Source of the DNA: Candidatus Koribacter versatilis Ellin345
GTDB taxonomy: Bacteria > Acidobacteriota > Terriglobia > Terriglobales > Acidobacteriaceae
Assembly (NCBI RefSeq): GCF_000014005.1
Contig: NC_008009.1
Location: 1,612,001-1,676,000 of the forward strand
Direction of reading: 5' to 3'
DNA length: 64,000 nt
Position 1 is the stretch's first letter, and every line of letters begins with the position of its first letter. A program made the translations under genes and the position numbers. The notes beneath the pieces were generated by a model, which saw only the letters and a program-made list of their open reading frames with translations, was not told the origin of the DNA and searched no databases. This document shows positions 1 through 64,000 of this stretch, piece by piece.

Positions 1-2
1 GG

Positions 3-113
3 CAGCAGGCCAGGAAGGCGGAGGCAGCAAAACATCGCGCGCTTAAGAATGTGCCGACGGAGGAGAAGAAAGTTGTGATGCAAACCAGCCTGCAAACCGC
101 GAAGCCGAACTGA
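3..113 (+). CDS. C-terminal end of an unidentified protein (cut by window edge)
   Basis: An open frame runs from the window edge to a TGA at 111-113 and gives 36 residues rich in Ala, Lys, Glu and Gln, ending in TAKPN. The composition suggests a charged, probably helical C-terminal tail. The start and any domain lie outside the window, so no function can be given. It could be a chance open frame, although the other two forward frames are closed within this stretch. Confidence 0.35.
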   Translation, partial: QQARKAEAAKHRALKNVPTEEKKVVMQTSLQTAKPN

Positions 114-130
114 CGCGATCTCCCGTTCCG

Positions 131-295
131 CTAGCCCATGCCCAGGTCGTCGGAGCTTTCGAGAGGGGTGCCGCAGACGCGGCAGATTTGGGAGGAGCAG
201 TCGCCACAGGTTAGGGGATCGTGAACTTCTTTGGCGCAGTGGGCGCAGTAGAAGAGGGCGGGAGTGGGGTCGTGCGGATTGGGTGCGTCAGACAT
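131..295 (-). CDS. Small double-CxxC zinc-ribbon protein, 54 aa
   Basis: This 54-residue ORF begins MSDAPNPHDP and carries four Cys pairs in a row: CAHC, CGDC and C-x2-C in QICRVCGT, with a His-containing loop (EVHDPLTC) between them. Such closely spaced CxxC knuckles bind one or two zinc ions. Very small ribbon proteins of this kind are common in Acidobacteriota, but their partners are not known to me. It lies just downstream of, and on the same strand as, the PP2C phosphatase gene, separated by a palindromic repeat, so it may be read from the same transcript. The role is unknown; DNA, RNA or protein binding are all possible. Confidence 0.6.
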   Translation of the reverse strand: MSDAPNPHDPTPALFYCAHCAKEVHDPLTCGDCSSQICRVCGTPLESSDDLGMG

Positions 296-343
296 AAGGA
301 CGACACGCAGGGGCTGAAGCCCAAAGCTATTGTAGGCCGATTC

Positions 344-363
344 GGCACGACTGAAGTCGTGCC
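344..363. repeat. Dispersed 20-bp palindrome (REP-like)
   Basis: GGCACGACT-GA-AGTCGTGCC is a perfect 9-bp inverted repeat with a 2-base loop between the zinc-ribbon gene and the PP2C gene. A close relative lies at 5952-5971, and a similar short palindrome (GGGGCTgaAGCCC) lies just before it at 310-322. This looks like an intergenic REP-type family rather than a gene-specific terminator. Confidence 0.6.
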
Positions 364-382
364 CTGATACAAAGCAAATACC

Positions 383-2515
383 TTAGCGGGCGCGGGCGAG
401 GACGACGGTGATGTCGTCGGGTTGTTCGGCGCCGCCGATCCAGTCGGTGACGGCGGTGATTACGGCGTCGGCGATACGGGGCAACGGGAGGCTGGAGTGT
501 TCGCGGACGATTTGGGCGAGACGTTCTTCGCCGAATTCGCCGAACTCATTTTCGGGTTCGGTGACGCCGTCGGAGTAAGCCACGATGATGTCGCCGGAAC
601 TGAGCTCGACGTGCTCGTTTTCATAGCTTACGCCGCCGAAGAGACCGACAACCATGCCGCCATCACCCAGCTTGCGATAGGAGCCGTCGGCGCAGACGAG
701 GAACGGGGGCAGGTGTCCGGCGTTGGAGTAGGTGAGGCGCTTGCGATGGCCGTCGTAAAAACCAAGGAACATGGTCGCGTACTTGGACGCGGGCGTGGAG
801 CGGAACAGCTGTTCGTTGAGCAGCGCGAGCAGCGTCGCCGGCGGCAGGTGATCGCCAGAAGCGGTGAACACAAGTTGCTGCGTTCCGACCGCGGCGCCCA
901 CCTTGGCTTCCGCCAGCGCTTCTTCAATCGTGTAGGCGCGGACGAAGGCGTGCACCGTGGCCATGAGGAGCGCGGCGGAAATTCCTTTGCCGCTGATGTC
1001 GCCGACGGCAAGGCCGATCTGGTTGTGGCCGAGTTGGAGGAAGTCGTAGTAATCGCCACTCACGGTGCGGGCCGGGCGGCAGACGCCGTGCATTTCGAGC
1101 GACTCGGATTGACTGACCTCGCGGGGGAAGAGCAGGGCCTGGACTTCCTGCGCGATGGCGAGCTCGCTTTCGAGCTTCTGCTTTTCTTTCTGCTCCAGGA
1201 TAAGCGCCTCGATGGAGGTGGTCATGGAGTTGAACGCGCCCTCGAGGGCGGCGAGCTGGTCCTTCGAGCGCACCTGGATGCGGTGGTGGAAGTCGCCTTT
1301 GTTGATGTGCTCAGTGGCGTTGTAGAGCTCGGCGACGCTGCGGGTGATGGTGCGGGTAAGTCGCAGGCCGATAAATAAGGCGATCAGCTCGATGACGAGG
1401 AGGAAAACGGCGATGACGCTAAGCGCGGTGAGGAAGATGGAAGCGTTCTTCCCGATGGCTTCGAAGAGCCGACTATAGAGCTGGAAGAGGCGGGTTTGCA
1501 CCGAGATGTAGCCGTCGCGCCTTTTGCCGTCGGTCCAATCGGTCATGCTGAGGAACGTGCCCCAGGTGAGCTTCCAGTCGTACCAGGCAGCGGGAGTCGG
1601 GACGTCGCCGGCCTGGACCAGCGCATCGAGCCCGCGTTCCGGTTCAACGAAAGAGAAATTGGTCTGTTCTTTGCCGTCCTGATTGTAGGAGACGGTTGAG
1701 CCTTGGGTGGGCGCGCCGTTTGCTCCTACCGGGACAGGACCCACGGTCAGGAATCCAAGGTTCTGCGCGACGTTCGCAAGCATTTCGCGATTGAGCGGGA
1801 CACTGCTGACCAGAGTAAGTTCGTCATTGCCGATCTTGCTCCGCGAAACGCTGCGCAGGAAGATCATGTTATCGGCGAGCGTTATCGCGGCGAAGCCATT
1901 CTTCGCGTGGTCGGGGACGGCGATGGGTTGGTCGGTGGCACTGCCTTGCAGAAGGTATCCCTTGCCGCGATACCAGAGGGAGACCTGACGGCTGGGAAAC
2001 TCTCGCGATGCGATATCGCGGTCAACGATGTCCTTATAGTCCTGTTCGATGCGGCCGGTGCGGACCAACGTCTTGGCCCCGCCCATGAGGGTGTGGTTCG
2101 CCGCGGTGAGACGGCGTAGTTCGATGTTGAGGTCCTTGCTGGCGAGGTCGGCTGCGAATTGGCCGACGAAGAGCCAGCCGGCAAGGAAGAGCATCAGGCC
2201 GATGAGAATGACGGGAGCGGCACCGATAAAAACGTAAGTTACCAGCAGGCGGTTGCGCAGGCGCCAGAGCAGGTGCTGCTTGGTCCAGCGCAGGACCCAG
2301 GCAAGCGCGAAGCAGCCTACGATTAAGGTGAAGAAAGTAAGCCAGCCGCCCGCGAAGTCGGACTGGGGCTTGAAGAATTTCGTCGCGCGGCGAATGAGCC
2401 AGAGGGCGAGATCAATCAGGACGAGGTAGGTCGTCCAGCGGGCGAGCTTGGTCTGCGGATACCAGCCTTTGAGTATCAGCCGATCTTGGAGGTCGCGAAG
2501 TAGTGATCTCTTCAT
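383..2515 (-). CDS. Membrane HAMP-SpoIIE (PP2C) serine phosphatase, RsbU-like, 710 aa
   Basis: Predicted serine/threonine phosphatase of the SpoIIE/RsbU group. The N-terminus has hydrophobic segments at about residues 27-42, 57-75 and 90-118, then an extracytoplasmic sensor region to about 355. Another membrane segment (about 355-382), a HAMP linker and a short coiled coil follow, and the PP2C domain fills residues 460-710. PP2C metal-site motifs are visible: SGDYYDF, GDISGKG, NAGHLPP, YSDGVTEP and the final DDITVVLA. Family members dephosphorylate anti-anti-sigma (STAS) proteins in partner-switching cascades. No STAS or RsbW-like kinase is nearby, so its target lies elsewhere. The ligand sensed by the outer region is unknown. 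Confidence 0.88.
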   Translation of the reverse strand: MKRSLLRDLQDRLILKGWYPQTKLARWTTYLVLIDLALWLIRRATKFFKPQSDFAGGWLTFFTLIVGCFALAWVLRWTKQHLLWRLRNRLLVTYVFIGAAPVILIGLMLFLAGWLFVGQFAADLASKDLNIELRRLTAANHTLMGGAKTLVRTGRIEQDYKDIVDRDIASREFPSRQVSLWYRGKGYLLQGSATDQPIAVPDHAKNGFAAITLADNMIFLRSVSRSKIGNDELTLVSSVPLNREMLANVAQNLGFLTVGPVPVGANGAPTQGSTVSYNQDGKEQTNFSFVEPERGLDALVQAGDVPTPAAWYDWKLTWGTFLSMTDWTDGKRRDGYISVQTRLFQLYSRLFEAIGKNASIFLTALSVIAVFLLVIELIALFIGLRLTRTITRSVAELYNATEHINKGDFHHRIQVRSKDQLAALEGAFNSMTTSIEALILEQKEKQKLESELAIAQEVQALLFPREVSQSESLEMHGVCRPARTVSGDYYDFLQLGHNQIGLAVGDISGKGISAALLMATVHAFVRAYTIEEALAEAKVGAAVGTQQLVFTASGDHLPPATLLALLNEQLFRSTPASKYATMFLGFYDGHRKRLTYSNAGHLPPFLVCADGSYRKLGDGGMVVGLFGGVSYENEHVELSSGDIIVAYSDGVTEPENEFGEFGEERLAQIVREHSSLPLPRIADAVITAVTDWIGGAEQPDDITVVLARAR

Positions 2516-2576
2516 GGTCCTTGGGTATTGGCCGACGTGCGTGTCAACGGATTATATCGTCCGGAAGGCGGGAGTG

Positions 2577-2703
2577 GTGGGGCTTGCGCTCCGGCGGAAA
2601 CAGCAGATCCCACGTCGGGCTGGCGCCCTCCTCTGGATGACAAGAGAGGGTGGTGCGGGGGATGGGGCAGTGGGGCTTGCGCCGGCAGGAACAGCAAATC
2701 CTT
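2577..2703. repeat. Two imperfect direct copies of a dispersed intergenic repeat
   Basis: GTGGGGCTTGCG followed by a CCGGCGGAAACAGCAGATCC-like segment occurs at about 2577-2613 and again, slightly diverged, at about 2670-2703, a 93-nt offset. The segment 2601-2648 is also present in inverted orientation at 45391-45438 with one mismatch in 48 bases. No protein is encoded here. This fills the gap between the phosphatase gene and the 66-residue ORF. Confidence 0.65.
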
Positions 2704-2714
2704 CGTCGCTGCGG

Positions 2715-2915
2715 TCAGATCTCCGGGTAGAAGTCGAAGAAGGCTTCGAGGCTTTGGCGCAATTGGCGCTCGATTTCCTCTTTGGAGCCTTCGAGCAGGT
2801 GCATGGTTACGCGGGCCTGGTTGCCGTTCTTGAGTTGGATGGGGGCGTCGCCGATTTCGGTGATTTCGTCGGAGGGTAAAAGGCGCATTCCGTATACGAG
2901 AGCTAAGTTCGCCAT
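2715..2915 (-). CDS. Small conserved-looking hypothetical protein, 66 aa
   Basis: The ORF can be extended upstream to 3059, but that part overlaps the start of the divergent secreted-protein gene, so the internal ATG at 2915 (MANLALVYGMRLLPSDEIT) is preferred. The 66 residues are acidic with a short beta/alpha pattern (IGDAPIQLKNGNQARVTMHLLEG) and a helical end (EEIERQLRQSLEAFFDFYPEI). No domain is recognised. It is transcribed away from the gene at 2980, so the two probably share a 64-nt promoter region. Function unknown. Confidence 0.6.
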   Translation of the reverse strand: MANLALVYGMRLLPSDEITEIGDAPIQLKNGNQARVTMHLLEGSKEEIERQLRQSLEAFFDFYPEI

Positions 2916-2979
2916 AAGACATTTTAGCTGTGGAAAGCAGGGTTCCGGCAGCCGCGTAAAACGGATAGAATTCAGAGTA

Positions 2980-3777
2980 GTGAACAGACCTCTTTTTCTT
3001 ACTGCGCTGCTCCTTACTTCCGTTGCCGTGGTTGCCCAGGGCCCTTCGCAGGCGCCCACGCCGGACGCGTCCCAGCAAATACCGTCGCAGCAACTCCCGA
3101 CTCAGCCCGGCCAGCCACAGGTGAAGGTCAACTACCTGAACGTGTGCAATCCGACGGACGAAGAGACGAAGCAGATCCAGTCGGCGTTGTCGCGATTGCC
3201 GAAGGAGCCGAAGTTCGCGCGCGACTTTGAGATTTCGCGCGGACGCTCGACGATGGCACAGCAGGCGAACATTACGCAGGCGATGCCGGCGCCGTCGGAA
3301 GATAAGGACAGTCCAGTGTCGGACTGGGTGCGGGTGCGGCAGGAATTCGGGGCGATGTCGGCGTTTGCGAATGCGCAGTATTCGTTCACTACGGATGACC
3401 AGGGCGCGCTTGAGAACCTGGTGTTCCGGCTGCGCGATCCGAAGGAACTGGTGCAGGTTTCGCTGTCAGACGCGGTGACGACGACGAAGTCGCCGAAGGA
3501 GATCCTGGCGACGGACACGCCGGTGGACCGTATCCGGTTGGAGCGCTTTGGGAAGTCGTCGGTGGTGCTGGCGCGGTGTCCACAGGGCGACCAGACCAAG
3601 TACAACTATCTGTTCGATACCGCGAGTTCGATCTTCTCGAATTATCGTACGGCGATGAACCTGCGCACCGTGGTGCCGACCGACATGTCACGGTTGAGCG
3701 GACCGGCAGCGAAGAAGCCCGCGGCTAAGTCCGCAACAACAGAGAAGAAGGCAACGCCCGCGCCGGAGAAGAAGTAG
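2980..3777 (+). CDS. Secreted hypothetical protein with Lys/Ala-rich tail, 265 aa
   Basis: GTG at 2980 is chosen because it puts a signal peptide (VNRPLFLTALLLTSVAVVAQG) at the very N-terminus; the upstream in-frame extension overlaps the divergent small gene. A Pro/Gln-rich linker follows, then a globular part with the phrase NVCNPTDEE near residue 50, and a tail of AAKKPAAKSATTEKK type after residue 240. The tail resembles low-complexity ends of many acidobacterial exported proteins. No known domain is recognised. It precedes trxB by 45 nt and could be co-transcribed with it. Confidence 0.7.
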   Translation: MNRPLFLTALLLTSVAVVAQGPSQAPTPDASQQIPSQQLPTQPGQPQVKVNYLNVCNPTDEETKQIQSALSRLPKEPKFARDFEISRGRSTMAQQANITQAMPAPSEDKDSPVSDWVRVRQEFGAMSAFANAQYSFTTDDQGALENLVFRLRDPKELVQVSLSDAVTTTKSPKEILATDTPVDRIRLERFGKSSVVLARCPQGDQTKYNYLFDTASSIFSNYRTAMNLRTVVPTDMSRLSGPAAKKPAAKSATTEKKATPAPEKK

Positions 3778-3822
3778 GGCAGTTGAATCGAAAACAGCCT
3801 CTCGGGAATCAAACGAAAGCTT

Positions 3823-4758
3823 ATGACTGACAACGTACGCAACACGGTGATCCTCGGCTCCGGGTGTTCCGGGCTGACGGCCGCCATTTATGCAGCCCGC
3901 GCCAACCTGAAGCCGTTGCTGATCCAGGGGCACGAGCCCGGCGGTCAGTTGTCTATGACGACGCTGGTGGAGAACTTTCCCGGCTGGCCGGAAGGCATCC
4001 AAGGGCCTGAACTTATCGAGAACATGCACAAGCAGGCAGAGAGGTTTGGAACCGAGTTCCATACCGGCCACTTGCATAGTGCCGATCTTTCGAAGCGTCC
4101 GTTTGAGCTGCACATGGGAAAAGAGACGATCCTGACCAAGACGCTGATTATCGCGTCGGGGGCGTCGGCGCGCTGGCTGAATTTGAAGAGCGAGCAGGAA
4201 CTGATTGGGCATGGCGTGTCGTCGTGCGCAACGTGCGATGGCTTCTTCTTTTCCGGCAAAGAGATTTCGGTGATCGGCGGCGGCGATTCCGCGATGGAAG
4301 AGGCGCTGTTCCTCACGCGCTTTGCGACCAAGGTGCATTTGATCCATCGTCGCGATGCGTTCCGGGCGTCGAAGATCATGCTCGACCGCGCACGCAAGCA
4401 CGAGAAGATATCGATGATTACCGATACAGTGGTCGAGGAAGTGCACGATCCGGCGCAGAAGGAAGTGACCGGCCTGACGTTGCGCAATCTGAAGACCGAT
4501 AAGGTGTGGGACCTGCCGGTGTCGGCAATGTTCCTGGGGATCGGGCATCATCCGAATGCGACCGCGTTTGGCGATCAGTTAGACAAAGACGCGGACGGGT
4601 ATCTGATCACGAAGGATTATGTGTTCACCAAAGTCCCGGGCGTATTTGCGAGCGGCGACGTGCAGGACCGGCGGTATCGGCAGGCGATTACGGCTGCGGG
4701 GTCGGGATGCATGGCGGCGATCGAGGCGGAGAGGTTCCTGGAAGAGCACGGCGGGTAA
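3823..4758 (+). CDS. trxB: Thioredoxin reductase (NADPH, FAD)
   Basis: Low-molecular-weight thioredoxin reductase that passes electrons from NADPH through FAD and a Cys pair to thioredoxin in the cytoplasm. The N-terminal FAD site reads GSGCSGLTAAIYAARA, the redox motif CATCDG places Cys at 135 and 138 (the E. coli numbering), the NADPH site reads GGGDSAMEEA, and the C-terminal FAD motif is GVFASGDVQD. At 311 residues it has the usual length. One oddity is GSGCSG in place of the usual GSGPAG in the FAD loop. No thioredoxin gene is adjacent. A clear hairpin terminator follows. Confidence 0.96.
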   Translation: MTDNVRNTVILGSGCSGLTAAIYAARANLKPLLIQGHEPGGQLSMTTLVENFPGWPEGIQGPELIENMHKQAERFGTEFHTGHLHSADLSKRPFELHMGKETILTKTLIIASGASARWLNLKSEQELIGHGVSSCATCDGFFFSGKEISVIGGGDSAMEEALFLTRFATKVHLIHRRDAFRASKIMLDRARKHEKISMITDTVVEEVHDPAQKEVTGLTLRNLKTDKVWDLPVSAMFLGIGHHPNATAFGDQLDKDADGYLITKDYVFTKVPGVFASGDVQDRRYRQAITAAGSGCMAAIEAERFLEEHGG

Positions 4759-4776
4759 TCAACTTTTAATCCACAG

Positions 4777-4805
4777 AGGCCGCATGGTGCGGCCTTTAAT
4801 TTTTG
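4777..4805 (+). terminator. Rho-independent terminator after trxB
   Basis: AGGCCGCA (4777-4784), loop TGG, TGCGGCCT (4788-4795) form a perfect 8-bp stem, followed by TTAATTTTT. It lies 18 nt past the trxB stop. Confidence 0.85.
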
Positions 4806-4986
4806 CATCCGCTGGTAAAATATAGAGTTTGCGTTGGGGCGCGGAAGCGGTCTGTACGGATGACCCAAGGGTTTGTGACGTGCGTCATGTCGCGCGGCGA
4901 CGCAGAAGTGGTACAAAAGTCAGTCGTACTTATAACTGTATGCTTTTATTTTCGCCTTCCTGCCTGCGCTTTCCTACGAGGAACTC

Positions 4987-5907
4987 ATGTTAAGAGCCGT
5001 CTTTATCGGGCTATCCGAGAACAAATCCCTGCGTCATTTTGCCGAGAGCTCGGCGATGGGCCGCCGCATGTCATCGCGCTTTGCGGCTGGACTGGAAGTA
5101 AAAGATGCCGTCGCGGCAGCGAAGAAGCTGAATGCGATGGGCGCCACCGTGAGCATCGATAACCTCGGCGAGAACGTGACCAACGCCGCCGAAGCACGCG
5201 AGAGTGCAAAGCTCTATCACGACATGCTCGATGAGCTTTCGAAGGACGGACTGAAGGCGAACATCAGTTTGAAGCTGACCCACATGGGACTGGATGTGGA
5301 CCCGGCGCTTTGCCACGACCTGGTCTCCGAGCTGGTGGACCACGCGGTGAAGATCGACAATTTCGTCCGCATTGATATGGAAGGCTCACCCTACACGCAA
5401 AAGACACTCGACTTCGTACATGAGCTGCATCGGATTCCTGGGCACTCGGGACATGTGGGCGCGGTGATCCAGTCTTATATGCGGCGCGCAGAAGCTGACG
5501 TCGAGAAGCTGTTGTCGGAGCGGATTCGCATACGCCTGTGCAAGGGAGCTTACAAAGAGCCGGCGGACATCGCATTCCAGCAGAAGTCGGAAGTGGATGC
5601 GAACTATGTGAAGCTCGCCAAGACACTGATCAAGAGCGGCGTGTATCACGGGATCGCGACGCACGATGAGAACATCATCAACGAACTGAAACAGTTCGCG
5701 AAGGCAGAGAGCATTCCGGCTTCGGCGTTTGAGTTCCAGATGCTTTATGGCGTGCGGCGCGGCTTGCAGGAACAGCTGATTAAAGAAGGCTGGGGACTGC
5801 GGGTGTACGTACCATTCGGGACGGAGTGGTATCCGTACTTTATGCGGCGACTGGCGGAACGTCCGGCGAACGCGTTGTTTATCGCTAAGAATATGTTCCG
5901 GAATTAG
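4987..5907 (+). CDS. Proline dehydrogenase (monofunctional)
   Basis: FAD enzyme that oxidises L-proline to delta-1-pyrroline-5-carboxylate, the first step of proline catabolism, usually passing electrons to the respiratory quinone pool. The 306-residue length is that of the monofunctional PRODH TIM-barrel type, not the bifunctional PutA. Family motifs are present: IRLCKGAYKEP, ATHDENII, FEFQMLYGVRRG and VYVPFGTEWYPYFMRRLAERP. The start follows a GAGG ribosome site (TACGAGGAACTC-ATG). No P5C dehydrogenase gene is adjacent; the aldehyde dehydrogenase at 60.4-61.9 kb is of another subfamily. It stands alone between trxB and the SirB1-like gene. Confidence 0.93.
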   Translation: MLRAVFIGLSENKSLRHFAESSAMGRRMSSRFAAGLEVKDAVAAAKKLNAMGATVSIDNLGENVTNAAEARESAKLYHDMLDELSKDGLKANISLKLTHMGLDVDPALCHDLVSELVDHAVKIDNFVRIDMEGSPYTQKTLDFVHELHRIPGHSGHVGAVIQSYMRRAEADVEKLLSERIRIRLCKGAYKEPADIAFQQKSEVDANYVKLAKTLIKSGVYHGIATHDENIINELKQFAKAESIPASAFEFQMLYGVRRGLQEQLIKEGWGLRVYVPFGTEWYPYFMRRLAERPANALFIAKNMFRN

Positions 5908-5951
5908 GTTGGACGGAACGTGCCTTTTGAGCAAACATAGGGTGCTTTTTC

Positions 5952-5971
5952 GGCTCGACTAAAGTCGTGCC
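5952..5971. repeat. Dispersed 20-bp palindrome (REP-like), second copy
   Basis: GGCTCGACT-AA-AGTCGTGCC, with two substitutions relative to the copy at 344-363 and the same flank TTCGGC...CCCT. It lies in the gap between the proline dehydrogenase gene and the SirB1-like gene. Confidence 0.55.
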
Positions 5972-6000
5972 CTTTCGCCAAATTCTGCTAACCTTGCGCC

Positions 6001-6855
6001 ATGCAGGTGGTGGGGACGAGGTCGGTTACTGAGGAGTTTATTGCGCTCGTCCGCGCGGAGATCGAAGACGATCGCATTGACCTTCTGCACGCTTCGCTGA
6101 CCATCGCGCGCACCGAATATCCCAATCTCGACATTCGCAACTACGTCACGCGCGTCGAGGCGCTCGCTTCGAAGGTGCGCAGCCGGCTCTCGCCGGAAGC
6201 TTCGACAATTGAGACGGTCAATACACTCAACCATGTGATGTTCCACGAGATGAACTTCCGCGGCAACCGCGAGGACTACTACGACCCGCGCAATTCATTT
6301 CTCAATGATGTGATCGAGCGGCGCCTGGGGATTCCGATCACGATGTCGGTCCTTTATATGGAAGTGGCGCGGCGCGTGGGATTGCCGCTGGTGGGCGTCG
6401 GCATGCCGGGACATTTTCTGTTGAAGGTGTACGACGTTGAGGGCCGGCAGATTCTGATTGATCCTTTCAATAACGGCTCGATGCTGAATGCATCGGAGTG
6501 CGAGCAGCGGATGAAGGAAATCTACGCCGGGGAAGTGCGGTTCAAGCCGGAGTTTCTGCTGCCGGTGAGCCGCCGCCAGATCCTGACACGCATGCTGAAT
6601 AATCTGCGGCACATTTATATGACGGTGCGGCAGTTCCGGAAGACATTGGCGATTGTCGACCTGGTGGTGGCGATTTATCCGCGCTCGCCGGAGGATGTGA
6701 AGCAGCGCGCCATGTTGCGGTTCAGCGTGGGGCAGTTGGCGGGATCGTTACGCGATCTTGAGCAATATTTGAAGATGAGCCCGGATGGGTCGGATGTGGA
6801 TGAACTCAAGCACATGGCGATGAGTATTCGGAAGACGATGGCGACGTGGAATTAG
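6001..6855 (+). CDS. SirB1-like transglutaminase-core protein with TPR region
   Basis: Member of the SirB1/transglutaminase-like group (core2 domain followed by TPR-like helices), 284 residues, cytoplasmic with no signal peptide. The core region contains FHEMNFRGNREDYYDPRNSFL, LGIPITMSVLYMEVARRVGLPLVGVGMPGHFLL and a DPFNNG motif. The catalytic Cys of true transglutaminases is not present in the PITMS segment, which is usual for this family. Its biochemical role is unsettled; in Proteobacteria it often neighbours prmC/prfA or kdsA, which is not the case here. It converges on the DUF3106 gene with a shared terminator region between them. Confidence 0.85.
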   Translation: MQVVGTRSVTEEFIALVRAEIEDDRIDLLHASLTIARTEYPNLDIRNYVTRVEALASKVRSRLSPEASTIETVNTLNHVMFHEMNFRGNREDYYDPRNSFLNDVIERRLGIPITMSVLYMEVARRVGLPLVGVGMPGHFLLKVYDVEGRQILIDPFNNGSMLNASECEQRMKEIYAGEVRFKPEFLLPVSRRQILTRMLNNLRHIYMTVRQFRKTLAIVDLVVAIYPRSPEDVKQRAMLRFSVGQLAGSLRDLEQYLKMSPDGSDVDELKHMAMSIRKTMATWN

Positions 6856-6861
6856 CGCAGC

Positions 6862-6890
6862 AAAAAGCCCGGCACTCGGCCGGGCGTTCC
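6862..6890 (-). terminator. Rho-independent terminator for the sigma/anti-sigma/DUF3106 operon
   Basis: GCCCGG (6867-6872), a 7-nt loop, then CCGGGC (6880-6885). On the minus strand the stem is followed at once by TTTTTG, so it best serves the leftward operon; read rightward it has only a weak T run. Confidence 0.8.
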
Positions 6891-6903
6891 TAAAAGATAA
6901 ATC

Positions 6904-7812
6904 TCAGGGTTGGTGCGGCAGGCTACTGTTGATGTCGGTCATGTTCTTGATGACATCGCGTTCCTGCGGCGTGTACTTGTTCTGGAAGTCAGGGCTGTTC
7001 ATGACCTGTTGACGCGCTGAGGGCGGCATTCCACGCAAGCGTCTATAGGCGCTGTTGACCTGCTGCTGGCGGTCGGCAGGCATGGACTTCAACTGGCCAT
7101 AGGTGGCGCGCGCCTGCTGTTTCTGCGCGTCGTTGAGATGGCCCCAGGCGTCCATACGATTGACGATCTTTTGCTGCTGCTGCGGCGTCTTGCTGTTGAA
7201 CTGATTCAACTGCGTTTTGTAGTGCTGCTGCTGTTGCGGGGGCAGTTTCTTGAAGTTGGGATCGCTCTCGAGCGCATGCTGACGCTGCTGTTCCGGCATT
7301 GTGCTGTAACGGCGTAGAAAGTCTCCGGAGTGCGGCTGGTTGCCGCTATGGACGTCGCGCGGAGTACCGATTGTGGGCGGATGTGGAACCGACGACTGCA
7401 CATTGCCGACCATTGGTTTGGGCGACTGGTTTAGCGGCGGTCGAGGAACATCATGCTGCGTTGCCTGCGGCGGACGAGGCACCGACTGCGCCTGCGCCGA
7501 ACGGGCAGAATTCTCTGGCGGATGCGGCACCGAAGAGTTTGCCGGGCGTTCGTAGGTGTTCGGCGGAGTGTGAGGCGCCTGGTTTGGCGTGGAGTACGAG
7601 CGCGGCGTCGCGTACATCGGTGCATGCTGCGCCTGGCGTTCCTGGCGCATCTGCTGATGTTCGGCCTGACGCTCCTGATGTACCTGCTGATGCTGTGGAG
7701 CGGATTGGTGCGGAGGCGGCGCGGCGTGTTGCGGAGCGGCCGGGTGCTGCTGGCCCGCCCACAGAGGGAGGGCAGCGACCAGGACCATCGCGAATTGTGT
7801 GGCGCTCCGCAT
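6904..7812 (-). CDS. Exported DUF3106 protein, Pro/Gln/His-rich N-terminal half
   Basis: Predicted exported protein of 302 residues. The frame opens upstream as far as 7857, but ATG 7812 has a good GAGG site 5 nt upstream and gives a clean signal peptide (MRSATQFAMVLVAALPLWAG). Residues 20-165 are low complexity (Pro, Gln, His, Ser). The C-terminal 130 residues are helical, with repeated phrases such as LPPQQQQHYKTQLNQF and MPADRQQQVNSAYRRLRGMPP, which match the DUF3106 family. The function of DUF3106 is unknown. As third gene after an ECF sigma factor and a zinc anti-sigma factor, it may be a periplasmic sensor part of that module; this is inference. Confidence 0.8.
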   Translation of the reverse strand: MRSATQFAMVLVAALPLWAGQQHPAAPQHAAPPPHQSAPQHQQVHQERQAEHQQMRQERQAQHAPMYATPRSYSTPNQAPHTPPNTYERPANSSVPHPPENSARSAQAQSVPRPPQATQHDVPRPPLNQSPKPMVGNVQSSVPHPPTIGTPRDVHSGNQPHSGDFLRRYSTMPEQQRQHALESDPNFKKLPPQQQQHYKTQLNQFNSKTPQQQQKIVNRMDAWGHLNDAQKQQARATYGQLKSMPADRQQQVNSAYRRLRGMPPSARQQVMNSPDFQNKYTPQERDVIKNMTDINSSLPHQP

Positions 7813-7860
7813 GTTTGCCTCGTTCATCCCGCTGCTGATGCCGCGGGCTACTCTCAAAAC

Positions 7861-8352
7861 CTACTCGGCTGTTCCGGCGCTTTGATCGTCGTTGGTTGGA
7901 TCATCGTCCAACGCGGCGAAGTTGTTAATTACTTCCTGATCTTTGTCGAGCGTCTGAAGGTCCTGGATTACCGGATCGGATGCGACGACCTGCGGATTGC
8001 CAGGGTTCTGCTTATCGCGAATCTGAATGGTGCCGTAAACACCTGCGCCGATTACGAGTGCGAGTGCCGCCGCGGCGGCCATCGCGGGCTTGCGGAACCA
8101 GTCGAAGATCGAGACTTTCTTCTCCGCGGCTTTGGCCTTCTCCTCACGGAGCAGGGCCTTTAGCCGCGTATCGAAGAACGGCGATGGCTCAGGTGCTTGC
8201 CACTCGTCCATCAACGCCATCGTCTGTTTCATCTCTGCCAGCTCAGCCGTGCACGCGGGACAGCCCGTGAGATGCTGGTGCACCTCGGGCGCCAGCGGAG
8301 CTTCCGCTGTCATTAACTCGAACATTTGCTCTCGAATCTCTTCACACTTCAT
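7861..8352 (-). CDS. Zinc-binding (ZAS) membrane anti-sigma factor
   Basis: 163-residue anti-sigma factor for the sigma factor encoded 8 nt upstream. The N-terminal ZAS domain has Cys3 and the motif His27-x3-Cys31-x2-Cys34, a zinc site that in characterised relatives lies at the sigma-binding interface. A single membrane segment covers about residues 90-110 (MAAAAALALVIGAGVYG), so the sigma-binding part is cytoplasmic and the last 50 acidic residues are outside. The membrane topology suggests release by signal-dependent proteolysis or a conformational change. Confidence 0.9.
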   Translation of the reverse strand: MKCEEIREQMFELMTAEAPLAPEVHQHLTGCPACTAELAEMKQTMALMDEWQAPEPSPFFDTRLKALLREEKAKAAEKKVSIFDWFRKPAMAAAAALALVIGAGVYGTIQIRDKQNPGNPQVVASDPVIQDLQTLDKDQEVINNFAALDDDPTNDDQSAGTAE

Positions 8353-8360
8353 ATCAACAC

Positions 8361-8957
8361 CTATAAGTACTGCTTCAAGCTCTCGCGCAAACTTTCATAG
8401 GCGCGGAAGAGTAATGATTTGGTCGCCGACTCGCTCAACTTCAGAACTGCGGCGATCTCTTTGTAATCCATATTCTGATACTTATGCATGAGCACTGCCA
8501 TGCGTTGCCGCTCCGGCAGACCTTCTACTACTTTGCGGATCGCCGTCATCCGTTCGTTGCGGAGGATTTCCTGCTCCACCGTCGGACGGCTGTCCGCGAC
8601 ATCCATTGTGCTCCCGCTCTCTTCGTCTGGCTCGTCGAGGCTTACCTGGGCCTCGGCGCGCTCGTGCTTGGTGTCGCGGGCGTTGTTCACGGCCAGGTTA
8701 GTCGCAATGCGATAAAGCCAGGTAGTGAACTTCGCGCTCGCCTCATAGCTCTCGCGAGAGCGATACACGCGCAAGAATACTTCCTGCGCTAACTCTTCAG
8801 CAGTGGCCTGATTGTGGGTGGTCCGATACATGAAACTGATGATCGGCCGGCGGAACTTATCGACGAGGTAGTCGAAGGCGGCGTCGTCGCCCTGCGCAAC
8901 GCGAAGCATGACTTCTGCGTCGCTCAGTTGCTCCAGCACAACGGGCTCTAATGCCAT
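8361..8957 (-). CDS. ECF sigma-70 factor (RpoE-like)
   Basis: Extracytoplasmic-function sigma factor, 198 residues from ATG 8957 (MALEPVVLEQLSDAEV). An upstream in-frame ATG at 9206 would add 83 residues of non-sigma sequence and is rejected. Region 2 spans roughly residues 27-95 (YLVDKFRRPIISFMYR through FTTWLYRIATNLAVN) and region 4 about 135-190 (LPERQRMAVLMHKYQNMDYK, EIAAVLKLSESATKSLLFRA). It heads the operon with the anti-sigma factor and the DUF3106 protein and probably directs a surface-stress regulon. I found no convincing GGAAC/TC-type autoregulatory promoter just upstream. Confidence 0.93.
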   Translation of the reverse strand: MALEPVVLEQLSDAEVMLRVAQGDDAAFDYLVDKFRRPIISFMYRTTHNQATAEELAQEVFLRVYRSRESYEASAKFTTWLYRIATNLAVNNARDTKHERAEAQVSLDEPDEESGSTMDVADSRPTVEQEILRNERMTAIRKVVEGLPERQRMAVLMHKYQNMDYKEIAAVLKLSESATKSLLFRAYESLRESLKQYL

Positions 8958-9579
8958 TCGTTCACGCTCAGCCGAAAGTTTCCTATCGCGTCCGTCCGCG
9001 TTTCCACGCGGGGCGGCGCTGATACCCGGAAGCCCGCGACTTATGGCAAGACTGCTCACATCAAGATGAACCCAACATGACGGCGAAAGTTTCGCCCTCA
9101 AAAGGGATATCGCGACGTAAACCTTTGTGCCGTCGGCACGTAACCGGGGTGCAGCAGCTCCGGATTCCGGGTATTCGGGAACCGGGGTCGTCTCGCCATT
9201 ATGCACTGCGACAGGGACTTCCGGCGATGGTGCGGCGGGGGAGGAAAACGGCGGGGAACATGGTTCGTTACGGAAGTAGGTGTAAATGATTGTCAGGAAA
9301 GGAACTTACACTTGAGTGCCGGAGAGAGGCCGGATTTGCCGCTAAGGTGGAGGGTAATTTTGTCGCTAATATCCACAAAATAATTGACTTACCTAAGTAA
9401 TGTAGTAAGCTTCTACTCACTTTTTCCCCAGGCTGCAGTGCCGAAGCGGACTGCCTTCCCCCAAGTGCCGCCAGGTGTAGTTCCGTCCCCGAATTTCCCC
9501 AGGGTTTTGCGTTGTCGCAAGTGCAAGTTTTCTCCCTAAGTGTTGCTTGTAGCAGGCTTTTCGGACAGGTGGGGTTTCA
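8958..9579. other. 622-bp divergent intergenic region
   Basis: This gap separates the leftward sigma operon from the rightward barrel gene and contains no convincing gene. Seen in it: an inverted repeat GTGTAA (9280-9285) / TTACAC (9306-9311); a GGAACTT at 9301 that resembles an ECF -35 box but lacks a matching -10; an AT-rich stretch at about 9350-9415 with a possible promoter; and C-rich tracts downstream. No tRNA or known riboswitch core was recognised. Confidence 0.5.
9384..9411 (+). promoter_or_regulatory. Possible sigma-70 promoter for the barrel/cyclase/FecR cluster
   Basis: TTGACT (9384-9389), a 16-nt spacer and TAAGCT (9406-9411) lie in the only AT-rich part of the region upstream of the gene at 9580. 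This would give a leader of about 160 nt. The -10 match is weak. Confidence 0.35.
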
Positions 9580-11421
9580 ATGTCAAAGCTTCTTTGTCTC
9601 CTTTGTAGTGTGCTGCTTGCGGGAACGGCAGCCGCGCAATCGTCGTCCCAGCCACCGCAGTCGCAGTCGCCGACCCAGACTGGTACCGGGCAGCCCTCGG
9701 CTTCGTCTACGGACCCTTTGCAGGCGCAACAGAACCCGTTGAGCACGGCGCAGCGGACGACGGACGCGACCAGCAGCACGCCGAAGAGCACGTTCGACGT
9801 CTCGACGAGTTCGTCGGGCGGTCAGGACCAGATGATGGGCGAGCTCCGGATGATGATCCGGAACACGGAACTTGGCGGCGACACGACGCAGAGTTTCCTG
9901 AGCCCCGGCGCCAACACGTTTGGCGAAGTGAATTTCTTCGAAGACAAGAAATTCCTCACCACGCAACGAATCCAGATCCTCGCCATGGTGCGTGGCACCA
10001 ACGACTACAGCATTGATCCGGAAACCACCAGCCTGCAAAAGGCGTACGTCCGCATCTACGGTCCGCGTGATGAGTACATCGTGGGCGACGCGCTGATGAA
10101 CTTCTCGCGGCTCTCGCTGCAACAGAACATCAAGGGCGTGGCGACGTCATGGAAGCTTGGCGACAAGTGGAAGCTTTCGCTGATCAACGGCATTTACATC
10201 GACCGTTACGGCTCGCTGTACAAGGACGTCCTGTCGCGTCCTTATATGTCGTGGGTAGACGGCGCGCGGCTGGAATACAAGCTGAACAAAAATTCGATCA
10301 TCGGCGCGAACTTCGTGAGCAGCGAAGACAAGACAGATTCGCTGCCCGACCAGCCGGTAGGCTTTGCGCCATGGCCTGCGAGCAACCGCCTTGGGACAGT
10401 GGACGGGCGATTCAATATCAACGGCCTGCGCATCGATTCGGAAATTGCGTATTCATGGACGGACTTCGATAAGCGGCAGTCGAGCAATTGCGAAATCTCC
10501 TGTGACAGCAACCAGCCGGAGCCGGAGCTGGGTTACCAGGGCGATTGGGCAGGACGCGTCGAGGCGATTTACCGTTACCACAAGTTCACATTCCGCGGCG
10601 CCTACGCGCGCTATGAGCCGAACTTCGCGTCGATCCAGGCGCGGCAGATCCCCGATTTGCAGGATATGGTCGCGCGCGTGACCTACGACGTGAATGACTA
10701 CATCACGCTCGATGGCACGGTGCGCCGTGCGAATGACGACCTGAAAGAACAGCTTCCCTACGAGACGCGGCTGCTGGGACCGGAAGCGCGCGTTTCCTTC
10801 CACAACCTGCCGTTTTACACCCGCGGCATTTTCGATGTGGGATATCGCTACCGCGATACGCGTTCGAGCGATAGCGTGTCCGTGAGTCGCACGCTGAGCG
10901 CGCCGTTTGCCGAGTTCACCATGCCGTACCACTCGACCTACTTCAGCATTGGATACGAGCGCCGTGGCGTGACTGATTACGTGCAGCTGGGCGACACCGG
11001 TTACACCAACCGCGTGTACGTGGCTTTCCGCGGGATTTACGACGTGGGCGGCTGGCACTTGAACCCGATCGTGCGCTTTGAACTGGAGCGCCAGTCGCAC
11101 GAGCCGCAATGGCCGGTCAACCCCATCCTGGCGTACGACACCAACCGCTTGAACACGATTGGACTGTTTATAGAAGCGCCGAAGTGGTTCATCGCCGAGA
11201 TGGGCTATCGCAATTCTGACGCGACGCTGTATGGGCCCAACGGATTCAATCGTCCGAGCTACAAGGCAGCGCTGACGTACAAGGTGCGCAACGACCAGAA
11301 CATCCTGCTGATCTTCGGGTTCGAGCGCAACACCAACGACTTTGCCGCGCTACTGCCGTATGACGAACGCGTGTATGGCGTGACGCTGGATTACAAGTTC
11401 GGAAAGAAAGCGCAGCGGTAG
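9580..11421 (+). CDS. Predicted outer-membrane beta-barrel protein, 613 aa
   Basis: Signal peptide at residues 1-20 (MSKLLCLLCSVLLAGTAAAQ), then a low-complexity Ser/Gln/Thr linker to about residue 80. The rest is built of short amphipathic stretches alternating with turns and rich in Tyr, Arg and Asn (ITLDGTVRRANDD, TYFSIGYERRGVTDYVQLGD), ending VTLDYKFGKKAQR. That pattern fits a large outer-membrane barrel, though no named family is recognised. It is followed after 10 nt by the CHASE2 cyclase gene and then by the giant FecR protein, so the three probably form one operon. It may export, anchor or gate something for the giant protein; this is inference. Confidence 0.7.
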   Translation: MSKLLCLLCSVLLAGTAAAQSSSQPPQSQSPTQTGTGQPSASSTDPLQAQQNPLSTAQRTTDATSSTPKSTFDVSTSSSGGQDQMMGELRMMIRNTELGGDTTQSFLSPGANTFGEVNFFEDKKFLTTQRIQILAMVRGTNDYSIDPETTSLQKAYVRIYGPRDEYIVGDALMNFSRLSLQQNIKGVATSWKLGDKWKLSLINGIYIDRYGSLYKDVLSRPYMSWVDGARLEYKLNKNSIIGANFVSSEDKTDSLPDQPVGFAPWPASNRLGTVDGRFNINGLRIDSEIAYSWTDFDKRQSSNCEISCDSNQPEPELGYQGDWAGRVEAIYRYHKFTFRGAYARYEPNFASIQARQIPDLQDMVARVTYDVNDYITLDGTVRRANDDLKEQLPYETRLLGPEARVSFHNLPFYTRGIFDVGYRYRDTRSSDSVSVSRTLSAPFAEFTMPYHSTYFSIGYERRGVTDYVQLGDTGYTNRVYVAFRGIYDVGGWHLNPIVRFELERQSHEPQWPVNPILAYDTNRLNTIGLFIEAPKWFIAEMGYRNSDATLYGPNGFNRPSYKAALTYKVRNDQNILLIFGFERNTNDFAALLPYDERVYGVTLDYKFGKKAQR

Positions 11422-11431
11422 AGATTAAGCC

Positions 11432-13816
11432 ATGATGCACGACGTCAAAAGGATCGCGAAGGTTGTCGCCGTAAAGGCGATGCGCCTGTTCGCGCTCGTT
11501 CCCGCGTGGGAAGTGGATGCGGTAATCGCCGTGGTGGTGACGGCGGGAGCGCTGGCGCTCTACCTGGCGGTAGCGCGGTACCAGGAGCGTACGGGCTTTT
11601 CATTCATCGGGAATATCGAACTACGCTCGCTGGATGCGCGCTTTGAAATGCGTGGCTCCCGACAGACCGATTTGGACATCGTCATCATTGGAGTGGATGA
11701 AAAGACTCTACGGAAGACGGGATATCCGATTCCTCGTCGTGCCTACGCATCATTGGTGAACAAGCTCGCAAGCGCCGGCTGCAAAGTCATCGGATTCGAC
11801 TTGGATTTTCCGACAGCAGAAAACAACTCGGCCCTTGATGTTCTGAACCGGCTGAAGGGGCAGGCTGGCGCGCACACATCGCCGGAGTTCATGAGTGAAA
11901 TCGACAATCAGATCGCGTCCTCAGATAACGACGCTGCGTTCGGCGAAGCCGTAGCTAAGGCAGGAAACGTCATTCTCGGGCACGTCTTTCTCGACAGCCA
12001 GCAGAAGGCGCAGTCGTTGTCTTCTCAGGAAGCGGAAGACTATTACAAGCTCCTCTGGGACCATCCGTTTCCGCAGACCCATCCGTATCCGGACGGAGCG
12101 AACTTCTCGCCTGCCGATGCGTTCATGCGACAAAAGGGCAACACGGTCTTCGGAGTCGAGCCGAACATTGCGAAAATCGCCGAACGCGCGAAGTCGATTG
12201 GTTATTTGGATACGGTGTTCGACGCCGACGGTACGATTCGGCGAGTACCGCTCCTGATCTACTACAAAGACCTGGATTTCGTGCCCCCTATCGAAATCGA
12301 AATGTTGCGTTATCTCGAGAATATCTCGATTGACGATTCAAACGCATTCATCGGGCAGTCTGGCGTCCATGAAATCAGACTGGGGGCGCACGCCATCCAT
12401 CCTGCCAAGGACGGCACGGCCCTCATCAACTATGCCGGTCCTTACAAGACGTATCCGCACTATTCGCTGGCCGATGTCCTGACGGGAGAAGTCTCGCCAG
12501 CGACCTTCCATAACAAGATTGTGTTCGTGGGTCCCACGGCAAAAGGCATGGGCGATATGCGTATCACGCCATTTTCCACGCCGGAAGCCGCTTACATGGG
12601 AGTCGAAATCCACGCCAACGTTTTGGATAACCTCCTGCACAGCGAAAATCCGCGCCGTGGTTTCCTGAAGCGCGGAACGCGTGAAGAGACGGTCGACCTT
12701 GTCGTGATCCTGTTGTTTGGCATAGGCGGCGGCATTCTCTTCGCGAAGACGCCTCCGTTGCGCGCCGGCATCGCGGCTCTGTCAATTCTTGGTGGTTTTG
12801 CAGCGGTCGCGTTCATTGTTTTTGCTCTGTTCGGCATGTGGATTTACGTTGTGATTCCCGCCGCAACCGTCGTCATCGACTACGCTGCGATTTCCAGCTA
12901 CCGCATGATCTTTGAAGAGCGCGAAAAGCGGAAAGTCCGCAAGACTTTCGAGCGTTACGTCGCGCCGGGCGTCATCAAGCTGATCGAAGAGAATCCTGAA
13001 AAGTATTTCCGTACTGGCGGCGAGATGCGCGAGTTGACGGTGATGTTCTCGGACATCCGCGGATTCACCGAGATCTCTGAAGGCCTGACGCCGGATGAAC
13101 TGGTGCATTTGCTCAATCGCTACCTCGGCGACATGACGGGCGTGATCTTCGAATCCCTCGGCACCCTCGATAAGTACATTGGCGACGCCATCATGGCGTT
13201 CTGGGGATCGCCGGTGCCGCAGTCGGACCATGCGTATCGCGCGTGCGAGACCGCACTGAAGATGAGCGTTGCCCTCAACGATCTGAACCAGCGACTGACG
13301 CATGAAGGCAAGAAGACGCTGAAGATCGGCATTGGCATTAACAGTGGCCAGATGAACGTCGGCAACATGGGTTCCGAATTCCGTTTCGCCTGGACGGTGA
13401 TGGGCGACAACGTGAACCTCGCCTCTCGTTTGGAAGGCCAGACCAAGGCGTACAAGACGATGCGGCTGATTACGGAATTCACCTATGAAGAGGTGAAGGA
13501 CCAGATGGTCTGCCGCCAACTCGATGTGATCCGCGTACAGGGCAAGGAAAAGCCCGTTGCCATTTACGAGCTGATGGATTTCGTTCGCAGCAAGGACCAA
13601 TACGAAGACTTGCTGGCGCACTTCAACGCTGCGCGCGATGCCTATATCCGGCAGTCGTGGAGCGAGGCGATCACATTGTTTGAAGGGCTGCTGGAGCGGT
13701 ATCCGGAAGATGGGCCGTCGATCGTGCTCCTGGATCGTTGCAAAGAGTTTCGAGTTTCGCCGCCATCGCGCGATTGGGATGGCGTTTATACGACGAAGAA
13801 GGAAGCAGTGCATTAA
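11432..13816 (+). CDS. CHASE2-domain membrane adenylate cyclase (class III)
   Basis: 794-residue cyclase. A membrane segment at 29-47 is followed by a CHASE2 extracytoplasmic sensor domain (about 60-400), three membrane segments (about 420-495) and a cytoplasmic class III cyclase domain (about 530-710). Metal-binding Asp residues lie in FSDIRGFT and YIGDAIMAF. Lys in TLDKYIGDA fits adenine recognition, and a Thr in WTVMGDNVNLASRLE at the second selectivity position fits the IIIb subgroup. A TPR-like tail of about 80 residues follows. The product is therefore probably cAMP. The sensor faces the same compartment as the giant FecR protein encoded 81 nt downstream. Confidence 0.93.
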   Translation: MMHDVKRIAKVVAVKAMRLFALVPAWEVDAVIAVVVTAGALALYLAVARYQERTGFSFIGNIELRSLDARFEMRGSRQTDLDIVIIGVDEKTLRKTGYPIPRRAYASLVNKLASAGCKVIGFDLDFPTAENNSALDVLNRLKGQAGAHTSPEFMSEIDNQIASSDNDAAFGEAVAKAGNVILGHVFLDSQQKAQSLSSQEAEDYYKLLWDHPFPQTHPYPDGANFSPADAFMRQKGNTVFGVEPNIAKIAERAKSIGYLDTVFDADGTIRRVPLLIYYKDLDFVPPIEIEMLRYLENISIDDSNAFIGQSGVHEIRLGAHAIHPAKDGTALINYAGPYKTYPHYSLADVLTGEVSPATFHNKIVFVGPTAKGMGDMRITPFSTPEAAYMGVEIHANVLDNLLHSENPRRGFLKRGTREETVDLVVILLFGIGGGILFAKTPPLRAGIAALSILGGFAAVAFIVFALFGMWIYVVIPAATVVIDYAAISSYRMIFEEREKRKVRKTFERYVAPGVIKLIEENPEKYFRTGGEMRELTVMFSDIRGFTEISEGLTPDELVHLLNRYLGDMTGVIFESLGTLDKYIGDAIMAFWGSPVPQSDHAYRACETALKMSVALNDLNQRLTHEGKKTLKIGIGINSGQMNVGNMGSEFRFAWTVMGDNVNLASRLEGQTKAYKTMRLITEFTYEEVKDQMVCRQLDVIRVQGKEKPVAIYELMDFVRSKDQYEDLLAHFNAARDAYIRQSWSEAITLFEGLLERYPEDGPSIVLLDRCKEFRVSPPSRDWDGVYTTKKEAVH

Positions 13817-13897
13817 GACCCGAGGCCCGGTCGTACGACGACCTGGCCCATGCAAGTAGCTGCTGATTTGAAGTTGAAGAGACAGAGGGTGTCATCC

Positions 13898-16800
13898 ATG
13901 AATCGTTGGTCGCGAATCGTTTGTTCCGTCATCGCTGTATCTGGAATGTGTGTCCCCGCAATTGCCGGTGACGCGCCCACACCCGGCACCAAGGCCGGAA
14001 GTGTGACCGCGCTGCTGCCGGTAGCGCACGTGAGCCGCGTGGTGAACAAGGCGAACGTGGTCAAGGACGCCGCGAAGGGCGACGACGTTTATTGGAACGA
14101 CGTGGTGCGCACAGAAAAAGGCGGACGCGCCCGCATTACGCTCAACGACCAATCCATCCTCTCGCTGGGTTCGCAGGCCGAACTCCACGTCATTAAGCAC
14201 GACGCTAAAACGCAGCAGACCCAACTCGAATTGACTTACGGCCGTGTGCGCGCGGAAGTCACCACCGTCACCAAGGATGGCGGCAGCTTTGAAGTGAAGA
14301 CCCCGACGGCAGTCGCCGGCGTTATCGGCACTACGTTCGGCGCGGAATCTACGGTTGGCGAATCGAAGTTCCTTTGCATGGCGGGCATGGTCAACGTCCG
14401 CAGCGCCGACCCGGCAGTTCCGGGCGTGACGAGTTGCGAACCGGGCAAGGTGATTACGATCGGCGCAGGCAAAGCTCCCGTAAAGCGCAACGCAACGCCC
14501 GAGGAGTATCAGAAGTGGTATGCCGACACGGAAACTGCGGTGATCACGGGAATGTGGCCGTGGGCGCTGGTTCCGGGCGCAGCGGTGGATGCCAAGGCGA
14601 CCGGAAACCACCTGGATGGCGTGACCTCGGTCAGTTCTTCGGATTCGTCCATCGCGGTAACGTTGAAGCCTTCGACGGCTGCGAATTCAGTGGGCCTGCA
14701 CGTCGCAGTAAGCGCCACCACCAAGCCCGGCGCGTACATCTTTACCTTTAAGAAGACGGGCGGCAGCGAAGCTTCCACCGTCTTCCTCGTGCTCGGAACT
14801 CCGGGCTCGATGGACGACATTGATTCGATGTTGAACGACTACCTCGAGACGATCGAGGAAGAGCGCCACGCTGCACTCGCCGCATTGAATGCAGTTCAGC
14901 TGCAGTTGCAGCAATCGGCCGATATGGCCAACGGCGCGCTCACTGCCGCGAACACAAATGCGAAGCCGCCTCTCGATTTGACGAAGACGTCTGCCGACAT
15001 CCAGAACAACGCCAGCAATCTGCAGGCAAACCTCGCCGACGCGCAATCGAAGGTCAATGCTGCGTTCGATGCAGCTAAGAAAGACTTCACTAATCGCTTC
15101 AACACTGCCGTTGCGGCCTTGAAGACGCGCAACGCGAGCGGCAAGCCGGATGATGAATTCCGTTCGTCCGTGTCGGCTGCTTTCTCCGATGTGAACGCGA
15201 CCGCGAACAGTGCCGTCGCCAGCCTGGTAGATGCGTTACAGGACCAGGCAACGCAACTCGCGGCTTTGATCGCAGAGCTTGAGCAGCAAGAGATGGCGCT
15301 GATCGCCGCGAACACGCCGGCGAACACGATTCCTGCGCAGGCGGTTGAGCAGGCGTACGCCGCAACCTTCGCCGCCGGTCCGCTTGCCTCTGGAGGCGGT
15401 CCGTACAAATGGGAGGTCTGCGATGGGGCATACAAATCAACCAGCGCAGGCAAGGCAATTCCTGCTGGAGCCCCGGGTTGCAATGCGCTGCCCGGCTATG
15501 TGAGTGCCACTCCCTCGTTCACGGTGGATACCTGCGATCTGAAGCCCGCAAGCTACGTGGTGCGTTTCACCAACGGCGACAAGGCTTATGAGAGCACGCT
15601 GGGCATCATCAAACCGGCGTACGACGATCCGCTCACGCGTCTCCAGGGCATGGCGCAAGCGTATGACGCGCTGCTACCCGACATTTTCATGGAGTACTTC
15701 GACCCGGTGAACTTCCCGGGCTACTCGCAGTTGTCCGAGAACATTCGTCGCACGATGCAGAGCCTGACCAGCATGAACATCCACCTCATCGTGGATGATA
15801 TTGCGGTCAACTGTAACGAGGCGAGCGTTCGCGCGGAGTGGCAGGAGAATTACAGCTTCCCGCAGTCGCCGAAGAACATTCAAAAAACGACAGGCGAAGA
15901 GATCAACGTAAAGTTCCTGCGCACGCCGGGTAAAGGCTGGTACATCACCGAACTCAACGGCGACAACGGAACGGTGCAGGGCATTCCGCCGGGACCGGTG
16001 TTGACCGATGCGCCGACGGCGCAGCTCACGGTGTTGAATGTGAACGTCGCAATCTCGCCGACGAGCGGAACGGTTCGCCGCGCCGCCGCGAGCGCGGTGC
16101 CCACGGTTCCTCTCGGGCCGGTGAGTTTCACGGCAACGGTGAGCAATACCGGCAAAGCCGATGTCACGCTGCCCGTGGCAGTGCAGTTCTTCTTGCTCGA
16201 CGACAAAGGCACGCAACTCGATCTCCAGAACTCGACACTGCCGCCTCCGCTGAAAGCGGGTACGTCGGCGGACATCAACCAGGTCCTGACGATTCCGTCG
16301 TCGGTACCGGGCGGAGCGGTCCTCACCATCGGTGTACGTGTGAACCCGAACTGTACGATTCCGGTGCAGCGTTGCGACTCCAGCAATCTGACGAAGTTGC
16401 AGGTGGAAGTCGGCGCAGTGGATATGTCGCCGACGAAGATCGCGGCAGTTTCGCCGCTGGTTGGAACGGTTGCGGGAGAAGTGCGCGTGACCGTGAGCAA
16501 CCTTGGCAAACAGGCATCGCCGGCGACGACCGGGAACCTGGTGCTCACTAGCCCGTTGTTCTCGGGCAGCGTGAAGGCCGATATTCCTGCGATTCCGGCG
16601 GGTGGTGCAGTGAACGTGGACATTCACACGCCGGCGCTGCCGAACGTTTCCGGTTCGCAGAATTTCACTGCGACGATTACTCCGCCAGTGACGGGCGACA
16701 TTGACACCGGCGACAAGACGATCACTTCCGCGCTACCGGTTGCGACCGCGGTTGATATTGCGATTCTGAGCGTTACGCCAACGGGCTCGCTGGTTGGCAC

Positions 16801-19800
16801 ATCGAACGCGACGTTCAACGTGCAACTGAAGAACCTCGGCGCGGCGACCTCGGTGGGGAACGACGGCGATCTGGCCCTGACGGAAGGCACAGGTACTCCG
16901 GTTGCGCTGGGTGCGGGCGATATCCCGAACATCGCGCCGGGAGCAACGGCCACAGTGGCGATTTCGGTGGCTCTGCCCAACATCAGCGGCAGCACGACAT
17001 TCACGGCGCACATCGCGACACCGATTACTTTTGATACGAACGCGGCCAACGACACGCTTGCGGTTTCGATCCCGGTAACGACCGGTGTGGATATCCAGGT
17101 CGTGAGCATTACGCCTACCGGCGGACTGGTGGGCACGTCGCCGGCGACGTTCAACGTAGTGTTGAAGAACCTGGGTGGCGCGACTTCGGCTGCAGTTGCG
17201 TCGGATTTGACGGTGAGCGATACCAGTGGCGCCGCGATCCTGCTCGGCACGTCCGACATTCCATCCATCGGTCCAGGCGCGAGCGTGACCGTGCCGGTGA
17301 CCACCACGCTGCCGAACATCAGCGGCACAACGAAGTTCACGGCACAAATCGTTACACCGATCCCGGGCGACACTGACTCGGCGAACGACACGCTGACGGT
17401 CTCATTGCCAGTCGGCGCGGGCGTGGACATCCAGGTGGCGGCGATCTCGAGTTCTTCCTCGCTGGTGGAAAGCCAAGCGGGGACGATCAATGTCACACTG
17501 AAGAACCTTGGCGGATCTGCGTCCACGGCTACGACAGGGAACTTGATCCTGACGGGTCCCTCGGGCCCGGCGCTAGCAACCGGCGACATCCCGTCCATCG
17601 CGGCGGGTAGTTCGACCGTTGTATCGCTGGCGATCACGGTGCCTGCGTTGTCAGGCGCGACGAACTTCACGGCGAAGATCAGTCCGGCGGTTCCGAACGA
17701 TGGAAACCCGGCTAACGATACGTTGACCCAGAGCCTCACCATTCAGCCGGCGGTTGATATTCAAGTTGTGAGCATCACCGGTTCTGGCCTTGTCGAAGGC
17801 CAGCCGGCAACGCTCAGCGTGACGCTGAAGAACCTTGGTGCAGGCACGTCGGCGGCGACGACCGGCAACCTCAAACTGAGCGGGCCGTCGGGTTCGCTGG
17901 GAACGGCAAGCATCCCCGCAATTGGACCGGGAGCTTCGACCACGATTCCAATCGCGGTCACACTGCCGGTTGCGACCGGCGCGACGAGCTTCACGGCAAC
18001 GATCAGCCCGGCGGTTCCGCTGGATACTGACTCGGCAAACGATACATTAACCACGAGCCTCACGCTGGCGACCGCCGTGGACATCCAGGTTGTTTCGCTG
18101 ACGAACGGTTCGGTCATCACGGAAAACCAGCCGAGCACGTTCACCGTCACGTTGAAAAACAACGGCGCAGTCGCGTCGTCGGCGACGACGGGCAACCTGT
18201 TGTTGAGCGGTCCGTCTGGTCCGGCGCTTGGATCGGCGAATATTCCGTCCATCGCTGCCGGGACTTCAATCACGGTGCCGATCACGGTGACGATCCCGAC
18301 CCTTACCGGCGCGAACAACTTTACGGCCGCGATCAGTCCGGCGGTGCCGCTCGATCTGAATGCGGCCAACGACTCGCTGACGGTAAGCTTCACGGTTCTG
18401 TCGAGCTACGTTGATCTCAAGATGACGGGGCTGAGCGTTTACGGAGGCGGCTCACTGAGCTCCGGCAATGCTTATGTGCTGACCATCTCGGTCCAAAACA
18501 ATGGCAATCTTGCCTCTGGCACGGGCGACACACTGTCTTGCGGAATCACCGGGCCGGGTTTCAGCGGTACGGTACCGCTGACACTTTCGACCACGGCGTT
18601 GGTCTCGCTGGCGCCAGGCGGCACCACGATGACCTCACCGAGCTTCACCATGCCGAAGAACCTGGCTGGTTCGGACACCATCACTTGTACCGCGAGTGAA
18701 GATCCGAACGAGCCATCAGGCCTTGTCGCCGACAACACCAGGACCTTTGGAGTTACGGTGAACACAAATCTCAACCTGCACTTCAGCGGAACGCTGACGC
18801 CGCCAGCCGCGTTGCAGATGGGCAGCAGCGCGACGCTCTCCGTCACGGTTACGAACGATGGCCCAGATGACGCACCGGCCGCGAGCTACAGCTTGCAGGC
18901 GGGCATGGCGACCTTCAGCAACATTGGAACGCTGACGGGCACGAACATCGTTGCGATTCCGGCGACGACTTCGCACACGTATGCGCTGCCGATCACCGTC
19001 CCGCAACTTGGCACGGCGCCGCAGGACGTCAGCAACGTGACCGGCCAAGTGAACATCATTGATGGCACCGGCCTGACAGAAACCAATACGACCGACAACG
19101 TGATCACCACGACGTCGTTCCGCGTTCTCGACTTCACCCTCACCACGAGCGCTACGACTATGCTCGCAGTGACGGGACGCACGCTGAATGGCCAGGCGTA
19201 TGTGGTTGCGCCGACGACGTACATCGGACTCTTCCCATCGTTTGCCGTGACTCCGACCGGAGTGCCTACGGGCATCACGGTGAATAAGAGTGGCGGCATG
19301 ACCGGCACGGTGACGGCTGCGGCAGGGAACTACAGCGCGACCTTCAGTGGCAGTAGCGCAGGAGTGACGCACGCTGCCAGCGCAGCATTGCCATTCACTG
19401 TGCACGGCGAAATCAACTTCTCGCTGACCTCAGCGATCAACTTGACGCAGACGGGCACGGGCGTAGTGTTGGCCGGGACGCTCAATGGCGGCCTGCCGAC
19501 GATCGCCGTCAGCACGCCGGCACCTCCAACCGGCATCACGATCGCGGGTCCGGCATCCATCAACGTGGGTGCGGTTCCGGCGACGATCAATGCCTGGACG
19601 CTTTCTGCCGATGCGACTTCAACCCTCGGCGCGGCGAGCATTAATCTCACCGCCACGGATAGTGGCGTGACCAATGCCTTCGAAGCGGTGCCTGGCAATA
19701 CGGTCACGCTGCCGGTGGCCTACACCGTCGGTGGACTGTCGAACTTCGTTATTCAATCGGCGACGTTCGTAGGTCACGGTGCGGGTCCGAACTATGAGGG

Positions 19801-22800
19801 CGCGCAGGCACTGCAGGTGGGCGAAGCTGCTCAAATGCAAGTGGTAGTGAAGAACATTGGAGATGCCGACCCGCCGGCGGGCGCGACGGTTACGGTAAAT
19901 ATCGTTTGCTCCGCAAGCCCAATCTGCAACCTGGGCGGAACCAGCACCGCGGTCGCGGCACCCTTGAAAGGCGCCACTGCGACCTTGACGTTCTCGGTCG
20001 GCACGGTGAGCGATGCCGCAGCTACGGGATATCCGGGCACGGTCACGGTGACTCCGACCGGAGCAACCGAATTAAACTCGGGCGACAATACACTTGCGAT
20101 GTCGTGGGACGTAGTGGACTTCGCAGTTGTGGCTCCGGCCTCGAATCCCACTTATCCAACGCAGAACATGCCGTTGAGCAAGACGAGCTTTGTTTATTAC
20201 CAACTCACGGAAGCTGGCGGCACGACGGCATTCGCGATTCCAGTGGCAGTGACTTCGAGCGTCACCGGCGTTACATTGCCGGGCACGGTCAACGTGTCGC
20301 CGGGTACCGACCAGCAAGCGAACATTGCGGTGAGTGCCAGCACTTCATCGCCAAACGGTACTTTGGTCTTCACGGGCACGAACCATGGCGTGAAGCGGAC
20401 GTACTCGCAACCGGTGGATTACTACACGGCGGCGATCGTCAGCACCACGCTGTTCTCAAATAGCTCCGCGCAGCCGTTGACCATTCCGCTCAATAATTCG
20501 AGCGGCGCGACGGTCGAATTCCAGATTCGTGGCAATTTCAACAACGCTGGAACGTCTGGGGCACCGTTGACGCTGGTTAATCCGATCGGGACTGCGATTA
20601 CATTCCACTCGGGAACCACTGTCGTTTCGGCAGGGGACAACTTCGGCGTGATCGTGGCTGACCCGGCGACGACCACCATTGCTCCGCCGCGTAACTTCGA
20701 CATCCAGGCCGCGATCCCCGCGACGATCCCGCAGGATACGCCCACGTATTCGCTGTGGGTTACCACAGTCGGGACTTCGAATCTGGCGGTGAGTTCGGTG
20801 GCGGTGCATAACACCGCGATTTCCATCGACTCCAAGCAGCCGTGGCTCGCGGGTGAAACCATCGCCTTCGACTTCACAGTGACCAACAACGGTTCGGCCG
20901 CGTCGCTGGGGGGCGAGACACTGCAGGCGTTCTTCAACAACACCGCGGTAGCGAGTACCGGGGTTCCAAACGCGACCGGGACCGTTCCTGCATTGGGTCC
21001 GGGCGCGAGCACGACTATAACGGTCAACCTCACGGCGCCTGACGCAGCACTTGCGGCAACTTCAACGTTGTCTGCGAGCGTGGTGCAGGACCCGCCAAAC
21101 AAGGCAAATCCGGTGTTTACCAGCGCGCCGCTGGACAGTTCAGACTGGGGAATCTTCCTCATTCGTAGCGGCGGAAGCGACGCCTCGCCGCTGCAAATCA
21201 TCTTTACGCCGGGCGCCGGTTACTTCGGACAATCGCCCTTCCAATTGCGCATCCCGTCATATGGCGGCTCGGTATTCCGCAACGGCGCGCCGAACGTGAG
21301 CAGTACGGCCATCGATCCCAACATCACGCAGAGTATTGCCCAAACTTCGGGCGCCATAAGCGGAAACGTGAATGAAACGCTCAGAAACACTGCCGCCACG
21401 AGCGACTTCTACTATGGCCAGGTGTCGGCTACGTATGGGAATGTGACTCGCAGTGCGACAGTGCACATCCAGTGGGCGGGCGGCGGCGCTGCGGGTGCGG
21501 TGAGCTTAACCTCGCCGGCCAACAACATTTCGCCGTCGACGGGAACGCCTCCCACGACGATTCAGATCAACGGTTACGTCGCCGAGTCCGAGGCCATCAC
21601 CGGCAACAACGGGGCTTCGTGTACGCCTAGTGGAACGACGACGTGCCAGTTCGTATTGACCTTCACGCCGGATGCATCAGCGACGTCCTACGGGTCCAAC
21701 GGCCTCGGGGCGGTGATGACGTATGGCACGGCGACCACGTACCAGTTCACGGCCAACATCAATCCGGCGAACGGCGTGCTGACAACCGGTTCCGGCAACA
21801 TCGTCGCCAGCGTAACCGGTGCGCAGCCAACGTCAGCCGCGAAGCGCGCGGGCGCGGTGAAGAGCAACAGCGACCCGATCGGAACGCAGCAGTTCAACGT
21901 TGCGTTCAACGTCGGCGACATCAACGTCACCTTCCCGAGTTGCGTCGCGGTTCCGCCGGGCACCAGCCTTACGGTCCCGCTCACGTGGGCTCCGACCGGT
22001 GGCTTCAATGCGCCGCAGGTGCTCTATGAGTGGTTCGACCAAAACCTCAATCCGCTGCCGAGTTCGGTGATTACACCGGGGACTGCGACGGTCTCGCCGA
22101 GTGGCACGATCAACTTCAAGGTAACGAATAGTTCGGGCGGCACGAACACAACTGGACTCACGTACTACTTCGGCATCGAGCTGTTCAACAGCCAGGGCCA
22201 GGTCGGCGTGCAGCCTAAGTACATCCCGGTTACGTTCGACCTCACGTCTACGGGCGGCTACTGCCCGGCGACGTCACCGACCGGGACGGTGCGTGGAGGC
22301 GGAACTGCCAAGCCTGTCGCTTATGCCTCCGCTCCGACGTTGATTACCGGCTTCTACGGCAAGAGCCACGCGGGTGACTACGCATCGAAGGCCAGCGCGG
22401 CGAAGAAGACCCTGGCGCTGTTGCCAGACGTCCAGCTCTCAGCGAAAGACGTAACTTTCTCGCCGTCGCTACCGAAGAGCGGCGATACCCTCGACGTTCG
22501 CTTCCGCCTGAATAACACAGGCGCGGTGGACGCAAAGCAGGTACCGCTGGCTCTCGTAGTCAACGGCGTCACAGTCAGTAGCGATACCTTTGACCTGAAG
22601 GCCGGGGCGTCGTCACTGGGGGCGTTGCACTGGAACCTCGGTAAGCAGCCTGTGCCGGCAAACAAGGCTTCGGGGAACACCACGGCGCAACTCGTGGTGG
22701 ATCCGCAGCACACGGTGCCGCAGGCAAGCACGGTAAACAAGACTGCAATGTTGTCGCATCTCGTCCTGCCGGGGACTGGTCCGGGTGTCGTGATTTCGCC

Positions 22801-23263
22801 GACCGGTTCTTCGTCGAAGATCGCACACTTCGAAGTCTCTGACGGCGGATGCGCGGGCTTGCGCTTCGCGGGCGGAGCTGGCGGCTGTGGCTCAGCGGAT
22901 GCGGAGATCACGATTTCCGACCTCGCTGCCGGGAAGTATGTTCTCAGCGGCCGCAACGGCATTGCCGACCTCGGTGTGGGCAGGACGGATGCGTCGAATG
23001 CATCGTTCGGTTCGGAGGTGGCGATCGTCGCAGGCCACACGTACGCGGTGCAGTTGTCCGGCAAGAGCGTGGGGCTGTTCACGGTGCAGAAGATCCGCAA
23101 TCCGAAGCAGCTCTCGATCAAGTCAGATAAGGTCTTCAACCGTGGCGTGAAGGTACCGGTGGGCAAGGGAAGCGGCGCGGCAACGACCGGCGATGTATCC
23201 GGCGGCGCAGCGAAGAAGTCCGACGCTTTCGTGTACTTCGACGTAGCCTACTCGGTGCAGTAA
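13898..23263 (+). CDS. Giant secreted FecR-CARDB repeat protein, 3,121 aa
   Basis: ATG 13898 is chosen over an in-frame ATG 16 codons upstream because it has a GAGGG site and puts the signal peptide (MNRWSRIVCSVIAVSGMCVP) at the N-terminus. Domains in order: a FecR beta domain at about residues 35-190 (RVVNKANVV, WNDVVRTEKGGRARITLNDQ, TPTAVAGVIGTTF); an Ala/Gln-rich coiled coil at about 305-470; then tandem CARDB-like Ig modules, six with a 108-112-residue period beginning VDIQVVS at 841, 952, 1064, 1176, 1286 and 1394. Further diverged Ig-like and YDG-like segments run to about 2780, and another CARDB-like module (VQLSAKDVTFSPSLPKSGDT) lies near 2850. Likely a surface or extracellular adhesin/receptor. 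A hairpin follows the stop. Confidence 0.88.
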   Translation: MNRWSRIVCSVIAVSGMCVPAIAGDAPTPGTKAGSVTALLPVAHVSRVVNKANVVKDAAKGDDVYWNDVVRTEKGGRARITLNDQSILSLGSQAELHVIKHDAKTQQTQLELTYGRVRAEVTTVTKDGGSFEVKTPTAVAGVIGTTFGAESTVGESKFLCMAGMVNVRSADPAVPGVTSCEPGKVITIGAGKAPVKRNATPEEYQKWYADTETAVITGMWPWALVPGAAVDAKATGNHLDGVTSVSSSDSSIAVTLKPSTAANSVGLHVAVSATTKPGAYIFTFKKTGGSEASTVFLVLGTPGSMDDIDSMLNDYLETIEEERHAALAALNAVQLQLQQSADMANGALTAANTNAKPPLDLTKTSADIQNNASNLQANLADAQSKVNAAFDAAKKDFTNRFNTAVAALKTRNASGKPDDEFRSSVSAAFSDVNATANSAVASLVDALQDQATQLAALIAELEQQEMALIAANTPANTIPAQAVEQAYAATFAAGPLASGGGPYKWEVCDGAYKSTSAGKAIPAGAPGCNALPGYVSATPSFTVDTCDLKPASYVVRFTNGDKAYESTLGIIKPAYDDPLTRLQGMAQAYDALLPDIFMEYFDPVNFPGYSQLSENIRRTMQSLTSMNIHLIVDDIAVNCNEASVRAEWQENYSFPQSPKNIQKTTGEEINVKFLRTPGKGWYITELNGDNGTVQGIPPGPVLTDAPTAQLTVLNVNVAISPTSGTVRRAAASAVPTVPLGPVSFTATVSNTGKADVTLPVAVQFFLLDDKGTQLDLQNSTLPPPLKAGTSADINQVLTIPSSVPGGAVLTIGVRVNPNCTIPVQRCDSSNLTKLQVEVGAVDMSPTKIAAVSPLVGTVAGEVRVTVSNLGKQASPATTGNLVLTSPLFSGSVKADIPAIPAGGAVNVDIHTPALPNVSGSQNFTATITPPVTGDIDTGDKTITSALPVATAVDIAILSVTPTGSLVGTSNATFNVQLKNLGAATSVGNDGDLALTEGTGTPVALGAGDIPNIAPGATATVAISVALPNISGSTTFTAHIATPITFDTNAANDTLAVSIPVTTGVDIQVVSITPTGGLVGTSPATFNVVLKNLGGATSAAVASDLTVSDTSGAAILLGTSDIPSIGPGASVTVPVTTTLPNISGTTKFTAQIVTPIPGDTDSANDTLTVSLPVGAGVDIQVAAISSSSSLVESQAGTINVTLKNLGGSASTATTGNLILTGPSGPALATGDIPSIAAGSSTVVSLAITVPALSGATNFTAKISPAVPNDGNPANDTLTQSLTIQPAVDIQVVSITGSGLVEGQPATLSVTLKNLGAGTSAATTGNLKLSGPSGSLGTASIPAIGPGASTTIPIAVTLPVATGATSFTATISPAVPLDTDSANDTLTTSLTLATAVDIQVVSLTNGSVITENQPSTFTVTLKNNGAVASSATTGNLLLSGPSGPALGSANIPSIAAGTSITVPITVTIPTLTGANNFTAAISPAVPLDLNAANDSLTVSFTVLSSYVDLKMTGLSVYGGGSLSSGNAYVLTISVQNNGNLASGTGDTLSCGITGPGFSGTVPLTLSTTALVSLAPGGTTMTSPSFTMPKNLAGSDTITCTASEDPNEPSGLVADNTRTFGVTVNTNLNLHFSGTLTPPAALQMGSSATLSVTVTNDGPDDAPAASYSLQAGMATFSNIGTLTGTNIVAIPATTSHTYALPITVPQLGTAPQDVSNVTGQVNIIDGTGLTETNTTDNVITTTSFRVLDFTLTTSATTMLAVTGRTLNGQAYVVAPTTYIGLFPSFAVTPTGVPTGITVNKSGGMTGTVTAAAGNYSATFSGSSAGVTHAASAALPFTVHGEINFSLTSAINLTQTGTGVVLAGTLNGGLPTIAVSTPAPPTGITIAGPASINVGAVPATINAWTLSADATSTLGAASINLTATDSGVTNAFEAVPGNTVTLPVAYTVGGLSNFVIQSATFVGHGAGPNYEGAQALQVGEAAQMQVVVKNIGDADPPAGATVTVNIVCSASPICNLGGTSTAVAAPLKGATATLTFSVGTVSDAAATGYPGTVTVTPTGATELNSGDNTLAMSWDVVDFAVVAPASNPTYPTQNMPLSKTSFVYYQLTEAGGTTAFAIPVAVTSSVTGVTLPGTVNVSPGTDQQANIAVSASTSSPNGTLVFTGTNHGVKRTYSQPVDYYTAAIVSTTLFSNSSAQPLTIPLNNSSGATVEFQIRGNFNNAGTSGAPLTLVNPIGTAITFHSGTTVVSAGDNFGVIVADPATTTIAPPRNFDIQAAIPATIPQDTPTYSLWVTTVGTSNLAVSSVAVHNTAISIDSKQPWLAGETIAFDFTVTNNGSAASLGGETLQAFFNNTAVASTGVPNATGTVPALGPGASTTITVNLTAPDAALAATSTLSASVVQDPPNKANPVFTSAPLDSSDWGIFLIRSGGSDASPLQIIFTPGAGYFGQSPFQLRIPSYGGSVFRNGAPNVSSTAIDPNITQSIAQTSGAISGNVNETLRNTAATSDFYYGQVSATYGNVTRSATVHIQWAGGGAAGAVSLTSPANNISPSTGTPPTTIQINGYVAESEAITGNNGASCTPSGTTTCQFVLTFTPDASATSYGSNGLGAVMTYGTATTYQFTANINPANGVLTTGSGNIVASVTGAQPTSAAKRAGAVKSNSDPIGTQQFNVAFNVGDINVTFPSCVAVPPGTSLTVPLTWAPTGGFNAPQVLYEWFDQNLNPLPSSVITPGTATVSPSGTINFKVTNSSGGTNTTGLTYYFGIELFNSQGQVGVQPKYIPVTFDLTSTGGYCPATSPTGTVRGGGTAKPVAYASAPTLITGFYGKSHAGDYASKASAAKKTLALLPDVQLSAKDVTFSPSLPKSGDTLDVRFRLNNTGAVDAKQVPLALVVNGVTVSSDTFDLKAGASSLGALHWNLGKQPVPANKASGNTTAQLVVDPQHTVPQASTVNKTAMLSHLVLPGTGPGVVISPTGSSSKIAHFEVSDGGCAGLRFAGGAGGCGSADAEITISDLAAGKYVLSGRNGIADLGVGRTDASNASFGSEVAIVAGHTYAVQLSGKSVGLFTVQKIRNPKQLSIKSDKVFNRGVKVPVGKGSGAATTGDVSGGAAKKSDAFVYFDVAYSVQ
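16418..18409 (+). repeat. Six tandem CARDB-like coding repeats of about 333 nt
   Basis: Repeat starts (codon for Val in VD) fall at 16418, 16751, 17087, 17423, 17753 and 18077, with the next related unit at 18410. The periods are 333, 336, 336, 330, 324 and 333 nt. Each unit has the core VxLKNLG-A-S-AATTGNL and ends with I/VP-D-D-ANDTLT. The units near 17087-18410 are the most alike. Confidence 0.85.
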
Positions 23264-23268
23264 AATTC

Positions 23269-23303
23269 AGCGGCGCGGGCACAAACTCGCGCCGCTTTCG
23301 TTC
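23269..23303 (+). terminator. Hairpin after the giant gene
   Basis: AGCGGCGCG (23269-23277) pairs with CGCGCCGCT (23288-23296) across a 10-nt loop. Only TTCGTTCC follows, so termination may be partial. Confidence 0.6.
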
Positions 23304-23347
23304 CAACCAACCAACGTCTGACGGGCTAAACTGCCTGGGGAGTGACC

Positions 23348-23902
23348 ATGCGAAAGTTCGCCTTCATCCTGACCTTGCTGTTCGTCGCCGGCGCGGCCTT
23401 TGCGCAAACCGATACCCAGCAGAGTTCGTCGTCGCAGCAAACCCAGACGCAATCCCAAACGCCGCCACCCGACCAGCCCAAAGACAAGAAGAAGGACAAA
23501 AAGAAGAAGGGCCAGGACGACGCGATCAATGCCGAGGAGTTCTCCGATCGCGTGACCGACAACGTGATGCGCGACCTGAAGGACGGCCTGGAAGGCCACA
23601 TGGAGCGCCTTGTCCTATCGGTCTTCGACGATAACCAGATGGATGGCTATCTCCAGTTCGAAGACCAGATCGAGCAATTTTTCAATAAGTACGACGCCTT
23701 CCGCATTCACTACCGCATCATTCAGAACAGCGTGGAAGGCGGGAAGGGAATCGCCGTCGTCGAGATGCAGATGGAAGCCGTCCCGCGCACGGGCAGCGCC
23801 CCACAGTTGCGTCGTGATCAGCAGATCCGTTTCGAACTCGAGCGCGGCAAAAAAGGCTGGAAGATTGTGGACTTCCGCCCGCGCGATTTCTTCATGCCGT
23901 AA
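23348..23902 (+). CDS. Exported hypothetical protein, NTF2/SnoaL-like, 184 aa
   Basis: ATG 23348 has a GGGGAG site 5 nt upstream and starts a signal peptide (MRKFAFILTLLFVAGAAFAQ); the GTG two codons earlier lies within that site. A Gln/Ser/Thr linker and a Lys/Asp-rich patch follow. The C-terminal 110 residues begin with DRVTDNVMRDLKDGLEGHM and end RFELERGKKGWKIVDFRPRDF. The pattern of helices followed by a curved sheet resembles a calcium/calmodulin kinase II association or SnoaL-like fold, but this is a structural guess. The stop abuts the stop of the convergent larB gene. Confidence 0.7.
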   Translation: MRKFAFILTLLFVAGAAFAQTDTQQSSSSQQTQTQSQTPPPDQPKDKKKDKKKKGQDDAINAEEFSDRVTDNVMRDLKDGLEGHMERLVLSVFDDNQMDGYLQFEDQIEQFFNKYDAFRIHYRIIQNSVEGGKGIAVVEMQMEAVPRTGSAPQLRRDQQIRFELERGKKGWKIVDFRPRDFFMP

Positions 23903-24649
23903 CTAGAGGCGGTTGATCATCGAGGCGACATAGCCTGCACCGAAACCGTTATCAATATTCACGACGGTCACATTCGACGCGCACGAATTCAGCATGCCCA
24001 GCAGCGCGGCCAGTCCGCCGAACGCCGCGCCGTAACCTACGCTGGTGGGCACGGCAATTACCGGAACCGAAGTCAATCCACCGACAACACTTGGCAACGC
24101 GCCTTCCATGCCGGCGCACACGATGAGCACCCGCGCGCCCATCAGCACCTCGCGGCGGGCCAGCAGGCGGTGAATGCCTGCGACGCCGACGTCGAAAACA
24201 TGCTGCACTTCGTTGCCCATCAGTTCGGCAGTGACGACCGCTTCTTCCGCAACCGGGATGTCGCTGGTTCCCGCTGAGACAACGACAATTGTTCCTTTGC
24301 CATAAATCTTGTTGTCCTGGCGCAGGAAGACCGCGCGTGCGAGTTCGTTGTATTCGGCTTTCTTGAACTTCTTCTTCACGGCGCGAAATTGCTCTTCCGT
24401 CGCACGCGTAGCGAGAACATTGTTGCCGCGCTTCGCCAGCGAAGCGAAGATCTTTGCCATGTGGTCCGGACGCTTGCCGGGGCCAAAGATGACCTCCGCC
24501 ATGCCCACGCGCACCGCGCGATGATGATCTACATTGGCGAAGCCGAGGTCTTCAAAAGGGAGATGGCGCAACTGCTGCACGGCATCGTCGGTCGTGAGAT
24601 CGCCCGATTTCACTTGCTGGAAGAGCTTTTTGATTGCTTCTGCGTTCAT
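23903..24649 (-). CDS. larB: LarB, nickel-pincer cofactor carboxylase/hydrolase (PurE-like)
   Basis: 248 residues. LarB carboxylates and hydrolyses nicotinic acid adenine dinucleotide in making the nickel-pincer nucleotide cofactor of lactate racemase-type enzymes. The C-terminal PurE-like domain shows VVSAGTSDIPVAEEAVVTA, GVAGIHRLL, CAGMEGALPSVVGGL, VPTSVGYGAAFGG and NIDNGFGAGYVA. The N-terminal part (DHHRAVRVGMAEVIFGPGKRP) is typical of LarB. No larA, larC or larE lies in the window, so the other cofactor steps must be encoded elsewhere or this copy works alone. Confidence 0.93.
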   Translation of the reverse strand: MNAEAIKKLFQQVKSGDLTTDDAVQQLRHLPFEDLGFANVDHHRAVRVGMAEVIFGPGKRPDHMAKIFASLAKRGNNVLATRATEEQFRAVKKKFKKAEYNELARAVFLRQDNKIYGKGTIVVVSAGTSDIPVAEEAVVTAELMGNEVQHVFDVGVAGIHRLLARREVLMGARVLIVCAGMEGALPSVVGGLTSVPVIAVPTSVGYGAAFGGLAALLGMLNSCASNVTVVNIDNGFGAGYVASMINRL

Positions 24650-24669
24650 GATTTCCGGAGTTCAGGGTA

Positions 24670-26328
24670 TCAGGAAACCAGTTTCATCGGGCGTGTGGCG
24701 CAACGCTTGGCGATGCCGAAATACGTGGCCTCCGCTGCTCCCGGGGCGCTCAGATCGCAGAAGAACAGCGTTCGCAGCGCGCGCTTGCTGATTTGTCCGG
24801 AGAGATAGGCTTCATAAAGCTGGTGGCCCAGCAGCTCGCCCAGTTGTCGCGTGAGATACGTGAACCTCCTGCCGGTGGCAGCGATCCCATGCTCCAGGAG
24901 GACCGGCCGGCGGAAGTACTTGCCGCGATGCGTTTCGAAATCCTTGTGCATTACCAGGAAGTCCAAGAGGCCTTCCAGCTCTTCCTGAGGGAAGTCAGAG
25001 CGCGGATCGGTCGAGGCGTACAAGGCATACAAATGCTCCTCATGCAGCACCGGTCGCGACGGATACAGCACGCGCGAACCGAAGATGCGCAGCGCGCACT
25101 CGAGTACCTGCGCGTAAAAATTGTCTTCAGCTTTGCGCTCGATGATACTCACTGGCACCTTGCCGATCGCCGCACGGCACGCGCGATGCACGAAGTGCGC
25201 GATCTCCTCGGTCATGTGCAGCATTTCGAAGTGCCGCATGAAAAACGAGTTCAAGCGTGGCACGTAGCAGCAGCCCTGCTCGTGCAGCTTGCGCAGGATC
25301 ATCGGCAACTCGGCCTCGGCATGTTTGCGGAGCGCGAGCTTAATGATGCCTTCGTCGGTGGGCCGGTAGCAGACCTCGGGAAAGACATCCACCAGGCTCA
25401 TGCCCGTGTTGCCGGCGGTCGCGGTGTACTTATCAATGTTCAGGAACTGGAGCAGCGCGTCGGCGAGGTTCAGCACGGTCGGTGCCATGTCCAGCGAAGC
25501 CCGCGGCTCGCGCGCCCAGCGCTCCAGGTACATGCGGTAGCTCTCGTACTTCTCCAGCGGCGTGGCGTTGAAGACGCAGATCACATCCTCGCGCACGCAA
25601 ACGGCTTCCACGCGGTCGCGACGTTCGCCGCCGGCTTTCCAATAGAGTGCGTCCACGTTTTGCAGGACGGTCGTGACCTTCTCGTCCGGCAGCACGCTGC
25701 GAATTTCCATCGGCAGGTGCATGGGCGCCAGGTGCGACTCGCCGAAGAGCACCACGATCTTCGCGTTTGGCTGCTCCTTGCGAATCCGGCGCAGGCGGTG
25801 CGCGGCGTGGATGTCTCGCCGTGCGATCTTGCGGAGATCGTTACGCGGACAGCAATCGAGGCCATAGATCCGAACGCAGTTGGCGCGGGCAGTTTCCAGC
25901 AGCCGATACATGGGAAACCAGTCGTAGCCCCAGTCGGTGTCGAAGCGGAGGCGTTCGCGCAGCTCAGCGCCATCAATTTCGCGTGAGGTCCATTCATCGA
26001 GCAGGTGCTGGTCGCGGGCGAAGATCATCTCCAACCCGAGTAGGACCGGGCCTTCCGAGGCAAGTTGGGTAATGACTTTTTCGCAATAAAGCTGCGAACT
26101 GGCGAGGGCGTGGTAGTCGCCGACGAGCACGATATCGCTGGCGGCAAGCTGCTCGCGGACTTGTCCCGCGGTGATAACCGAGTGGTAGGATTGGAAGGCT
26201 TCGGTGAACTCCCGCAGGTATTTCCGCCGGCTGTGCGGGTCGGTGGCGCGGATGGTCCGCTCGACCTCCGCGAGAGCATGCATTTGCGCGGCGTTGCGCC
26301 GGAGCCTGAGGGTGGATGTTGTCGCCAT
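24670..26328 (-). CDS. ChaN-like protein with a large extra C-terminal domain, 552 aa
   Basis: ATG 26328 (MATTSTLRLRRNAAQMHA) is chosen; the frame stays open to 26853, but that part lies opposite ubiX and is not protein-like. Residues about 40-280 match the ChaN/TIKI-like family, with both active-site phrases: VLVGDYHALASSQ (G-D-x-H) and VVLFGESHLAPMHLP (G-E-x-H). ChaN proteins are small haem-binding lipoproteins, but this one has no signal peptide and carries about 270 further residues (VCYRPTDEGIIKLALRKHAE onward) of unknown fold, found together mainly in longer cytoplasmic homologues. A metal-dependent hydrolase role is possible. Divergent from ubiX, 55 nt apart; 20 nt from larB on the same strand. 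Confidence 0.8.
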   Translation of the reverse strand: MATTSTLRLRRNAAQMHALAEVERTIRATDPHSRRKYLREFTEAFQSYHSVITAGQVREQLAASDIVLVGDYHALASSQLYCEKVITQLASEGPVLLGLEMIFARDQHLLDEWTSREIDGAELRERLRFDTDWGYDWFPMYRLLETARANCVRIYGLDCCPRNDLRKIARRDIHAAHRLRRIRKEQPNAKIVVLFGESHLAPMHLPMEIRSVLPDEKVTTVLQNVDALYWKAGGERRDRVEAVCVREDVICVFNATPLEKYESYRMYLERWAREPRASLDMAPTVLNLADALLQFLNIDKYTATAGNTGMSLVDVFPEVCYRPTDEGIIKLALRKHAEAELPMILRKLHEQGCCYVPRLNSFFMRHFEMLHMTEEIAHFVHRACRAAIGKVPVSIIERKAEDNFYAQVLECALRIFGSRVLYPSRPVLHEEHLYALYASTDPRSDFPQEELEGLLDFLVMHKDFETHRGKYFRRPVLLEHGIAATGRRFTYLTRQLGELLGHQLYEAYLSGQISKRALRTLFFCDLSAPGAAEATYFGIAKRCATRPMKLVS

Positions 26329-26383
26329 GAGCGTGCGCGATACTGCCGCAGAATAGGATGCGTCCACGGGGGCAGCAGCAACC

Positions 26384-26977
26384 TTGATCCTGACAATTGC
26401 TACGACCGGGGCCAGCGGTTCGATTTTTCTTCGCGAGACCCTGCGCCGCGTGGAAGCGGACCAGCGCGTTGAGCGCGTGAACTTTATCGCCTCCGACAGC
26501 GGCCTGCGCGTGATCGCCGAAGAGCTCGGCCTCAGCGGTCGCAACGGCCTGGTCCAGCAGCTACTTGGCTCGTCTTCGACGAAAATCCAGCAGCTCAATA
26601 ATGACGACATCGGCGCCAATGTCGCCAGCGGATCGTACCCGACCGACGCCATGTTGGTTATCCCGTGCAGCATGGGAACTTTGGCGAAGATTGCCAACGG
26701 AATTGCCGACCAGCTCATCGAACGAGCAGCGGACGTGTGCCTGAAAGAACAGCGCAAGCTGGTGCTCTGCGTCCGTGAAACGCCGCTGAATAAAATCCAC
26801 ATTCGCAACATGGGCCTTGCTGCCGATGCCGGTGCGACCATCTTCCCGGTCATCCCTGCCTTTTACGACCAGCCGCAATCTCCCGACCAGATGGCCAGCC
26901 AGTTTGTCTGCCGCGTGCTCCAGCATTTGGGCTTGTCGCAAGACGATATGTATCGCTGGAAGGCCGGAAATCCGTAG
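26384..26977 (+). CDS. ubiX: UbiX/Pad1-type flavin prenyltransferase
   Basis: 197 residues; makes prenylated FMN, the cofactor of UbiD-type decarboxylases, from FMN and dimethylallyl phosphate. The N-terminal flavin motif TIATTGASGSIF, the phosphate-binding stretch LVIPCSMGTLAKIANGIADQLIERAADV and the RETPLNKIHIRNM segment are typical. No ATG or GTG lies between the upstream in-frame stop (26354) and the conserved core, so TTG 26384 is the likely start. No ubiD-like partner is within the window. It would serve menaquinone or aromatic-acid decarboxylation. Confidence 0.92.
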   Translation: MILTIATTGASGSIFLRETLRRVEADQRVERVNFIASDSGLRVIAEELGLSGRNGLVQQLLGSSSTKIQQLNNDDIGANVASGSYPTDAMLVIPCSMGTLAKIANGIADQLIERAADVCLKEQRKLVLCVRETPLNKIHIRNMGLAADAGATIFPVIPAFYDQPQSPDQMASQFVCRVLQHLGLSQDDMYRWKAGNP

Positions 26978-26991
26978 GTTTTGCCCTGAAG

Positions 26992-27020
26992 TTGCAAGGT
27001 ACTCACCTTCTTGATAATGT
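26992..27020 (+). promoter_or_regulatory. Sigma-70-type promoter of the small transcript
   Basis: TTGCAA (26992-26997), exactly 17 nt, then TAATGT (27015-27020). Initiation would fall near 27027, about 50 nt past the ubiX stop. Confidence 0.55.
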
Positions 27021-27049
27021 GTGGCTCACACCGGGAAGGAGGTGGTCCG

Positions 27050-27115
27050 ATGACCTTGTCTGACAGTTGTGGTAGATCTTCGAACCTGAAGATTGGTGAG
27101 GTGGCTGAGGCTTAG
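27050..27115 (+). CDS. Possible 21-residue peptide with a perfect ribosome site
   Basis: ATG 27050 lies 6 nt after AAGGAGGT (27036-27043), the best ribosome site seen in this window. The peptide has 21 residues, begins MTLSDSCGRSS and ends GEVAEA before TAG at 27113-27115. It holds one Cys next to Gly and no hydrophobic stretch, so it is not a membrane toxin. Being so short it is unproven as a coding region; the RNA itself may be what is selected. Confidence 0.45.
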   Translation: MTLSDSCGRSSNLKIGEVAEA

Positions 27116-27211
27116 GGCGTCGCGCCCGAAGTGCTCGCAAACCCCATGGGTTTTGCTGAGGCCGCGCAAAGCGTGACCGCCTCTAGCCAATCCCAACAGT
27201 ACACCGGAAAA

Positions 27212-27247
27212 GGCTCGCCGCTGCTACGCAGTGTGGCGGGCCTTTTT
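27212..27247 (+). terminator. Strong Rho-independent terminator of the small transcript
   Basis: GGCTCGCC (27212-27219) pairs with GGCGGGCC (27235-27242) with one G-U pair; the inner CTGC/GCAG extends the stem around a TAC loop; TTTTT follows. Confidence 0.85.
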
Positions 27248-27289
27248 CTCGTTGAAGCAAAATCTTGAAACACGAAGGGAACGAAGGAC

Positions 27290-27730
27290 TCACGAAGGTT
27301 GGTTGGGGAATCTTTCGAAGCCTTTGCGCAGCACTCCCTGCGTGGCGGGACGCAGACCGAAATCGTCAATCTCCTGCGGCCTAATCCAGCGGGCGTCGCT
27401 CACATCGGTTGCGGCTTCCAGCTCGCCGCCCGTCACGCGACAGAGATAATCCACCAGCACGTAGTGATACTGGCAGCGACCGTCGGCGTCGCGCCAGATG
27501 CTGTCGAACAACTCCAGTACCTCGCCGGGCTCGACAACCAAGCCAGTCTCTTCGAGGACTTCTCGCGCGACCGCATCGACGAGCTTCTCGCCGAGTTCAA
27601 CGAGACCGCCGGGGATGGACCACTCGCCTTTAAGCGGTTCGGTGGCGCGGCGCACAATCAACGCGCGGCCTTCACGGATCACCACGCCACCAACGCCCAA
27701 TAGCGGACGCTCAGGATATTCACGCGACAT
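27290..27730 (-). CDS. Nudix hydrolase, ADP-ribose pyrophosphatase-like
   Basis: 146-residue Nudix protein. The full Nudix box G-x5-E-x7-RE-x-x-EE-x-G is present (GLVELGEKLVDAVAREVLEE, then TGL), supplying the metal-binding Glu residues. The N-terminus RPLLGVGGVVIREGRALIVRR and the late RWIRPQEIDDFGLRPAT are like small ADP-ribose or NTP-cleaning Nudix enzymes. Substrate cannot be set from sequence. It starts 9 nt after the stop of the upstream DinB-like gene on the same strand and is probably co-transcribed with it. Confidence 0.9.
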   Translation of the reverse strand: MSREYPERPLLGVGGVVIREGRALIVRRATEPLKGEWSIPGGLVELGEKLVDAVAREVLEETGLVVEPGEVLELFDSIWRDADGRCQYHYVLVDYLCRVTGGELEAATDVSDARWIRPQEIDDFGLRPATQGVLRKGFERFPNQPS

Positions 27731-27739
27731 CCCAACAGC

Positions 27740-28285
27740 TTACTTCACGCCCTGGTCCGGGTTCCACGAGCCTTGCAGCTTGCGCATCGCGACGATCTCG
27801 CCCGTGTGGTAGGCGTTGTGTTCGGCGATGCGCGATAGGGTCGATGCGATCTTCGCGAGCTTGGCATCGTCGGCGCCTTCCACGATCTTCTCGATCGCGG
27901 TCATATCGTCGTCGAACTGCTTCAGGGTGGCGTCCCAGTTCTTCGGGTCGTACTTAGTGAAGGTCTCGTCATTGTTGCCGTCGAACTTCGGGGGCTTTTC
28001 GCCCTTCAACTGAATGAGCGCCTGCGAGTTCCAGAACGTCATGTGGTAGAGAAGCTGGCCGGGGCTGTGATTGCCCTTGCCTTGAACGAACGTCGATTGT
28101 TCGGCAGTGAGGCCGGCAGTCGCGTCCTTCACGGAGACGAACCAGTTCTTCTGGTTGTGGGTTTCGTGCAGTTCCTGCAGCAACAGGTCTTTCATGGTTA
28201 CCGGCTTGGGTTTCTGTGGGGCATCCTGGGCAAAGACTGGCACGGCGGCGAGTACAAGTACGACAAGAGAAAGCAACCGCTTCAT
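27740..28285 (-). CDS. Exported DinB-like four-helix protein
   Basis: 181 residues with a clear signal peptide (MKRLLSLVVLVLAAVPVFAQ). The mature part follows the DinB/YfiT pattern: a first helix LLLQELHETHNQKNWF, a second with QLLYHMTFWNSQAL (metal His) and a last with LSRIAEHNAYHTGEIVAMRKL, whose H-x3-H is the typical metal pair. DinB-superfamily proteins are usually cytoplasmic metal-dependent thiol transferases (bacillithiol, mycothiol), so export is unusual but is seen in Acidobacteriota. Substrate unknown. Likely in an operon with the Nudix gene. Confidence 0.85.
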   Translation of the reverse strand: MKRLLSLVVLVLAAVPVFAQDAPQKPKPVTMKDLLLQELHETHNQKNWFVSVKDATAGLTAEQSTFVQGKGNHSPGQLLYHMTFWNSQALIQLKGEKPPKFDGNNDETFTKYDPKNWDATLKQFDDDMTAIEKIVEGADDAKLAKIASTLSRIAEHNAYHTGEIVAMRKLQGSWNPDQGVK

Positions 28286-28446
28286 GAGTAGGTCCTTTCG
28301 TGATCGCGCTATGGGTGCGCCGCGGAATCATAAACGCCACGGTGGTTTACGCAAGCCCATTCGTCCCCCGAAGCGCACAGTTCGTGGCGGAAACTTGGGC
28401 ACTCCTTCACGGTGCGCGGTGTCTATTACGAGTGGAGGCTCACAAC

Positions 28447-29025
28447 GTGAACGCTCGTCGCAAAGTCGCTCTGGGAGCGGCTGTTCCGTTCCTGCTCGTG
28501 GGATGCGTGCTGCTCGTAATGGGCGCCTTTTCGAAGACGGAATTTGAGCGCGAACACGGCGCTGCGCTGAAGGACAATCCCTGGGGCGTGGAGTTAACGC
28601 TGCAAATCGCGAACGGTCAGAGGCAGTTTCATCCTGGCGACACGCTGCGCTTCAGAGAGTTCTACACCGCAAAGTCACCGCGGATGTGGCAGCTTGAAGT
28701 CCTCGAAGATGGCAACGATGCTGACGCCGCGAACCTTGCGTTCATCTCCAATGGTTCGGCGACCATAAGACAACCGTATTCCACCGTGCGAACTGCGTCG
28801 AACAAGTGGCGCTTCGTCACGCTCGATACCGATCCGCTGCGTGTGCCGTACTTCAATCAAAATGCCGAATGGCATTCGATCACGCTGCCGCGCGAACCAG
28901 GCCGCTACCAGATCTACGTGCAGACGCACCGCCTGGTCCTGCGCAAAGGCGGCGGACTCGATCCCTCCACGCACATTGGCTATCCGCTGACCTCGGAATT
29001 AATCGACATCGAAATCATCGGCTAA
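28447..29025 (+). CDS. Membrane-anchored hypothetical protein, 192 aa
   Basis: GTG 28447 has a GGAGG site 8 nt upstream and gives an N-terminal anchor (MNARRKVALGAAVPFLLVGC, then VLLVMGAF). LVGC matches a lipobox, but the hydrophobic run goes on after the Cys, so a membrane anchor is also possible. The extracytoplasmic part is beta-rich (VELTLQIANGQRQFHPGDTL, REPGRYQIYVQTHRLV), like an Ig or transthyretin-type fold. The frame opens upstream to 28300, but that part overlaps the promoter area of the divergent DinB-like gene. Function unknown. Confidence 0.7.
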   Translation: MNARRKVALGAAVPFLLVGCVLLVMGAFSKTEFEREHGAALKDNPWGVELTLQIANGQRQFHPGDTLRFREFYTAKSPRMWQLEVLEDGNDADAANLAFISNGSATIRQPYSTVRTASNKWRFVTLDTDPLRVPYFNQNAEWHSITLPREPGRYQIYVQTHRLVLRKGGGLDPSTHIGYPLTSELIDIEIIG

Positions 29026-29253
29026 ATCGTCGAGTTCCACCGGCACTCTCGTGACAGGAGCCTTTGTGCCAGTGTCTGTCTCCGCGTCTCCACATAGACT
29101 TGCCTCAATCGCGGCGGCCACCTTCCTGCATCCCTCGATCCGGTGACTCGCCGCAACCTCGAACAACATTCCGGTTTAGAGCAAACGTATTGGGCCTCTG
29201 CGGATCATATCTCTGCAGGCAGTACATGGCTGTCGCACTGAGAGGAGACGAAG

Positions 29254-30327
29254 ATGCAACGCATTCGAACCAAATACTGGATCGCACTCTGCGTTTTGCT
29301 GCTCGCGGTTTCAGGGAGTGCACTGGCGCAGGTAGCAATTTCCGTCAGCTTTGGGCCGCCCGCCATTCCGGTGTACGAACAACCCCTGTGCCCGGGTGAT
29401 GGCTACATCTGGACTCCGGGTTACTGGGCTTGGGACGCAGACATTGACGACTATTACTGGGTGCCGGGCACCTGGGTGCTCGCGCCGGAAGTGGGATTTC
29501 TGTGGACGCCCCCGTGGTGGGGATGGGAGGCCGGAGTCTTCATCTTCCATGACGGGTATTGGGGACCGCACGTCGGCTTCTACGGCGGCATCAACTATGG
29601 CTTCGGCTACTTCGGCGACGGCTATTGGGGCGGACGCTGGCAAGGGGGTCGCTTCTTCTATAACCGCGAAGTTACGCGAGTCAACGTCACCAACATCACC
29701 AACGTCTATAACGAGCACGTGACCATCAACAACAACAGCCACGTGAGTTACCACGGCGGCGAAGGTGGCATCGCGGCGCGGCCCACGCGCGAGCAGGAAG
29801 AATGGGCGCGCGAGCGGCACATCGCGCCAGTAGGCCCGCAACGTGAACACGAACATGCCGCGCGGCAGAACCCCCAACTGCACGCCAAGGCGAACCAGGG
29901 AAGGCCGCCGATCGCGGCAACGGAGAAGCCCGGCGACTTCCGCGGGCATGTCATTCCCGCAAAAGAAGCGGGTGCGCCTTACCGGCCAGAGGCCCGCGGG
30001 ACGACGGAGAACAAAGCTTACGTTCATCCGAAGGACCTGCCGCCAACCGAGCACATGCCTACGCCGAACACCGGCGACACGAAGTTGGACAAGAAGTACC
30101 AGCAACAGCAGGACAAGCTCTATGCGAAACAGGAAAAGGATCGGCAGAAGCTGCAGCAGAAGCAGGACAGCGAACACGTGAAGCTGCAACAGCAACATAT
30201 GCCTCCAGAGCGGCAACAAGGTGTGGAACAGAAACACCGGCAACAGACGCAGTCCATGGCGGAGAAGCACACCCAGCAGCGCCAGCAGATGCAGTCACGA
30301 CAGGCGCCTCCACCGCACAAACGGTGA
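29254..30327 (+). CDS. Exported protein with W-x-P-G-x-W repeats and Gln-rich coiled tail
   Basis: 357 residues, with a GAGGAG site 7 nt before the ATG. A signal peptide (residues 1-27) is followed by a Trp/Tyr/Gly-rich region with the YxWxPGxW type repeat (WTPGYWAWD, WVPGTWVLAP, WTPPWWGWE, HDGYWGPH), then VNVTNITNVYN and a His/Gln-rich C-terminal half that looks like a coiled coil (KKYQQQQDKLYAKQEKDRQK). Proteins with this repeat are widespread in Acidobacteriota and Proteobacteria with no known role; the surface is the likely site. A perfect terminator hairpin follows. Confidence 0.78.
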   Translation: MQRIRTKYWIALCVLLLAVSGSALAQVAISVSFGPPAIPVYEQPLCPGDGYIWTPGYWAWDADIDDYYWVPGTWVLAPEVGFLWTPPWWGWEAGVFIFHDGYWGPHVGFYGGINYGFGYFGDGYWGGRWQGGRFFYNREVTRVNVTNITNVYNEHVTINNNSHVSYHGGEGGIAARPTREQEEWARERHIAPVGPQREHEHAARQNPQLHAKANQGRPPIAATEKPGDFRGHVIPAKEAGAPYRPEARGTTENKAYVHPKDLPPTEHMPTPNTGDTKLDKKYQQQQDKLYAKQEKDRQKLQQKQDSEHVKLQQQHMPPERQQGVEQKHRQQTQSMAEKHTQQRQQMQSRQAPPPHKR

Positions 30328-30342
30328 TTGATCGGAAGAACT

Positions 30343-30373
30343 AAAGCCCATCCTGCGGGATGGGCTTTTTATT
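30343..30373 (+). terminator. Rho-independent terminator after the W-repeat protein gene
   Basis: AAAGCCCATCC (30343-30353), loop TGCG, GGATGGGCTTT (30358-30368), then TTTATTT. An 11-bp perfect stem. Confidence 0.9.
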
Positions 30374-30510
30374 TATCTGGACCCAATAGTCCGTGGCCTG
30401 CCGTACACCCCACAAAGCGGCTACGCAAAATGGCAATGTCACATGGTTGCGCAAGTATTTAACCGATATGTGGGATAGCCCTCGCTTCGTAACATTGTCA
30501 CGATGGAGGC

Positions 30511-30675
30511 GTGACGGACCAGGAAGAGCAACTCGCCAACCTTCGCGAACTTGAAAGCGAGCTGCGTGAAGCCATGGGCAGGATCGACGAGCCTCCATCT
30601 CTGTCACGACTCTACTGGATACTGAAAGAAGTTCGGGATCGGATTCGCGAAGTTGTCGCCCTGCCTGCCGCCTGA
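30511..30675 (+). CDS. Small helical hypothetical protein, 54 aa
   Basis: GTG 30511 to TGA 30675. The peptide is a charged amphipathic helix pair: EEQLANLRELESELREAMGR, then a PPS break, then RLYWILKEVRDRIREVVAL. That pattern is protein-like. GTG is the only start after the upstream in-frame stop, but GGAGG lies only 1 nt before it, too close for normal initiation, so the reading frame is plausible rather than certain. It converges on the repeat-rich secreted protein gene. Confidence 0.45.
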   Translation: MTDQEEQLANLRELESELREAMGRIDEPPSLSRLYWILKEVRDRIREVVALPAA

Positions 30676-30695
30676 GTCCTTCCCGCTCCGCGAAC

Positions 30696-32639
30696 TCACT
30701 TCATGTAGTAGACCACCGAGATCACCGGGTTATTCGTGGTATGCGAAAACGGCGCACAGCCTCCTGAATTTTGCGTCAGCACGATTTGAAGATCGTAAAC
30801 CGAGTTGAATGGGACACTCAGGAACATGTTTGACCACGTCGGGATGCCCTCGATGATGTCCAGGTTGACCTTGGGTGTACTTGGATTTCCTGGTTGCTCG
30901 AGCGTGATGATCGCGTCGTTGCCGCAGTTCCCAACTCCCTTGTTGTTGGTGGATCCAAAAATTCCGGTGACCACGATGTCGCGTTCCGGATGGATGTAAC
31001 CGAGAGTCGACCCGAGCAGGCCGGAGTCGCCGGTATCGCCGAACAGGTAACCGGTGAACACCATGCGCGAATTGCTGCTCACGGGAACGTCCTGATTAAT
31101 GCTCATGGTGCCGTTCTGAACCACGAACTGCCCGCCGACAATGCCCGGCGCATCGACTTTCAAAGTTGCATTGCCGCCGAGGGAGAGCCCGGTTTCCGCG
31201 CGCACCGTAGTGTTCGAATGCAGGAAGCTCGATGTGACATCGCCGGCGCTTACAGGCGCCTGGATGATCACCGACTGGGGATTTGGGCCTCCGTAGAACA
31301 GCAAGTGTCCGGCTCCTTGCGAGGCGCCCGTGCCGGTGGTGACGAACTGCCAGCCACTTCCGCTGCCGCTGTTGTTGAAGAGCGTGAAGTAGGTTCCGGC
31401 GGTACTGTCACTGGCTGCGTTCAACGGCGTAGGACTGGATAAACCTTGCAGGATCAGGTCTCCATTCATGGTTTGCACGCCGAAATTGGGTAGCGTTCCG
31501 GGGAAAGTCTGGCCGGAAGCGAAGGTGACGGGCCCGTTGAAACTCGCTGCGCCGGCGGTGAGGTTCCCGTTGCCAAGCACGCTGAAGACTTCGCTCGATC
31601 CGCTGCCAGAGAGGCCGCTCAATAATTTTCCGCCCGCGGTGTTTTGCAGGATGGCAGAGGTGCCGCTGACGCTCGCCACAGACGCACGTACGCCGACAGT
31701 GCTGCCTGTTGTCGCCGTCGAAGTGCCATAGATGCCGATGCCGCTGGTGGAAGCCGTTGTGCCACGGAAGCCGATTGCCAGCCCGGTGGTCGCAGTGTTC
31801 TGGCCGAAGACGCCGTAGCCATTCGGCGCCGCCGAAATTCCTTTCACGCCAGTCGCCGTGCCGCTAGTTCCGCCCGCTGTGCCGTATACGGAGATGCCGC
31901 TATCAGCAACCGTTGATCCACGCACACCAATCGCGAGGCCCGTTGCCGCAGTGTTCGCGCCAGAGACACCAACCCCCGCACTCGACGCGGTCGTTCCGGA
32001 AACGCCGTTGGCAGAAATCGAATTCGACACCAGGCCATTGCCGGCGCCTTTCTGTGTGACGAGGACAACCTGGTTTGCGGTGTTGTCAGTGAAGTTCGTG
32101 GCAGTACTCGTTAAGACGTTGCCTTTTGCGCCCGCGTCTTTCTTCGTTGTTGCGGATTTCGTGGGTGCAGTTTGTTGCTGCTGCAACTGCTGTTGCACCA
32201 GGTTGGTGACTTTTTCGGTCGTCACGAACTCGCTGGCGCTATGTCCAGCGAGGGTCTCGGCCTCGGCGGCTTTCAACGCATAAGGCACGCTGACCAGCAG
32301 TACGCGCTGCTCAGGACGGCCTTCCACGCGAATCGAGAGCCATTGCGCTTCACCGGAAGTAAACAGGTCGAAGGGTAGTCCCTCGGCTTTAGTTGCGCCA
32401 AGCAGGATGGTGTACTTGCCGTCTTCAAGCTGCACGTTCTGTGTTTCAGTCCACAGTGCGGCATCGTCGCGATCGCTCTTATGCAAGCTGAAGGTGATGG
32501 CAACCCGGCCGGTAGCGCCTTTTACGGTACCGGCAAAACGAATGAGATGCGGTACAACCACTTCCGTCGCAGGCTGCGTTTGCGAAAAACCAACCAAGGT
32601 AATGGCAAGCAGTACGACGACTGCGCACACGAATTTCAT
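30696..32639 (-). CDS. Secreted Gly/Thr-rich repeat protein, 647 aa
   Basis: ATG 32639 has a GGAG site and gives a signal peptide (MKFVCAVVVLLAITLVGFSQ). Residues about 20-150 look like an Ig/CARDB-type domain (RFAGTVKGATGRVAITFSLH) ending in VPYALKAAEAETLAGHSAS, a segment typical of acidobacterial surface proteins. Residues about 195-370 carry degenerate repeats of about 20-23 residues (GVGVSG, GLAIGVRGST, GISVYGTAG, GYGVFGQNT, GLAIGFRGTT, GIGIYGTS), which would form a beta-helix or trimeric stalk. The C-terminal 250 residues resemble a tail-fibre-like head. Function unknown, probably cell surface. Confidence 0.75.
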   Translation of the reverse strand: MKFVCAVVVLLAITLVGFSQTQPATEVVVPHLIRFAGTVKGATGRVAITFSLHKSDRDDAALWTETQNVQLEDGKYTILLGATKAEGLPFDLFTSGEAQWLSIRVEGRPEQRVLLVSVPYALKAAEAETLAGHSASEFVTTEKVTNLVQQQLQQQQTAPTKSATTKKDAGAKGNVLTSTATNFTDNTANQVVLVTQKGAGNGLVSNSISANGVSGTTASSAGVGVSGANTAATGLAIGVRGSTVADSGISVYGTAGGTSGTATGVKGISAAPNGYGVFGQNTATTGLAIGFRGTTASTSGIGIYGTSTATTGSTVGVRASVASVSGTSAILQNTAGGKLLSGLSGSGSSEVFSVLGNGNLTAGAASFNGPVTFASGQTFPGTLPNFGVQTMNGDLILQGLSSPTPLNAASDSTAGTYFTLFNNSGSGSGWQFVTTGTGASQGAGHLLFYGGPNPQSVIIQAPVSAGDVTSSFLHSNTTVRAETGLSLGGNATLKVDAPGIVGGQFVVQNGTMSINQDVPVSSNSRMVFTGYLFGDTGDSGLLGSTLGYIHPERDIVVTGIFGSTNNKGVGNCGNDAIITLEQPGNPSTPKVNLDIIEGIPTWSNMFLSVPFNSVYDLQIVLTQNSGGCAPFSHTTNNPVISVVYYMK

Positions 32640-32834
32640 GGTGCTGCTCCTCGAGAGATGAATTGGAAGCCCGGAGCCGTCGGAGAAAGGGAAGTCGGAA
32701 AGGGGCGCGACTGAGAAAGGAGAAAAGTGTGGCGTAGCATAGCCCAACTACGTCACCGCCTCAATGCGGTAATAGGACGATGGGAGTTTCGCCGGAAGGA
32801 CACTAGGACATCCGCAACAGTGCTGATGAAGAGG

Positions 32835-36070
<3,236 letters not shown>

Positions 36071-36126
36071 CCATCGCAACCCGCTGCTCTGTTTTCCGCG
36101 AGACAAAACAGCCTGTTTTGTAGAAC

Positions 36127-36164
36127 AATGCCGGTCGCGTCTTTTGACGACGGCCGGCATTTTC
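36127..36164 (+). terminator. Terminator after katG
   Basis: AATGCCGG (36127-36134) pairs with CCGGCATT (36154-36161), with an inner CGTC-TTTT-GACG hairpin, followed by TTC. Also readable leftward, though no leftward gene ends here. Confidence 0.75.
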
Positions 36165-36183
36165 ACGGATCCGTGGGGTACTC

Positions 36184-36459
36184 GTGGCTCACTTGCATCG
36201 TAATGCGCATGACCAGGCGCTCATCCAACTGATCGAAGCGGATGTGGATATCGGCTTCAGCCTGGTGGACGAAGTGCGCGCGTACCGTCTTTCCGGCCAG
36301 CCGGAATTCAGTGTGCGTGCATTTCAGAACGCGATTGAGATCGTCGCCGACATCGAACGCCGGCTACAACATCTTGGAGGCTCCGGAGCCGAAGCGTTTC
36401 TTCCGCTGCTCGGCGAATTGCGCGATGAACTCGCGGCGGTGGAGAGGGAAGACCGCTAG
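36184..36459 (+). CDS. Small helical hypothetical protein, 91 aa
   Basis: GTG 36184 with GGGGT upstream. The protein is mostly helical and acidic (HDQALIQLIEADVDIGFSLV, NAIEIVADIERRLQHL, FLPLLGELRDELAAVE), with no signal peptide and no recognised domain. It stands alone after the katG terminator and converges on the GNAT gene 21 nt away. Function unknown. Confidence 0.6.
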   Translation: MAHLHRNAHDQALIQLIEADVDIGFSLVDEVRAYRLSGQPEFSVRAFQNAIEIVADIERRLQHLGGSGAEAFLPLLGELRDELAAVEREDR

Positions 36460-36480
36460 TCGTTACCTGCCCCAACAAAA

Positions 36481-36954
36481 TTACAAGCGAACCTCCAGGT
36501 AGCAGGCGTCGGCGTGCGGATTGCCTTGGTAGTAGGGAGGGATTTCGTAGAACCCAAGCGTGCGGTAAATCCGGTTGGCGTCCGGCATTTTGCCCGGGAT
36601 CGTGTCCAGCCGTATGAACTCGTAGCCTGCCTCGCGGGCCTCGGAGATGAGTCGCACGATCATCGCGTAGCCGAGCTGATGTCCGCGAAACTCCGGCCGC
36701 ACGAAGACACGCTTCATCTCACAGACCTTCGGGTCGAGTGGTCGGAACGCACCACATCCGGCCGGAAGGCCATCGCAGCGCGCAAGAAGCAATCGCCCGG
36801 TCGGGGAAGCATATTTACCGGGAAGCGTCGTGAGTTCTTCGTCGAAGTTCTGAAAGTCCAGCGGGAAGGCGAGCCATGCGGCGTACTCGCGAAATAGCTC
36901 TGCGACATGAGCAATGTCCAAGGGAGACTCGGCGAGAGTGATTTGCGCGGGCAT
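36481..36954 (-). CDS. GNAT-family N-acetyltransferase
   Basis: 157 residues with the GNAT fold: CEMKRVFVRPEFRGHQLGYA is the acetyl-CoA binding V-x-P-x-x-R-G-x-x-L/I-G motif, and DANRIYRTLGFYEIPPYYQG is the C-terminal motif B. The order and length match the stand-alone small-molecule or amino-acid acetyltransferase type. Substrate unknown. Single gene, no clear operon partner. Confidence 0.88.
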   Translation of the reverse strand: MPAQITLAESPLDIAHVAELFREYAAWLAFPLDFQNFDEELTTLPGKYASPTGRLLLARCDGLPAGCGAFRPLDPKVCEMKRVFVRPEFRGHQLGYAMIVRLISEAREAGYEFIRLDTIPGKMPDANRIYRTLGFYEIPPYYQGNPHADACYLEVRL

Positions 36955-37037
36955 TTCGTGTTCTTATGTTGGCGCTGAGCCCACCGATATGTCCAATATC
37001 TTGTTCGTGCGAATCAAGACGCATCTGATATCAGGCA

Positions 37038-37065
37038 CAAAAAAAGCGGCGCTCTTCGCGCCGCT
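37038..37065 (-). terminator. Terminator of the GH2 gene
   Basis: On the minus strand AGCGGCGC, loop GAAGA, GCGCCGCT (37065 down to 37045) is followed by TTTTTT. Strong stem 20 nt past the GH2 stop. Confidence 0.88.
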
Positions 37066-37085
37066 GAGGTTGAGGGTATAGCTTG

Positions 37086-39806
37086 CTACTTGCTTGCTGC
37101 TGCTGCAGAGAGAGGTACCGCACCCGGCGTAATATTCCAGCCATCCACTTCCAGTACCGGCGTCTTCCCGTCGAGTTCCTTGGCATCGAACGTCGCGGTG
37201 AGTTCGCGCTTTTCCTTGGGTAGCATGGAGACGTAGTTGTCGCTCCATAGGATCGGGGCGATATCGTCTCCGCCTTTGCCCTTGGCAATCGCGAGGTGGG
37301 TCATGAACGCCAGCGAGGTCGAGGCATTCTGCAGCCCAACGCGGACGACAACTTTGCCGTCTTTGTGTTCCACCGTAGCGTGCACTTCCGGTTTTACTTT
37401 CTCAAGCGAGTTGAGCTGGGTCAGATCGCCCCAGCCGGTGATTTCGCTATCGAAGAACGTGCTCTTGCTTGCGTCGAAGGTGTCGGCCTTGGTTGAGAGC
37501 CAGTAGAAGTTATTGCTCACCGGCTTGCCCTGCGCATCTTCAGCGTCGAGACGAACGAAGTACGTCGTGCTCAGGCCATCGATATTCGGAAGAGTAATCG
37601 GCTTAGCAACGCCATCGGCATCCACGTCCACCGTTGCGGTCTTGCTGAACTTTTCGCTCAGGTCGAAATTCAGCACCCGCGCCGTGACCTTCAGCCCCTT
37701 CACCGGCTCGTAGGTCGAGTTGATGACGGCGATGGAGTTGTCGTCATACGAGTACGCAACGTGTACCGGTTCGCAAGCCTTTTTAGTGCCAAAGTAGCCG
37801 CCTGCGGGAGTGAGGTAGTAGTCGTACAGGTGCCAGATGATCCCCGGCCACGCATTGTTCAGCATCCACTGGATCACGCCCGTAGAGCTGTACTTGTTGC
37901 GGGAATAGCCTTCGTACATGGCGCGCTCATTTTCGTATGCCATGGCCTGGCCCTTGGTCGCGAACTCTTCCGCGGAATTCGCAGCGCCATAACGCTGTGT
38001 CATCGCGTTGGTAAAGCGGTGGATGTCTTTAAACTCGCCGCCGCCCGCATGGTAGTTCCAGACCTCATCAATCGGCCATAGATGGTCGGCTGGAATCGTC
38101 TTCTTCAGCGACTTCATCGTCAGCGGTGCGGCGCCGGCGCTGGTTTCGGTGTTGAAGCTGAAGCTGCCGCCAAGAATCTTGTCCTGCATCCAGTAATCCG
38201 GCGGGACGTAATCGTACGGGCCGCTCATCTTCCCGCCCGTGCGCCCGGTGACCTCCGTCACCTTCGCGGTCGCGGACGACATCGTCGGTATCTGGATGTT
38301 CATTTCTTTTTCGATCGCGAGATACTTCGACTCCACCTCCGCGATCGGCGGATTGTCGCTGCCGTTCAGCCACAGGAACACGCTGGGATGCTGGCGCAGT
38401 TCGTACATCTGCGAGCGCAGGGAAGCATACGCGACATCGAAATTTTCCGGCTTCCACTTTTCCCACTGCTCCCACCAATCGCAGCAGCACCAGCCCGCCA
38501 TCACCAACACGCCGTACTCGTCTGCCACATCGTAGAGTTCGGGGTTTTCCATCTTGCCTTCAAGACGGATCGCGTTCAGGTGCATGTCGAGCACGTAGTG
38601 CAGTTCGCTCTCCAGCCGGGCGCGCGAGAAGCGCAGCATCATGTCCGGCGCCCAGCCGCCACCGCGAATCAAAATGCGGCGTCCGTTGATGGAAATAAGG
38701 CGGCCCTTGTCGTTATCACCGAGCACGCCTTTCACTTCACGGATACCGAAGCGCAAGGTGGACTCGTCCGTCACTTTGCCACCAGCGACGAATTCAAATT
38801 TCATATTGTGCAGCGTGGGCAGGCCCATCTGCGCTGGCCACCATAGCTTCGGGTGCTGGATAACCAACTGCTTGAACTGTTGCGGATCGAACGTGACCAG
38901 CTTGTTCTCGCCCTTCGCGAGGGTCACCTTCTGCTCGATGTTTACGCCCGGCATCGAAGCGCGCAGCGTGCCTTCCACGGGCGCGTCGCTGTCGTTGCGA
39001 ACTTCCGCGCTGACTTCGAGTGAGGCGGTGCTCAGGTCGTCGGCCACATGGCTGTTGATCTGCGGATTGCGCACCGCTACGCCGCCGTTATAGCTGAGGA
39101 ACACTTCACGCCACAGGCCCATGTTCTTGTCCGGCGGCGAGGGGTTCCAATCCACCCAGTTGTAGCCCAGTTCGTTACCGGCGGTCGCGGTCACTTCTAC
39201 GGCGAGGACGTTGGTTCCAGTCTTCAATTCCACGGGAAGTTCGTAGTGCCGGTAGGTGCCGACAATGTGGTCCTTATCGGCAATCTGCTTTCCGTTCATC
39301 CAAATGTTGGCGCGATACGTAATCCCATTGAAATGAAGATTCGCGTGACGCCCTTTTTGGGCCGCAGACGCGGTAAACTCAGTGCGGTACCACCACGAGC
39401 ACGCGTAGGGGCTATCGGGATCCATGTCGCGGCGTGCAAATACCGTTCCAATTGGATAGGTGACGCCGGGAATCTGGCGCAGATTCATTCCGAAGAACGG
39501 ATCTTTGAAAATCCCCGCCGTGACTTGCGCCGCAAATACGGTCGAAGGTACTGAAGTCGGGATCCATCCGGTAGCTTTGAAGGCCGCGGTGGAAATCTCA
39601 GGGCCTTTGGCTTGCACCTTACAGGAAGACTGGATCGCCCAGTTCTTGTCGAGTTTCTGGGTCTGGCGCAGTGCAGCCTCACGATGCGCAGCAGCTGCGT
39701 CGGTGGGGGCTGGAGCGGCGGCCTGAGCGGCGCTGAAGGTCGAAATGAGAATAACGGCTGCGAGCGGAGCTAGTAGATAGCGTTTCAGGGCGGTTCTCCT
39801 GGCCAT
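37086..39806 (-). CDS. Secreted GH2 exo-beta-D-glucosaminidase-like enzyme
   Basis: 906 residues from ATG 39806, giving a signal peptide (MARRTALKRYLLAPLAAVIL...AQA); the ORF opens 33 codons further upstream without a signal. Glycoside hydrolase family 2 order is visible: a sugar-binding domain (HANLHFNGITYRANIWMNGK), an Ig-like domain, a TIM barrel, then beta domains. The barrel has FLWLNGSDNPP near residue 481 and FNTETSAGAAPL near residue 553; the Glu of ETSAG is at the nucleophile position of exo-beta-D-glucosaminidases such as CsxA. It would release glucosamine from chitosan oligomers in the periplasm or outside. A mannosidase specificity is the main alternative. Confidence 0.88.
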   Translation of the reverse strand: MARRTALKRYLLAPLAAVILISTFSAAQAAAPAPTDAAAAHREAALRQTQKLDKNWAIQSSCKVQAKGPEISTAAFKATGWIPTSVPSTVFAAQVTAGIFKDPFFGMNLRQIPGVTYPIGTVFARRDMDPDSPYACSWWYRTEFTASAAQKGRHANLHFNGITYRANIWMNGKQIADKDHIVGTYRHYELPVELKTGTNVLAVEVTATAGNELGYNWVDWNPSPPDKNMGLWREVFLSYNGGVAVRNPQINSHVADDLSTASLEVSAEVRNDSDAPVEGTLRASMPGVNIEQKVTLAKGENKLVTFDPQQFKQLVIQHPKLWWPAQMGLPTLHNMKFEFVAGGKVTDESTLRFGIREVKGVLGDNDKGRLISINGRRILIRGGGWAPDMMLRFSRARLESELHYVLDMHLNAIRLEGKMENPELYDVADEYGVLVMAGWCCCDWWEQWEKWKPENFDVAYASLRSQMYELRQHPSVFLWLNGSDNPPIAEVESKYLAIEKEMNIQIPTMSSATAKVTEVTGRTGGKMSGPYDYVPPDYWMQDKILGGSFSFNTETSAGAAPLTMKSLKKTIPADHLWPIDEVWNYHAGGGEFKDIHRFTNAMTQRYGAANSAEEFATKGQAMAYENERAMYEGYSRNKYSSTGVIQWMLNNAWPGIIWHLYDYYLTPAGGYFGTKKACEPVHVAYSYDDNSIAVINSTYEPVKGLKVTARVLNFDLSEKFSKTATVDVDADGVAKPITLPNIDGLSTTYFVRLDAEDAQGKPVSNNFYWLSTKADTFDASKSTFFDSEITGWGDLTQLNSLEKVKPEVHATVEHKDGKVVVRVGLQNASTSLAFMTHLAIAKGKGGDDIAPILWSDNYVSMLPKEKRELTATFDAKELDGKTPVLEVDGWNITPGAVPLSAAAASK

Positions 39807-40017
39807 GTATCGTTTACCCGCAAGGATTATAGAGAGAGAAGCCGGTTTCGGGGGAAAAAGTTCTTTATTAAAACGGTTCAAAGTGGAAACGAGCAGGGAG
39901 TACAATCAGGTGTCCTCAACCAAGTGCCTCCCACTGCCGATCTACTTTTTGTAAACATCGCGTCAGCCCTCTTGAGCCGTTAACACGTATGTGGTACATG
40001 ATGAATAACGATAAACC

Positions 40018-40380
40018 ATGGGTCCCACAAGAAAAGAATCAAGAATTCCGGCCGTAGTTCCGATTCGTATCTCCGCCATCAATGAAGACGGCGATTCAGT
40101 GAACTGTCTCGCGCACACGCTCAACGTGTCCCGACGCGGCGCCCGCATTGCCGGCGTCACTCTGCCCTTGCGTCTCGGTGTCGTCATTCGTATTACGCGC
40201 GGGCGAGCCGCTGCTAACTTCCGCGTCGTTTGGGTCGGAACGAAGGAAACGAACTCCCACCAGCACATCGGCGTGGAGAGTCTTGAGTTGGTCAGCAATT
40301 TCTGGGGACTCGAGCAGCTTCAACCGGTCTCAGCCGACGCCGAACGCGAAGGCCAGCAGCGCCGCATCTCTTCCAAATAA
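40018..40380 (+). CDS. PilZ-domain protein, c-di-GMP receptor candidate
   Basis: 120 residues consisting mainly of one PilZ domain. The N-terminal basic motif is RKESR (R-x3-R), and the second motif NVSRRGARI matches D/N-x-S-x-x-G, the two c-di-GMP contacts. There is no other output domain, so it likely acts by binding a partner. A GGDEF diguanylate cyclase is encoded 4 kb downstream in the same window. A weak promoter (TTGAGC, 17 nt, TACATG) at 39972-40000 would leave only a very short leader. Confidence 0.85.
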   Translation: MGPTRKESRIPAVVPIRISAINEDGDSVNCLAHTLNVSRRGARIAGVTLPLRLGVVIRITRGRAAANFRVVWVGTKETNSHQHIGVESLELVSNFWGLEQLQPVSADAEREGQQRRISSK

Positions 40381-40383
40381 GTC

Positions 40384-40430
40384 TGTCATCCTGAGCGAAG
40401 CGTGCGAAGCACGCGCAGTCGAAGGACCCA
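40384..40430. repeat. Dispersed repeat of TGTCATCCTGAGCGAAG type
   Basis: TGTCATCCTGAGCGAAGCG...CGCAGTCGAAGGACC is a well-known intergenic motif pattern in Acidobacteriota. It has an inner palindrome GCGTGCGAAGCACGC (40399-40413) and lies between the PilZ gene and the convergent lipocalin-like gene. Confidence 0.6.
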
Positions 40431-40467
40431 TATCCTCGCCCCAATGCCTTCGCTTGCACAGCGAAAA

Positions 40468-40917
40468 CTACCCGCTCTTCGTAAACACCCACTTGTTATC
40501 GTCTTCGTGGGCGATGAGCGTCCTGCCGCCGTCGCTCAAGGTGTAGCGCACGGTCTTCTGCATCTCGCCACTCTTGCTGTCCGTCTTCCACTCCAGCACC
40601 AGTTGCGATCCCTGCCAGTACATGTGGGTGCGCTTCACGCCCTCGCGGCCCTTCGACTCCAGCGGCTTGCCATCGGTGCGCCCGTGGACGCTCCAGGCGG
40701 ACGACTTCCCGTGCTGCACCTCGGTCCGGCGCAGGTGGAAATCAGGATCATTTTGATGGATATACAGCGTGACGGAATCCGGCGCCTTGCTATTCAGGCT
40801 GCTCCGCCCGCTGTCGAGCTTCCAGACGCCGGTAAAGTTCGGATGCGAATCCTGGGCCGGCAACGTGAGGCAGCACAGCAGCAATACCGCAACGACGAAA
40901 ATGGACTTCAAACGCAT
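40468..40917 (-). CDS. Exported lipocalin-like hypothetical protein, 149 aa
   Basis: Signal peptide at residues 1-22 (MRLKSIFVVAVLLLCCLTLP, then AQ). The mature part is beta-rich: NFTGVWKLDSGRSSL at the start (the usual opening of lipocalin-like small-ligand barrels), then VTLYIHQNDPDFHLRRTEVQ, QLVLEWKTDSKSGEMQKTVR and RTLIAHEDDNKWVF. Such proteins are numerous and uncharacterised in Acidobacteriota. Ligand and role unknown. Monocistronic as far as can be seen. Confidence 0.75.
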   Translation of the reverse strand: MRLKSIFVVAVLLLCCLTLPAQDSHPNFTGVWKLDSGRSSLNSKAPDSVTLYIHQNDPDFHLRRTEVQHGKSSAWSVHGRTDGKPLESKGREGVKRTHMYWQGSQLVLEWKTDSKSGEMQKTVRYTLSDGGRTLIAHEDDNKWVFTKSG

Positions 40918-41011
40918 AAACGTGGCACTAAGAGTGGTCTGGAGGTGCCATCATAAGGAACCCGGCACCCTGCCGCAAGGTACCACTTGTGTGATCTTTA
41001 GTCCTTAGATG

Positions 41012-42448
41012 TTATTTCATCCAGTCGGGAACAGGTTTTGCGATTCTCGGCAGCGTTTTGGCGCAGTTTGCCAGCCCGTACGCGAGTACCCCGACCAGCG
41101 CCCCGTTCTCCCGAAGTTCTTTCGGATCAACTTTATCGAGCGTGTCGGCGGCCGTGTGGTGGTAATCGAAGTACTTCCGGCTGTCCATCAGCGGGGCAAA
41201 TCCCGGAACTCCGGCCCACGATAGCGGGCTGATGTCGGCTCCCGCCTCTTCACCAGTTCGGTTTACGACCACGCCCATTTCTTCCAGCAGGGGCGCAATC
41301 GGCGCCAGCACTTTGAAGGCTTCATCTGAGCTGTCGGTAATGTAGCCGATCGGATGCCCGGCGCCGGTATCGCTCTCAATGGTCCCAAAATGCTTTGCCG
41401 CCGGATAGTCCTTTGCGTACTGCAGCGCTCCGCTGATGCCGCCTTCTTCATCCACCCACGCTACAAAGCGGATCGTCCGTTTCGGGTGCAAATTCAAACG
41501 ATGAATCGTCTCCACCGCTTGCATCGCAATCGCCACGCCGGCGCCGTCGTCAATCGCGCCGGTGCCCAGGTCCCATGAGTCGAGGTGCCCGGAGACAATC
41601 ACGTACTCATCGGGATGTTCGCTGCCCTTGAGATCTGCGATCACGTTATAGCCGGTCACAGGCTCGAGCATCTCGGTGTTAAGCACAAGTTTCATCTGCA
41701 CCGGTCCGCGCTTGGTGAGCCGCGCAAGAAGATCGGCGTCTTCCGCACTCACCGCCGCCGCGGGAACATTCTTGCCCTTCGGATCCACCAGCGTCAGTCC
41801 GGTGTGTGGAAGACGATAATCCGCACTTCCTACGGACCGCACCAGCGCGCCCACTGCTCCAAGCTTCGCTGCTTCCGCCGGACCAATGCCGCGATAACGA
41901 ACCGCGTCTCCATAAGCGTCGAAGGAATATCCGGCATCGCGCAGACGGTCGTCATACTTCGCGTTGAAGAGAACGATCTTGCCTTGCACTTTGTCGCCGA
42001 GCGCATGCAGTTCGTCGGAGTTATTCACGACGACGACTTCCGCCGTAACGCCATCGGCCGGAGTACCCACGCTATGTCCGAGCGCAGTGAGAACAATTTT
42101 TTGCGGAAAATGATTGGCCTGGCCCGGATAGGTCACCAGCTCACCACTTTCGTTACGCCGCACCCAATGGGGCACCGTCGCTTTCTCCAGCGTCACTTCC
42201 AGGCCAAGCTTTCGCATCTCTGCCGCAACGTAGTCTGCCGCGGCGTTATACTGCGCCGAGCCTGTCAGGCGCGGGCCAATGCTGTCGGTGAGGTAGGAGA
42301 GTTCCTGGTATCCGTAATCACTGCTAAGCGCAGCATCGCGGATGTCGCGCATGTCGTTGATCTCCTTCGGAGTCCACGCGTTCTGGGCAAAACCGAAAGA
42401 GCAAAACAAAGTGGGCACCACGAAAAGGCGCGCGAGCGAACGAATCAT
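41012..42448 (-). CDS. Exported M28-family zinc aminopeptidase/carboxypeptidase Q-like
   Basis: 478 residues from ATG 42448, which has GGAG 6 nt upstream and starts a signal peptide (MIRSLARLFVVPTLFCSFGF). An inserted PA domain covers about 110-260, and the M28 zinc site is complete in order: VIVSGHLDSWDLGTGAIDDG (His and bridging Asp), FVAWVDEEGGISGALQY (Glu pair), ESDTGAGHPIG (Asp) and YFDYHHTAADTLDKVDP (final His). This pattern fits carboxypeptidase Q-like dipeptidases. It would take up peptide nitrogen in the periplasm. The start is divergent from the DUF2844 gene. Confidence 0.92.
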   Translation of the reverse strand: MIRSLARLFVVPTLFCSFGFAQNAWTPKEINDMRDIRDAALSSDYGYQELSYLTDSIGPRLTGSAQYNAAADYVAAEMRKLGLEVTLEKATVPHWVRRNESGELVTYPGQANHFPQKIVLTALGHSVGTPADGVTAEVVVVNNSDELHALGDKVQGKIVLFNAKYDDRLRDAGYSFDAYGDAVRYRGIGPAEAAKLGAVGALVRSVGSADYRLPHTGLTLVDPKGKNVPAAAVSAEDADLLARLTKRGPVQMKLVLNTEMLEPVTGYNVIADLKGSEHPDEYVIVSGHLDSWDLGTGAIDDGAGVAIAMQAVETIHRLNLHPKRTIRFVAWVDEEGGISGALQYAKDYPAAKHFGTIESDTGAGHPIGYITDSSDEAFKVLAPIAPLLEEMGVVVNRTGEEAGADISPLSWAGVPGFAPLMDSRKYFDYHHTAADTLDKVDPKELRENGALVGVLAYGLANCAKTLPRIAKPVPDWMK

Positions 42449-42613
42449 TTTTTCTCCAACGTGAGCCGACGAGAGTTGTTCATTATTCCTAACACACATT
42501 TACATTCTGTGTCCCTTGCGGCAGCAGACATTCCGGCCCGAGCCCCGTCCCACCTTTCAGCACGAAACAACATCTCTCAATCTGGAGTCGAATTGCGTAC
42601 CTCAGTGGGGTCT

Positions 42614-43093
42614 ATGAGATCTGTACGTGGATGGTTGCGAAAGAGCTTAACCGTTGCCGCGGGTGCCGCACTGCTGCTCCTGCCGGCGACGGCCAATGCC
42701 GAGTTAGGCGGAAACGAAAATTCAGTCAAAGCTGACCAGCAGCGCTTGCGCGGATCGCTCCAGGTGAATCGCGCACAGTCCTATGCTGTTCACGAAATTC
42801 GGACCGACTCGAACGCGGTGGTGCGGGAGTACGTCTCGCCTGCCGGCAAAGTTTTCGGTGTCTCCTACCACGGCCCTGTGATCGGCGAGAGCAACTCGGT
42901 GCTGGGTAGCTACTCCGCACAGCTCGCGCAGGCAATGAAGTCCGCACACAATGGACGTCACATGGGCGGTCCGGTGATCGTCCGGGTTGGCGACGTCGTC
43001 TATGAGGCGACCGGACACCTGCGCTCCTACCATGTGCGCGCGTACGTGGCGAGCGCGGTGCCGCAAGGCGTCGCAACGGAGGAGATCCGATGA
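42614..43093 (+). CDS. DUF2844 exported protein
   Basis: 159 residues from ATG 42614 with a signal peptide (WLRKSLTVAAGAALLLLPAT...ANA). The mature part matches DUF2844: ELGGNENSVKADQQRLRG, YAVHEIRTDSNAVVREYVSP, GKVFGVSYHGPVIGE. The family is always found next to DUF3443, and here it overlaps that gene by 4 nt (ATGA). The frame stays open upstream to 41585 but that stretch lies opposite the M28 gene and is not used. Function unknown. Confidence 0.82.
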   Translation: MRSVRGWLRKSLTVAAGAALLLLPATANAELGGNENSVKADQQRLRGSLQVNRAQSYAVHEIRTDSNAVVREYVSPAGKVFGVSYHGPVIGESNSVLGSYSAQLAQAMKSAHNGRHMGGPVIVRVGDVVYEATGHLRSYHVRAYVASAVPQGVATEEIR

Positions 43094-44355
43094 AGCGCAT
43101 CCTCTCGCTCTTGCTCCTTAGCGCATTGCTCGTGATCCTTGCGGCCTGCAGCAGCAGCAAATCCATCGACAACGGCGGTGGCGGCGGTGGTGGCGGCACC
43201 GTGGCCAACTCCGTCGCATTGAGCGTTGGCCCCGGGCCTTCCGACCTGACCAATGGTGGCTATGCCAACATCCTGTTTGCCACCGTGACCGTCTGCCAGC
43301 CGGGTACTTCGAACTGCACCGCGATCGACCACGTCCTTGTGGATACCGGCTCGTTCGGGCTTCGCATCTTCTCCAGTGAACTTCCCAGCGGCTTCACCCT
43401 GAGCCCGATTGCGTCCGGCAGTGGCTCGCTCTATGAATGCCTGCCTTTCGTGGATAGCTACGCGTGGGGCCCAGTCGTCTCGGCTGACATTGAGATGGCG
43501 GGCGAAAAGGGTTCATCGGTGCCGGTTCAGTTGATGATGAATACGGCTGCTCCAACCACCTGCACTTCGACGGTCGCTGTCGCCGGCAGCTCGCAGGTTT
43601 CCACCGTCAATGATCTCGGCGCCAAGGGCATTCTCGGTGTCGGAAACTTCGGTACCGACTGTGGCACCTACTGCACTACGGTCCAGAAATTCGACTTGTA
43701 CTTCGGTTGCTCCAGTTCTTCCGCGAGTTCCTGCACTCAGGCCGCGACCCCCGAGTCCAACCAGGTGGTGAATCCGGTGCAGACCTTCGCCGCCGACAAC
43801 AACGGCGTCATGATCCAGCTGGGTAGCCCCGACAGCGGTTCGGGAACCGCATCCGGCACCATGTTCTTCGGTGTCGGGACGCAATCGAACAACACTCCGG
43901 CTTCCGGCGTCACTGCGGTGAAGCTCGATTCGAAGGGTGATTTCACTACTAAGTTCCAATCCACCACCTACGGTTCCAGCTACGCGGACACCGGTTCCAA
44001 CGCATATTTCTTCGGCACCATCACCAACACAACCACGCTGACCACGAGCACGGGCATCACAGGCTGCAACCTGGGAACGGCTGCGAACCCGGCGTACTTC
44101 TACTGCCCATCCTCGGAGCTCAGCGAATCGGCGACGATGGCCGCTTCGGCGACCCCAACGTCCACAACCACAGTGAACTTCAAGGTCGGCAACGCGAACA
44201 CGACGACTGGGTTTGCGCTCGACGACCTTGCCGGCACCAACACCGATGACACCTCGTTCGACTGGGGACTCCCGTTCTTCTTCGGACGCACCGTGTTCAT
44301 CGGTTTTGACGGCGCCAGCAGCTCACTTGCCTCAGGGTCGTACATCGCCTTCTGA
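43090..44355 (+). CDS. DUF3443 lipoprotein with two DTGS motifs (pepsin-like)
   Basis: 421 residues. Lipobox LAAC with Cys20, then a Gly-rich linker (GGGGGGGG), so the protein is a lipoprotein on a flexible stalk. The globular part matches DUF3443. Two Asp-Thr-Gly-Ser motifs are visible, at Asp85 (HVLVDTGSFGLRIF) and Asp300 (SYADTGSNAYFFG), about 215 residues apart, each followed by a hydrophobic strand. This is the arrangement of bilobed aspartic proteases. The family is not known to me as a proven protease, so activity is inference. Several Cys pairs suggest disulfides. The gene overlaps DUF2844 and ends in a perfect terminator. Confidence 0.82.
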   Translation: MKRILSLLLLSALLVILAACSSSKSIDNGGGGGGGGTVANSVALSVGPGPSDLTNGGYANILFATVTVCQPGTSNCTAIDHVLVDTGSFGLRIFSSELPSGFTLSPIASGSGSLYECLPFVDSYAWGPVVSADIEMAGEKGSSVPVQLMMNTAAPTTCTSTVAVAGSSQVSTVNDLGAKGILGVGNFGTDCGTYCTTVQKFDLYFGCSSSSASSCTQAATPESNQVVNPVQTFAADNNGVMIQLGSPDSGSGTASGTMFFGVGTQSNNTPASGVTAVKLDSKGDFTTKFQSTTYGSSYADTGSNAYFFGTITNTTTLTTSTGITGCNLGTAANPAYFYCPSSELSESATMAASATPTSTTTVNFKVGNANTTTGFALDDLAGTNTDDTSFDWGLPFFFGRTVFIGFDGASSSLASGSYIAF

Positions 44356-44371
44356 TAAAGCGTATGTGCCT

Positions 44372-44404
44372 GAAAATGCCCGGTTTCCCGGGCATTTTCC
44401 TTTT
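44372..44404 (+). terminator. Rho-independent terminator of the DUF2844-DUF3443 operon
   Basis: GAAAATGCCCGG (44372-44383), loop TTTC, CCGGGCATTTTC (44388-44399), then CTTTTC. A 12-bp perfect stem. Confidence 0.9.
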
Positions 44405-44503
44405 CGTGCCATGCCCGTTTGTCACACCTCAGTAACCTTGCGCTCCCACAAATTTCGCGCATACTGAAGGCTCAACTCCGCCTGCATTCCGGGCGGCCAA
44501 GGC

Positions 44504-45334
44504 ATGAACCTGCCCACGCCACAACTCGATGCCTCGCAGCATTCCAAGGGGATGCTCGCGAGCCTCAGCCAGCAACTCGCTTCCATCGAGAAACGTGACA
44601 CGGAATTATGGCTGATCCTGCTTTCGATTGGAGCCATGGTAGGCGGATGCCTGCTCCTGGTGCTGGCGCCGGCGGCATTCCTGCGTGGCGGACAATTTCA
44701 CTTCGAGGTCTCCATCAGCAAGGAGAGCTTCTTCGGCCTGATCGCGCTCTTGACCATTGCCAACGGCTATATCGTTACGCGACGCTTCCAGTACCGCAAG
44801 GTGCGCCAGCAACTGATCTCGTCCACCATTCAGAACGAACTGGTGCGGCTACAGTCCTTCACCGATCCGCTGACCGAGGTCTATAACCGCCGCTCGCTCG
44901 ACGACATGGCCGGCCGCTATATCAGCAGCGCGCGCCGCCGCAAGACCGACCTCACCTTCATGCTCATTGATGTGGACAAGTTCCGCCAAGTGAACAGCAA
45001 GTTCGGCCACCTTACCGGCGACGTGGTGCTCGCCGAAGTCGCGGCCCTGCTGCGGACTTCCGTGCGCGGCTCCGATGCGGTGGTGCGCTACGGGGGCGAT
45101 GAGTTCCTCATCATCCTTCCGGAGTCCACCGCCGAGCACGCCACCCACGTCGTGGACCGCATAAATCGCAACCTCACCGACTGGAACCACAGCGGCCAGC
45201 TCAAGGACTTCGAACTGTCGCTCAGCATCGGCGTAGCGCAATGGAAGGACGGCGCCACCCTCGACGAAACCCTGGATGCCGCCGACCACAAAATGTACGC
45301 GATGAAGGGCGCCCAAACCGCCCACTCAAAATAA
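44504..45334 (+). CDS. Membrane diguanylate cyclase (GGDEF)
   Basis: 276 residues. Two membrane segments (about 36-58 and 75-92) are followed by a GGDEF domain. The active-site signature GGDEF lies at 197-201, and RGSD at 188-191, five residues before it, is the inhibitory I-site (R-x-x-D) that allows product feedback. DPLTEVYNRRSLDD and FGHLTGDVVLAEVA are the usual domain phrases. No sensor domain is visible beyond the short periplasmic loop. It makes c-di-GMP, which the PilZ protein at 40 kb could bind. Confidence 0.93.
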   Translation: MNLPTPQLDASQHSKGMLASLSQQLASIEKRDTELWLILLSIGAMVGGCLLLVLAPAAFLRGGQFHFEVSISKESFFGLIALLTIANGYIVTRRFQYRKVRQQLISSTIQNELVRLQSFTDPLTEVYNRRSLDDMAGRYISSARRRKTDLTFMLIDVDKFRQVNSKFGHLTGDVVLAEVAALLRTSVRGSDAVVRYGGDEFLIILPESTAEHATHVVDRINRNLTDWNHSGQLKDFELSLSIGVAQWKDGATLDETLDAADHKMYAMKGAQTAHSK

Positions 45335-45390
45335 TCCTGCCGGCTGTTCTTCTTAGCGTAAGCCGACACACCATCTCCCCTACCACAACT

Positions 45391-45438
45391 CTCTCTTGTC
45401 ATCCAGAGGAGGGCGTCAGCCCGACGTGGGATCTGCTG
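45391..45438. repeat. Dispersed 48-bp repeat, inverted copy of 2601-2648
   Basis: The reverse complement of 2601-2648 matches here in 47 of 48 positions (C/T difference in GGGCGCC/TCAG). It begins CTCTCTTGTCATCC and ends GATCTGCTG. It lies between the GGDEF gene and the convergent VWFA gene. Confidence 0.75.
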
Positions 45439-45455
45439 TCCTCTCGCGTAAGCCG

Positions 45456-46931
45456 CTAATCCGGAAACTCAATCCCAATCGCTTCCGCCATCTGCACCGC
45501 CGCCGTGCGCAGTTGCCGCGTGTCGCTCGCAAAACTCACCTGCCCGCCTGAATACGCCGCCAGCGACTCCAACTGACGCCGCCCCGAATCGCCATCCACA
45601 TCAAGCCCAATGCAATCCACCCGCACCGTATTCAGTTTCTGCGAGAGCGTAAGCGGATTGTCCTTCGACGGCGTATTCCGCCCATCCGAAATCACCAGCA
45701 ACAGCCGGTTCTTGTTGGTCGCAATGCGCTCCAGGTGTCCCGCAGCAAAGCCCACGGCATCGAGCAGGGCAGTGCCGCTCTCCGCTTTGATCTGCTCCAT
45801 CGCTTCTTCCAGAAGCTTCGGATTACCGGTGAGGTCCTGCTCGAATTGCAGGCTCTTGCCATACGCCATGATGAACACTTCATCGTCGTTGCGCAGGTGC
45901 CGGATCATGTCGGTAAGCGCGTCGAGGATCTGTCGGCGGTTCTCCTTCGTCAGGTGTTCTGTCTGAATCAAAATGCCCATCGAGACGGGAGACGTGCGCG
46001 CCACATACTCACGCTTAAACGTCGGCTGCGGAATCTCCTCAGGGTTCGTCTCACGCGGTTCGGATTGCGGCTGCACTCCCGGCCGCGTTGGCGGCACGTT
46101 CTTCGCGACTATTGGGGCCTCAGGCTGCGTCGCTGGCGCACGTCGCGGCATGCCCGGCGTCGTCGCCGCGGCAAGATACTCGTTCCACGATGCAGTCGTA
46201 CCGCCCTGTTTTTCGAAGCGTTTCTGCGCGTAATTTGCGATCTGCTGTCCCGCCGGCGTTCCTTGCGTCAGGTTCACTGTGCGCGCGAGATAGAGATAGC
46301 CCTCCTGCTGCATCGCGTCTTTCCCGTCGAGCAGCGCCAACGAAAGTCCGTAAAGATAACGCGGGTCCTGTGGACGAATGGCAACCGCCTCGTGCAGATA
46401 TCGGCGCGCCGCTTCGTAATCTTTATCCGCGAGATATCCAAGGCCTGCTTCGCCATCGAGCACCGCGACCACCTGCCGCTGTAGCAGGATGAACTCGCCC
46501 TCACGCATGCCTTCCGGCCGATGCATTTGCGGATACACCTGGATCCCGGCCTTCGCTATTTCAAAAGCCTGTGCCGCCGCTTTCTTGTCGGCGCGACCGG
46601 TGGTCTCTGCGCGCGTTTCAGCCACGACCGCCATCGCCAGCGCATTGTGCGGATCAATCTGCCGCAACTCTTGCGCATATTGGCGCGACTGGTCACGCTG
46701 GCCGCTTTCCATCGCGTCCCATACCAGGACTTCAAGCGCATCCTCGCGCAAATCACTCTGCGGATGTTCCTTTAGAAACCGCGCCATCCACGCACTCCGG
46801 TCGGAGATGCGGCTTTGGCGCACGGCAGTGGTATAGAGATCGAGTTCGTTCTGCGCGAGGGAGACTCCGGATGCAGTCATGCACGCGGCAAAAACCAATA
46901 CAGAGTTGCGCAATTTCGAAACTGTGGACAT
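45456..46931 (-). CDS. Exported VWFA-related protein with degenerate MIDAS
   Basis: 491 residues with a signal peptide (residues 1-26, ending GVSLAQ). Residues about 30-250 are TPR-like helices (FLKEHPQSDLREDALEVLVW, GYLADKDYEAARRYLHEAVA), followed by a Pro-rich linker, then a von Willebrand A domain of the VWFA-related type that is mostly acidobacterial (about 305-485). The usual DxSxS metal motif is replaced by ILIQTEH, while the later ESGTALLDAV and LVISDGRN phrases are kept. The metal site is therefore incomplete and ligand binding may differ. Surface scaffold or sensor role is likely; no operon partner. Confidence 0.85.
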   Translation of the reverse strand: MSTVSKLRNSVLVFAACMTASGVSLAQNELDLYTTAVRQSRISDRSAWMARFLKEHPQSDLREDALEVLVWDAMESGQRDQSRQYAQELRQIDPHNALAMAVVAETRAETTGRADKKAAAQAFEIAKAGIQVYPQMHRPEGMREGEFILLQRQVVAVLDGEAGLGYLADKDYEAARRYLHEAVAIRPQDPRYLYGLSLALLDGKDAMQQEGYLYLARTVNLTQGTPAGQQIANYAQKRFEKQGGTTASWNEYLAAATTPGMPRRAPATQPEAPIVAKNVPPTRPGVQPQSEPRETNPEEIPQPTFKREYVARTSPVSMGILIQTEHLTKENRRQILDALTDMIRHLRNDDEVFIMAYGKSLQFEQDLTGNPKLLEEAMEQIKAESGTALLDAVGFAAGHLERIATNKNRLLLVISDGRNTPSKDNPLTLSQKLNTVRVDCIGLDVDGDSGRRQLESLAAYSGGQVSFASDTRQLRTAAVQMAEAIGIEFPD

Positions 46932-47009
46932 AGGCCTGTGGGCTGGGCTAGCTCATAACTACGATGCCAGCAGCACAGGCGAATGCTGCTCAAGAAATCG
47001 GACTAAGGC

Positions 47010-47033
47010 AAAAGGCACGCCGGAGCGTGCCCT
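47010..47033 (-). terminator. Terminator after the quinone oxidoreductase gene
   Basis: GGCACGC (47014-47020), loop CGGA, GCGTGCC (47025-47031); on the minus strand followed by TTTTGCC. Confidence 0.8.
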
Positions 47034-47053
47034 TTAGAACTAAGCAGCAGGAA

Positions 47054-48025
47054 CTACGGAACCAGCACAAGCTTGCCGTGCGAGGAACTCTCAATCACAT
47101 CCACCTGCGCCTTCGCCGCATCCGCCAGCGGATATTCCTTTGAAACCACCGGTTTCGCGACACCAATCTCCAGCGCTGACCCAATCGCCGAATAAATCGC
47201 TGACTTCTCCACATCGCTCGCGGTCGGCAACGACATCCCGAGAATCGCCCCATCTTTTGCCATGATATCGCGCGGATTCACTTCGATCGAGCCGCGATTG
47301 CCAATCACGACGATGCGCCCATGACGTCCCAGCATCTGCATATCTTTTGCGAGGTTTTTATTGGCCAACATCTCGAGAATCACATCCGGCCCTTGCTTCC
47401 CGCGAAGGTTGCAGATATTCGCAACTCTCTGCGCCAGGTCCTCGGCGCTGTGATTGAACGCATAGTGCGCGCCGTGCTCCTGCACCAGCGAAAGCCCTTT
47501 ATCGCTTCCCGCCGTGCCAATGACGAGACATCCATACGCCCGCGCCAATTGCACCGCCGCCAGTCCCACTGCACCGCTCGCGCCATTGATAAACACGATC
47601 TCATTCGGCAGCGACTTCGCGCGCTGGAACAACCCGCGATAAGCCGTGCCGTAGGGAATACCCACCGCCGCGCCCTGCGCGAAGCTCACATTCTTCGGCA
47701 GCAGATGCACCTGCGATTCGCTACTTAAGCTGTATTCCGCGTAAGTGCCCGTCGAACTCCCGGCGAGATATACGCGATCGCCAGCCTTCACCGATTTCAC
47801 ATCGCCGCCGACGGAGTGCACGATGCCCGCACCGTCGTTGCCCGGCGTCCACGGCAGCTTCGGTAACGACGGATACTTGCCGCTGCGCTGATACGTCTCT
47901 ACCGGGTTCACGCCCGCGGCCTTGATCTGCACCACCACTTCGTGGGCGCCGGGCTTCGGCTCCGGCACTTCTTCCAGCTTCAATACCTCAGGACCGCCAA
48001 ATTCATGGACGCGAATCGCTTTCAT
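47054..48025 (-). CDS. Zinc-free quinone oxidoreductase (zeta-crystallin-like MDR)
   Basis: 323-residue NADPH-dependent reductase of the medium-chain dehydrogenase family. The N-terminal GroES-like domain lacks the zinc ligands of alcohol dehydrogenases; MKAIRVHEFGGPEVLKLEEV and GVNPVETYQRSGKYP are typical of quinone oxidoreductases, and the Rossmann motif is NGASGAVGLAAVQLARAYG. It probably reduces quinones or conjugated enones in the cytosol. It begins 9 nt after the stop of the upstream cupin gene on the same strand and is likely co-transcribed. Confidence 0.9.
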   Translation of the reverse strand: MKAIRVHEFGGPEVLKLEEVPEPKPGAHEVVVQIKAAGVNPVETYQRSGKYPSLPKLPWTPGNDGAGIVHSVGGDVKSVKAGDRVYLAGSSTGTYAEYSLSSESQVHLLPKNVSFAQGAAVGIPYGTAYRGLFQRAKSLPNEIVFINGASGAVGLAAVQLARAYGCLVIGTAGSDKGLSLVQEHGAHYAFNHSAEDLAQRVANICNLRGKQGPDVILEMLANKNLAKDMQMLGRHGRIVVIGNRGSIEVNPRDIMAKDGAILGMSLPTASDVEKSAIYSAIGSALEIGVAKPVVSKEYPLADAAKAQVDVIESSSHGKLVLVP

Positions 48026-48034
48026 CGGGCCTCT

Positions 48035-48385
48035 CTACTTGCGCAGGTATGCGTCGTCTTTATTGATCCAGTCATAGCGCGGCGGCGTGAAGATGTCGAA
48101 CTCCACCGTATCTTCCTCGGCCACCGCCTTATGCGGCATGTTGGGTGGGATGGTCAGCACCTCGCCCGGGTGCACCGTGATCTGTTTCCCGTCGAGATAA
48201 AACGTTAACGATCCCGAGACGGTGTAGGAGATCTGCGACGCCACGTGATGGTGCTCCGGCACCACGCAGCCCTTCTTCAGCAGCACGCGCGCGAAGGTGA
48301 CATCCGCGGTATGAATGCACTGCCGCGAAAGCAGCGGGTTCATCACTTCAAGTTCAACGGAATCCCAGGCAAGATGATTCAGCAT
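48035..48385 (-). CDS. Single-domain cupin protein
   Basis: 116 residues. The first cupin motif reads VVPEHHHVASQISYTVSGSL and the second PGEVLTIPPNMPHKA, so the metal-binding His cluster HHH and the second His are kept, while the usual Glu of motif 1 is not (Gln-Ile in its place). Small cupins of this kind bind metal and may act as isomerases, dioxygenases or storage proteins; the actual role is unknown. Upstream gene of a two-gene operon with the quinone oxidoreductase. Confidence 0.85.
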   Translation of the reverse strand: MLNHLAWDSVELEVMNPLLSRQCIHTADVTFARVLLKKGCVVPEHHHVASQISYTVSGSLTFYLDGKQITVHPGEVLTIPPNMPHKAVAEEDTVEFDIFTPPRYDWINKDDAYLRK

Positions 48386-48401
48386 GTCGAGAAGGGTAAC
48401 A

Positions 48402-48431
48402 AAAAAATCCGCGGAGGGTGTCTCCGCGGAC
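48402..48431 (-). terminator. Terminator of the SPFH gene
   Basis: TCCGCGGAG (48412-48420) and CTCCGCGGA pair around GGTGT; on the minus strand the stem is followed by TTTTTTT. Strong leftward terminator about 90 nt past the SPFH stop. Confidence 0.85.
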
Positions 48432-48449
48432 TCTGAAGATTTGTATCAG

Positions 48450-48504
48450 GGCAGCGCTTCAGCGCTGCCGAAATACACCCTGTTTAATTCGGGGCTTTAG
48501 CCCC
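48450..48504. repeat. Two short dispersed palindromes
   Basis: GGCAGCGCT-TC-AGCGCTGCC (48450-48469) and GGGGCT-TT-AGCCCC (48491-48504). The second resembles GGGGCTGAAGCCC at 310-322; both belong to the same style of REP palindrome as those at 344 and 5952. Confidence 0.5.
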
Positions 48505-48522
48505 TGCTCATGCTCTCGGCTG

Positions 48523-49551
48523 CTATCCCTGCTTTTGCCCGCACTCCGGACAGAACCCCGCTGACCGCGGAATCGACTTCCCGCAACTCATGCAAAACTT
48601 CGTCGCACTCGCCGTCGCTGCTCCGCCCGCCGGAGCGCCACCCGTAGGTGCTCCCCCGCCTGTCGGCGCGCCGCCCTGCGGCGGAGGATTCATTCCGCCT
48701 TGCACCGCTCCCGCAATCGCCTGTCCCATGGCAATGCCCGCGCCCAGTCCAGCGCCAATGCCCGCACCGCCACCTTCGTTGGCCGCTGCAATCGGGATCG
48801 ACTGCGCTGCCTGGAACTGCGTGTACTGCTGCAGATTGCCGACCATATTCATCTCAATCCGCTGGTCGAGCACCTTCTGCAACTCATCGGGCAGCGATAC
48901 GTTCTCGACAACAAAGCTGTCCAGCGTCAGGCCGTAGCCGGTAAACGTCGGCCCAACTTTCTCCGATATCTTCTGCGCCAGCATCGTCTGGTTGGCCGCA
49001 AGATCGAGGAAGGGAACCTGGCTGTTGGCGAACGCATCAGTCATCATCGCGATGATCGTGTTCCGCAGCTGGCCTTCGAGCTCCGCCGCGGTGTAAGTCT
49101 CGCGCGTGCCGCTAATCTTCTGGTAGAAGGTCTTTGGGTCGCTGATGTGGTACGCGTAAATACCAAAGCCGCGCATCCGGATCATCCCAAAATCCTTATC
49201 GCGGATGGTGATCGGGTTCGGCGTCCCCCAGTGCTGGTCAGTCTGCTGCCGCGTCGAGTAGAAGTACACGTCCGACTTAAACGGCGACTGGAACGCCTTG
49301 TCCCAGTTCATGATGTACGTCAGAAGCGGCAGGGTATTAGTGTTCAGCGTGTAAAGGCCGGGGTTGAACTGGTCGGCGATCTTGCCTTCGTTTACGAACA
49401 GCGCCATCTGCGAGTCGCGCACCGTGAGCTTGCCGCCATTCTGGATCTCGCGGTCCTGCATCGGGTAGCGATAGGCGAGGATCCCGTCCTCGGGCTCGGT
49501 CCAGTCAATTACATCAATGAACTGCTTCTTGAGAAAGCTTCCTAGCGTCAC
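48523..49551 (-). CDS. SPFH/YdjI-like protein with C-terminal zinc ribbon
   Basis: 342 residues. The N-terminal 250 residues are a virion-core/YdjI-type SPFH domain (MTLGSFLKKQFIDVIDW, GKIADQFNPGLYTLNTNTLP, YGLTLDSFVVENVSLPDE). A Gly/Ala/Pro-rich flexible linker (GAGIGAGLGAGIAMGQ) leads to a zinc ribbon, CMSCGKSIPRSAGFCPECGQ, with two CxxC pairs. These are usual in bacteria that make protein scaffolds on the membrane, but no function is proven. Proteins of this build often pair with DUF4870 or TM2-type proteins; a DUF4870 gene is divergent here. Confidence 0.87.
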   Translation of the reverse strand: MTLGSFLKKQFIDVIDWTEPEDGILAYRYPMQDREIQNGGKLTVRDSQMALFVNEGKIADQFNPGLYTLNTNTLPLLTYIMNWDKAFQSPFKSDVYFYSTRQQTDQHWGTPNPITIRDKDFGMIRMRGFGIYAYHISDPKTFYQKISGTRETYTAAELEGQLRNTIIAMMTDAFANSQVPFLDLAANQTMLAQKISEKVGPTFTGYGLTLDSFVVENVSLPDELQKVLDQRIEMNMVGNLQQYTQFQAAQSIPIAAANEGGGAGIGAGLGAGIAMGQAIAGAVQGGMNPPPQGGAPTGGGAPTGGAPAGGAATASATKFCMSCGKSIPRSAGFCPECGQKQG

Positions 49552-49702
49552 GTGTGTGGCTCCTGTTCGCGTACAGCTTCAGGCAGAGATGTTAGGTCGG
49601 TTTTGGGTTGGGTGTCAACGCCGGAAGCCGCATAAATATTGGTTGCAATGCAGATATTGCAGCTCTGCGATATTACAGGCTTGCAATTTTGACTTGTAAT
49701 TC

Positions 49703-49742
49703 TGTGGGTGCCCCACCATTCCCCGAAAGGGAGGGTGGGAGG
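49703..49742. repeat. GGGTGCCCCACC...GGTGGG inverted repeat
   Basis: CCCACC (49712-49717) pairs with GGTGGG (49734-49739); the core GTGGGTGCCCCACC is a common acidobacterial intergenic repeat. It lies in the 236-bp gap before the DUF4870 gene. The rest of that gap holds nothing recognisable. Confidence 0.45.
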
Positions 49743-49787
49743 CGAGCATTATGTACTCCTGCGAAGATTCGCGCTACAGTACCCGCA

Positions 49788-50243
49788 ATGGACAGCCAAC
49801 TTCCGCCCGCCACCGTAGATCTCTACGTTCCTTCTCCGGACGAACGCACCATGGCAACGCTCGCGCACGCGCTGCAAATGCTTGGCGGATGGATTGCCCC
49901 CCTCATCATCTTCTTCACCAAGCGCGAATCGAAGTTTGTCTCATTCCACGCGCTCCAGGTGCTGCTCTTCCAAATGTTCTATCTCGCCGCGGTGATGGTC
50001 TTCGGGGCAATTTTCTTCGTCGTGATGTTCGCAAGCATATTCGGAACCGTGGCTGCCCAAGGCCATTCGTCGCAACCGCCGTTCGCATTGTTCGTCATCT
50101 TCCCGTTCTTCTGGCTCGCGATGATGGCCGGTGGCGTCCTTACCCTGATCATGGCCATCGTCTACGCGCTTAAGGCCAACCGCGGCGAATGGGCCGAGAT
50201 CCCGGTAGTAGGGAAGTGGGCGAAGCACATCCTCCACATCTGA
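49788..50243 (+). CDS. DUF4870 membrane protein
   Basis: 151 residues from ATG 49788 (MDSQLPPATVDLYVPSPDER). The DUF4870 phrase ERTMATLAHALQMLGGWIAP is followed by FVSFHALQVLLFQMFYLAAV and three to four membrane helices; the C-terminus EWAEIPVVGKWAKHILHI fits the family. The role is unknown. The ORF is open 60 codons further upstream without protein-like character. Divergent from the SPFH gene. Confidence 0.88.
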   Translation: MDSQLPPATVDLYVPSPDERTMATLAHALQMLGGWIAPLIIFFTKRESKFVSFHALQVLLFQMFYLAAVMVFGAIFFVVMFASIFGTVAAQGHSSQPPFALFVIFPFFWLAMMAGGVLTLIMAIVYALKANRGEWAEIPVVGKWAKHILHI

Positions 50244-50392
50244 GATTTCGGACCCCAATTTAGCCGCCAACAACCCACAACTCCATCCGTTTTCCAAGTC
50301 ACATCACCCCGACAATTCTCATTTCGGGAATCGCGTCTTCCTGCGTGCTGTTTCGGAGCATTCCGATGTACCTCGCCCAATAGAATCAACAG

Positions 50393-51805
50393 ATGTTCCC
50401 GCCGAAAATATCTTCAGGCCTGCGAGTCCACGGCCTTTACGAGTTGTTTCGGCGAGCCGGCGTCACCGCGCACGATTGGGCCGAATGCGAAGTGACCACT
50501 GGACCGGAATGTCTCGCGGTGCGACTCGGTTGGGCGCGCCAGAAGCGCATCGAATTCCCAATTTTCCCCGCCAAAAGCGCATGCGACAGGACGGTCCGTC
50601 TCGGCTGGATGTTTCCACCCGATGATCGCGTGCACCGACTGGTTCCCGATTTCATATTGCCGCACCATCCCGAACCGGTCCCGCAAGGCTGCCTCTTCGA
50701 CCTCGTTTCCGACCATGTAATCCGTTGCAAAACCGACCTTCCCACCATTGCTATCGCCGTGCTCGCGCGCCTTGAGGAGACCGCGTCCAACGAGCGCGAC
50801 CCGCATGGGCGATTTCCGGCAAACGCCAGTGTCGCGTTTCGCGAAGGATTTCTCGGCCGCGCCATTGTCGATGAGTACGGTTTGGGTCTCCGCCAGGCGT
50901 TAGAAGTCCTCTCGCCAGAATGGAGCCCGCAGCCCCGCGAATTCGCGCTCAAGCTGTCACACGACATCGACCGCATCGGTATCCCGTTCCACTTTCGAAC
51001 CGCTTTAAAGGAGACACTCCGAAGCCGTCGTCCGCAGGACACCGCCTTGTCCCTGTTGAGCGCTTTTGCGCTGGTGGATCCTCCCGCGCTTCGATCGGTG
51101 GACCGCATCATCCAGATCTCGAAAGAACAGAATTTGAGTTCCGCAGTTTACTGGATGGCCAGCACGCCTTCCGAGTACGATTCCGGCTATTCGATTTCCG
51201 ACCGCCGCGTCCGGCAGCATTTCTTGCATTTCCTGGCCGAGCACGTCGAGATGGGATATCACGCCAGTTACTTCGCCTTTGGCAACCCCGAGTTGCTTCG
51301 AGCAGAATCCGAGAGTCTGCGATCGGCGATTCAGACCGATGCGATCGGTGGCCGCCATCACTATTTAAGGTGGCTCCCATCGTGTTGGGGAGATTGGGAA
51401 AAGGCTGGGCTGAAGTACGACAGTTCGGTAGGTTATGCTGACTGCATCGGCTTCCGTGCTGGTACTTGCATCCCTTATCGGCCGTGGAATTTCGCCGAGG
51501 ACCGGCCCTACGACCTTCTTGAAATTCCGCTGCTTGTCATGGAGTGCTCGCTGATCGCAAAGCAGTACATGGGCTTGGGAAGAGGGGAGGCTGTTGCGCG
51601 GGTGAGGGAACTTGCGGAGCGTTGCCGCCTTACGGGCGGGGAGTTCACTCTGCTCTGCCACAACGACATGCTTTTCGACCCCGAGGTCGGCGAAGACTTC
51701 TATCTCTCGCTCGTGAAGGCGATCGGCACCCGCGAAAAATACGACTGGGCTGAAGACTTAAGGACGCAGCGGCAGCAGTGCGCGCATCCCGCAATGGCGC
51801 ACTAA
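50393..51805 (+). CDS. NodB-like polysaccharide deacetylase family protein, 470 aa
   Basis: Large cytoplasmic protein with no signal peptide. Residues 1-180 are an uncharacterised N-terminal domain; residues 185-450 resemble the NodB/polysaccharide-deacetylase family, with KLSHDID at about 189 (the metal-binding SHD) and MGYHASYFAF at about 289, then GGRHHYLRWLPSCWG and YADCIGFRAGTCIPYRPWNF. The metal-binding His pair and the RPPYG-like motif are recognisable but diverged. First gene of a five-gene run with ACP, ligase, SDR and GNAT-like genes. It would deacylate an N-acyl sugar or amide intermediate; the substrate is unknown. Confidence 0.75.
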   Translation: MFPPKISSGLRVHGLYELFRRAGVTAHDWAECEVTTGPECLAVRLGWARQKRIEFPIFPAKSACDRTVRLGWMFPPDDRVHRLVPDFILPHHPEPVPQGCLFDLVSDHVIRCKTDLPTIAIAVLARLEETASNERDPHGRFPANASVAFREGFLGRAIVDEYGLGLRQALEVLSPEWSPQPREFALKLSHDIDRIGIPFHFRTALKETLRSRRPQDTALSLLSAFALVDPPALRSVDRIIQISKEQNLSSAVYWMASTPSEYDSGYSISDRRVRQHFLHFLAEHVEMGYHASYFAFGNPELLRAESESLRSAIQTDAIGGRHHYLRWLPSCWGDWEKAGLKYDSSVGYADCIGFRAGTCIPYRPWNFAEDRPYDLLEIPLLVMECSLIAKQYMGLGRGEAVARVRELAERCRLTGGEFTLLCHNDMLFDPEVGEDFYLSLVKAIGTREKYDWAEDLRTQRQQCAHPAMAH

Positions 51806-51829
51806 TACAAGGAGAACCAGGGATTTTAA

Positions 51830-52093
51830 ATGGCCAATTATTTTGACGAGTTGTCGGAGACCATCCGCGCCATCATCCGCGAACGCGGAGATGTGCCCAG
51901 CGAACTTGCGCCTACTACACCGATCCTCGAATGCGGACTCGATTCGCTCGATATCGCTTCCCTCGTCGCCCGTCTCGAGGAGCGTTATGGCGTCGATCCT
52001 TTCTCCGATGACTCCCTCAACGAAGTGCCGCAGAACCTCGGCCAGATGGCTGCACTTTACGAGCAAACCGTCAGCCGCCAGCATCCGCAGTGA
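51830..52093 (+). CDS. Acyl carrier protein
   Basis: 87-residue free-standing acyl carrier protein. The phosphopantetheine site is Ser39 in LECGLDSLDIASLV, where GLDSL is the usual motif. AAGGAG lies about 15 nt before the ATG. Its stop overlaps the ATG of the ligase gene (TGATG), which points to coupled translation. It is distinct from fatty-acid AcpP by sequence (few acidic residues in helix 2) and lies beside a ligase rather than fab genes, so it probably carries a specialised acyl group. Confidence 0.92.
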   Translation: MANYFDELSETIRAIIRERGDVPSELAPTTPILECGLDSLDIASLVARLEERYGVDPFSDDSLNEVPQNLGQMAALYEQTVSRQHPQ

Positions 52094-53388
52094 TGTCCGA
52101 ACTCAGTCTCGAATCGCAACCCTCGACTATTCGCGTCGTTCATGCCGGAGTCGAATATTCCTCGCCCGCATTGCGGGACCTCTCCGCAGCGCTGGATGCG
52201 TCGCTAGGCGTTCCGCCCGGTAGGGTAGCGTTTGCTATGGCGGACGGCCCGCTCTATGTTGCAGCGTTGTTGTGGGCGCACCAGCGAAACGTCAGGATTG
52301 CGATTCTGCCCGGAGAACTTGGCGTTGCCGGTCTTCCGCACGCGTCTGAACTGAACTGCACCCAACTGGTGGTCACGGTGCCTCCCGATGCTGCAAGGTT
52401 CCAGGCGCATGCAGTAGAGCCGTTGAACGGTCCCGTCGCTGCCGACGAAGCCCATCCGGTTTGGCTCTGCACCTCAGGCACCACGGGGAAGCCGAAGCCA
52501 GTCGGATATTCATGGCAACGTCTGTTGGCGAGCGTTAAAGTTTCCGATGGCTTGCACGAGGCCCGCTGGATGAGCCTCTATCCTTTGTCCAGGTTCGCAG
52601 GATGCAACACCTTGTTGCACGCTGCGTGCAACGGATCCACCCTCATCATTCCCGATTCATACTCGCCGCAAGCGCTCAGCGCCGCGATTCAGCAGTACAA
52701 ACCAACTCACCTCTCCGGTACGCCGACTCTCTGGAAGGCGCTGCTGATGCGCTTAGATCGCGGCGAGTGGACCCATTCCATCCAACAAGTCACGGCCGGC
52801 GGAGAGTGCGTTGACCAAGCCACTCTGAACCTGCTCCACTTCTGGTTTCCGCACGCGCGCGTAACCCATGTCTATGCGACTACCGAATCGGGCGTCTGCA
52901 CCGTCGTATCGGATGGACTCGCAGGCTTCCCATCCGCGTGGCTCCACGATCCATCGCGACGCGTAGAGTTGTCTGTGCGCGAGGGCGTGCTCTGGGTGCG
53001 TCGCCAAAGCGGCGAAAGTTCCGAACCGTGGACGAACTCCGGCGATCAGGTCGAACGCCGAGGCGACCGCATGTACTTCCTCGGTCGCCAAACCGAAATC
53101 CTGAACGTTGGTGGCGCAAAGGTCGCGCCGGCCATCGTCGAACAGTGCATTAGCGAAGTTCCGGGTGTGCTGCAGGTGCATGTATTCGGGAAACCAAGTT
53201 CTTTAGCGGGCACGTTGGTCTGCGCTGAAGTCGCGGCGGAAGCCTCTCGTGATTTAGACGCGCTGAGGGTGACGATCATGCAGGCATGCCGTGCAACGTT
53301 GCCTGCCTACGCTGTTCCGCGCAAAATTGAATTCGTCGAAGAACTCGCCGTGAGCTCTTCGGGAAAGCTGATCCGAGGGACTCTATAA
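52093..53388 (+). CDS. AMP-forming acyl/aryl ligase (ANL superfamily), 431 aa
   Basis: Adenylate-forming ligase, shorter than most (about 500-550). Core motifs in order: LCTSGTTGKPKPVGYSW (A3, ATP phosphate), YATTESG (A5), NSGDQVERRGDRMYFLGRQT (A7) and ILNVGGAKVAPAIVE (A8), with SSSGKLIRGTL (A10, catalytic Lys) at the C-terminus. The N-terminal domain is compact, as in DltA-like or stand-alone enzymes that load a carrier protein. Given its overlap with the ACP gene it most likely charges that ACP; acyl-CoA formation is the alternative. Substrate cannot be read by eye. Confidence 0.9.
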   Translation: MSELSLESQPSTIRVVHAGVEYSSPALRDLSAALDASLGVPPGRVAFAMADGPLYVAALLWAHQRNVRIAILPGELGVAGLPHASELNCTQLVVTVPPDAARFQAHAVEPLNGPVAADEAHPVWLCTSGTTGKPKPVGYSWQRLLASVKVSDGLHEARWMSLYPLSRFAGCNTLLHAACNGSTLIIPDSYSPQALSAAIQQYKPTHLSGTPTLWKALLMRLDRGEWTHSIQQVTAGGECVDQATLNLLHFWFPHARVTHVYATTESGVCTVVSDGLAGFPSAWLHDPSRRVELSVREGVLWVRRQSGESSEPWTNSGDQVERRGDRMYFLGRQTEILNVGGAKVAPAIVEQCISEVPGVLQVHVFGKPSSLAGTLVCAEVAAEASRDLDALRVTIMQACRATLPAYAVPRKIEFVEELAVSSSGKLIRGTL

Positions 53389-54126
53389 ATGGAAAGACGC
53401 GCCGTAATCGTCTCCGGCGGAAGCAAGGGCCTCGGTCTGGGCATCGTTCGCGCATGCCTGAAAGAGGGATACAACGTCTGCACCTTCAGCCGCAGCCAAA
53501 CCAAAGAGATCACGGCCCTGCTCAAGGAATACCCCGACAACCTGCATTATCTTGTCGCCGACCAGAAGGACCCCGGCTCCGCTGCGGCGGTGGTTAAGGC
53601 CGCACGCCAGCGCTTCCATCACATCCATGCGCTCGTGAACAACGCTGCTGTTGGCTACGATGGCTTGTTGGCGATCATGCCGCCGCATCGCATCGAAGAG
53701 TTGATCCAGATCAATGTCACCTCTTCGCTTCTGCTCACCCGCGAATGTGTCCGTGAGTTCTTGCGTTTGCCACGCACCGAACCCAAGACCATCGTCTCCA
53801 TCTCGTCGATTGTGAGTCTTACGGGATACCGCGGCCTGAGCGCTTATGCTGCCACCAAGTCCGCAATGATCGGAATGACAAAAAGTCTCGCACGAGAAAT
53901 TGCTCCGGCAAACGTCACCGTAAACGCCGTGTTGCCCGGATTTCTTGAGACCGAAATGACCGGCTCGCTCGGCGAAGCGCAAAGAGCCTCGGTCCTTCGC
54001 CGGGTTCCGCTCGGAAGAATGGGCACGACCGAAGATGTTCTCCCGATGGTCCTGTTCCTCATGGGCGAAGGTGCACGGTTCATCACCGGACAAACCTTTG
54101 TCGTCGATGGCGGATCATCCTGCTGA
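53389..54126 (+). CDS. FabG-like short-chain dehydrogenase/reductase
   Basis: 245 residues. NADP site SGGSKGLGLG (9-18), NNAA at 84-87, catalytic Ser140, Tyr153 and Lys157 (SAYAATKSAM), and the C-terminal PGFLETEMTGSL and GQTFVVDGGSS as in 3-oxoacyl-ACP reductases. The ATG follows directly on the ligase TAA. In this operon it probably reduces the oxo group of an ACP-bound intermediate, though it could act on a sugar. Typical length for a FabG-type enzyme. Confidence 0.92.
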   Translation: MERRAVIVSGGSKGLGLGIVRACLKEGYNVCTFSRSQTKEITALLKEYPDNLHYLVADQKDPGSAAAVVKAARQRFHHIHALVNNAAVGYDGLLAIMPPHRIEELIQINVTSSLLLTRECVREFLRLPRTEPKTIVSISSIVSLTGYRGLSAYAATKSAMIGMTKSLAREIAPANVTVNAVLPGFLETEMTGSLGEAQRASVLRRVPLGRMGTTEDVLPMVLFLMGEGARFITGQTFVVDGGSSC

Positions 54127-54127
54127 T

Positions 54128-55156
54128 ATGAGTATCCGACTGCTCACCAAGCAAGACGCCGAGGTGTACGCCGAGTTCCGCCGGTCACTTTGGCCGGTGC
54201 ACATCGGCGCAGGCAGTTGGGATGTCGTTCTCGTGAAGTACTTCGACAACCCGCATGTCGCAGCGTGTCCCGGCAGCGGACTCTATGGAAATTTCTCCGG
54301 AAATACCATGACCGGATGCATGGGCGCCTATCCCATGCCGATAACCCTCAACGGCAGTCTGTATCCTGGGCACATGCTGGTGGATTGGGCTGTGCTTCCG
54401 CGTCTGCAACTCACCCCGGCAGCCGGCAAGTTGTTTGCTCATCTCTTGGCTCTGCCCGGACGAAAATTCGGCAGCATCGGGACCACCCATTCGCAAACCC
54501 CAATCTCGCGTCGAGCGACGAAAATCGAGAGCGTCAACGCGATCTGTGTCGTCAGTCCAGCGGCGGCGCTGGCCGCGCTCGGCGGACTGATGTCCTCCAG
54601 CCTGCCCGCTCCCCTCCATTTGCAATCCCTGCCACTCGTTCCGGGAACAGAGGTCTGCCCTCCCGACGCAATCGTTCCGCAGATGCCGCTAGACACAGCG
54701 AATCACGCCTTCGTGCAGCGTGCTGGAGATTTCTGGCAGGTTTACTGCGCGGCAAGAAACTCCAATGGGTCGGTCCCGCTGCGCCTGAAAACGCCGCATG
54801 GTGAAGCGACCCTAGTCGTTTCCATTACGCAAGCCGGCCGATACCGGTTCGCATCCATGCTCACGCTGTCGCTCCAGCCCCAGACCGCCGAATCTGCACG
54901 TGCCTGCGGAAAACTCTTCCGCAAACTCCTCCTCGCCCTGAACGTCTCAGTGCTCGCCGATACCGTGGTGGACGACTTGCGCGCCGAATTCCTAAAAGCC
55001 GCGTCTCTCAAGGTCCGCACCACCCCGTCGCACTGGTGGGCGATTCGCAAGCCCGACGACACCTTTGCCGCGGCCGATGTGCGCTGGTGGCTTACGAATG
55101 CGGAACGCGATTCTCACTGGAACCTGCGCGAGCAGATGTCGCCTTACGTAAAGTAA
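54128..55156 (+). CDS. GNAT-like acyltransferase family protein, 342 aa
   Basis: ATG 54128 lies 1 nt after the SDR stop; an in-frame ATG at 54107 inside the SDR gene is a less likely alternative. The N-terminal half reads like a GNAT fold (MSIRLLTKQDAEVYAEFRRS, HMLVDWAVLPRLQLTPAAGK), but the glycine-rich acetyl-CoA motif is degenerate. The C-terminal half (from about residue 200) has no recognised domain. In the operon it could transfer an acyl group from the ACP to a sugar amine or amino acid. Unknown; the fold assignment is a weak guess. Confidence 0.65.
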   Translation: MSIRLLTKQDAEVYAEFRRSLWPVHIGAGSWDVVLVKYFDNPHVAACPGSGLYGNFSGNTMTGCMGAYPMPITLNGSLYPGHMLVDWAVLPRLQLTPAAGKLFAHLLALPGRKFGSIGTTHSQTPISRRATKIESVNAICVVSPAAALAALGGLMSSSLPAPLHLQSLPLVPGTEVCPPDAIVPQMPLDTANHAFVQRAGDFWQVYCAARNSNGSVPLRLKTPHGEATLVVSITQAGRYRFASMLTLSLQPQTAESARACGKLFRKLLLALNVSVLADTVVDDLRAEFLKAASLKVRTTPSHWWAIRKPDDTFAAADVRWWLTNAERDSHWNLREQMSPYVK

Positions 55157-55185
55157 CCTGAGCGAAAACCGCAAACAGGTCGCTC

Positions 55186-56166
55186 CTAAAACGTTATCGC
55201 CCCGGAAATCTGCAGCGTGTATCCCTGGTAAGTAGACTCGCAGCTGAATTCGCGAAAATACTTGAGGCCGACGCTCACTTTCCGGTCAGGCAGGATTACG
55301 TTGGCTGCCGGTCCCAGGGCATTCACTTTGTAGCGCAGCGCCGCCTGCTGCGAGGTGATGGCCGGCCCGTTCTTGTCGGTAGTTTGCCACTGTCCATAGC
55401 CAGCGACCGCAAGCTGAAGCCGCAGCTTCTCTTGCAACCGGAAAGTGTGGGCCAGCGAGTAGTCGAGATTGAGCGTCTGCCCAGGATGGACACTTGTACC
55501 CTCCTGCGTGCCATGAAATTCATACATTTCAAACGCAGAGAGCGCGGTAGATCTGTCTTCAGTCAGGTAGATCGTCTGTCCTCCCGCAGCCACGGAGGTC
55601 CAATAACCAGAGCCAACGTTCGTATTGGTGCCTGCACTAAATCTTCCCGTCGGCGCCAGGAACCCATAGATCACCTTGAAATCAGCGCGATGCTTGCGCC
55701 AACTGAGGATGAGCGGTTGATAGTAGCTGTCGGCAAATCCGCCGCCCCCGCTGATGGACCCGTTGATATCGGAAGTGAGAGAGTTGTTCGCGAAGGGAAG
55801 CGTTGCGGACGCGGAGAAAATCGCTCCACCCAACGGACCTATTTCCTTCTTGCTGACCCAGACAAACGTATTCAGGTCCATCAATATGGAATTCTGCCCG
55901 GTGGCCACGACATTGCCACCAGCATCCTTCTCCTCGTCGCGCGAGAAGAAGACAAACAGATTCGAGTAGGTAAGGCCGGCTTCCGGCGTCACTCCAGAGT
56001 TCGTAGCGTTCATCCCGACAGGGTAGACACCTCTCACCTGCGCCTGCACGCGATTGCAATCAAGGAAGGTTGAGAACGCGCCGAGAAGAACGACGGCAAA
56101 GATCCGCAAGATCAAGGCTGATGGGTCACGTTTCACTATCTCTGTTCTTCCAGTCGCCGGTTGCAC
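55186..56166 (-). CDS. MetA-pathway/phenol-degradation-type outer-membrane protein
   Basis: 326 residues starting at GTG 56166, which overlaps the BASS stop (TAGTG) by 1 nt. The signal peptide (ILRIFAVVLLGAFSTFLDCN) is preceded by about 15 residues. The mature part begins RGVYPVGMNATNSGVTPEAG, the typical opening of the MetA-type outer-membrane barrel family, with strand-rich segments and a terminal QGYTLQISGAITF. It likely forms a channel for hydrophobic or anionic substrates. Pairing with a BASS transporter suggests a two-step uptake route; the solute is unknown. Confidence 0.8.
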   Translation of the reverse strand: MQPATGRTEIVKRDPSALILRIFAVVLLGAFSTFLDCNRVQAQVRGVYPVGMNATNSGVTPEAGLTYSNLFVFFSRDEEKDAGGNVVATGQNSILMDLNTFVWVSKKEIGPLGGAIFSASATLPFANNSLTSDINGSISGGGGFADSYYQPLILSWRKHRADFKVIYGFLAPTGRFSAGTNTNVGSGYWTSVAAGGQTIYLTEDRSTALSAFEMYEFHGTQEGTSVHPGQTLNLDYSLAHTFRLQEKLRLQLAVAGYGQWQTTDKNGPAITSQQAALRYKVNALGPAANVILPDRKVSVGLKYFREFSCESTYQGYTLQISGAITF

Positions 56167-57032
56167 TACGAAGCTGCGGCCTTCGACGCTCGCGGCTCCG
56201 CGTTCCGGCTTCCCAGCACTCGCGTCAGTGGTATCAGAATCAGTAGCCCGACAATCGCAACTACCACCACCATCACGACCACTCTTTCATCGTCGAAGTT
56301 ACTGCCGCCAACCACCAGGGCCGCTGCAATATTGCGTTGGCCGGTTCCCAATGACAGCACGCCCTTCGTCCCCTCGCCCGGGCCCCCGAGCAGCCACCCG
56401 ATCGCCGCCCCACCGGCAACAAAGAGAATGCTGGCGAGAATGCCGCGCGTACCGAACAACGAGATCACATTCTTCATGTTCGTGATCAAAAGCAGGATGA
56501 TGAGCAAACTCAGGGTCACGCTGGAAGTAAGGTTAAGCGGACCACGCACGCGATCCGCGATGCCTTCAAGACGGGACTTCACCGCCAGCCCAACTCCCAG
56601 CGGCAGCAACATCAGGAGAAAGAGCGAGCGCGCGATTTTCATGGGATCGACCGAAACACCTTTCAGCAGCATCGGCAAAACCAGCGGCAGGTACGCCACG
56701 GTCAAGACCATAAGAAGCACCATGAGCCCAACTGAAAAGGCGAGGTCCCCCTTCGCGATGCCCGCCAGCTTTGGCAAGAATGGGGCGCCGGCCGCTGCTC
56801 CCAACAGAACCAACCCGACAGCGAGTGGCTGATCAAGCGCCAGCAGTTTTGCGATGGCCACCGCCGCTAATGGCACCAACACAAAATTCGCGAGCAACGA
56901 GAGGCACACCAATCTTGCATTGCGCAATGGAGCGACAATCTGCGAGACGGTCAGGCTCACACCCACCGCAAGCATGCTGGAAACAACAAAGGTGAGCATT
57001 ACAGCGGGTATCGCTTTGCTCAGTAGCTCCAC
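56166..57032 (-). CDS. Bile acid:sodium symporter (BASS) family transporter
   Basis: 288 residues with about nine hydrophobic helices. The family phrases are visible: NFVLVPLAAVAIAKLLALDQ, LGAAAGAPFLPKLAGIAKGD (the crossover motif), and GTGQRNIAAALVVGGSNFDD, the second crossover region. BASS proteins co-transport organic anions (bile acids, pantoate, pyruvate, taurocholate) with sodium. The Arg/Lys-rich C-terminus is usual. First gene in a two-gene operon with the outer-membrane protein. Confidence 0.9.
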   Translation of the reverse strand: MELLSKAIPAVMLTFVVSSMLAVGVSLTVSQIVAPLRNARLVCLSLLANFVLVPLAAVAIAKLLALDQPLAVGLVLLGAAAGAPFLPKLAGIAKGDLAFSVGLMVLLMVLTVAYLPLVLPMLLKGVSVDPMKIARSLFLLMLLPLGVGLAVKSRLEGIADRVRGPLNLTSSVTLSLLIILLLITNMKNVISLFGTRGILASILFVAGGAAIGWLLGGPGEGTKGVLSLGTGQRNIAAALVVGGSNFDDERVVVMVVVVAIVGLLILIPLTRVLGSRNAEPRASKAAAS

Positions 57033-57069
57033 ATTACCTTCTTTGTACTAGTTCGCTTTGCCGCCGCGA

Positions 57070-58128
57070 CTAAGCAATAGCGTGCGTTTTATTTCCGTCT
57101 GCCCGGCTCGCCATTGGCATCGTGGCCAGGTTCTTCCAGAAGGTCAGCAGTGAATCCACCCCACCAAAGAGCGTTGTGAAGATCGTGGAGTCCGCCAGCA
57201 GAATGTTTCCCGCGCGCTCCCCATTCGGAGGCATCCATAGGAAAGAGTTGAACTCCGTGTTGCCCGCCGCAGTGAAAGGATGCGGTCGCTCGAGATCGAT
57301 TGCTTGGCGCGTCAGCACGTGGATCGGCGCGGCGTAGTCGCTGGTCAGTGCGTAGTGCGGGAGGTGAGGATGAAAGTTGAAAGTTGTGACACCCTTCAGC
57401 AGATTATGTTTGTCTAAATCTCGATTGATCGTGAGCGGTGCGATTTGTCGCGTGCCCTTCACCACCGCCGGACGCAATCCAAATTGATTGATGACCGGCA
57501 CTCCCAGTGCCTTCATCAGCGAACGCGTGTACTGGCCGAAACGTTGCTGGCGAGGAACAAGCGCATCCCCGTGGTGAAGATATTCCATCTGCCGCTGGTT
57601 CGGGTCTTCGGCAAATCCCACATCATGGTGGGGGCCGATCATCAAGCACGTTCCTTCTCGCTTCAGCCACTCGCGCAGCGCCGCGATTTCCTCGGGGGCT
57701 GCTTCCTGCTCCGAAACCAGGTGGTCGAGGCCAAACACCATCAATGTATCGGTGTCCGCCAGAATACGTTCGTCGATCGGAAGCTTGTACCCCGCCTGGT
57801 CGATTCGCTGAAATACTGCCACCGGATGCTCGGTCACTTCTCCTACGACGCTCTGAAACGAGAGGGTTGAACGGTGGAACAATTCCAGCGTTCCCGCAAT
57901 GCCTTGCAGGAAATGCATCTCATCCCAATCCGTTCCCTCATACGCAGGCCACGCTACTCTGCGCACCTCGGTCATGGTCGAGAACCGGTTGTCTAGCTCA
58001 GCAGGATTCCTGTTCGTTTCCCAGGGATAGCTCCAGGTCCAGTAGATAGAGACTCTTCTTTTGCCCGTGTACTTGCGAGGAGCATGATTCTGGTTGTAAG
58101 TCCTTGGCGGCTGAAGTACGGGGCTCAT
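57070..58128 (-). CDS. Unknown protein of the DyP cassette, 352 aa
   Basis: Cytoplasmic, no signal peptide, no recognised catalytic motif. The N-terminus is PPRTYNQNHAPRKYTGKRRV; the middle has DTDTLMVFGLDHLVSEQEAA, REWLKREGTCLMIGPHHDVG and NQRQMEYLHHGDALVPRQQR; the C-terminus has NGERAGNILLADSTIFTTLF. The alternating strand-helix pattern recalls a glutamine amidotransferase-like or Rossmann fold, but no Cys nucleophile lies in the expected place. It starts 25 nt after the DyP stop on the same strand, so it is probably its operon partner. Function unknown. Confidence 0.72.
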   Translation of the reverse strand: MSPVLQPPRTYNQNHAPRKYTGKRRVSIYWTWSYPWETNRNPAELDNRFSTMTEVRRVAWPAYEGTDWDEMHFLQGIAGTLELFHRSTLSFQSVVGEVTEHPVAVFQRIDQAGYKLPIDERILADTDTLMVFGLDHLVSEQEAAPEEIAALREWLKREGTCLMIGPHHDVGFAEDPNQRQMEYLHHGDALVPRQQRFGQYTRSLMKALGVPVINQFGLRPAVVKGTRQIAPLTINRDLDKHNLLKGVTTFNFHPHLPHYALTSDYAAPIHVLTRQAIDLERPHPFTAAGNTEFNSFLWMPPNGERAGNILLADSTIFTTLFGGVDSLLTFWKNLATMPMASRADGNKTHAIA

Positions 58129-58153
58129 AAGTCTCTACCTTCCTAAGTTGCAG

Positions 58154-59524
58154 TCATTGGCTATCGTTCAGGGATGTCAGATATCGGAGTGCCTTGATCC
58201 CAGGCAGGAAGAAGTAGGCCCCTCCGCGTATCGTCGTGAAGGCCGGCAGACCTTTGATCTTTTTTCGGATCGGGCGCTTGGGTATCGTCATGTCAAACGT
58301 CCCGTCCTGAGTGCCTAAAAACGGATCGCGCTCATTGCCTAGCTCGTGGAAGGTTGGATCGTTCGCCCACACGTTCATCGCAAATTCAAATTGGCGGACC
58401 AGGCTCGCGCAACCAACGAACGCCGCGATCCCTCGCTCAACTCCGTCGTCCGCTGCACCCTCTGGCAGGGGAGGACCATACGTTCCCCCGCGCCGGATCA
58501 TCTTCCGACGGTTCATATTCACCGCGGTATCACGCGGGTTCATGCGGCGAATGTGAGAACCAAGCGGACAGCCATAGCCGTGGGGATCCTGGGTCGCATA
58601 GGCAAAATCATTACTCCGCTGCAAATCAGCGCCAAGGACGGGATCGTCTTTGTCCGGTGTCACGACCAGCGGAGCGCCGCTTCGCCACCGTCCCATGAGC
58701 TTGGCGGCTACCAGTTCCTGTTGTTCGGGTGTCTCACCATGCTGCTTGAGGAAATCGCGAAATGCACCCACATGCTCTTCCATCCTGAGATAGGCGGCAT
58801 AACTACCATTCCGAGAAAGAACTTCAGGCTGCGGCATTCCGACGGCGGGACCGTCTTCATCGGGATAACCCAGGAAGAACTCGCCTGCTTTCAGAGGCTG
58901 GCCCGACCCAGGAGTAGGCACCACTCCTGTTCCCTCAATCACTGGTTGCGAGAGTCGATCACGATAGCCAAAGTGTTCGTGAGCATGATCAAACGGCGGA
59001 ATCGCTTCCAGATCCAATGACGATAGAAGTTCCACTCCGTCGCATTGCGCAAGATATCGCGCGTGCTCCGCCCGACAGCGCTCTCGCTCCGCAACGTCAC
59101 GCGCAAACAGCACGATGATGGCATGTAATTCTCCGCTTGCCAGTCCTCCAACCCAGTGGTCTGGGTGGTTCGCACCGGTTGTACCGAGAACTTGCGCCCG
59201 TCCTGCCATTCCCTGGCGAAACTCTTCCGGAAAAGTGCCTAAAGAATCTTCCGATAATCCAAGTGCGCGCAATCCGTTCCACGTAAACCCGATACTCACC
59301 CATCGCGCATCAAGGGTGGTGTGGGCCGCCACCGCTGCAGCAGTTCCTACCTTATCCAGCAATCCCGCCAGCCACGCACGTCCCGCCGCGCCTTTCCGAA
59401 ATGTCAGGAATTCGTAGCGAGCTGCCAGCGCCGGTGGCCGCGCAATAAGGAAATGCTGGATGTCTTCGAAATCGAGACGAGCAGGATCTGCACTCAACGG
59501 GTTCTCCTGGTTCGAACTGACCAC
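58154..59524 (-). CDS. Dyp-type (dye-decolourising) haem peroxidase
   Basis: 456 residues, with no Tat or Sec signal, so probably cytoplasmic. Proximal haem ligand His324 in PLGSHIRRMNPRD. The distal GXXDG signature reads GYRDR at 186-190, keeping the catalytic Asp189 but with Arg for the second Gly. The C-terminal DPFLGTQDGTFDMTIP and FTTIRGGAYFFLPGIKALRY are typical of the larger bacterial DyP group. It would oxidise bulky substrates with peroxide. No encapsulin gene or encapsulin-type tail is seen. Middle gene of a three-gene cassette. Confidence 0.92.
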   Translation of the reverse strand: MVSSNQENPLSADPARLDFEDIQHFLIARPPALAARYEFLTFRKGAAGRAWLAGLLDKVGTAAAVAAHTTLDARWVSIGFTWNGLRALGLSEDSLGTFPEEFRQGMAGRAQVLGTTGANHPDHWVGGLASGELHAIIVLFARDVAERERCRAEHARYLAQCDGVELLSSLDLEAIPPFDHAHEHFGYRDRLSQPVIEGTGVVPTPGSGQPLKAGEFFLGYPDEDGPAVGMPQPEVLSRNGSYAAYLRMEEHVGAFRDFLKQHGETPEQQELVAAKLMGRWRSGAPLVVTPDKDDPVLGADLQRSNDFAYATQDPHGYGCPLGSHIRRMNPRDTAVNMNRRKMIRRGGTYGPPLPEGAADDGVERGIAAFVGCASLVRQFEFAMNVWANDPTFHELGNERDPFLGTQDGTFDMTIPKRPIRKKIKGLPAFTTIRGGAYFFLPGIKALRYLTSLNDSQ

Positions 59525-59530
59525 ACTCCG

Positions 59531-60142
59531 CTATTGCATCAGGTCGAGCATGCCTGTAAATGCTGCCTTGAGTTTCAGCGCCTTCTTGATCTCGTCAGAA
59601 CTAACGTATGGATACTCGCCATACTCCAGGAAGCTGGGGCATTGGTGTTCACGGAAGAAGTTGATGACTGCGTTCACATTCGTCTTCCAGTCCTCTGGCC
59701 ACCCCTCAAGATTTACGAAAACCGTCGTGATCCCCGTCTTCACGAAGAGAGCGACTGCGTCTTCGATATACTTGTCGAAATCCGTATCGAAGATGCCTTG
59801 GTACATGAAGTGCAGCCCCGATCCAACGTCAAACAAAACCCAGCGCAGGTAGTGGAGCTTCAACGGAGCCAGTACGCTTGGATCTCCCTTAACCGCCGCT
59901 TCAATACTGTGCCCGTAGTCGCGAATCGCCTGCTCTCTGCCGGGTTTCACCTTGGCAACCACCGAAAAGCCGTAACACGATGGAGTCTGCGGGAATATTG
60001 GCCCGTATCTTCCTTGTTCGACCTTGAAGTACCCCTCCTTCGGGAGCGCCATTGCTTGCGGCTGGGTCCAATCGCCCTTAGTTGGGGCTTCCGGAGTGTG
60101 GGCTTTCGAGGCATCGGTTTTGGGCGTGGCGGATGTTGCCAT
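59531..60142 (-). CDS. Unknown protein of the DyP cassette, 203 aa
   Basis: First gene of the cassette, 6 nt before the DyP start. Residues 1-35 are a disordered Ala/Thr/Pro-rich start. The rest has two beta-alpha units (CYGFSVVAKVKPGREQAIRD, LHYLRWVLFDVGSGLHFMYQ, FDKYIEDAVALFVKTGITTV, WKTNVNAVINFFREHQCPSF) with a single Cys in each of two places. Helix-strand order is like a dimeric alpha/beta-barrel, the same fold class as DyP and chlorite dismutase, but I see no haem ligand His-motif. Function unknown; a partner or chaperone of the peroxidase is a guess. Confidence 0.72.
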   Translation of the reverse strand: MATSATPKTDASKAHTPEAPTKGDWTQPQAMALPKEGYFKVEQGRYGPIFPQTPSCYGFSVVAKVKPGREQAIRDYGHSIEAAVKGDPSVLAPLKLHYLRWVLFDVGSGLHFMYQGIFDTDFDKYIEDAVALFVKTGITTVFVNLEGWPEDWKTNVNAVINFFREHQCPSFLEYGEYPYVSSDEIKKALKLKAAFTGMLDLMQ

Positions 60143-60381
60143 AGGACTCTCCTCTCACTACGTGAGGCGTTTGAGATCGCATCAACAAAGGAAGCGATGA
60201 TTTCTGGCGTGCATTACAAAGACGAGCATCTGAGGCGATGGATCGCGAGCGTGCCTTCCCCACCGTTGTTGCGGAGGCTAAAGAACAATGTGTGCCGTGG
60301 GAACTGGCAGTTCTCGCAGTGCCGAGTGGTTCGTTCGTGTCGATCTGCCTGAATGACTTGGGACGAACGCGCAAAAGCGAA

Positions 60382-60410
60382 CCGCCGGCCTTCGCGAGAA
60401 GAGCCGGCGG
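60382..60410 (-). terminator. Terminator of the aldehyde dehydrogenase gene
   Basis: CCGCCGGC (60382-60389) pairs with GCCGGCGG (60403-60410); on the minus strand the stem is followed by TTCGCTTTTG. It lies just past the aldehyde dehydrogenase stop. Confidence 0.7.
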
Positions 60411-60428
60411 CATCTTGATATTCAGCGT

Positions 60429-61919
60429 TTAGTTTTCCAGGCGCACACAGACCGCTTTGGTCTCGGTGTAGAGCTCGAGTGCGTCGTGCCCCATCTCGCG
60501 TCCCCAGCCCGATTGCTTATAACCCCCAAACGGCAGCGCGGCGTCGAACACGTTGTAACAATTCACCCACACTGTGCCGGCGCGCAGCTTTGCCGCCAGT
60601 GAATGCGCCTTGTTAATGTCGCGCGTCCACACCGCTGCCGCGAGACCGTAGCTCGACGCATTGGCTGAGTTCAACACCTCGTCCACGCTGTTGAACGGGA
60701 TCGCCGTGACCACGGGTCCGAAGATCTCTTCGCAAACGACTTTCATCGTCGGCTTCACATCCACCAGCACCGTTGGCTCCACGAAGTAGCCCGGCCCCGT
60801 CTGTTTCTTCCCGCCAACCAGGGGTTTTGCTCCTTGTTGCACCCCAGATTCGAGATACCCGCACACGCGATCGAGTTGCTCCTGCGAAACCAGCGGACCC
60901 ATGTTGGTTGCCGGATCAAGCCCAGATCCCAAGCGAATGTTCTTTGCGGCTTCGGCCACACCCTCCACCACTTTGTCGAACTGGCTCTTGTGTACGAACA
61001 GCCGTGAGCCCGCGCAGCAGCACTGGCCGTGATTGAAAAAGATCGCGTTCGCGCTGCCTGATATCGCAATGTCCAGGTCCGCATCAGCGAGCACGATATT
61101 CGGCGACTTGCCGCCCAGTTCGAGAGAGACTTTTTTCAGGTTGCCTGCGGCAGCCTGCACAATCAATTTGCCGACTTCTGTCGATCCGGTGAACGCAATC
61201 TTGTCGACGTCCGGATGGGCGGCCAGCGCAGCGCCGGCAGTTTCGCCGAAGCCCGGCACAACGTTCACCACGCCATCGGGGAAGCCTGCTTCCATGATCA
61301 GTTCGCCCAGGCGCAGCGCGGAGAGAGGTGTCTGTTCCGCCGGCTTCAACACCACCGTGCACCCAACCGCCAGCGCCGGACCCAGTTTCCACGCGGCCAT
61401 CAGCAGCGGAAAGTTCCAGGGAATGATCTGGCCGATTACGCCCACCGGTTCGCGATAGGTATAAGCATGGAACTGCGGGCCCAGCGGAATCGTGTTGCCT
61501 TCCACCTTCGTCGCCCAGCCAGCCATGTAACGGAAAAGGTCTACCGCGAGCGGAACGTCGGCCACCCGCGCCACCGACAGCGGCTTCCCATTGTCGAGCG
61601 ATTCCAACTCGGCGAACTCTTCCAGGTGCTGCTCGAGCAGGTCCGCGAGTTTCCACAAAAGACGTCCCCGTTGCGACGGCGACATTTTCGACCACGGTCC
61701 GCTCTCAAATGCCTTCCGCGCCGCGGCGACGGCGAGATCAATGTCGGCACGATCGCCTTCGGCAACTCGCGCCAGTACTTCGCCAGTCGCCGGATTCAGG
61801 GTCTCAAAGAATTTACCCGACGCACTATCGATCCAGTTCCCGCCGATCAGCATCTTTCGCGGCTTTGTGATGAATTGGCTGACGTTGCTGTTCAGTTCTA
61901 CGGCCGACACGACTGACAT
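60429..61919 (-). CDS. NAD(P)-dependent aldehyde dehydrogenase (ALDH1/2-like)
   Basis: 496 residues from ATG 61919, with GAGGTG upstream; the frame is open 113 codons further but non-protein-like. Motifs: IPWNFPLLMAAWKLGPALAV (NAD), TGSTEVGKLI, ELGGKSPNIVLADAD (Glu base), FFNHGQCCCAGSRLFVHKSQ (catalytic Cys in GQCCCAG), EEIFGPVVTAIPF and PFGGYKQSGWGREMG. This is the broad-range ALDH class acting on aliphatic or aromatic aldehydes. Single gene with its own terminator. Confidence 0.95.
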   Translation of the reverse strand: MSVVSAVELNSNVSQFITKPRKMLIGGNWIDSASGKFFETLNPATGEVLARVAEGDRADIDLAVAAARKAFESGPWSKMSPSQRGRLLWKLADLLEQHLEEFAELESLDNGKPLSVARVADVPLAVDLFRYMAGWATKVEGNTIPLGPQFHAYTYREPVGVIGQIIPWNFPLLMAAWKLGPALAVGCTVVLKPAEQTPLSALRLGELIMEAGFPDGVVNVVPGFGETAGAALAAHPDVDKIAFTGSTEVGKLIVQAAAGNLKKVSLELGGKSPNIVLADADLDIAISGSANAIFFNHGQCCCAGSRLFVHKSQFDKVVEGVAEAAKNIRLGSGLDPATNMGPLVSQEQLDRVCGYLESGVQQGAKPLVGGKKQTGPGYFVEPTVLVDVKPTMKVVCEEIFGPVVTAIPFNSVDEVLNSANASSYGLAAAVWTRDINKAHSLAAKLRAGTVWVNCYNVFDAALPFGGYKQSGWGREMGHDALELYTETKAVCVRLEN

Positions 61920-62029
61920 ATTGCACCTCACTCCGGAATCTGGGTTGCCTGCGCAGGCAATCGATGGAAGGCAGCAATAATACACCCGCTGATGGATGCC
62001 CGTGCCATATCGCTCGCCGATAAGATTAT

Positions 62030-62524
62030 CTAGGCAAGGCCTTGCCGCAGATATCCAGCCACGTCGCTTACGAAGCGATGCACTGACACCTCCGCGATGC
62101 GGTATCCGACGATCGCGTTCATGGTCTTGCCCACGGCGCCGAACGGGGGCTCGTAAACTCCGAAAAAATCCAGCTGCGTTTCTGTCGCAGTCAGCGGGTA
62201 TGCGGAAAGGGTGCCGTTCATCAGCGGAAATAGTCCCGGCATGCTTGCCGCTTCCCATTCGAGCAGCAATCGCACGCTGGGCGTTGAGTTGGCGTCCCCG
62301 GCTTCTTCCTGGATCTCTTTGACGGAAATATGGATGTCGGTCTTTACGCCAATACCGCCAAAATCGACGTGCAGTTCAGCCGCCACTGACTGCGCGCGGG
62401 AAGCCGCTGCTTTCGTGGCCGACTGAAAAATCGCTAGCGCGTTCGCCCTCAAGGCATCGCGTACGCTCGCGTAGGGACGGTTCACATAGTCGTAACTGCG
62501 AATCTCACGTCCAGTGCTCATCAT
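62030..62524 (-). CDS. Hypothetical protein, possibly SRPBCC-like, 164 aa
   Basis: Starts with two adjacent Met codons (MMSTGREIRSYDYVNRPYAS), so either is possible. The pattern YVNRPYASVRDALRANALAI, then beta strands (VDFGGIGVKTDIHISVKEI, VRLLLEWEAASMPGLFPLMN, TETQLDFFGVYEPPFGAVGK), then a C-terminal helix (VSVHRFVSDVAGYLRQGLA) resembles the START/SRPBCC ligand-binding fold. No signal peptide. It sits between the ALDH gene (same strand, 110 nt) and the divergent succinate dehydrogenase operon. Function unknown. Confidence 0.72.
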   Translation of the reverse strand: MMSTGREIRSYDYVNRPYASVRDALRANALAIFQSATKAAASRAQSVAAELHVDFGGIGVKTDIHISVKEIQEEAGDANSTPSVRLLLEWEAASMPGLFPLMNGTLSAYPLTATETQLDFFGVYEPPFGAVGKTMNAIVGYRIAEVSVHRFVSDVAGYLRQGLA

Positions 62525-62706
62525 TCCACCCAGCCCGACCTCCAGCCTTCAGACCGGTGGTCGCGAAAACTGTACCATAGCCCACTCCTCCTGAAGTTCG
62601 ATTGCGCGGGAGTTTCCCTGTATTATGGCTACCGCTCAAATGCAACGCGACCAGGCTCGTCGTGGATGGCCGATGCCCGGGTCGCACGCACGCGTGGGGA
62701 GGCGTG

Positions 62707-63486
62707 ATGTCTCAGATTGACGTGCCGTTGGTGCGCGGAGGTTTTGGACAAACTCAGCGCGCCGACAATTGGTGGTTCCAGCCACTCGTTGTCTTTCTTG
62801 GGTTGTCGACATTCATCGTTTACTCGACTTGGGCCGCGTTGCAAGGGAACCATTTCACCTACGGGCCATACCTATCGCCGTTTTATTCGCCCATCTTGTT
62901 CGGCCCCGAGCACCAGGCTTGGTTTGGAGTGAGCCCAACCTGGATACCCGCCTGGGTCACCGGCGCCATGCTGATTCTGTGGGCTCCCGGCGGATTTCGC
63001 TTCACCTGCTATTACTATCGCGGCGCCTATTACAAGTCTTTCTGGGCCGATCCGCCTTCCTGCACTGTGGGTGAACCGCGCAAGACATATCTCGGCGAAC
63101 GAACGTTCCCGCTGATCATTCAGAATATCCACCGCTATTTTCTTTATCTCGCTCTCATCTTTCTCGTAATCCTCGCCCGCGACGTGTGGGATGCGCTCTG
63201 GTTCAACGGCCACTTCGGCATCGGCGTGGGCACACTTGTGTTGCTCGCGAACCTCGTGCTGCTGAGCTCCTACACCTTCGGATGTCATTCTTTGCGCCAC
63301 ATCGTCGGTGGGTTTCGCGATCGGCTGGCAGGTGCGCCGGTTCGCAAGCGCGCCTATGACTGCGTGAGCTGCCTGAATCGCAGACACATGTTGTTCGCCT
63401 GGTGCAGTCTCTTCACGGTCGGATTTTCCGATCTGTATATCCGGATGTGCTCCATGGGGATCTGGACGGATTGGAGGATCCTCTAG
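62707..63486 (+). CDS. Probable succinate dehydrogenase membrane subunit (cytochrome b-like)
   Basis: 259 residues from ATG 62707 with GGGAGG upstream. About five hydrophobic helices (WFQPLVVFLGLSTFIVYSTW, PTWIPAWVTGAMLILWAPGG, NIHRYFLYLALIFLVILARD, GIGVGTLVLLANLVLLSSYT, FAWCSLFTVGFSDLYIRMC). His residues in NIHRYF and GCHSLRHIVGG could ligate haem, and CVSCLNRRH holds a CxxC. It overlaps the flavoprotein start by 1 nt (TAGTG). It is not a textbook SdhC or SdhD; the assignment rests on its place before the flavoprotein. Confidence 0.6.
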   Translation: MSQIDVPLVRGGFGQTQRADNWWFQPLVVFLGLSTFIVYSTWAALQGNHFTYGPYLSPFYSPILFGPEHQAWFGVSPTWIPAWVTGAMLILWAPGGFRFTCYYYRGAYYKSFWADPPSCTVGEPRKTYLGERTFPLIIQNIHRYFLYLALIFLVILARDVWDALWFNGHFGIGVGTLVLLANLVLLSSYTFGCHSLRHIVGGFRDRLAGAPVRKRAYDCVSCLNRRHMLFAWCSLFTVGFSDLYIRMCSMGIWTDWRIL

Positions 63487-64000
63487 TGAGCGAGTACATC
63501 ACGCATGAGCACGATGTCCTGATCATCGGAGCCGGGGGCGCCGGTCTGCGCGCCGCCGTTGAAGTATCAGCCGCGGGCGCAAAGGTCGCGGTCATTTCGA
63601 AATCGCTTCTCGGCAAGGCCCACACCGTCATGGCCGAAGGCGGCGTCGCTGCTGCGATGGGCAACGTAGACGACCGCGACAGTTGGCGCGTTCACTTTGC
63701 CGACACCATGCGCGGCGGCCAATATCTGAACAATTGGCGCATGGCAGAACTGCACGCCAGGGAAGCTCCCGAGCGCGTGCGGGAACTAGAAGCCTGGGGC
63801 GCGCTCTTCGATCGCACCAGCGACGGTCGCATCCTCCAGCGAAACTTCGGAGGCCATCGCTATCCTCGGCTCGCCCATGTCGGCGACCGCACCGGCCTCG
63901 AGATGATCCGCACGCTTCAGGACCACGGAATCCACCTCGGGCTTGACGTCTTCATGGAGCACACCGTCGTCACGCTCCTGAAGGACGGCGCACGCATTGC
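63486..64000 (+). CDS. sdhA: Succinate dehydrogenase/fumarate reductase flavoprotein, N-terminal part
   Basis: GTG start at 63486 overlapping the upstream stop; 171 residues in the window, running off the right edge. FAD-binding motif IIGAGGAGLRAA (GxGxxG); His46 in KAHTVMAEGGVAA is the residue expected to bond FAD covalently; the phrase NFGGHRYPRLAHVGDRTG is typical of the actinobacterial/acidobacterial-type flavoprotein. It oxidises succinate to fumarate, linked to quinone through the iron-sulfur and membrane subunits. The iron-sulfur subunit is expected downstream. Confidence 0.93.
   Translation, partial: MSEYITHEHDVLIIGAGGAGLRAAVEVSAAGAKVAVISKSLLGKAHTVMAEGGVAAAMGNVDDRDSWRVHFADTMRGGQYLNNWRMAELHAREAPERVRELEAWGALFDRTSDGRILQRNFGGHRYPRLAHVGDRTGLEMIRTLQDHGIHLGLDVFMEHTVVTLLKDGARI

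Follow-up and report, generated by a model that had tools for sequence, protein, structure and literature searches.

A predicted outer-membrane barrel, a CHASE2 adenylate cyclase and a giant FecR/CARDB protein are encoded in one recurring cluster of Candidatus Koribacter versatilis and may form a trans-envelope cAMP module

The window analysed here, a 64-kb stretch of the 5,650,368-base single-contig genome of Candidatus Koribacter versatilis Ellin345 (G000 in our comparisons), contains three genes in a row that share one direction and correspond to the open reading frames 9580-11421, 11432-13816 and 13850-23263, all on the + strand. A first-pass annotation of this DNA had read the row as a barrel, a cyclase with a CHASE2 sensor and an exported giant with an early FecR domain, separated by gaps of 10 and 81 nt. 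This layout was confirmed, and the gaps are correct provided that the giant starts at the ATG at 13898 (3,121 amino acids) and not at the less likely ATG at 13850 (3,137 amino acids). We favoured the start at 13898 because the likely start methionine of the relatives aligns near it and an AGAGGG motif lies upstream. A conserved fourth gene (23342-23902) and a hairpin between it and the giant gene had been overlooked.

Gene 1 (9580-11421, + strand) encodes a 613-residue protein made up of a signal peptide, a Q/S/T/P-rich linker and a predicted outer-membrane barrel of ~530 residues, and its four relatives are 49-52% identical to it. Beyond the N-terminal hydrophobic segment no further membrane helix was predicted. 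Amphipathic strands are mildly over-represented in the protein (19 versus a shuffle mean of 14.4, with 23 of 300 shuffles as high), and in a ranking of 266 proteins by this property four members of the family came at positions 3, 7, 27 and 34. No Pfam family exceeded the cut-off on gene 1 and no NCBIfam match was obtained; among the five family members, one other than the gene 1 product of the window gave a weak Porin_4 match (E value of 0.0023) and one gave a T7_gp14 match (E value of 0.0083). A search of the barrel profile against solved structures returned a weak match that made no sense (best E value of 0.26), and the AlphaFold2 model built from the single sequence was unusable (pLDDT of 29.5). 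The TonB receptor family was absent from gene 1 and its relatives in Pfam, and a POTRA domain or TpsB-type transporter was found neither by Pfam on gene 1 or the four relatives nor by NCBIfam on gene 1; two-partner secretion was rejected as an assignment on the latter ground. The hydrophobic start, the lack of a further predicted membrane helix, the strand excess and the weak Porin_4 match speak for a barrel. We hold the prediction with moderate confidence and regard it as the least secure part of the observation.

Gene 2 (11432-13816, + strand) encodes the CHASE2 cyclase of 794 residues, in which the CHASE2 sensor domain (residues 45-431, 11564-12724; Pfam PF05226, E value of 5e-56) is followed by a cyclase domain of class III (residues 532-708, 13025-13555; Guanylate_cyc, Pfam PF00211, E value of 6.1e-24). 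Hydrophobic segments at residues 19-37, 420-438 and 457-475 set the CHASE2 domain between transmembrane segments, with the cyclase domain at the C terminus. Alignment to 6fht and 2w01 showed that D541, D585, K581, T655, N662 and R666 are all present; D541 and D585 are presumably the metal residues, and K581 and T655 the base residues. K581 aligns with a lysine of 6fht, a named adenylate cyclase, and with a glutamate of 2w01, whose entry title reads adenylate cyclase and which we take to be a guanylate cyclase. With lysine and not glutamate at the base-selecting place, the sequence of gene 2 qualifies it as a CHASE2-class III adenylate cyclase, and its product would be cAMP. The genome encodes proteins that could answer cAMP, with 16 matches to cNMP-binding proteins, 15 of them over the cut-off.

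The giant protein (gene 3, 13898-23263, + strand) begins with a signal-peptide-like stretch, followed by the FecR domain (14099-14392; Pfam E value of 2.8e-18, residues 84-181 of the frame from 13850). Further along the same strand lie an alanine-rich and probably helical stretch recognised by eye (approximately 14801-15349), a domain related by profile cross-hits to the gene 4 product (approximately 15617-15994, at about residues 590-715), an array of CARDB/Ig-like repeats (approximately 16418-19129) whose length differs between genomes, and a conserved C-terminal block (22427-23260) defined by alignment of the relatives. Pfam detected CARDB with an E value of 8.5e-56 in 9 stretches, and the DNA of the giant gene contained no tandem repeats. 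The giants range from 2,200 to 3,100 residues, and their best-conserved part is the first 200 residues including FecR, at 52-59% identity, compared with 23-49% in the other well-covered blocks (>100 residues aligned). The profile of this N terminus found only a weak match without sense among solved structures (best E value of 0.064). Matches to the Leptospira families Lsa33, LipL45 and Lsa19 of NCBIfam cover the FecR region and lie far below the cut-off, and we discarded them. An outer-membrane barrel and FecR also cooperate in envelope signalling in the FecA-FecR-FecI system, where FecR is the inner-membrane anti-sigma partner; in contrast, the giant is a signal-peptide protein and its output would be a cyclase. 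Assignment to a FecIR sigma/anti-sigma system was rejected, given the signal-peptide-like start, no other Pfam match ahead of FecR and no TonB receptor family.

Gene 4 (23342-23902, + strand) encodes 186 residues comprising a signal peptide, a lysine-rich linker and a domain of ~120 residues. Five relatives share 44-50% identity with it and are located 3′ of the giant gene in G012 and G022 and directly 3′ of the cyclase gene in G139, G103 and G109; in G042 a more distant relative stands 3′ of the cyclase gene, and others stand elsewhere, for example in G141. The single-sequence model had a helix-helix-four strands topology (pLDDT of 64), for which Foldseek placed NTF2/cystatin-like folds best (E value of 9.8e-4). 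Since the TM score was only about 0.35, we use the name NTF2-like tentatively, for the giant's related domain as well. Against solved structures, the gene 4 profile yielded a weak match without sense (best E value of 0.076).

The hairpin (23269-23296, + strand) lies just 3′ of the stop codon of the giant gene and is followed by UUCGUUCC. The 82-nt stretch that contains it folds with a z score of −3.79, and none of 200 shuffles was equally stable. We call it no more than terminator-like because its tail is T-poor and because it was absent from the list of the terminator scan. In G012 and G022, the gap between the giant gene and gene 4 also contains hairpins, of different sequence as judged by eye. 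A scan of 9200-24700 for sigma-70-like promoters gave no candidate that could serve the block as a whole and none within it; the sole match (one, versus a shuffle mean of 4.3) lies at 23238-23266, on the giant's stop codon. In view of the hairpin after the giant gene, gene 4 may be partly separate from a unit made up of genes 1 to 3, and we consider that genes 1 to 3 are probably a single transcription unit ended or damped at the hairpin. By eye, the gap between the cyclase and giant genes (13817-13897) and its equivalents in L057 and L058 also look hairpin-capable.

Several features surround the cluster. Downstream lie an AIR-carboxylase-like, LarB-like gene (23903-24649) and a NUDIX-like gene (27290-27730), and relatives of both recur around the cluster or the cyclase orthologue in several genomes. 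On the opposite side, divergent − strand genes (6904-9206) encode an ECF sigma factor (8361-9206), a protein with a weak zf-HC2 match that is possibly an anti-sigma factor, and a DUF3106 protein; a link of the cluster to this operon was rejected, as no such sigma gene stands beside the barrel gene in L057-L060. The GC skew of the window is about +0.13 to +0.16 at 1-8 kb, then declines past about 0 and is negative beyond 40 kb; its cumulative maximum near 36-40 kb possibly marks a replichore switch. A search for a dif-like site in connection with this change gave 0 matches to the one pattern used.

The recurrence of the gene set was examined in 150 genomes of the order and 297 of the phylum. 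Homologues of gene 1 were found in five genomes of the order sample, the window's own included (G000, G012, G022, G139 and G141), and in three of the phylum sample, all three already among the five. Every one of the five barrel genes lies directly upstream of a CHASE2 cyclase gene, with 150-164 bp between the two matches. The complete series of barrel, cyclase, giant and gene 4 occurs in the same order in three of the five (G000, G012 and G022). The giant gene of G139 stands alone on a different contig; in G141, whose contig stops within the cyclase gene, no giant was found. Recurrent linkage in relatives was the first of the tests that the first-pass annotation had set for its proposal beforehand; the linkage recurs, and in addition the type of FecR tracks the type of CHASE2.

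CHASE2 was detected in 35 of the 150 genomes by 53 matches, which represent 52 genes, one being split over two contigs (according to the CHASE2 tree, G079:C146 and G079:C219 are one long-clade gene cut by contig ends). We inspected the neighbourhoods of all 53 matches over at most 20 kb (up to ~10 kb a side), and some of these stretches were shortened by contig ends. A FecR gene on the same strand was present in the stretch for 10 of the 17 genes of the long-cyclase clade and for all 10 CHASE2 histidine kinases, and for none of the 15 short cyclases, the 3 protein kinases and the 7 genes with no recognised output. As all 15 short CHASE2 cyclases stand without a FecR gene nearby, CHASE2 does not need FecR in general. 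The cyclase classes were assigned by length, except that the contig-cut gene of G141 and G139:C21 were placed by hand, both borne out by the CHASE2 tree. In G148, one of the 10 linked cases among the long cyclases, FecR lies 7.2 kb from the cyclase, with two genes of 1198 and 1020 codons between them (L072, 1349-11363). Fusions of CHASE2 to a protein kinase domain, with no FecR beside them, were seen in L062 (by Pfam) and in L071 and L073 (by profile).

Phylogenies of the two domains proved to be matched by type. In the CHASE2 tree, which has 48 rows since 5 of the 53 matches were missed by the profile, the long cyclases come together in a single group (18 rows, support of 99/95) and the kinases in another (10 rows, 94/81). 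In the FecR tree (41 rows; several branches are long), the ten FecRs linked to kinases group together (83/76), and the cyclase-type FecRs occupy a separate branch (28 rows, 88/89) that includes L136, a FecR of the K. versatilis genome linked to neither. The four giants constitute one clade (96/86) among the cyclase-type FecRs, and nearest to it are short FecRs of G012, G022 and G141 (7 rows, 96/91). The FecR and CHASE2 distances, uncorrected for kinship, correlated over 20 pairs with r = 0.948 (0 of 5000 permutations as high), over the 10 cyclase pairs alone with r = 0.791 (1 of 5000) and over the 10 kinase pairs alone with r = 0.945 (0 of 5000). Kinship inflates these values, yet cyclase and kinase types remain separate even within individual genomes, namely G000, G066 and G125, each of which holds both kinds of linked pair.

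The association extends beyond adjacent genes. Defined as a match of at least 105 bits to the N-terminal profile of the giants (the next match scored 36), cyclase-type FecR occurs in 19 of the 150 genomes, comprising all 17 that have a long-clade cyclase versus 2 of the 133 others (G100 and G144; Fisher's P of 1.6e-20, uncorrected for kinship). In 7 of these 17 genomes, with G079 and G141 limited by contig ends, no FecR gene was seen next to the cyclase gene, and simple neighbourhood is therefore not the whole reason for the co-occurrence. In G000 and in G139 no cyclase-type FecR other than the giant was found; G012 and G022 have a short one as well, which could be the real partner there. Outside the order, FecR lies near 3 of 8 named relatives of gene 2 (L011, L012 and L016, all from Gammaproteobacteria), and in the stretches around the remaining 5, some of them truncated, the profile saw no FecR. 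Among eleven stretches with FecR in trans (L117-L127), only L120, L121 and L127 have conserved neighbours in common, besides FecR and antisense frames. Collectively, these comparisons make FecR a genomically well supported partner of CHASE2.

The first-pass annotation had noted that FecR and CHASE2 genes adjoin in other bacteria, and this is in print. In Campylobacterota, a cluster of a CHASE2 adenylate cyclase, a phosphodiesterase, a FecR-domain outer membrane protein and a TPR protein was proposed to act in one pathway; unlike the present locus, its available description includes neither a giant CARDB protein nor a separate barrel gene (PMC9239204). The Burkholderia BiofilmReg operon encodes a response regulator, a LysM-FecR protein, a CHASE2 histidine kinase and a DUF4136 protein, so that an exported FecR-domain protein again adjoins a CHASE2 sensor protein, but the output is a kinase and FecR is fused to LysM and not to a giant repeat protein (PMC5192318). 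Magnetospirillum MtxA, an exported protein with an Ig-like domain, adjoins a CHASE2 cyclase in an operon and could be deleted without clear phenotype; it has only 313 residues, and the paper nowhere mentions FecR (PMC4439547). In Sinorhizobium meliloti, genetic evidence showed that the outer-membrane barrel NsrA is required together with the CHASE2 cyclases CyaD1, CyaD2 and CyaK for cAMP signalling (PMC7529298, PMC13001267). Gene 1 may be likened to NsrA by role, as a barrel and CHASE2 cyclases share one cAMP pathway there; however, the FecR-domain protein of that pathway, SMc02177, belongs to the Clr regulon as a target and is not needed for perception (PMC5498481), and no giant is described in the accessible parts of these three papers. 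Our literature search in open papers turned up neither an experimental test of FecR-CHASE2 binding nor a comparable giant, and nothing relevant on FecR with CARDB or on FecR in K. versatilis. Clusters that pair FecR with CHASE2 have thus been published before, as has the NsrA pathway with its dependence on a barrel; what is new is that the FecR partner is fused into a giant repeat protein and comes with a dedicated barrel gene upstream.

An exported FecR-domain protein is encoded here with a CHASE2 protein, and we favour a trans-envelope cAMP module of the FecR-CHASE2 kind, with the giant as the FecR partner and the barrel as outer-membrane receptor. We put the probability of this reading at roughly one half; it was lowered because the SMc02177 result is adverse. 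In the proposed module, an exported FecR-domain partner would bind the periplasmic CHASE2 domain and hold the cyclase on or off. In this lineage, the partner would be the N-terminal part of the giant, whose chain proceeds from FecR through an Ig-like part, the helical stretch, the NTF2-like domain and the CARDB array to the conserved end. The barrel encoded upstream of the cyclase would supply the outer-membrane receptor, as NsrA does for the Sinorhizobium cyclases. Either a ligand or a contact event, whether at the outer membrane or on the giant itself, would alter how FecR and CHASE2 meet; the signal would run inward, the cytoplasmic class III domain would make cAMP, and CRP-like proteins would answer. 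The secreted gene 4 product, which has a domain in common with the giant, may modulate it. The meeting of the FecR part with the CHASE2 sensor, suggested in the first-pass annotation, is in our view well supported as a partnership of genes, and as physical contact it is an extrapolation from that partnership.

Three other readings were weighed against the proposed module. The most credible of them, and still unlikely in our judgement, accepts the FecR-CHASE2 pair and lets it read the state of the periplasm or cell wall, with the giant serving as a periplasmic scaffold or matrix and nothing reaching outside. Short FecRs (frames of ~250-330 residues, too short for repeats) indeed accompany cyclases of this clade in related genera, and the Burkholderia relative carries the peptidoglycan-binding LysM (PMC5192318); this reading leaves the dedicated barrel gene and the size of the 2,200-3,100-residue giants unexplained. 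Improbable, in our view, is the export or anchor port for the giant that the first-pass annotation had seen in the barrel, in the manner of two-partner systems, with a cyclase that senses export success or is a mere neighbour. Barrel, cyclase and giant do occur together in three of the five barrel genomes, and the repeats of an exported giant, if stretched, would be far longer than the periplasm is wide. Against this, the barrel adjoins the cyclase in all five and shares a cluster with the giant in only the three, that of G139 lying elsewhere, and the barrel family lacks a POTRA or TpsB-like match. An NsrA-like receptor role fits gene 1 better, by analogy.

We gave least credence to the view that the genes are neighbours by shared descent, or that the FecR protein stands at the output end of the cAMP pathway and not at its input. 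The four barrel relatives come from the same family, and the NUDIX- and LarB-like genes travel with the locus too, which agrees with the former; SMc02177, a cAMP-Clr target dispensable for perception (PMC5498481), is a precedent for the latter. However, the type of FecR matches that of CHASE2 from genus to genus, also where the genes are unlinked, and adjacency of cyclase and FecR genes is also found in the Gammaproteobacteria (L011, L012 and L016) and, in print, in Campylobacterota (PMC9239204).

The first-pass annotation, partly supported as a whole, had gone further and proposed a cell-surface system. In its strongest form, a surface giant with its own FecR transmitter, threaded or anchored through the dedicated barrel, would directly switch the inner-membrane adenylate cyclase; we see an outside chance of this, about as slim as that of the periplasmic reading or a shade better. 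If it were true, a single step would convert contact up to ~100 nm away, a distance estimated from the length of the protein, into cAMP.

For the sensor domain CHASE2, the Burkholderia work of 2016 described the inputs as unknown (PMC5192318). The type-matched phylogenies of FecR and CHASE2 suggest a FecR-domain protein as the immediate partner in two CHASE2 classes, the long cyclases and the histidine kinases, while the short cyclases do without. The 'unknown ligand' of CHASE2 would thereby become a testable protein pair, which the K. versatilis locus would join to an outer-membrane protein and to a giant, possibly surface, protein.
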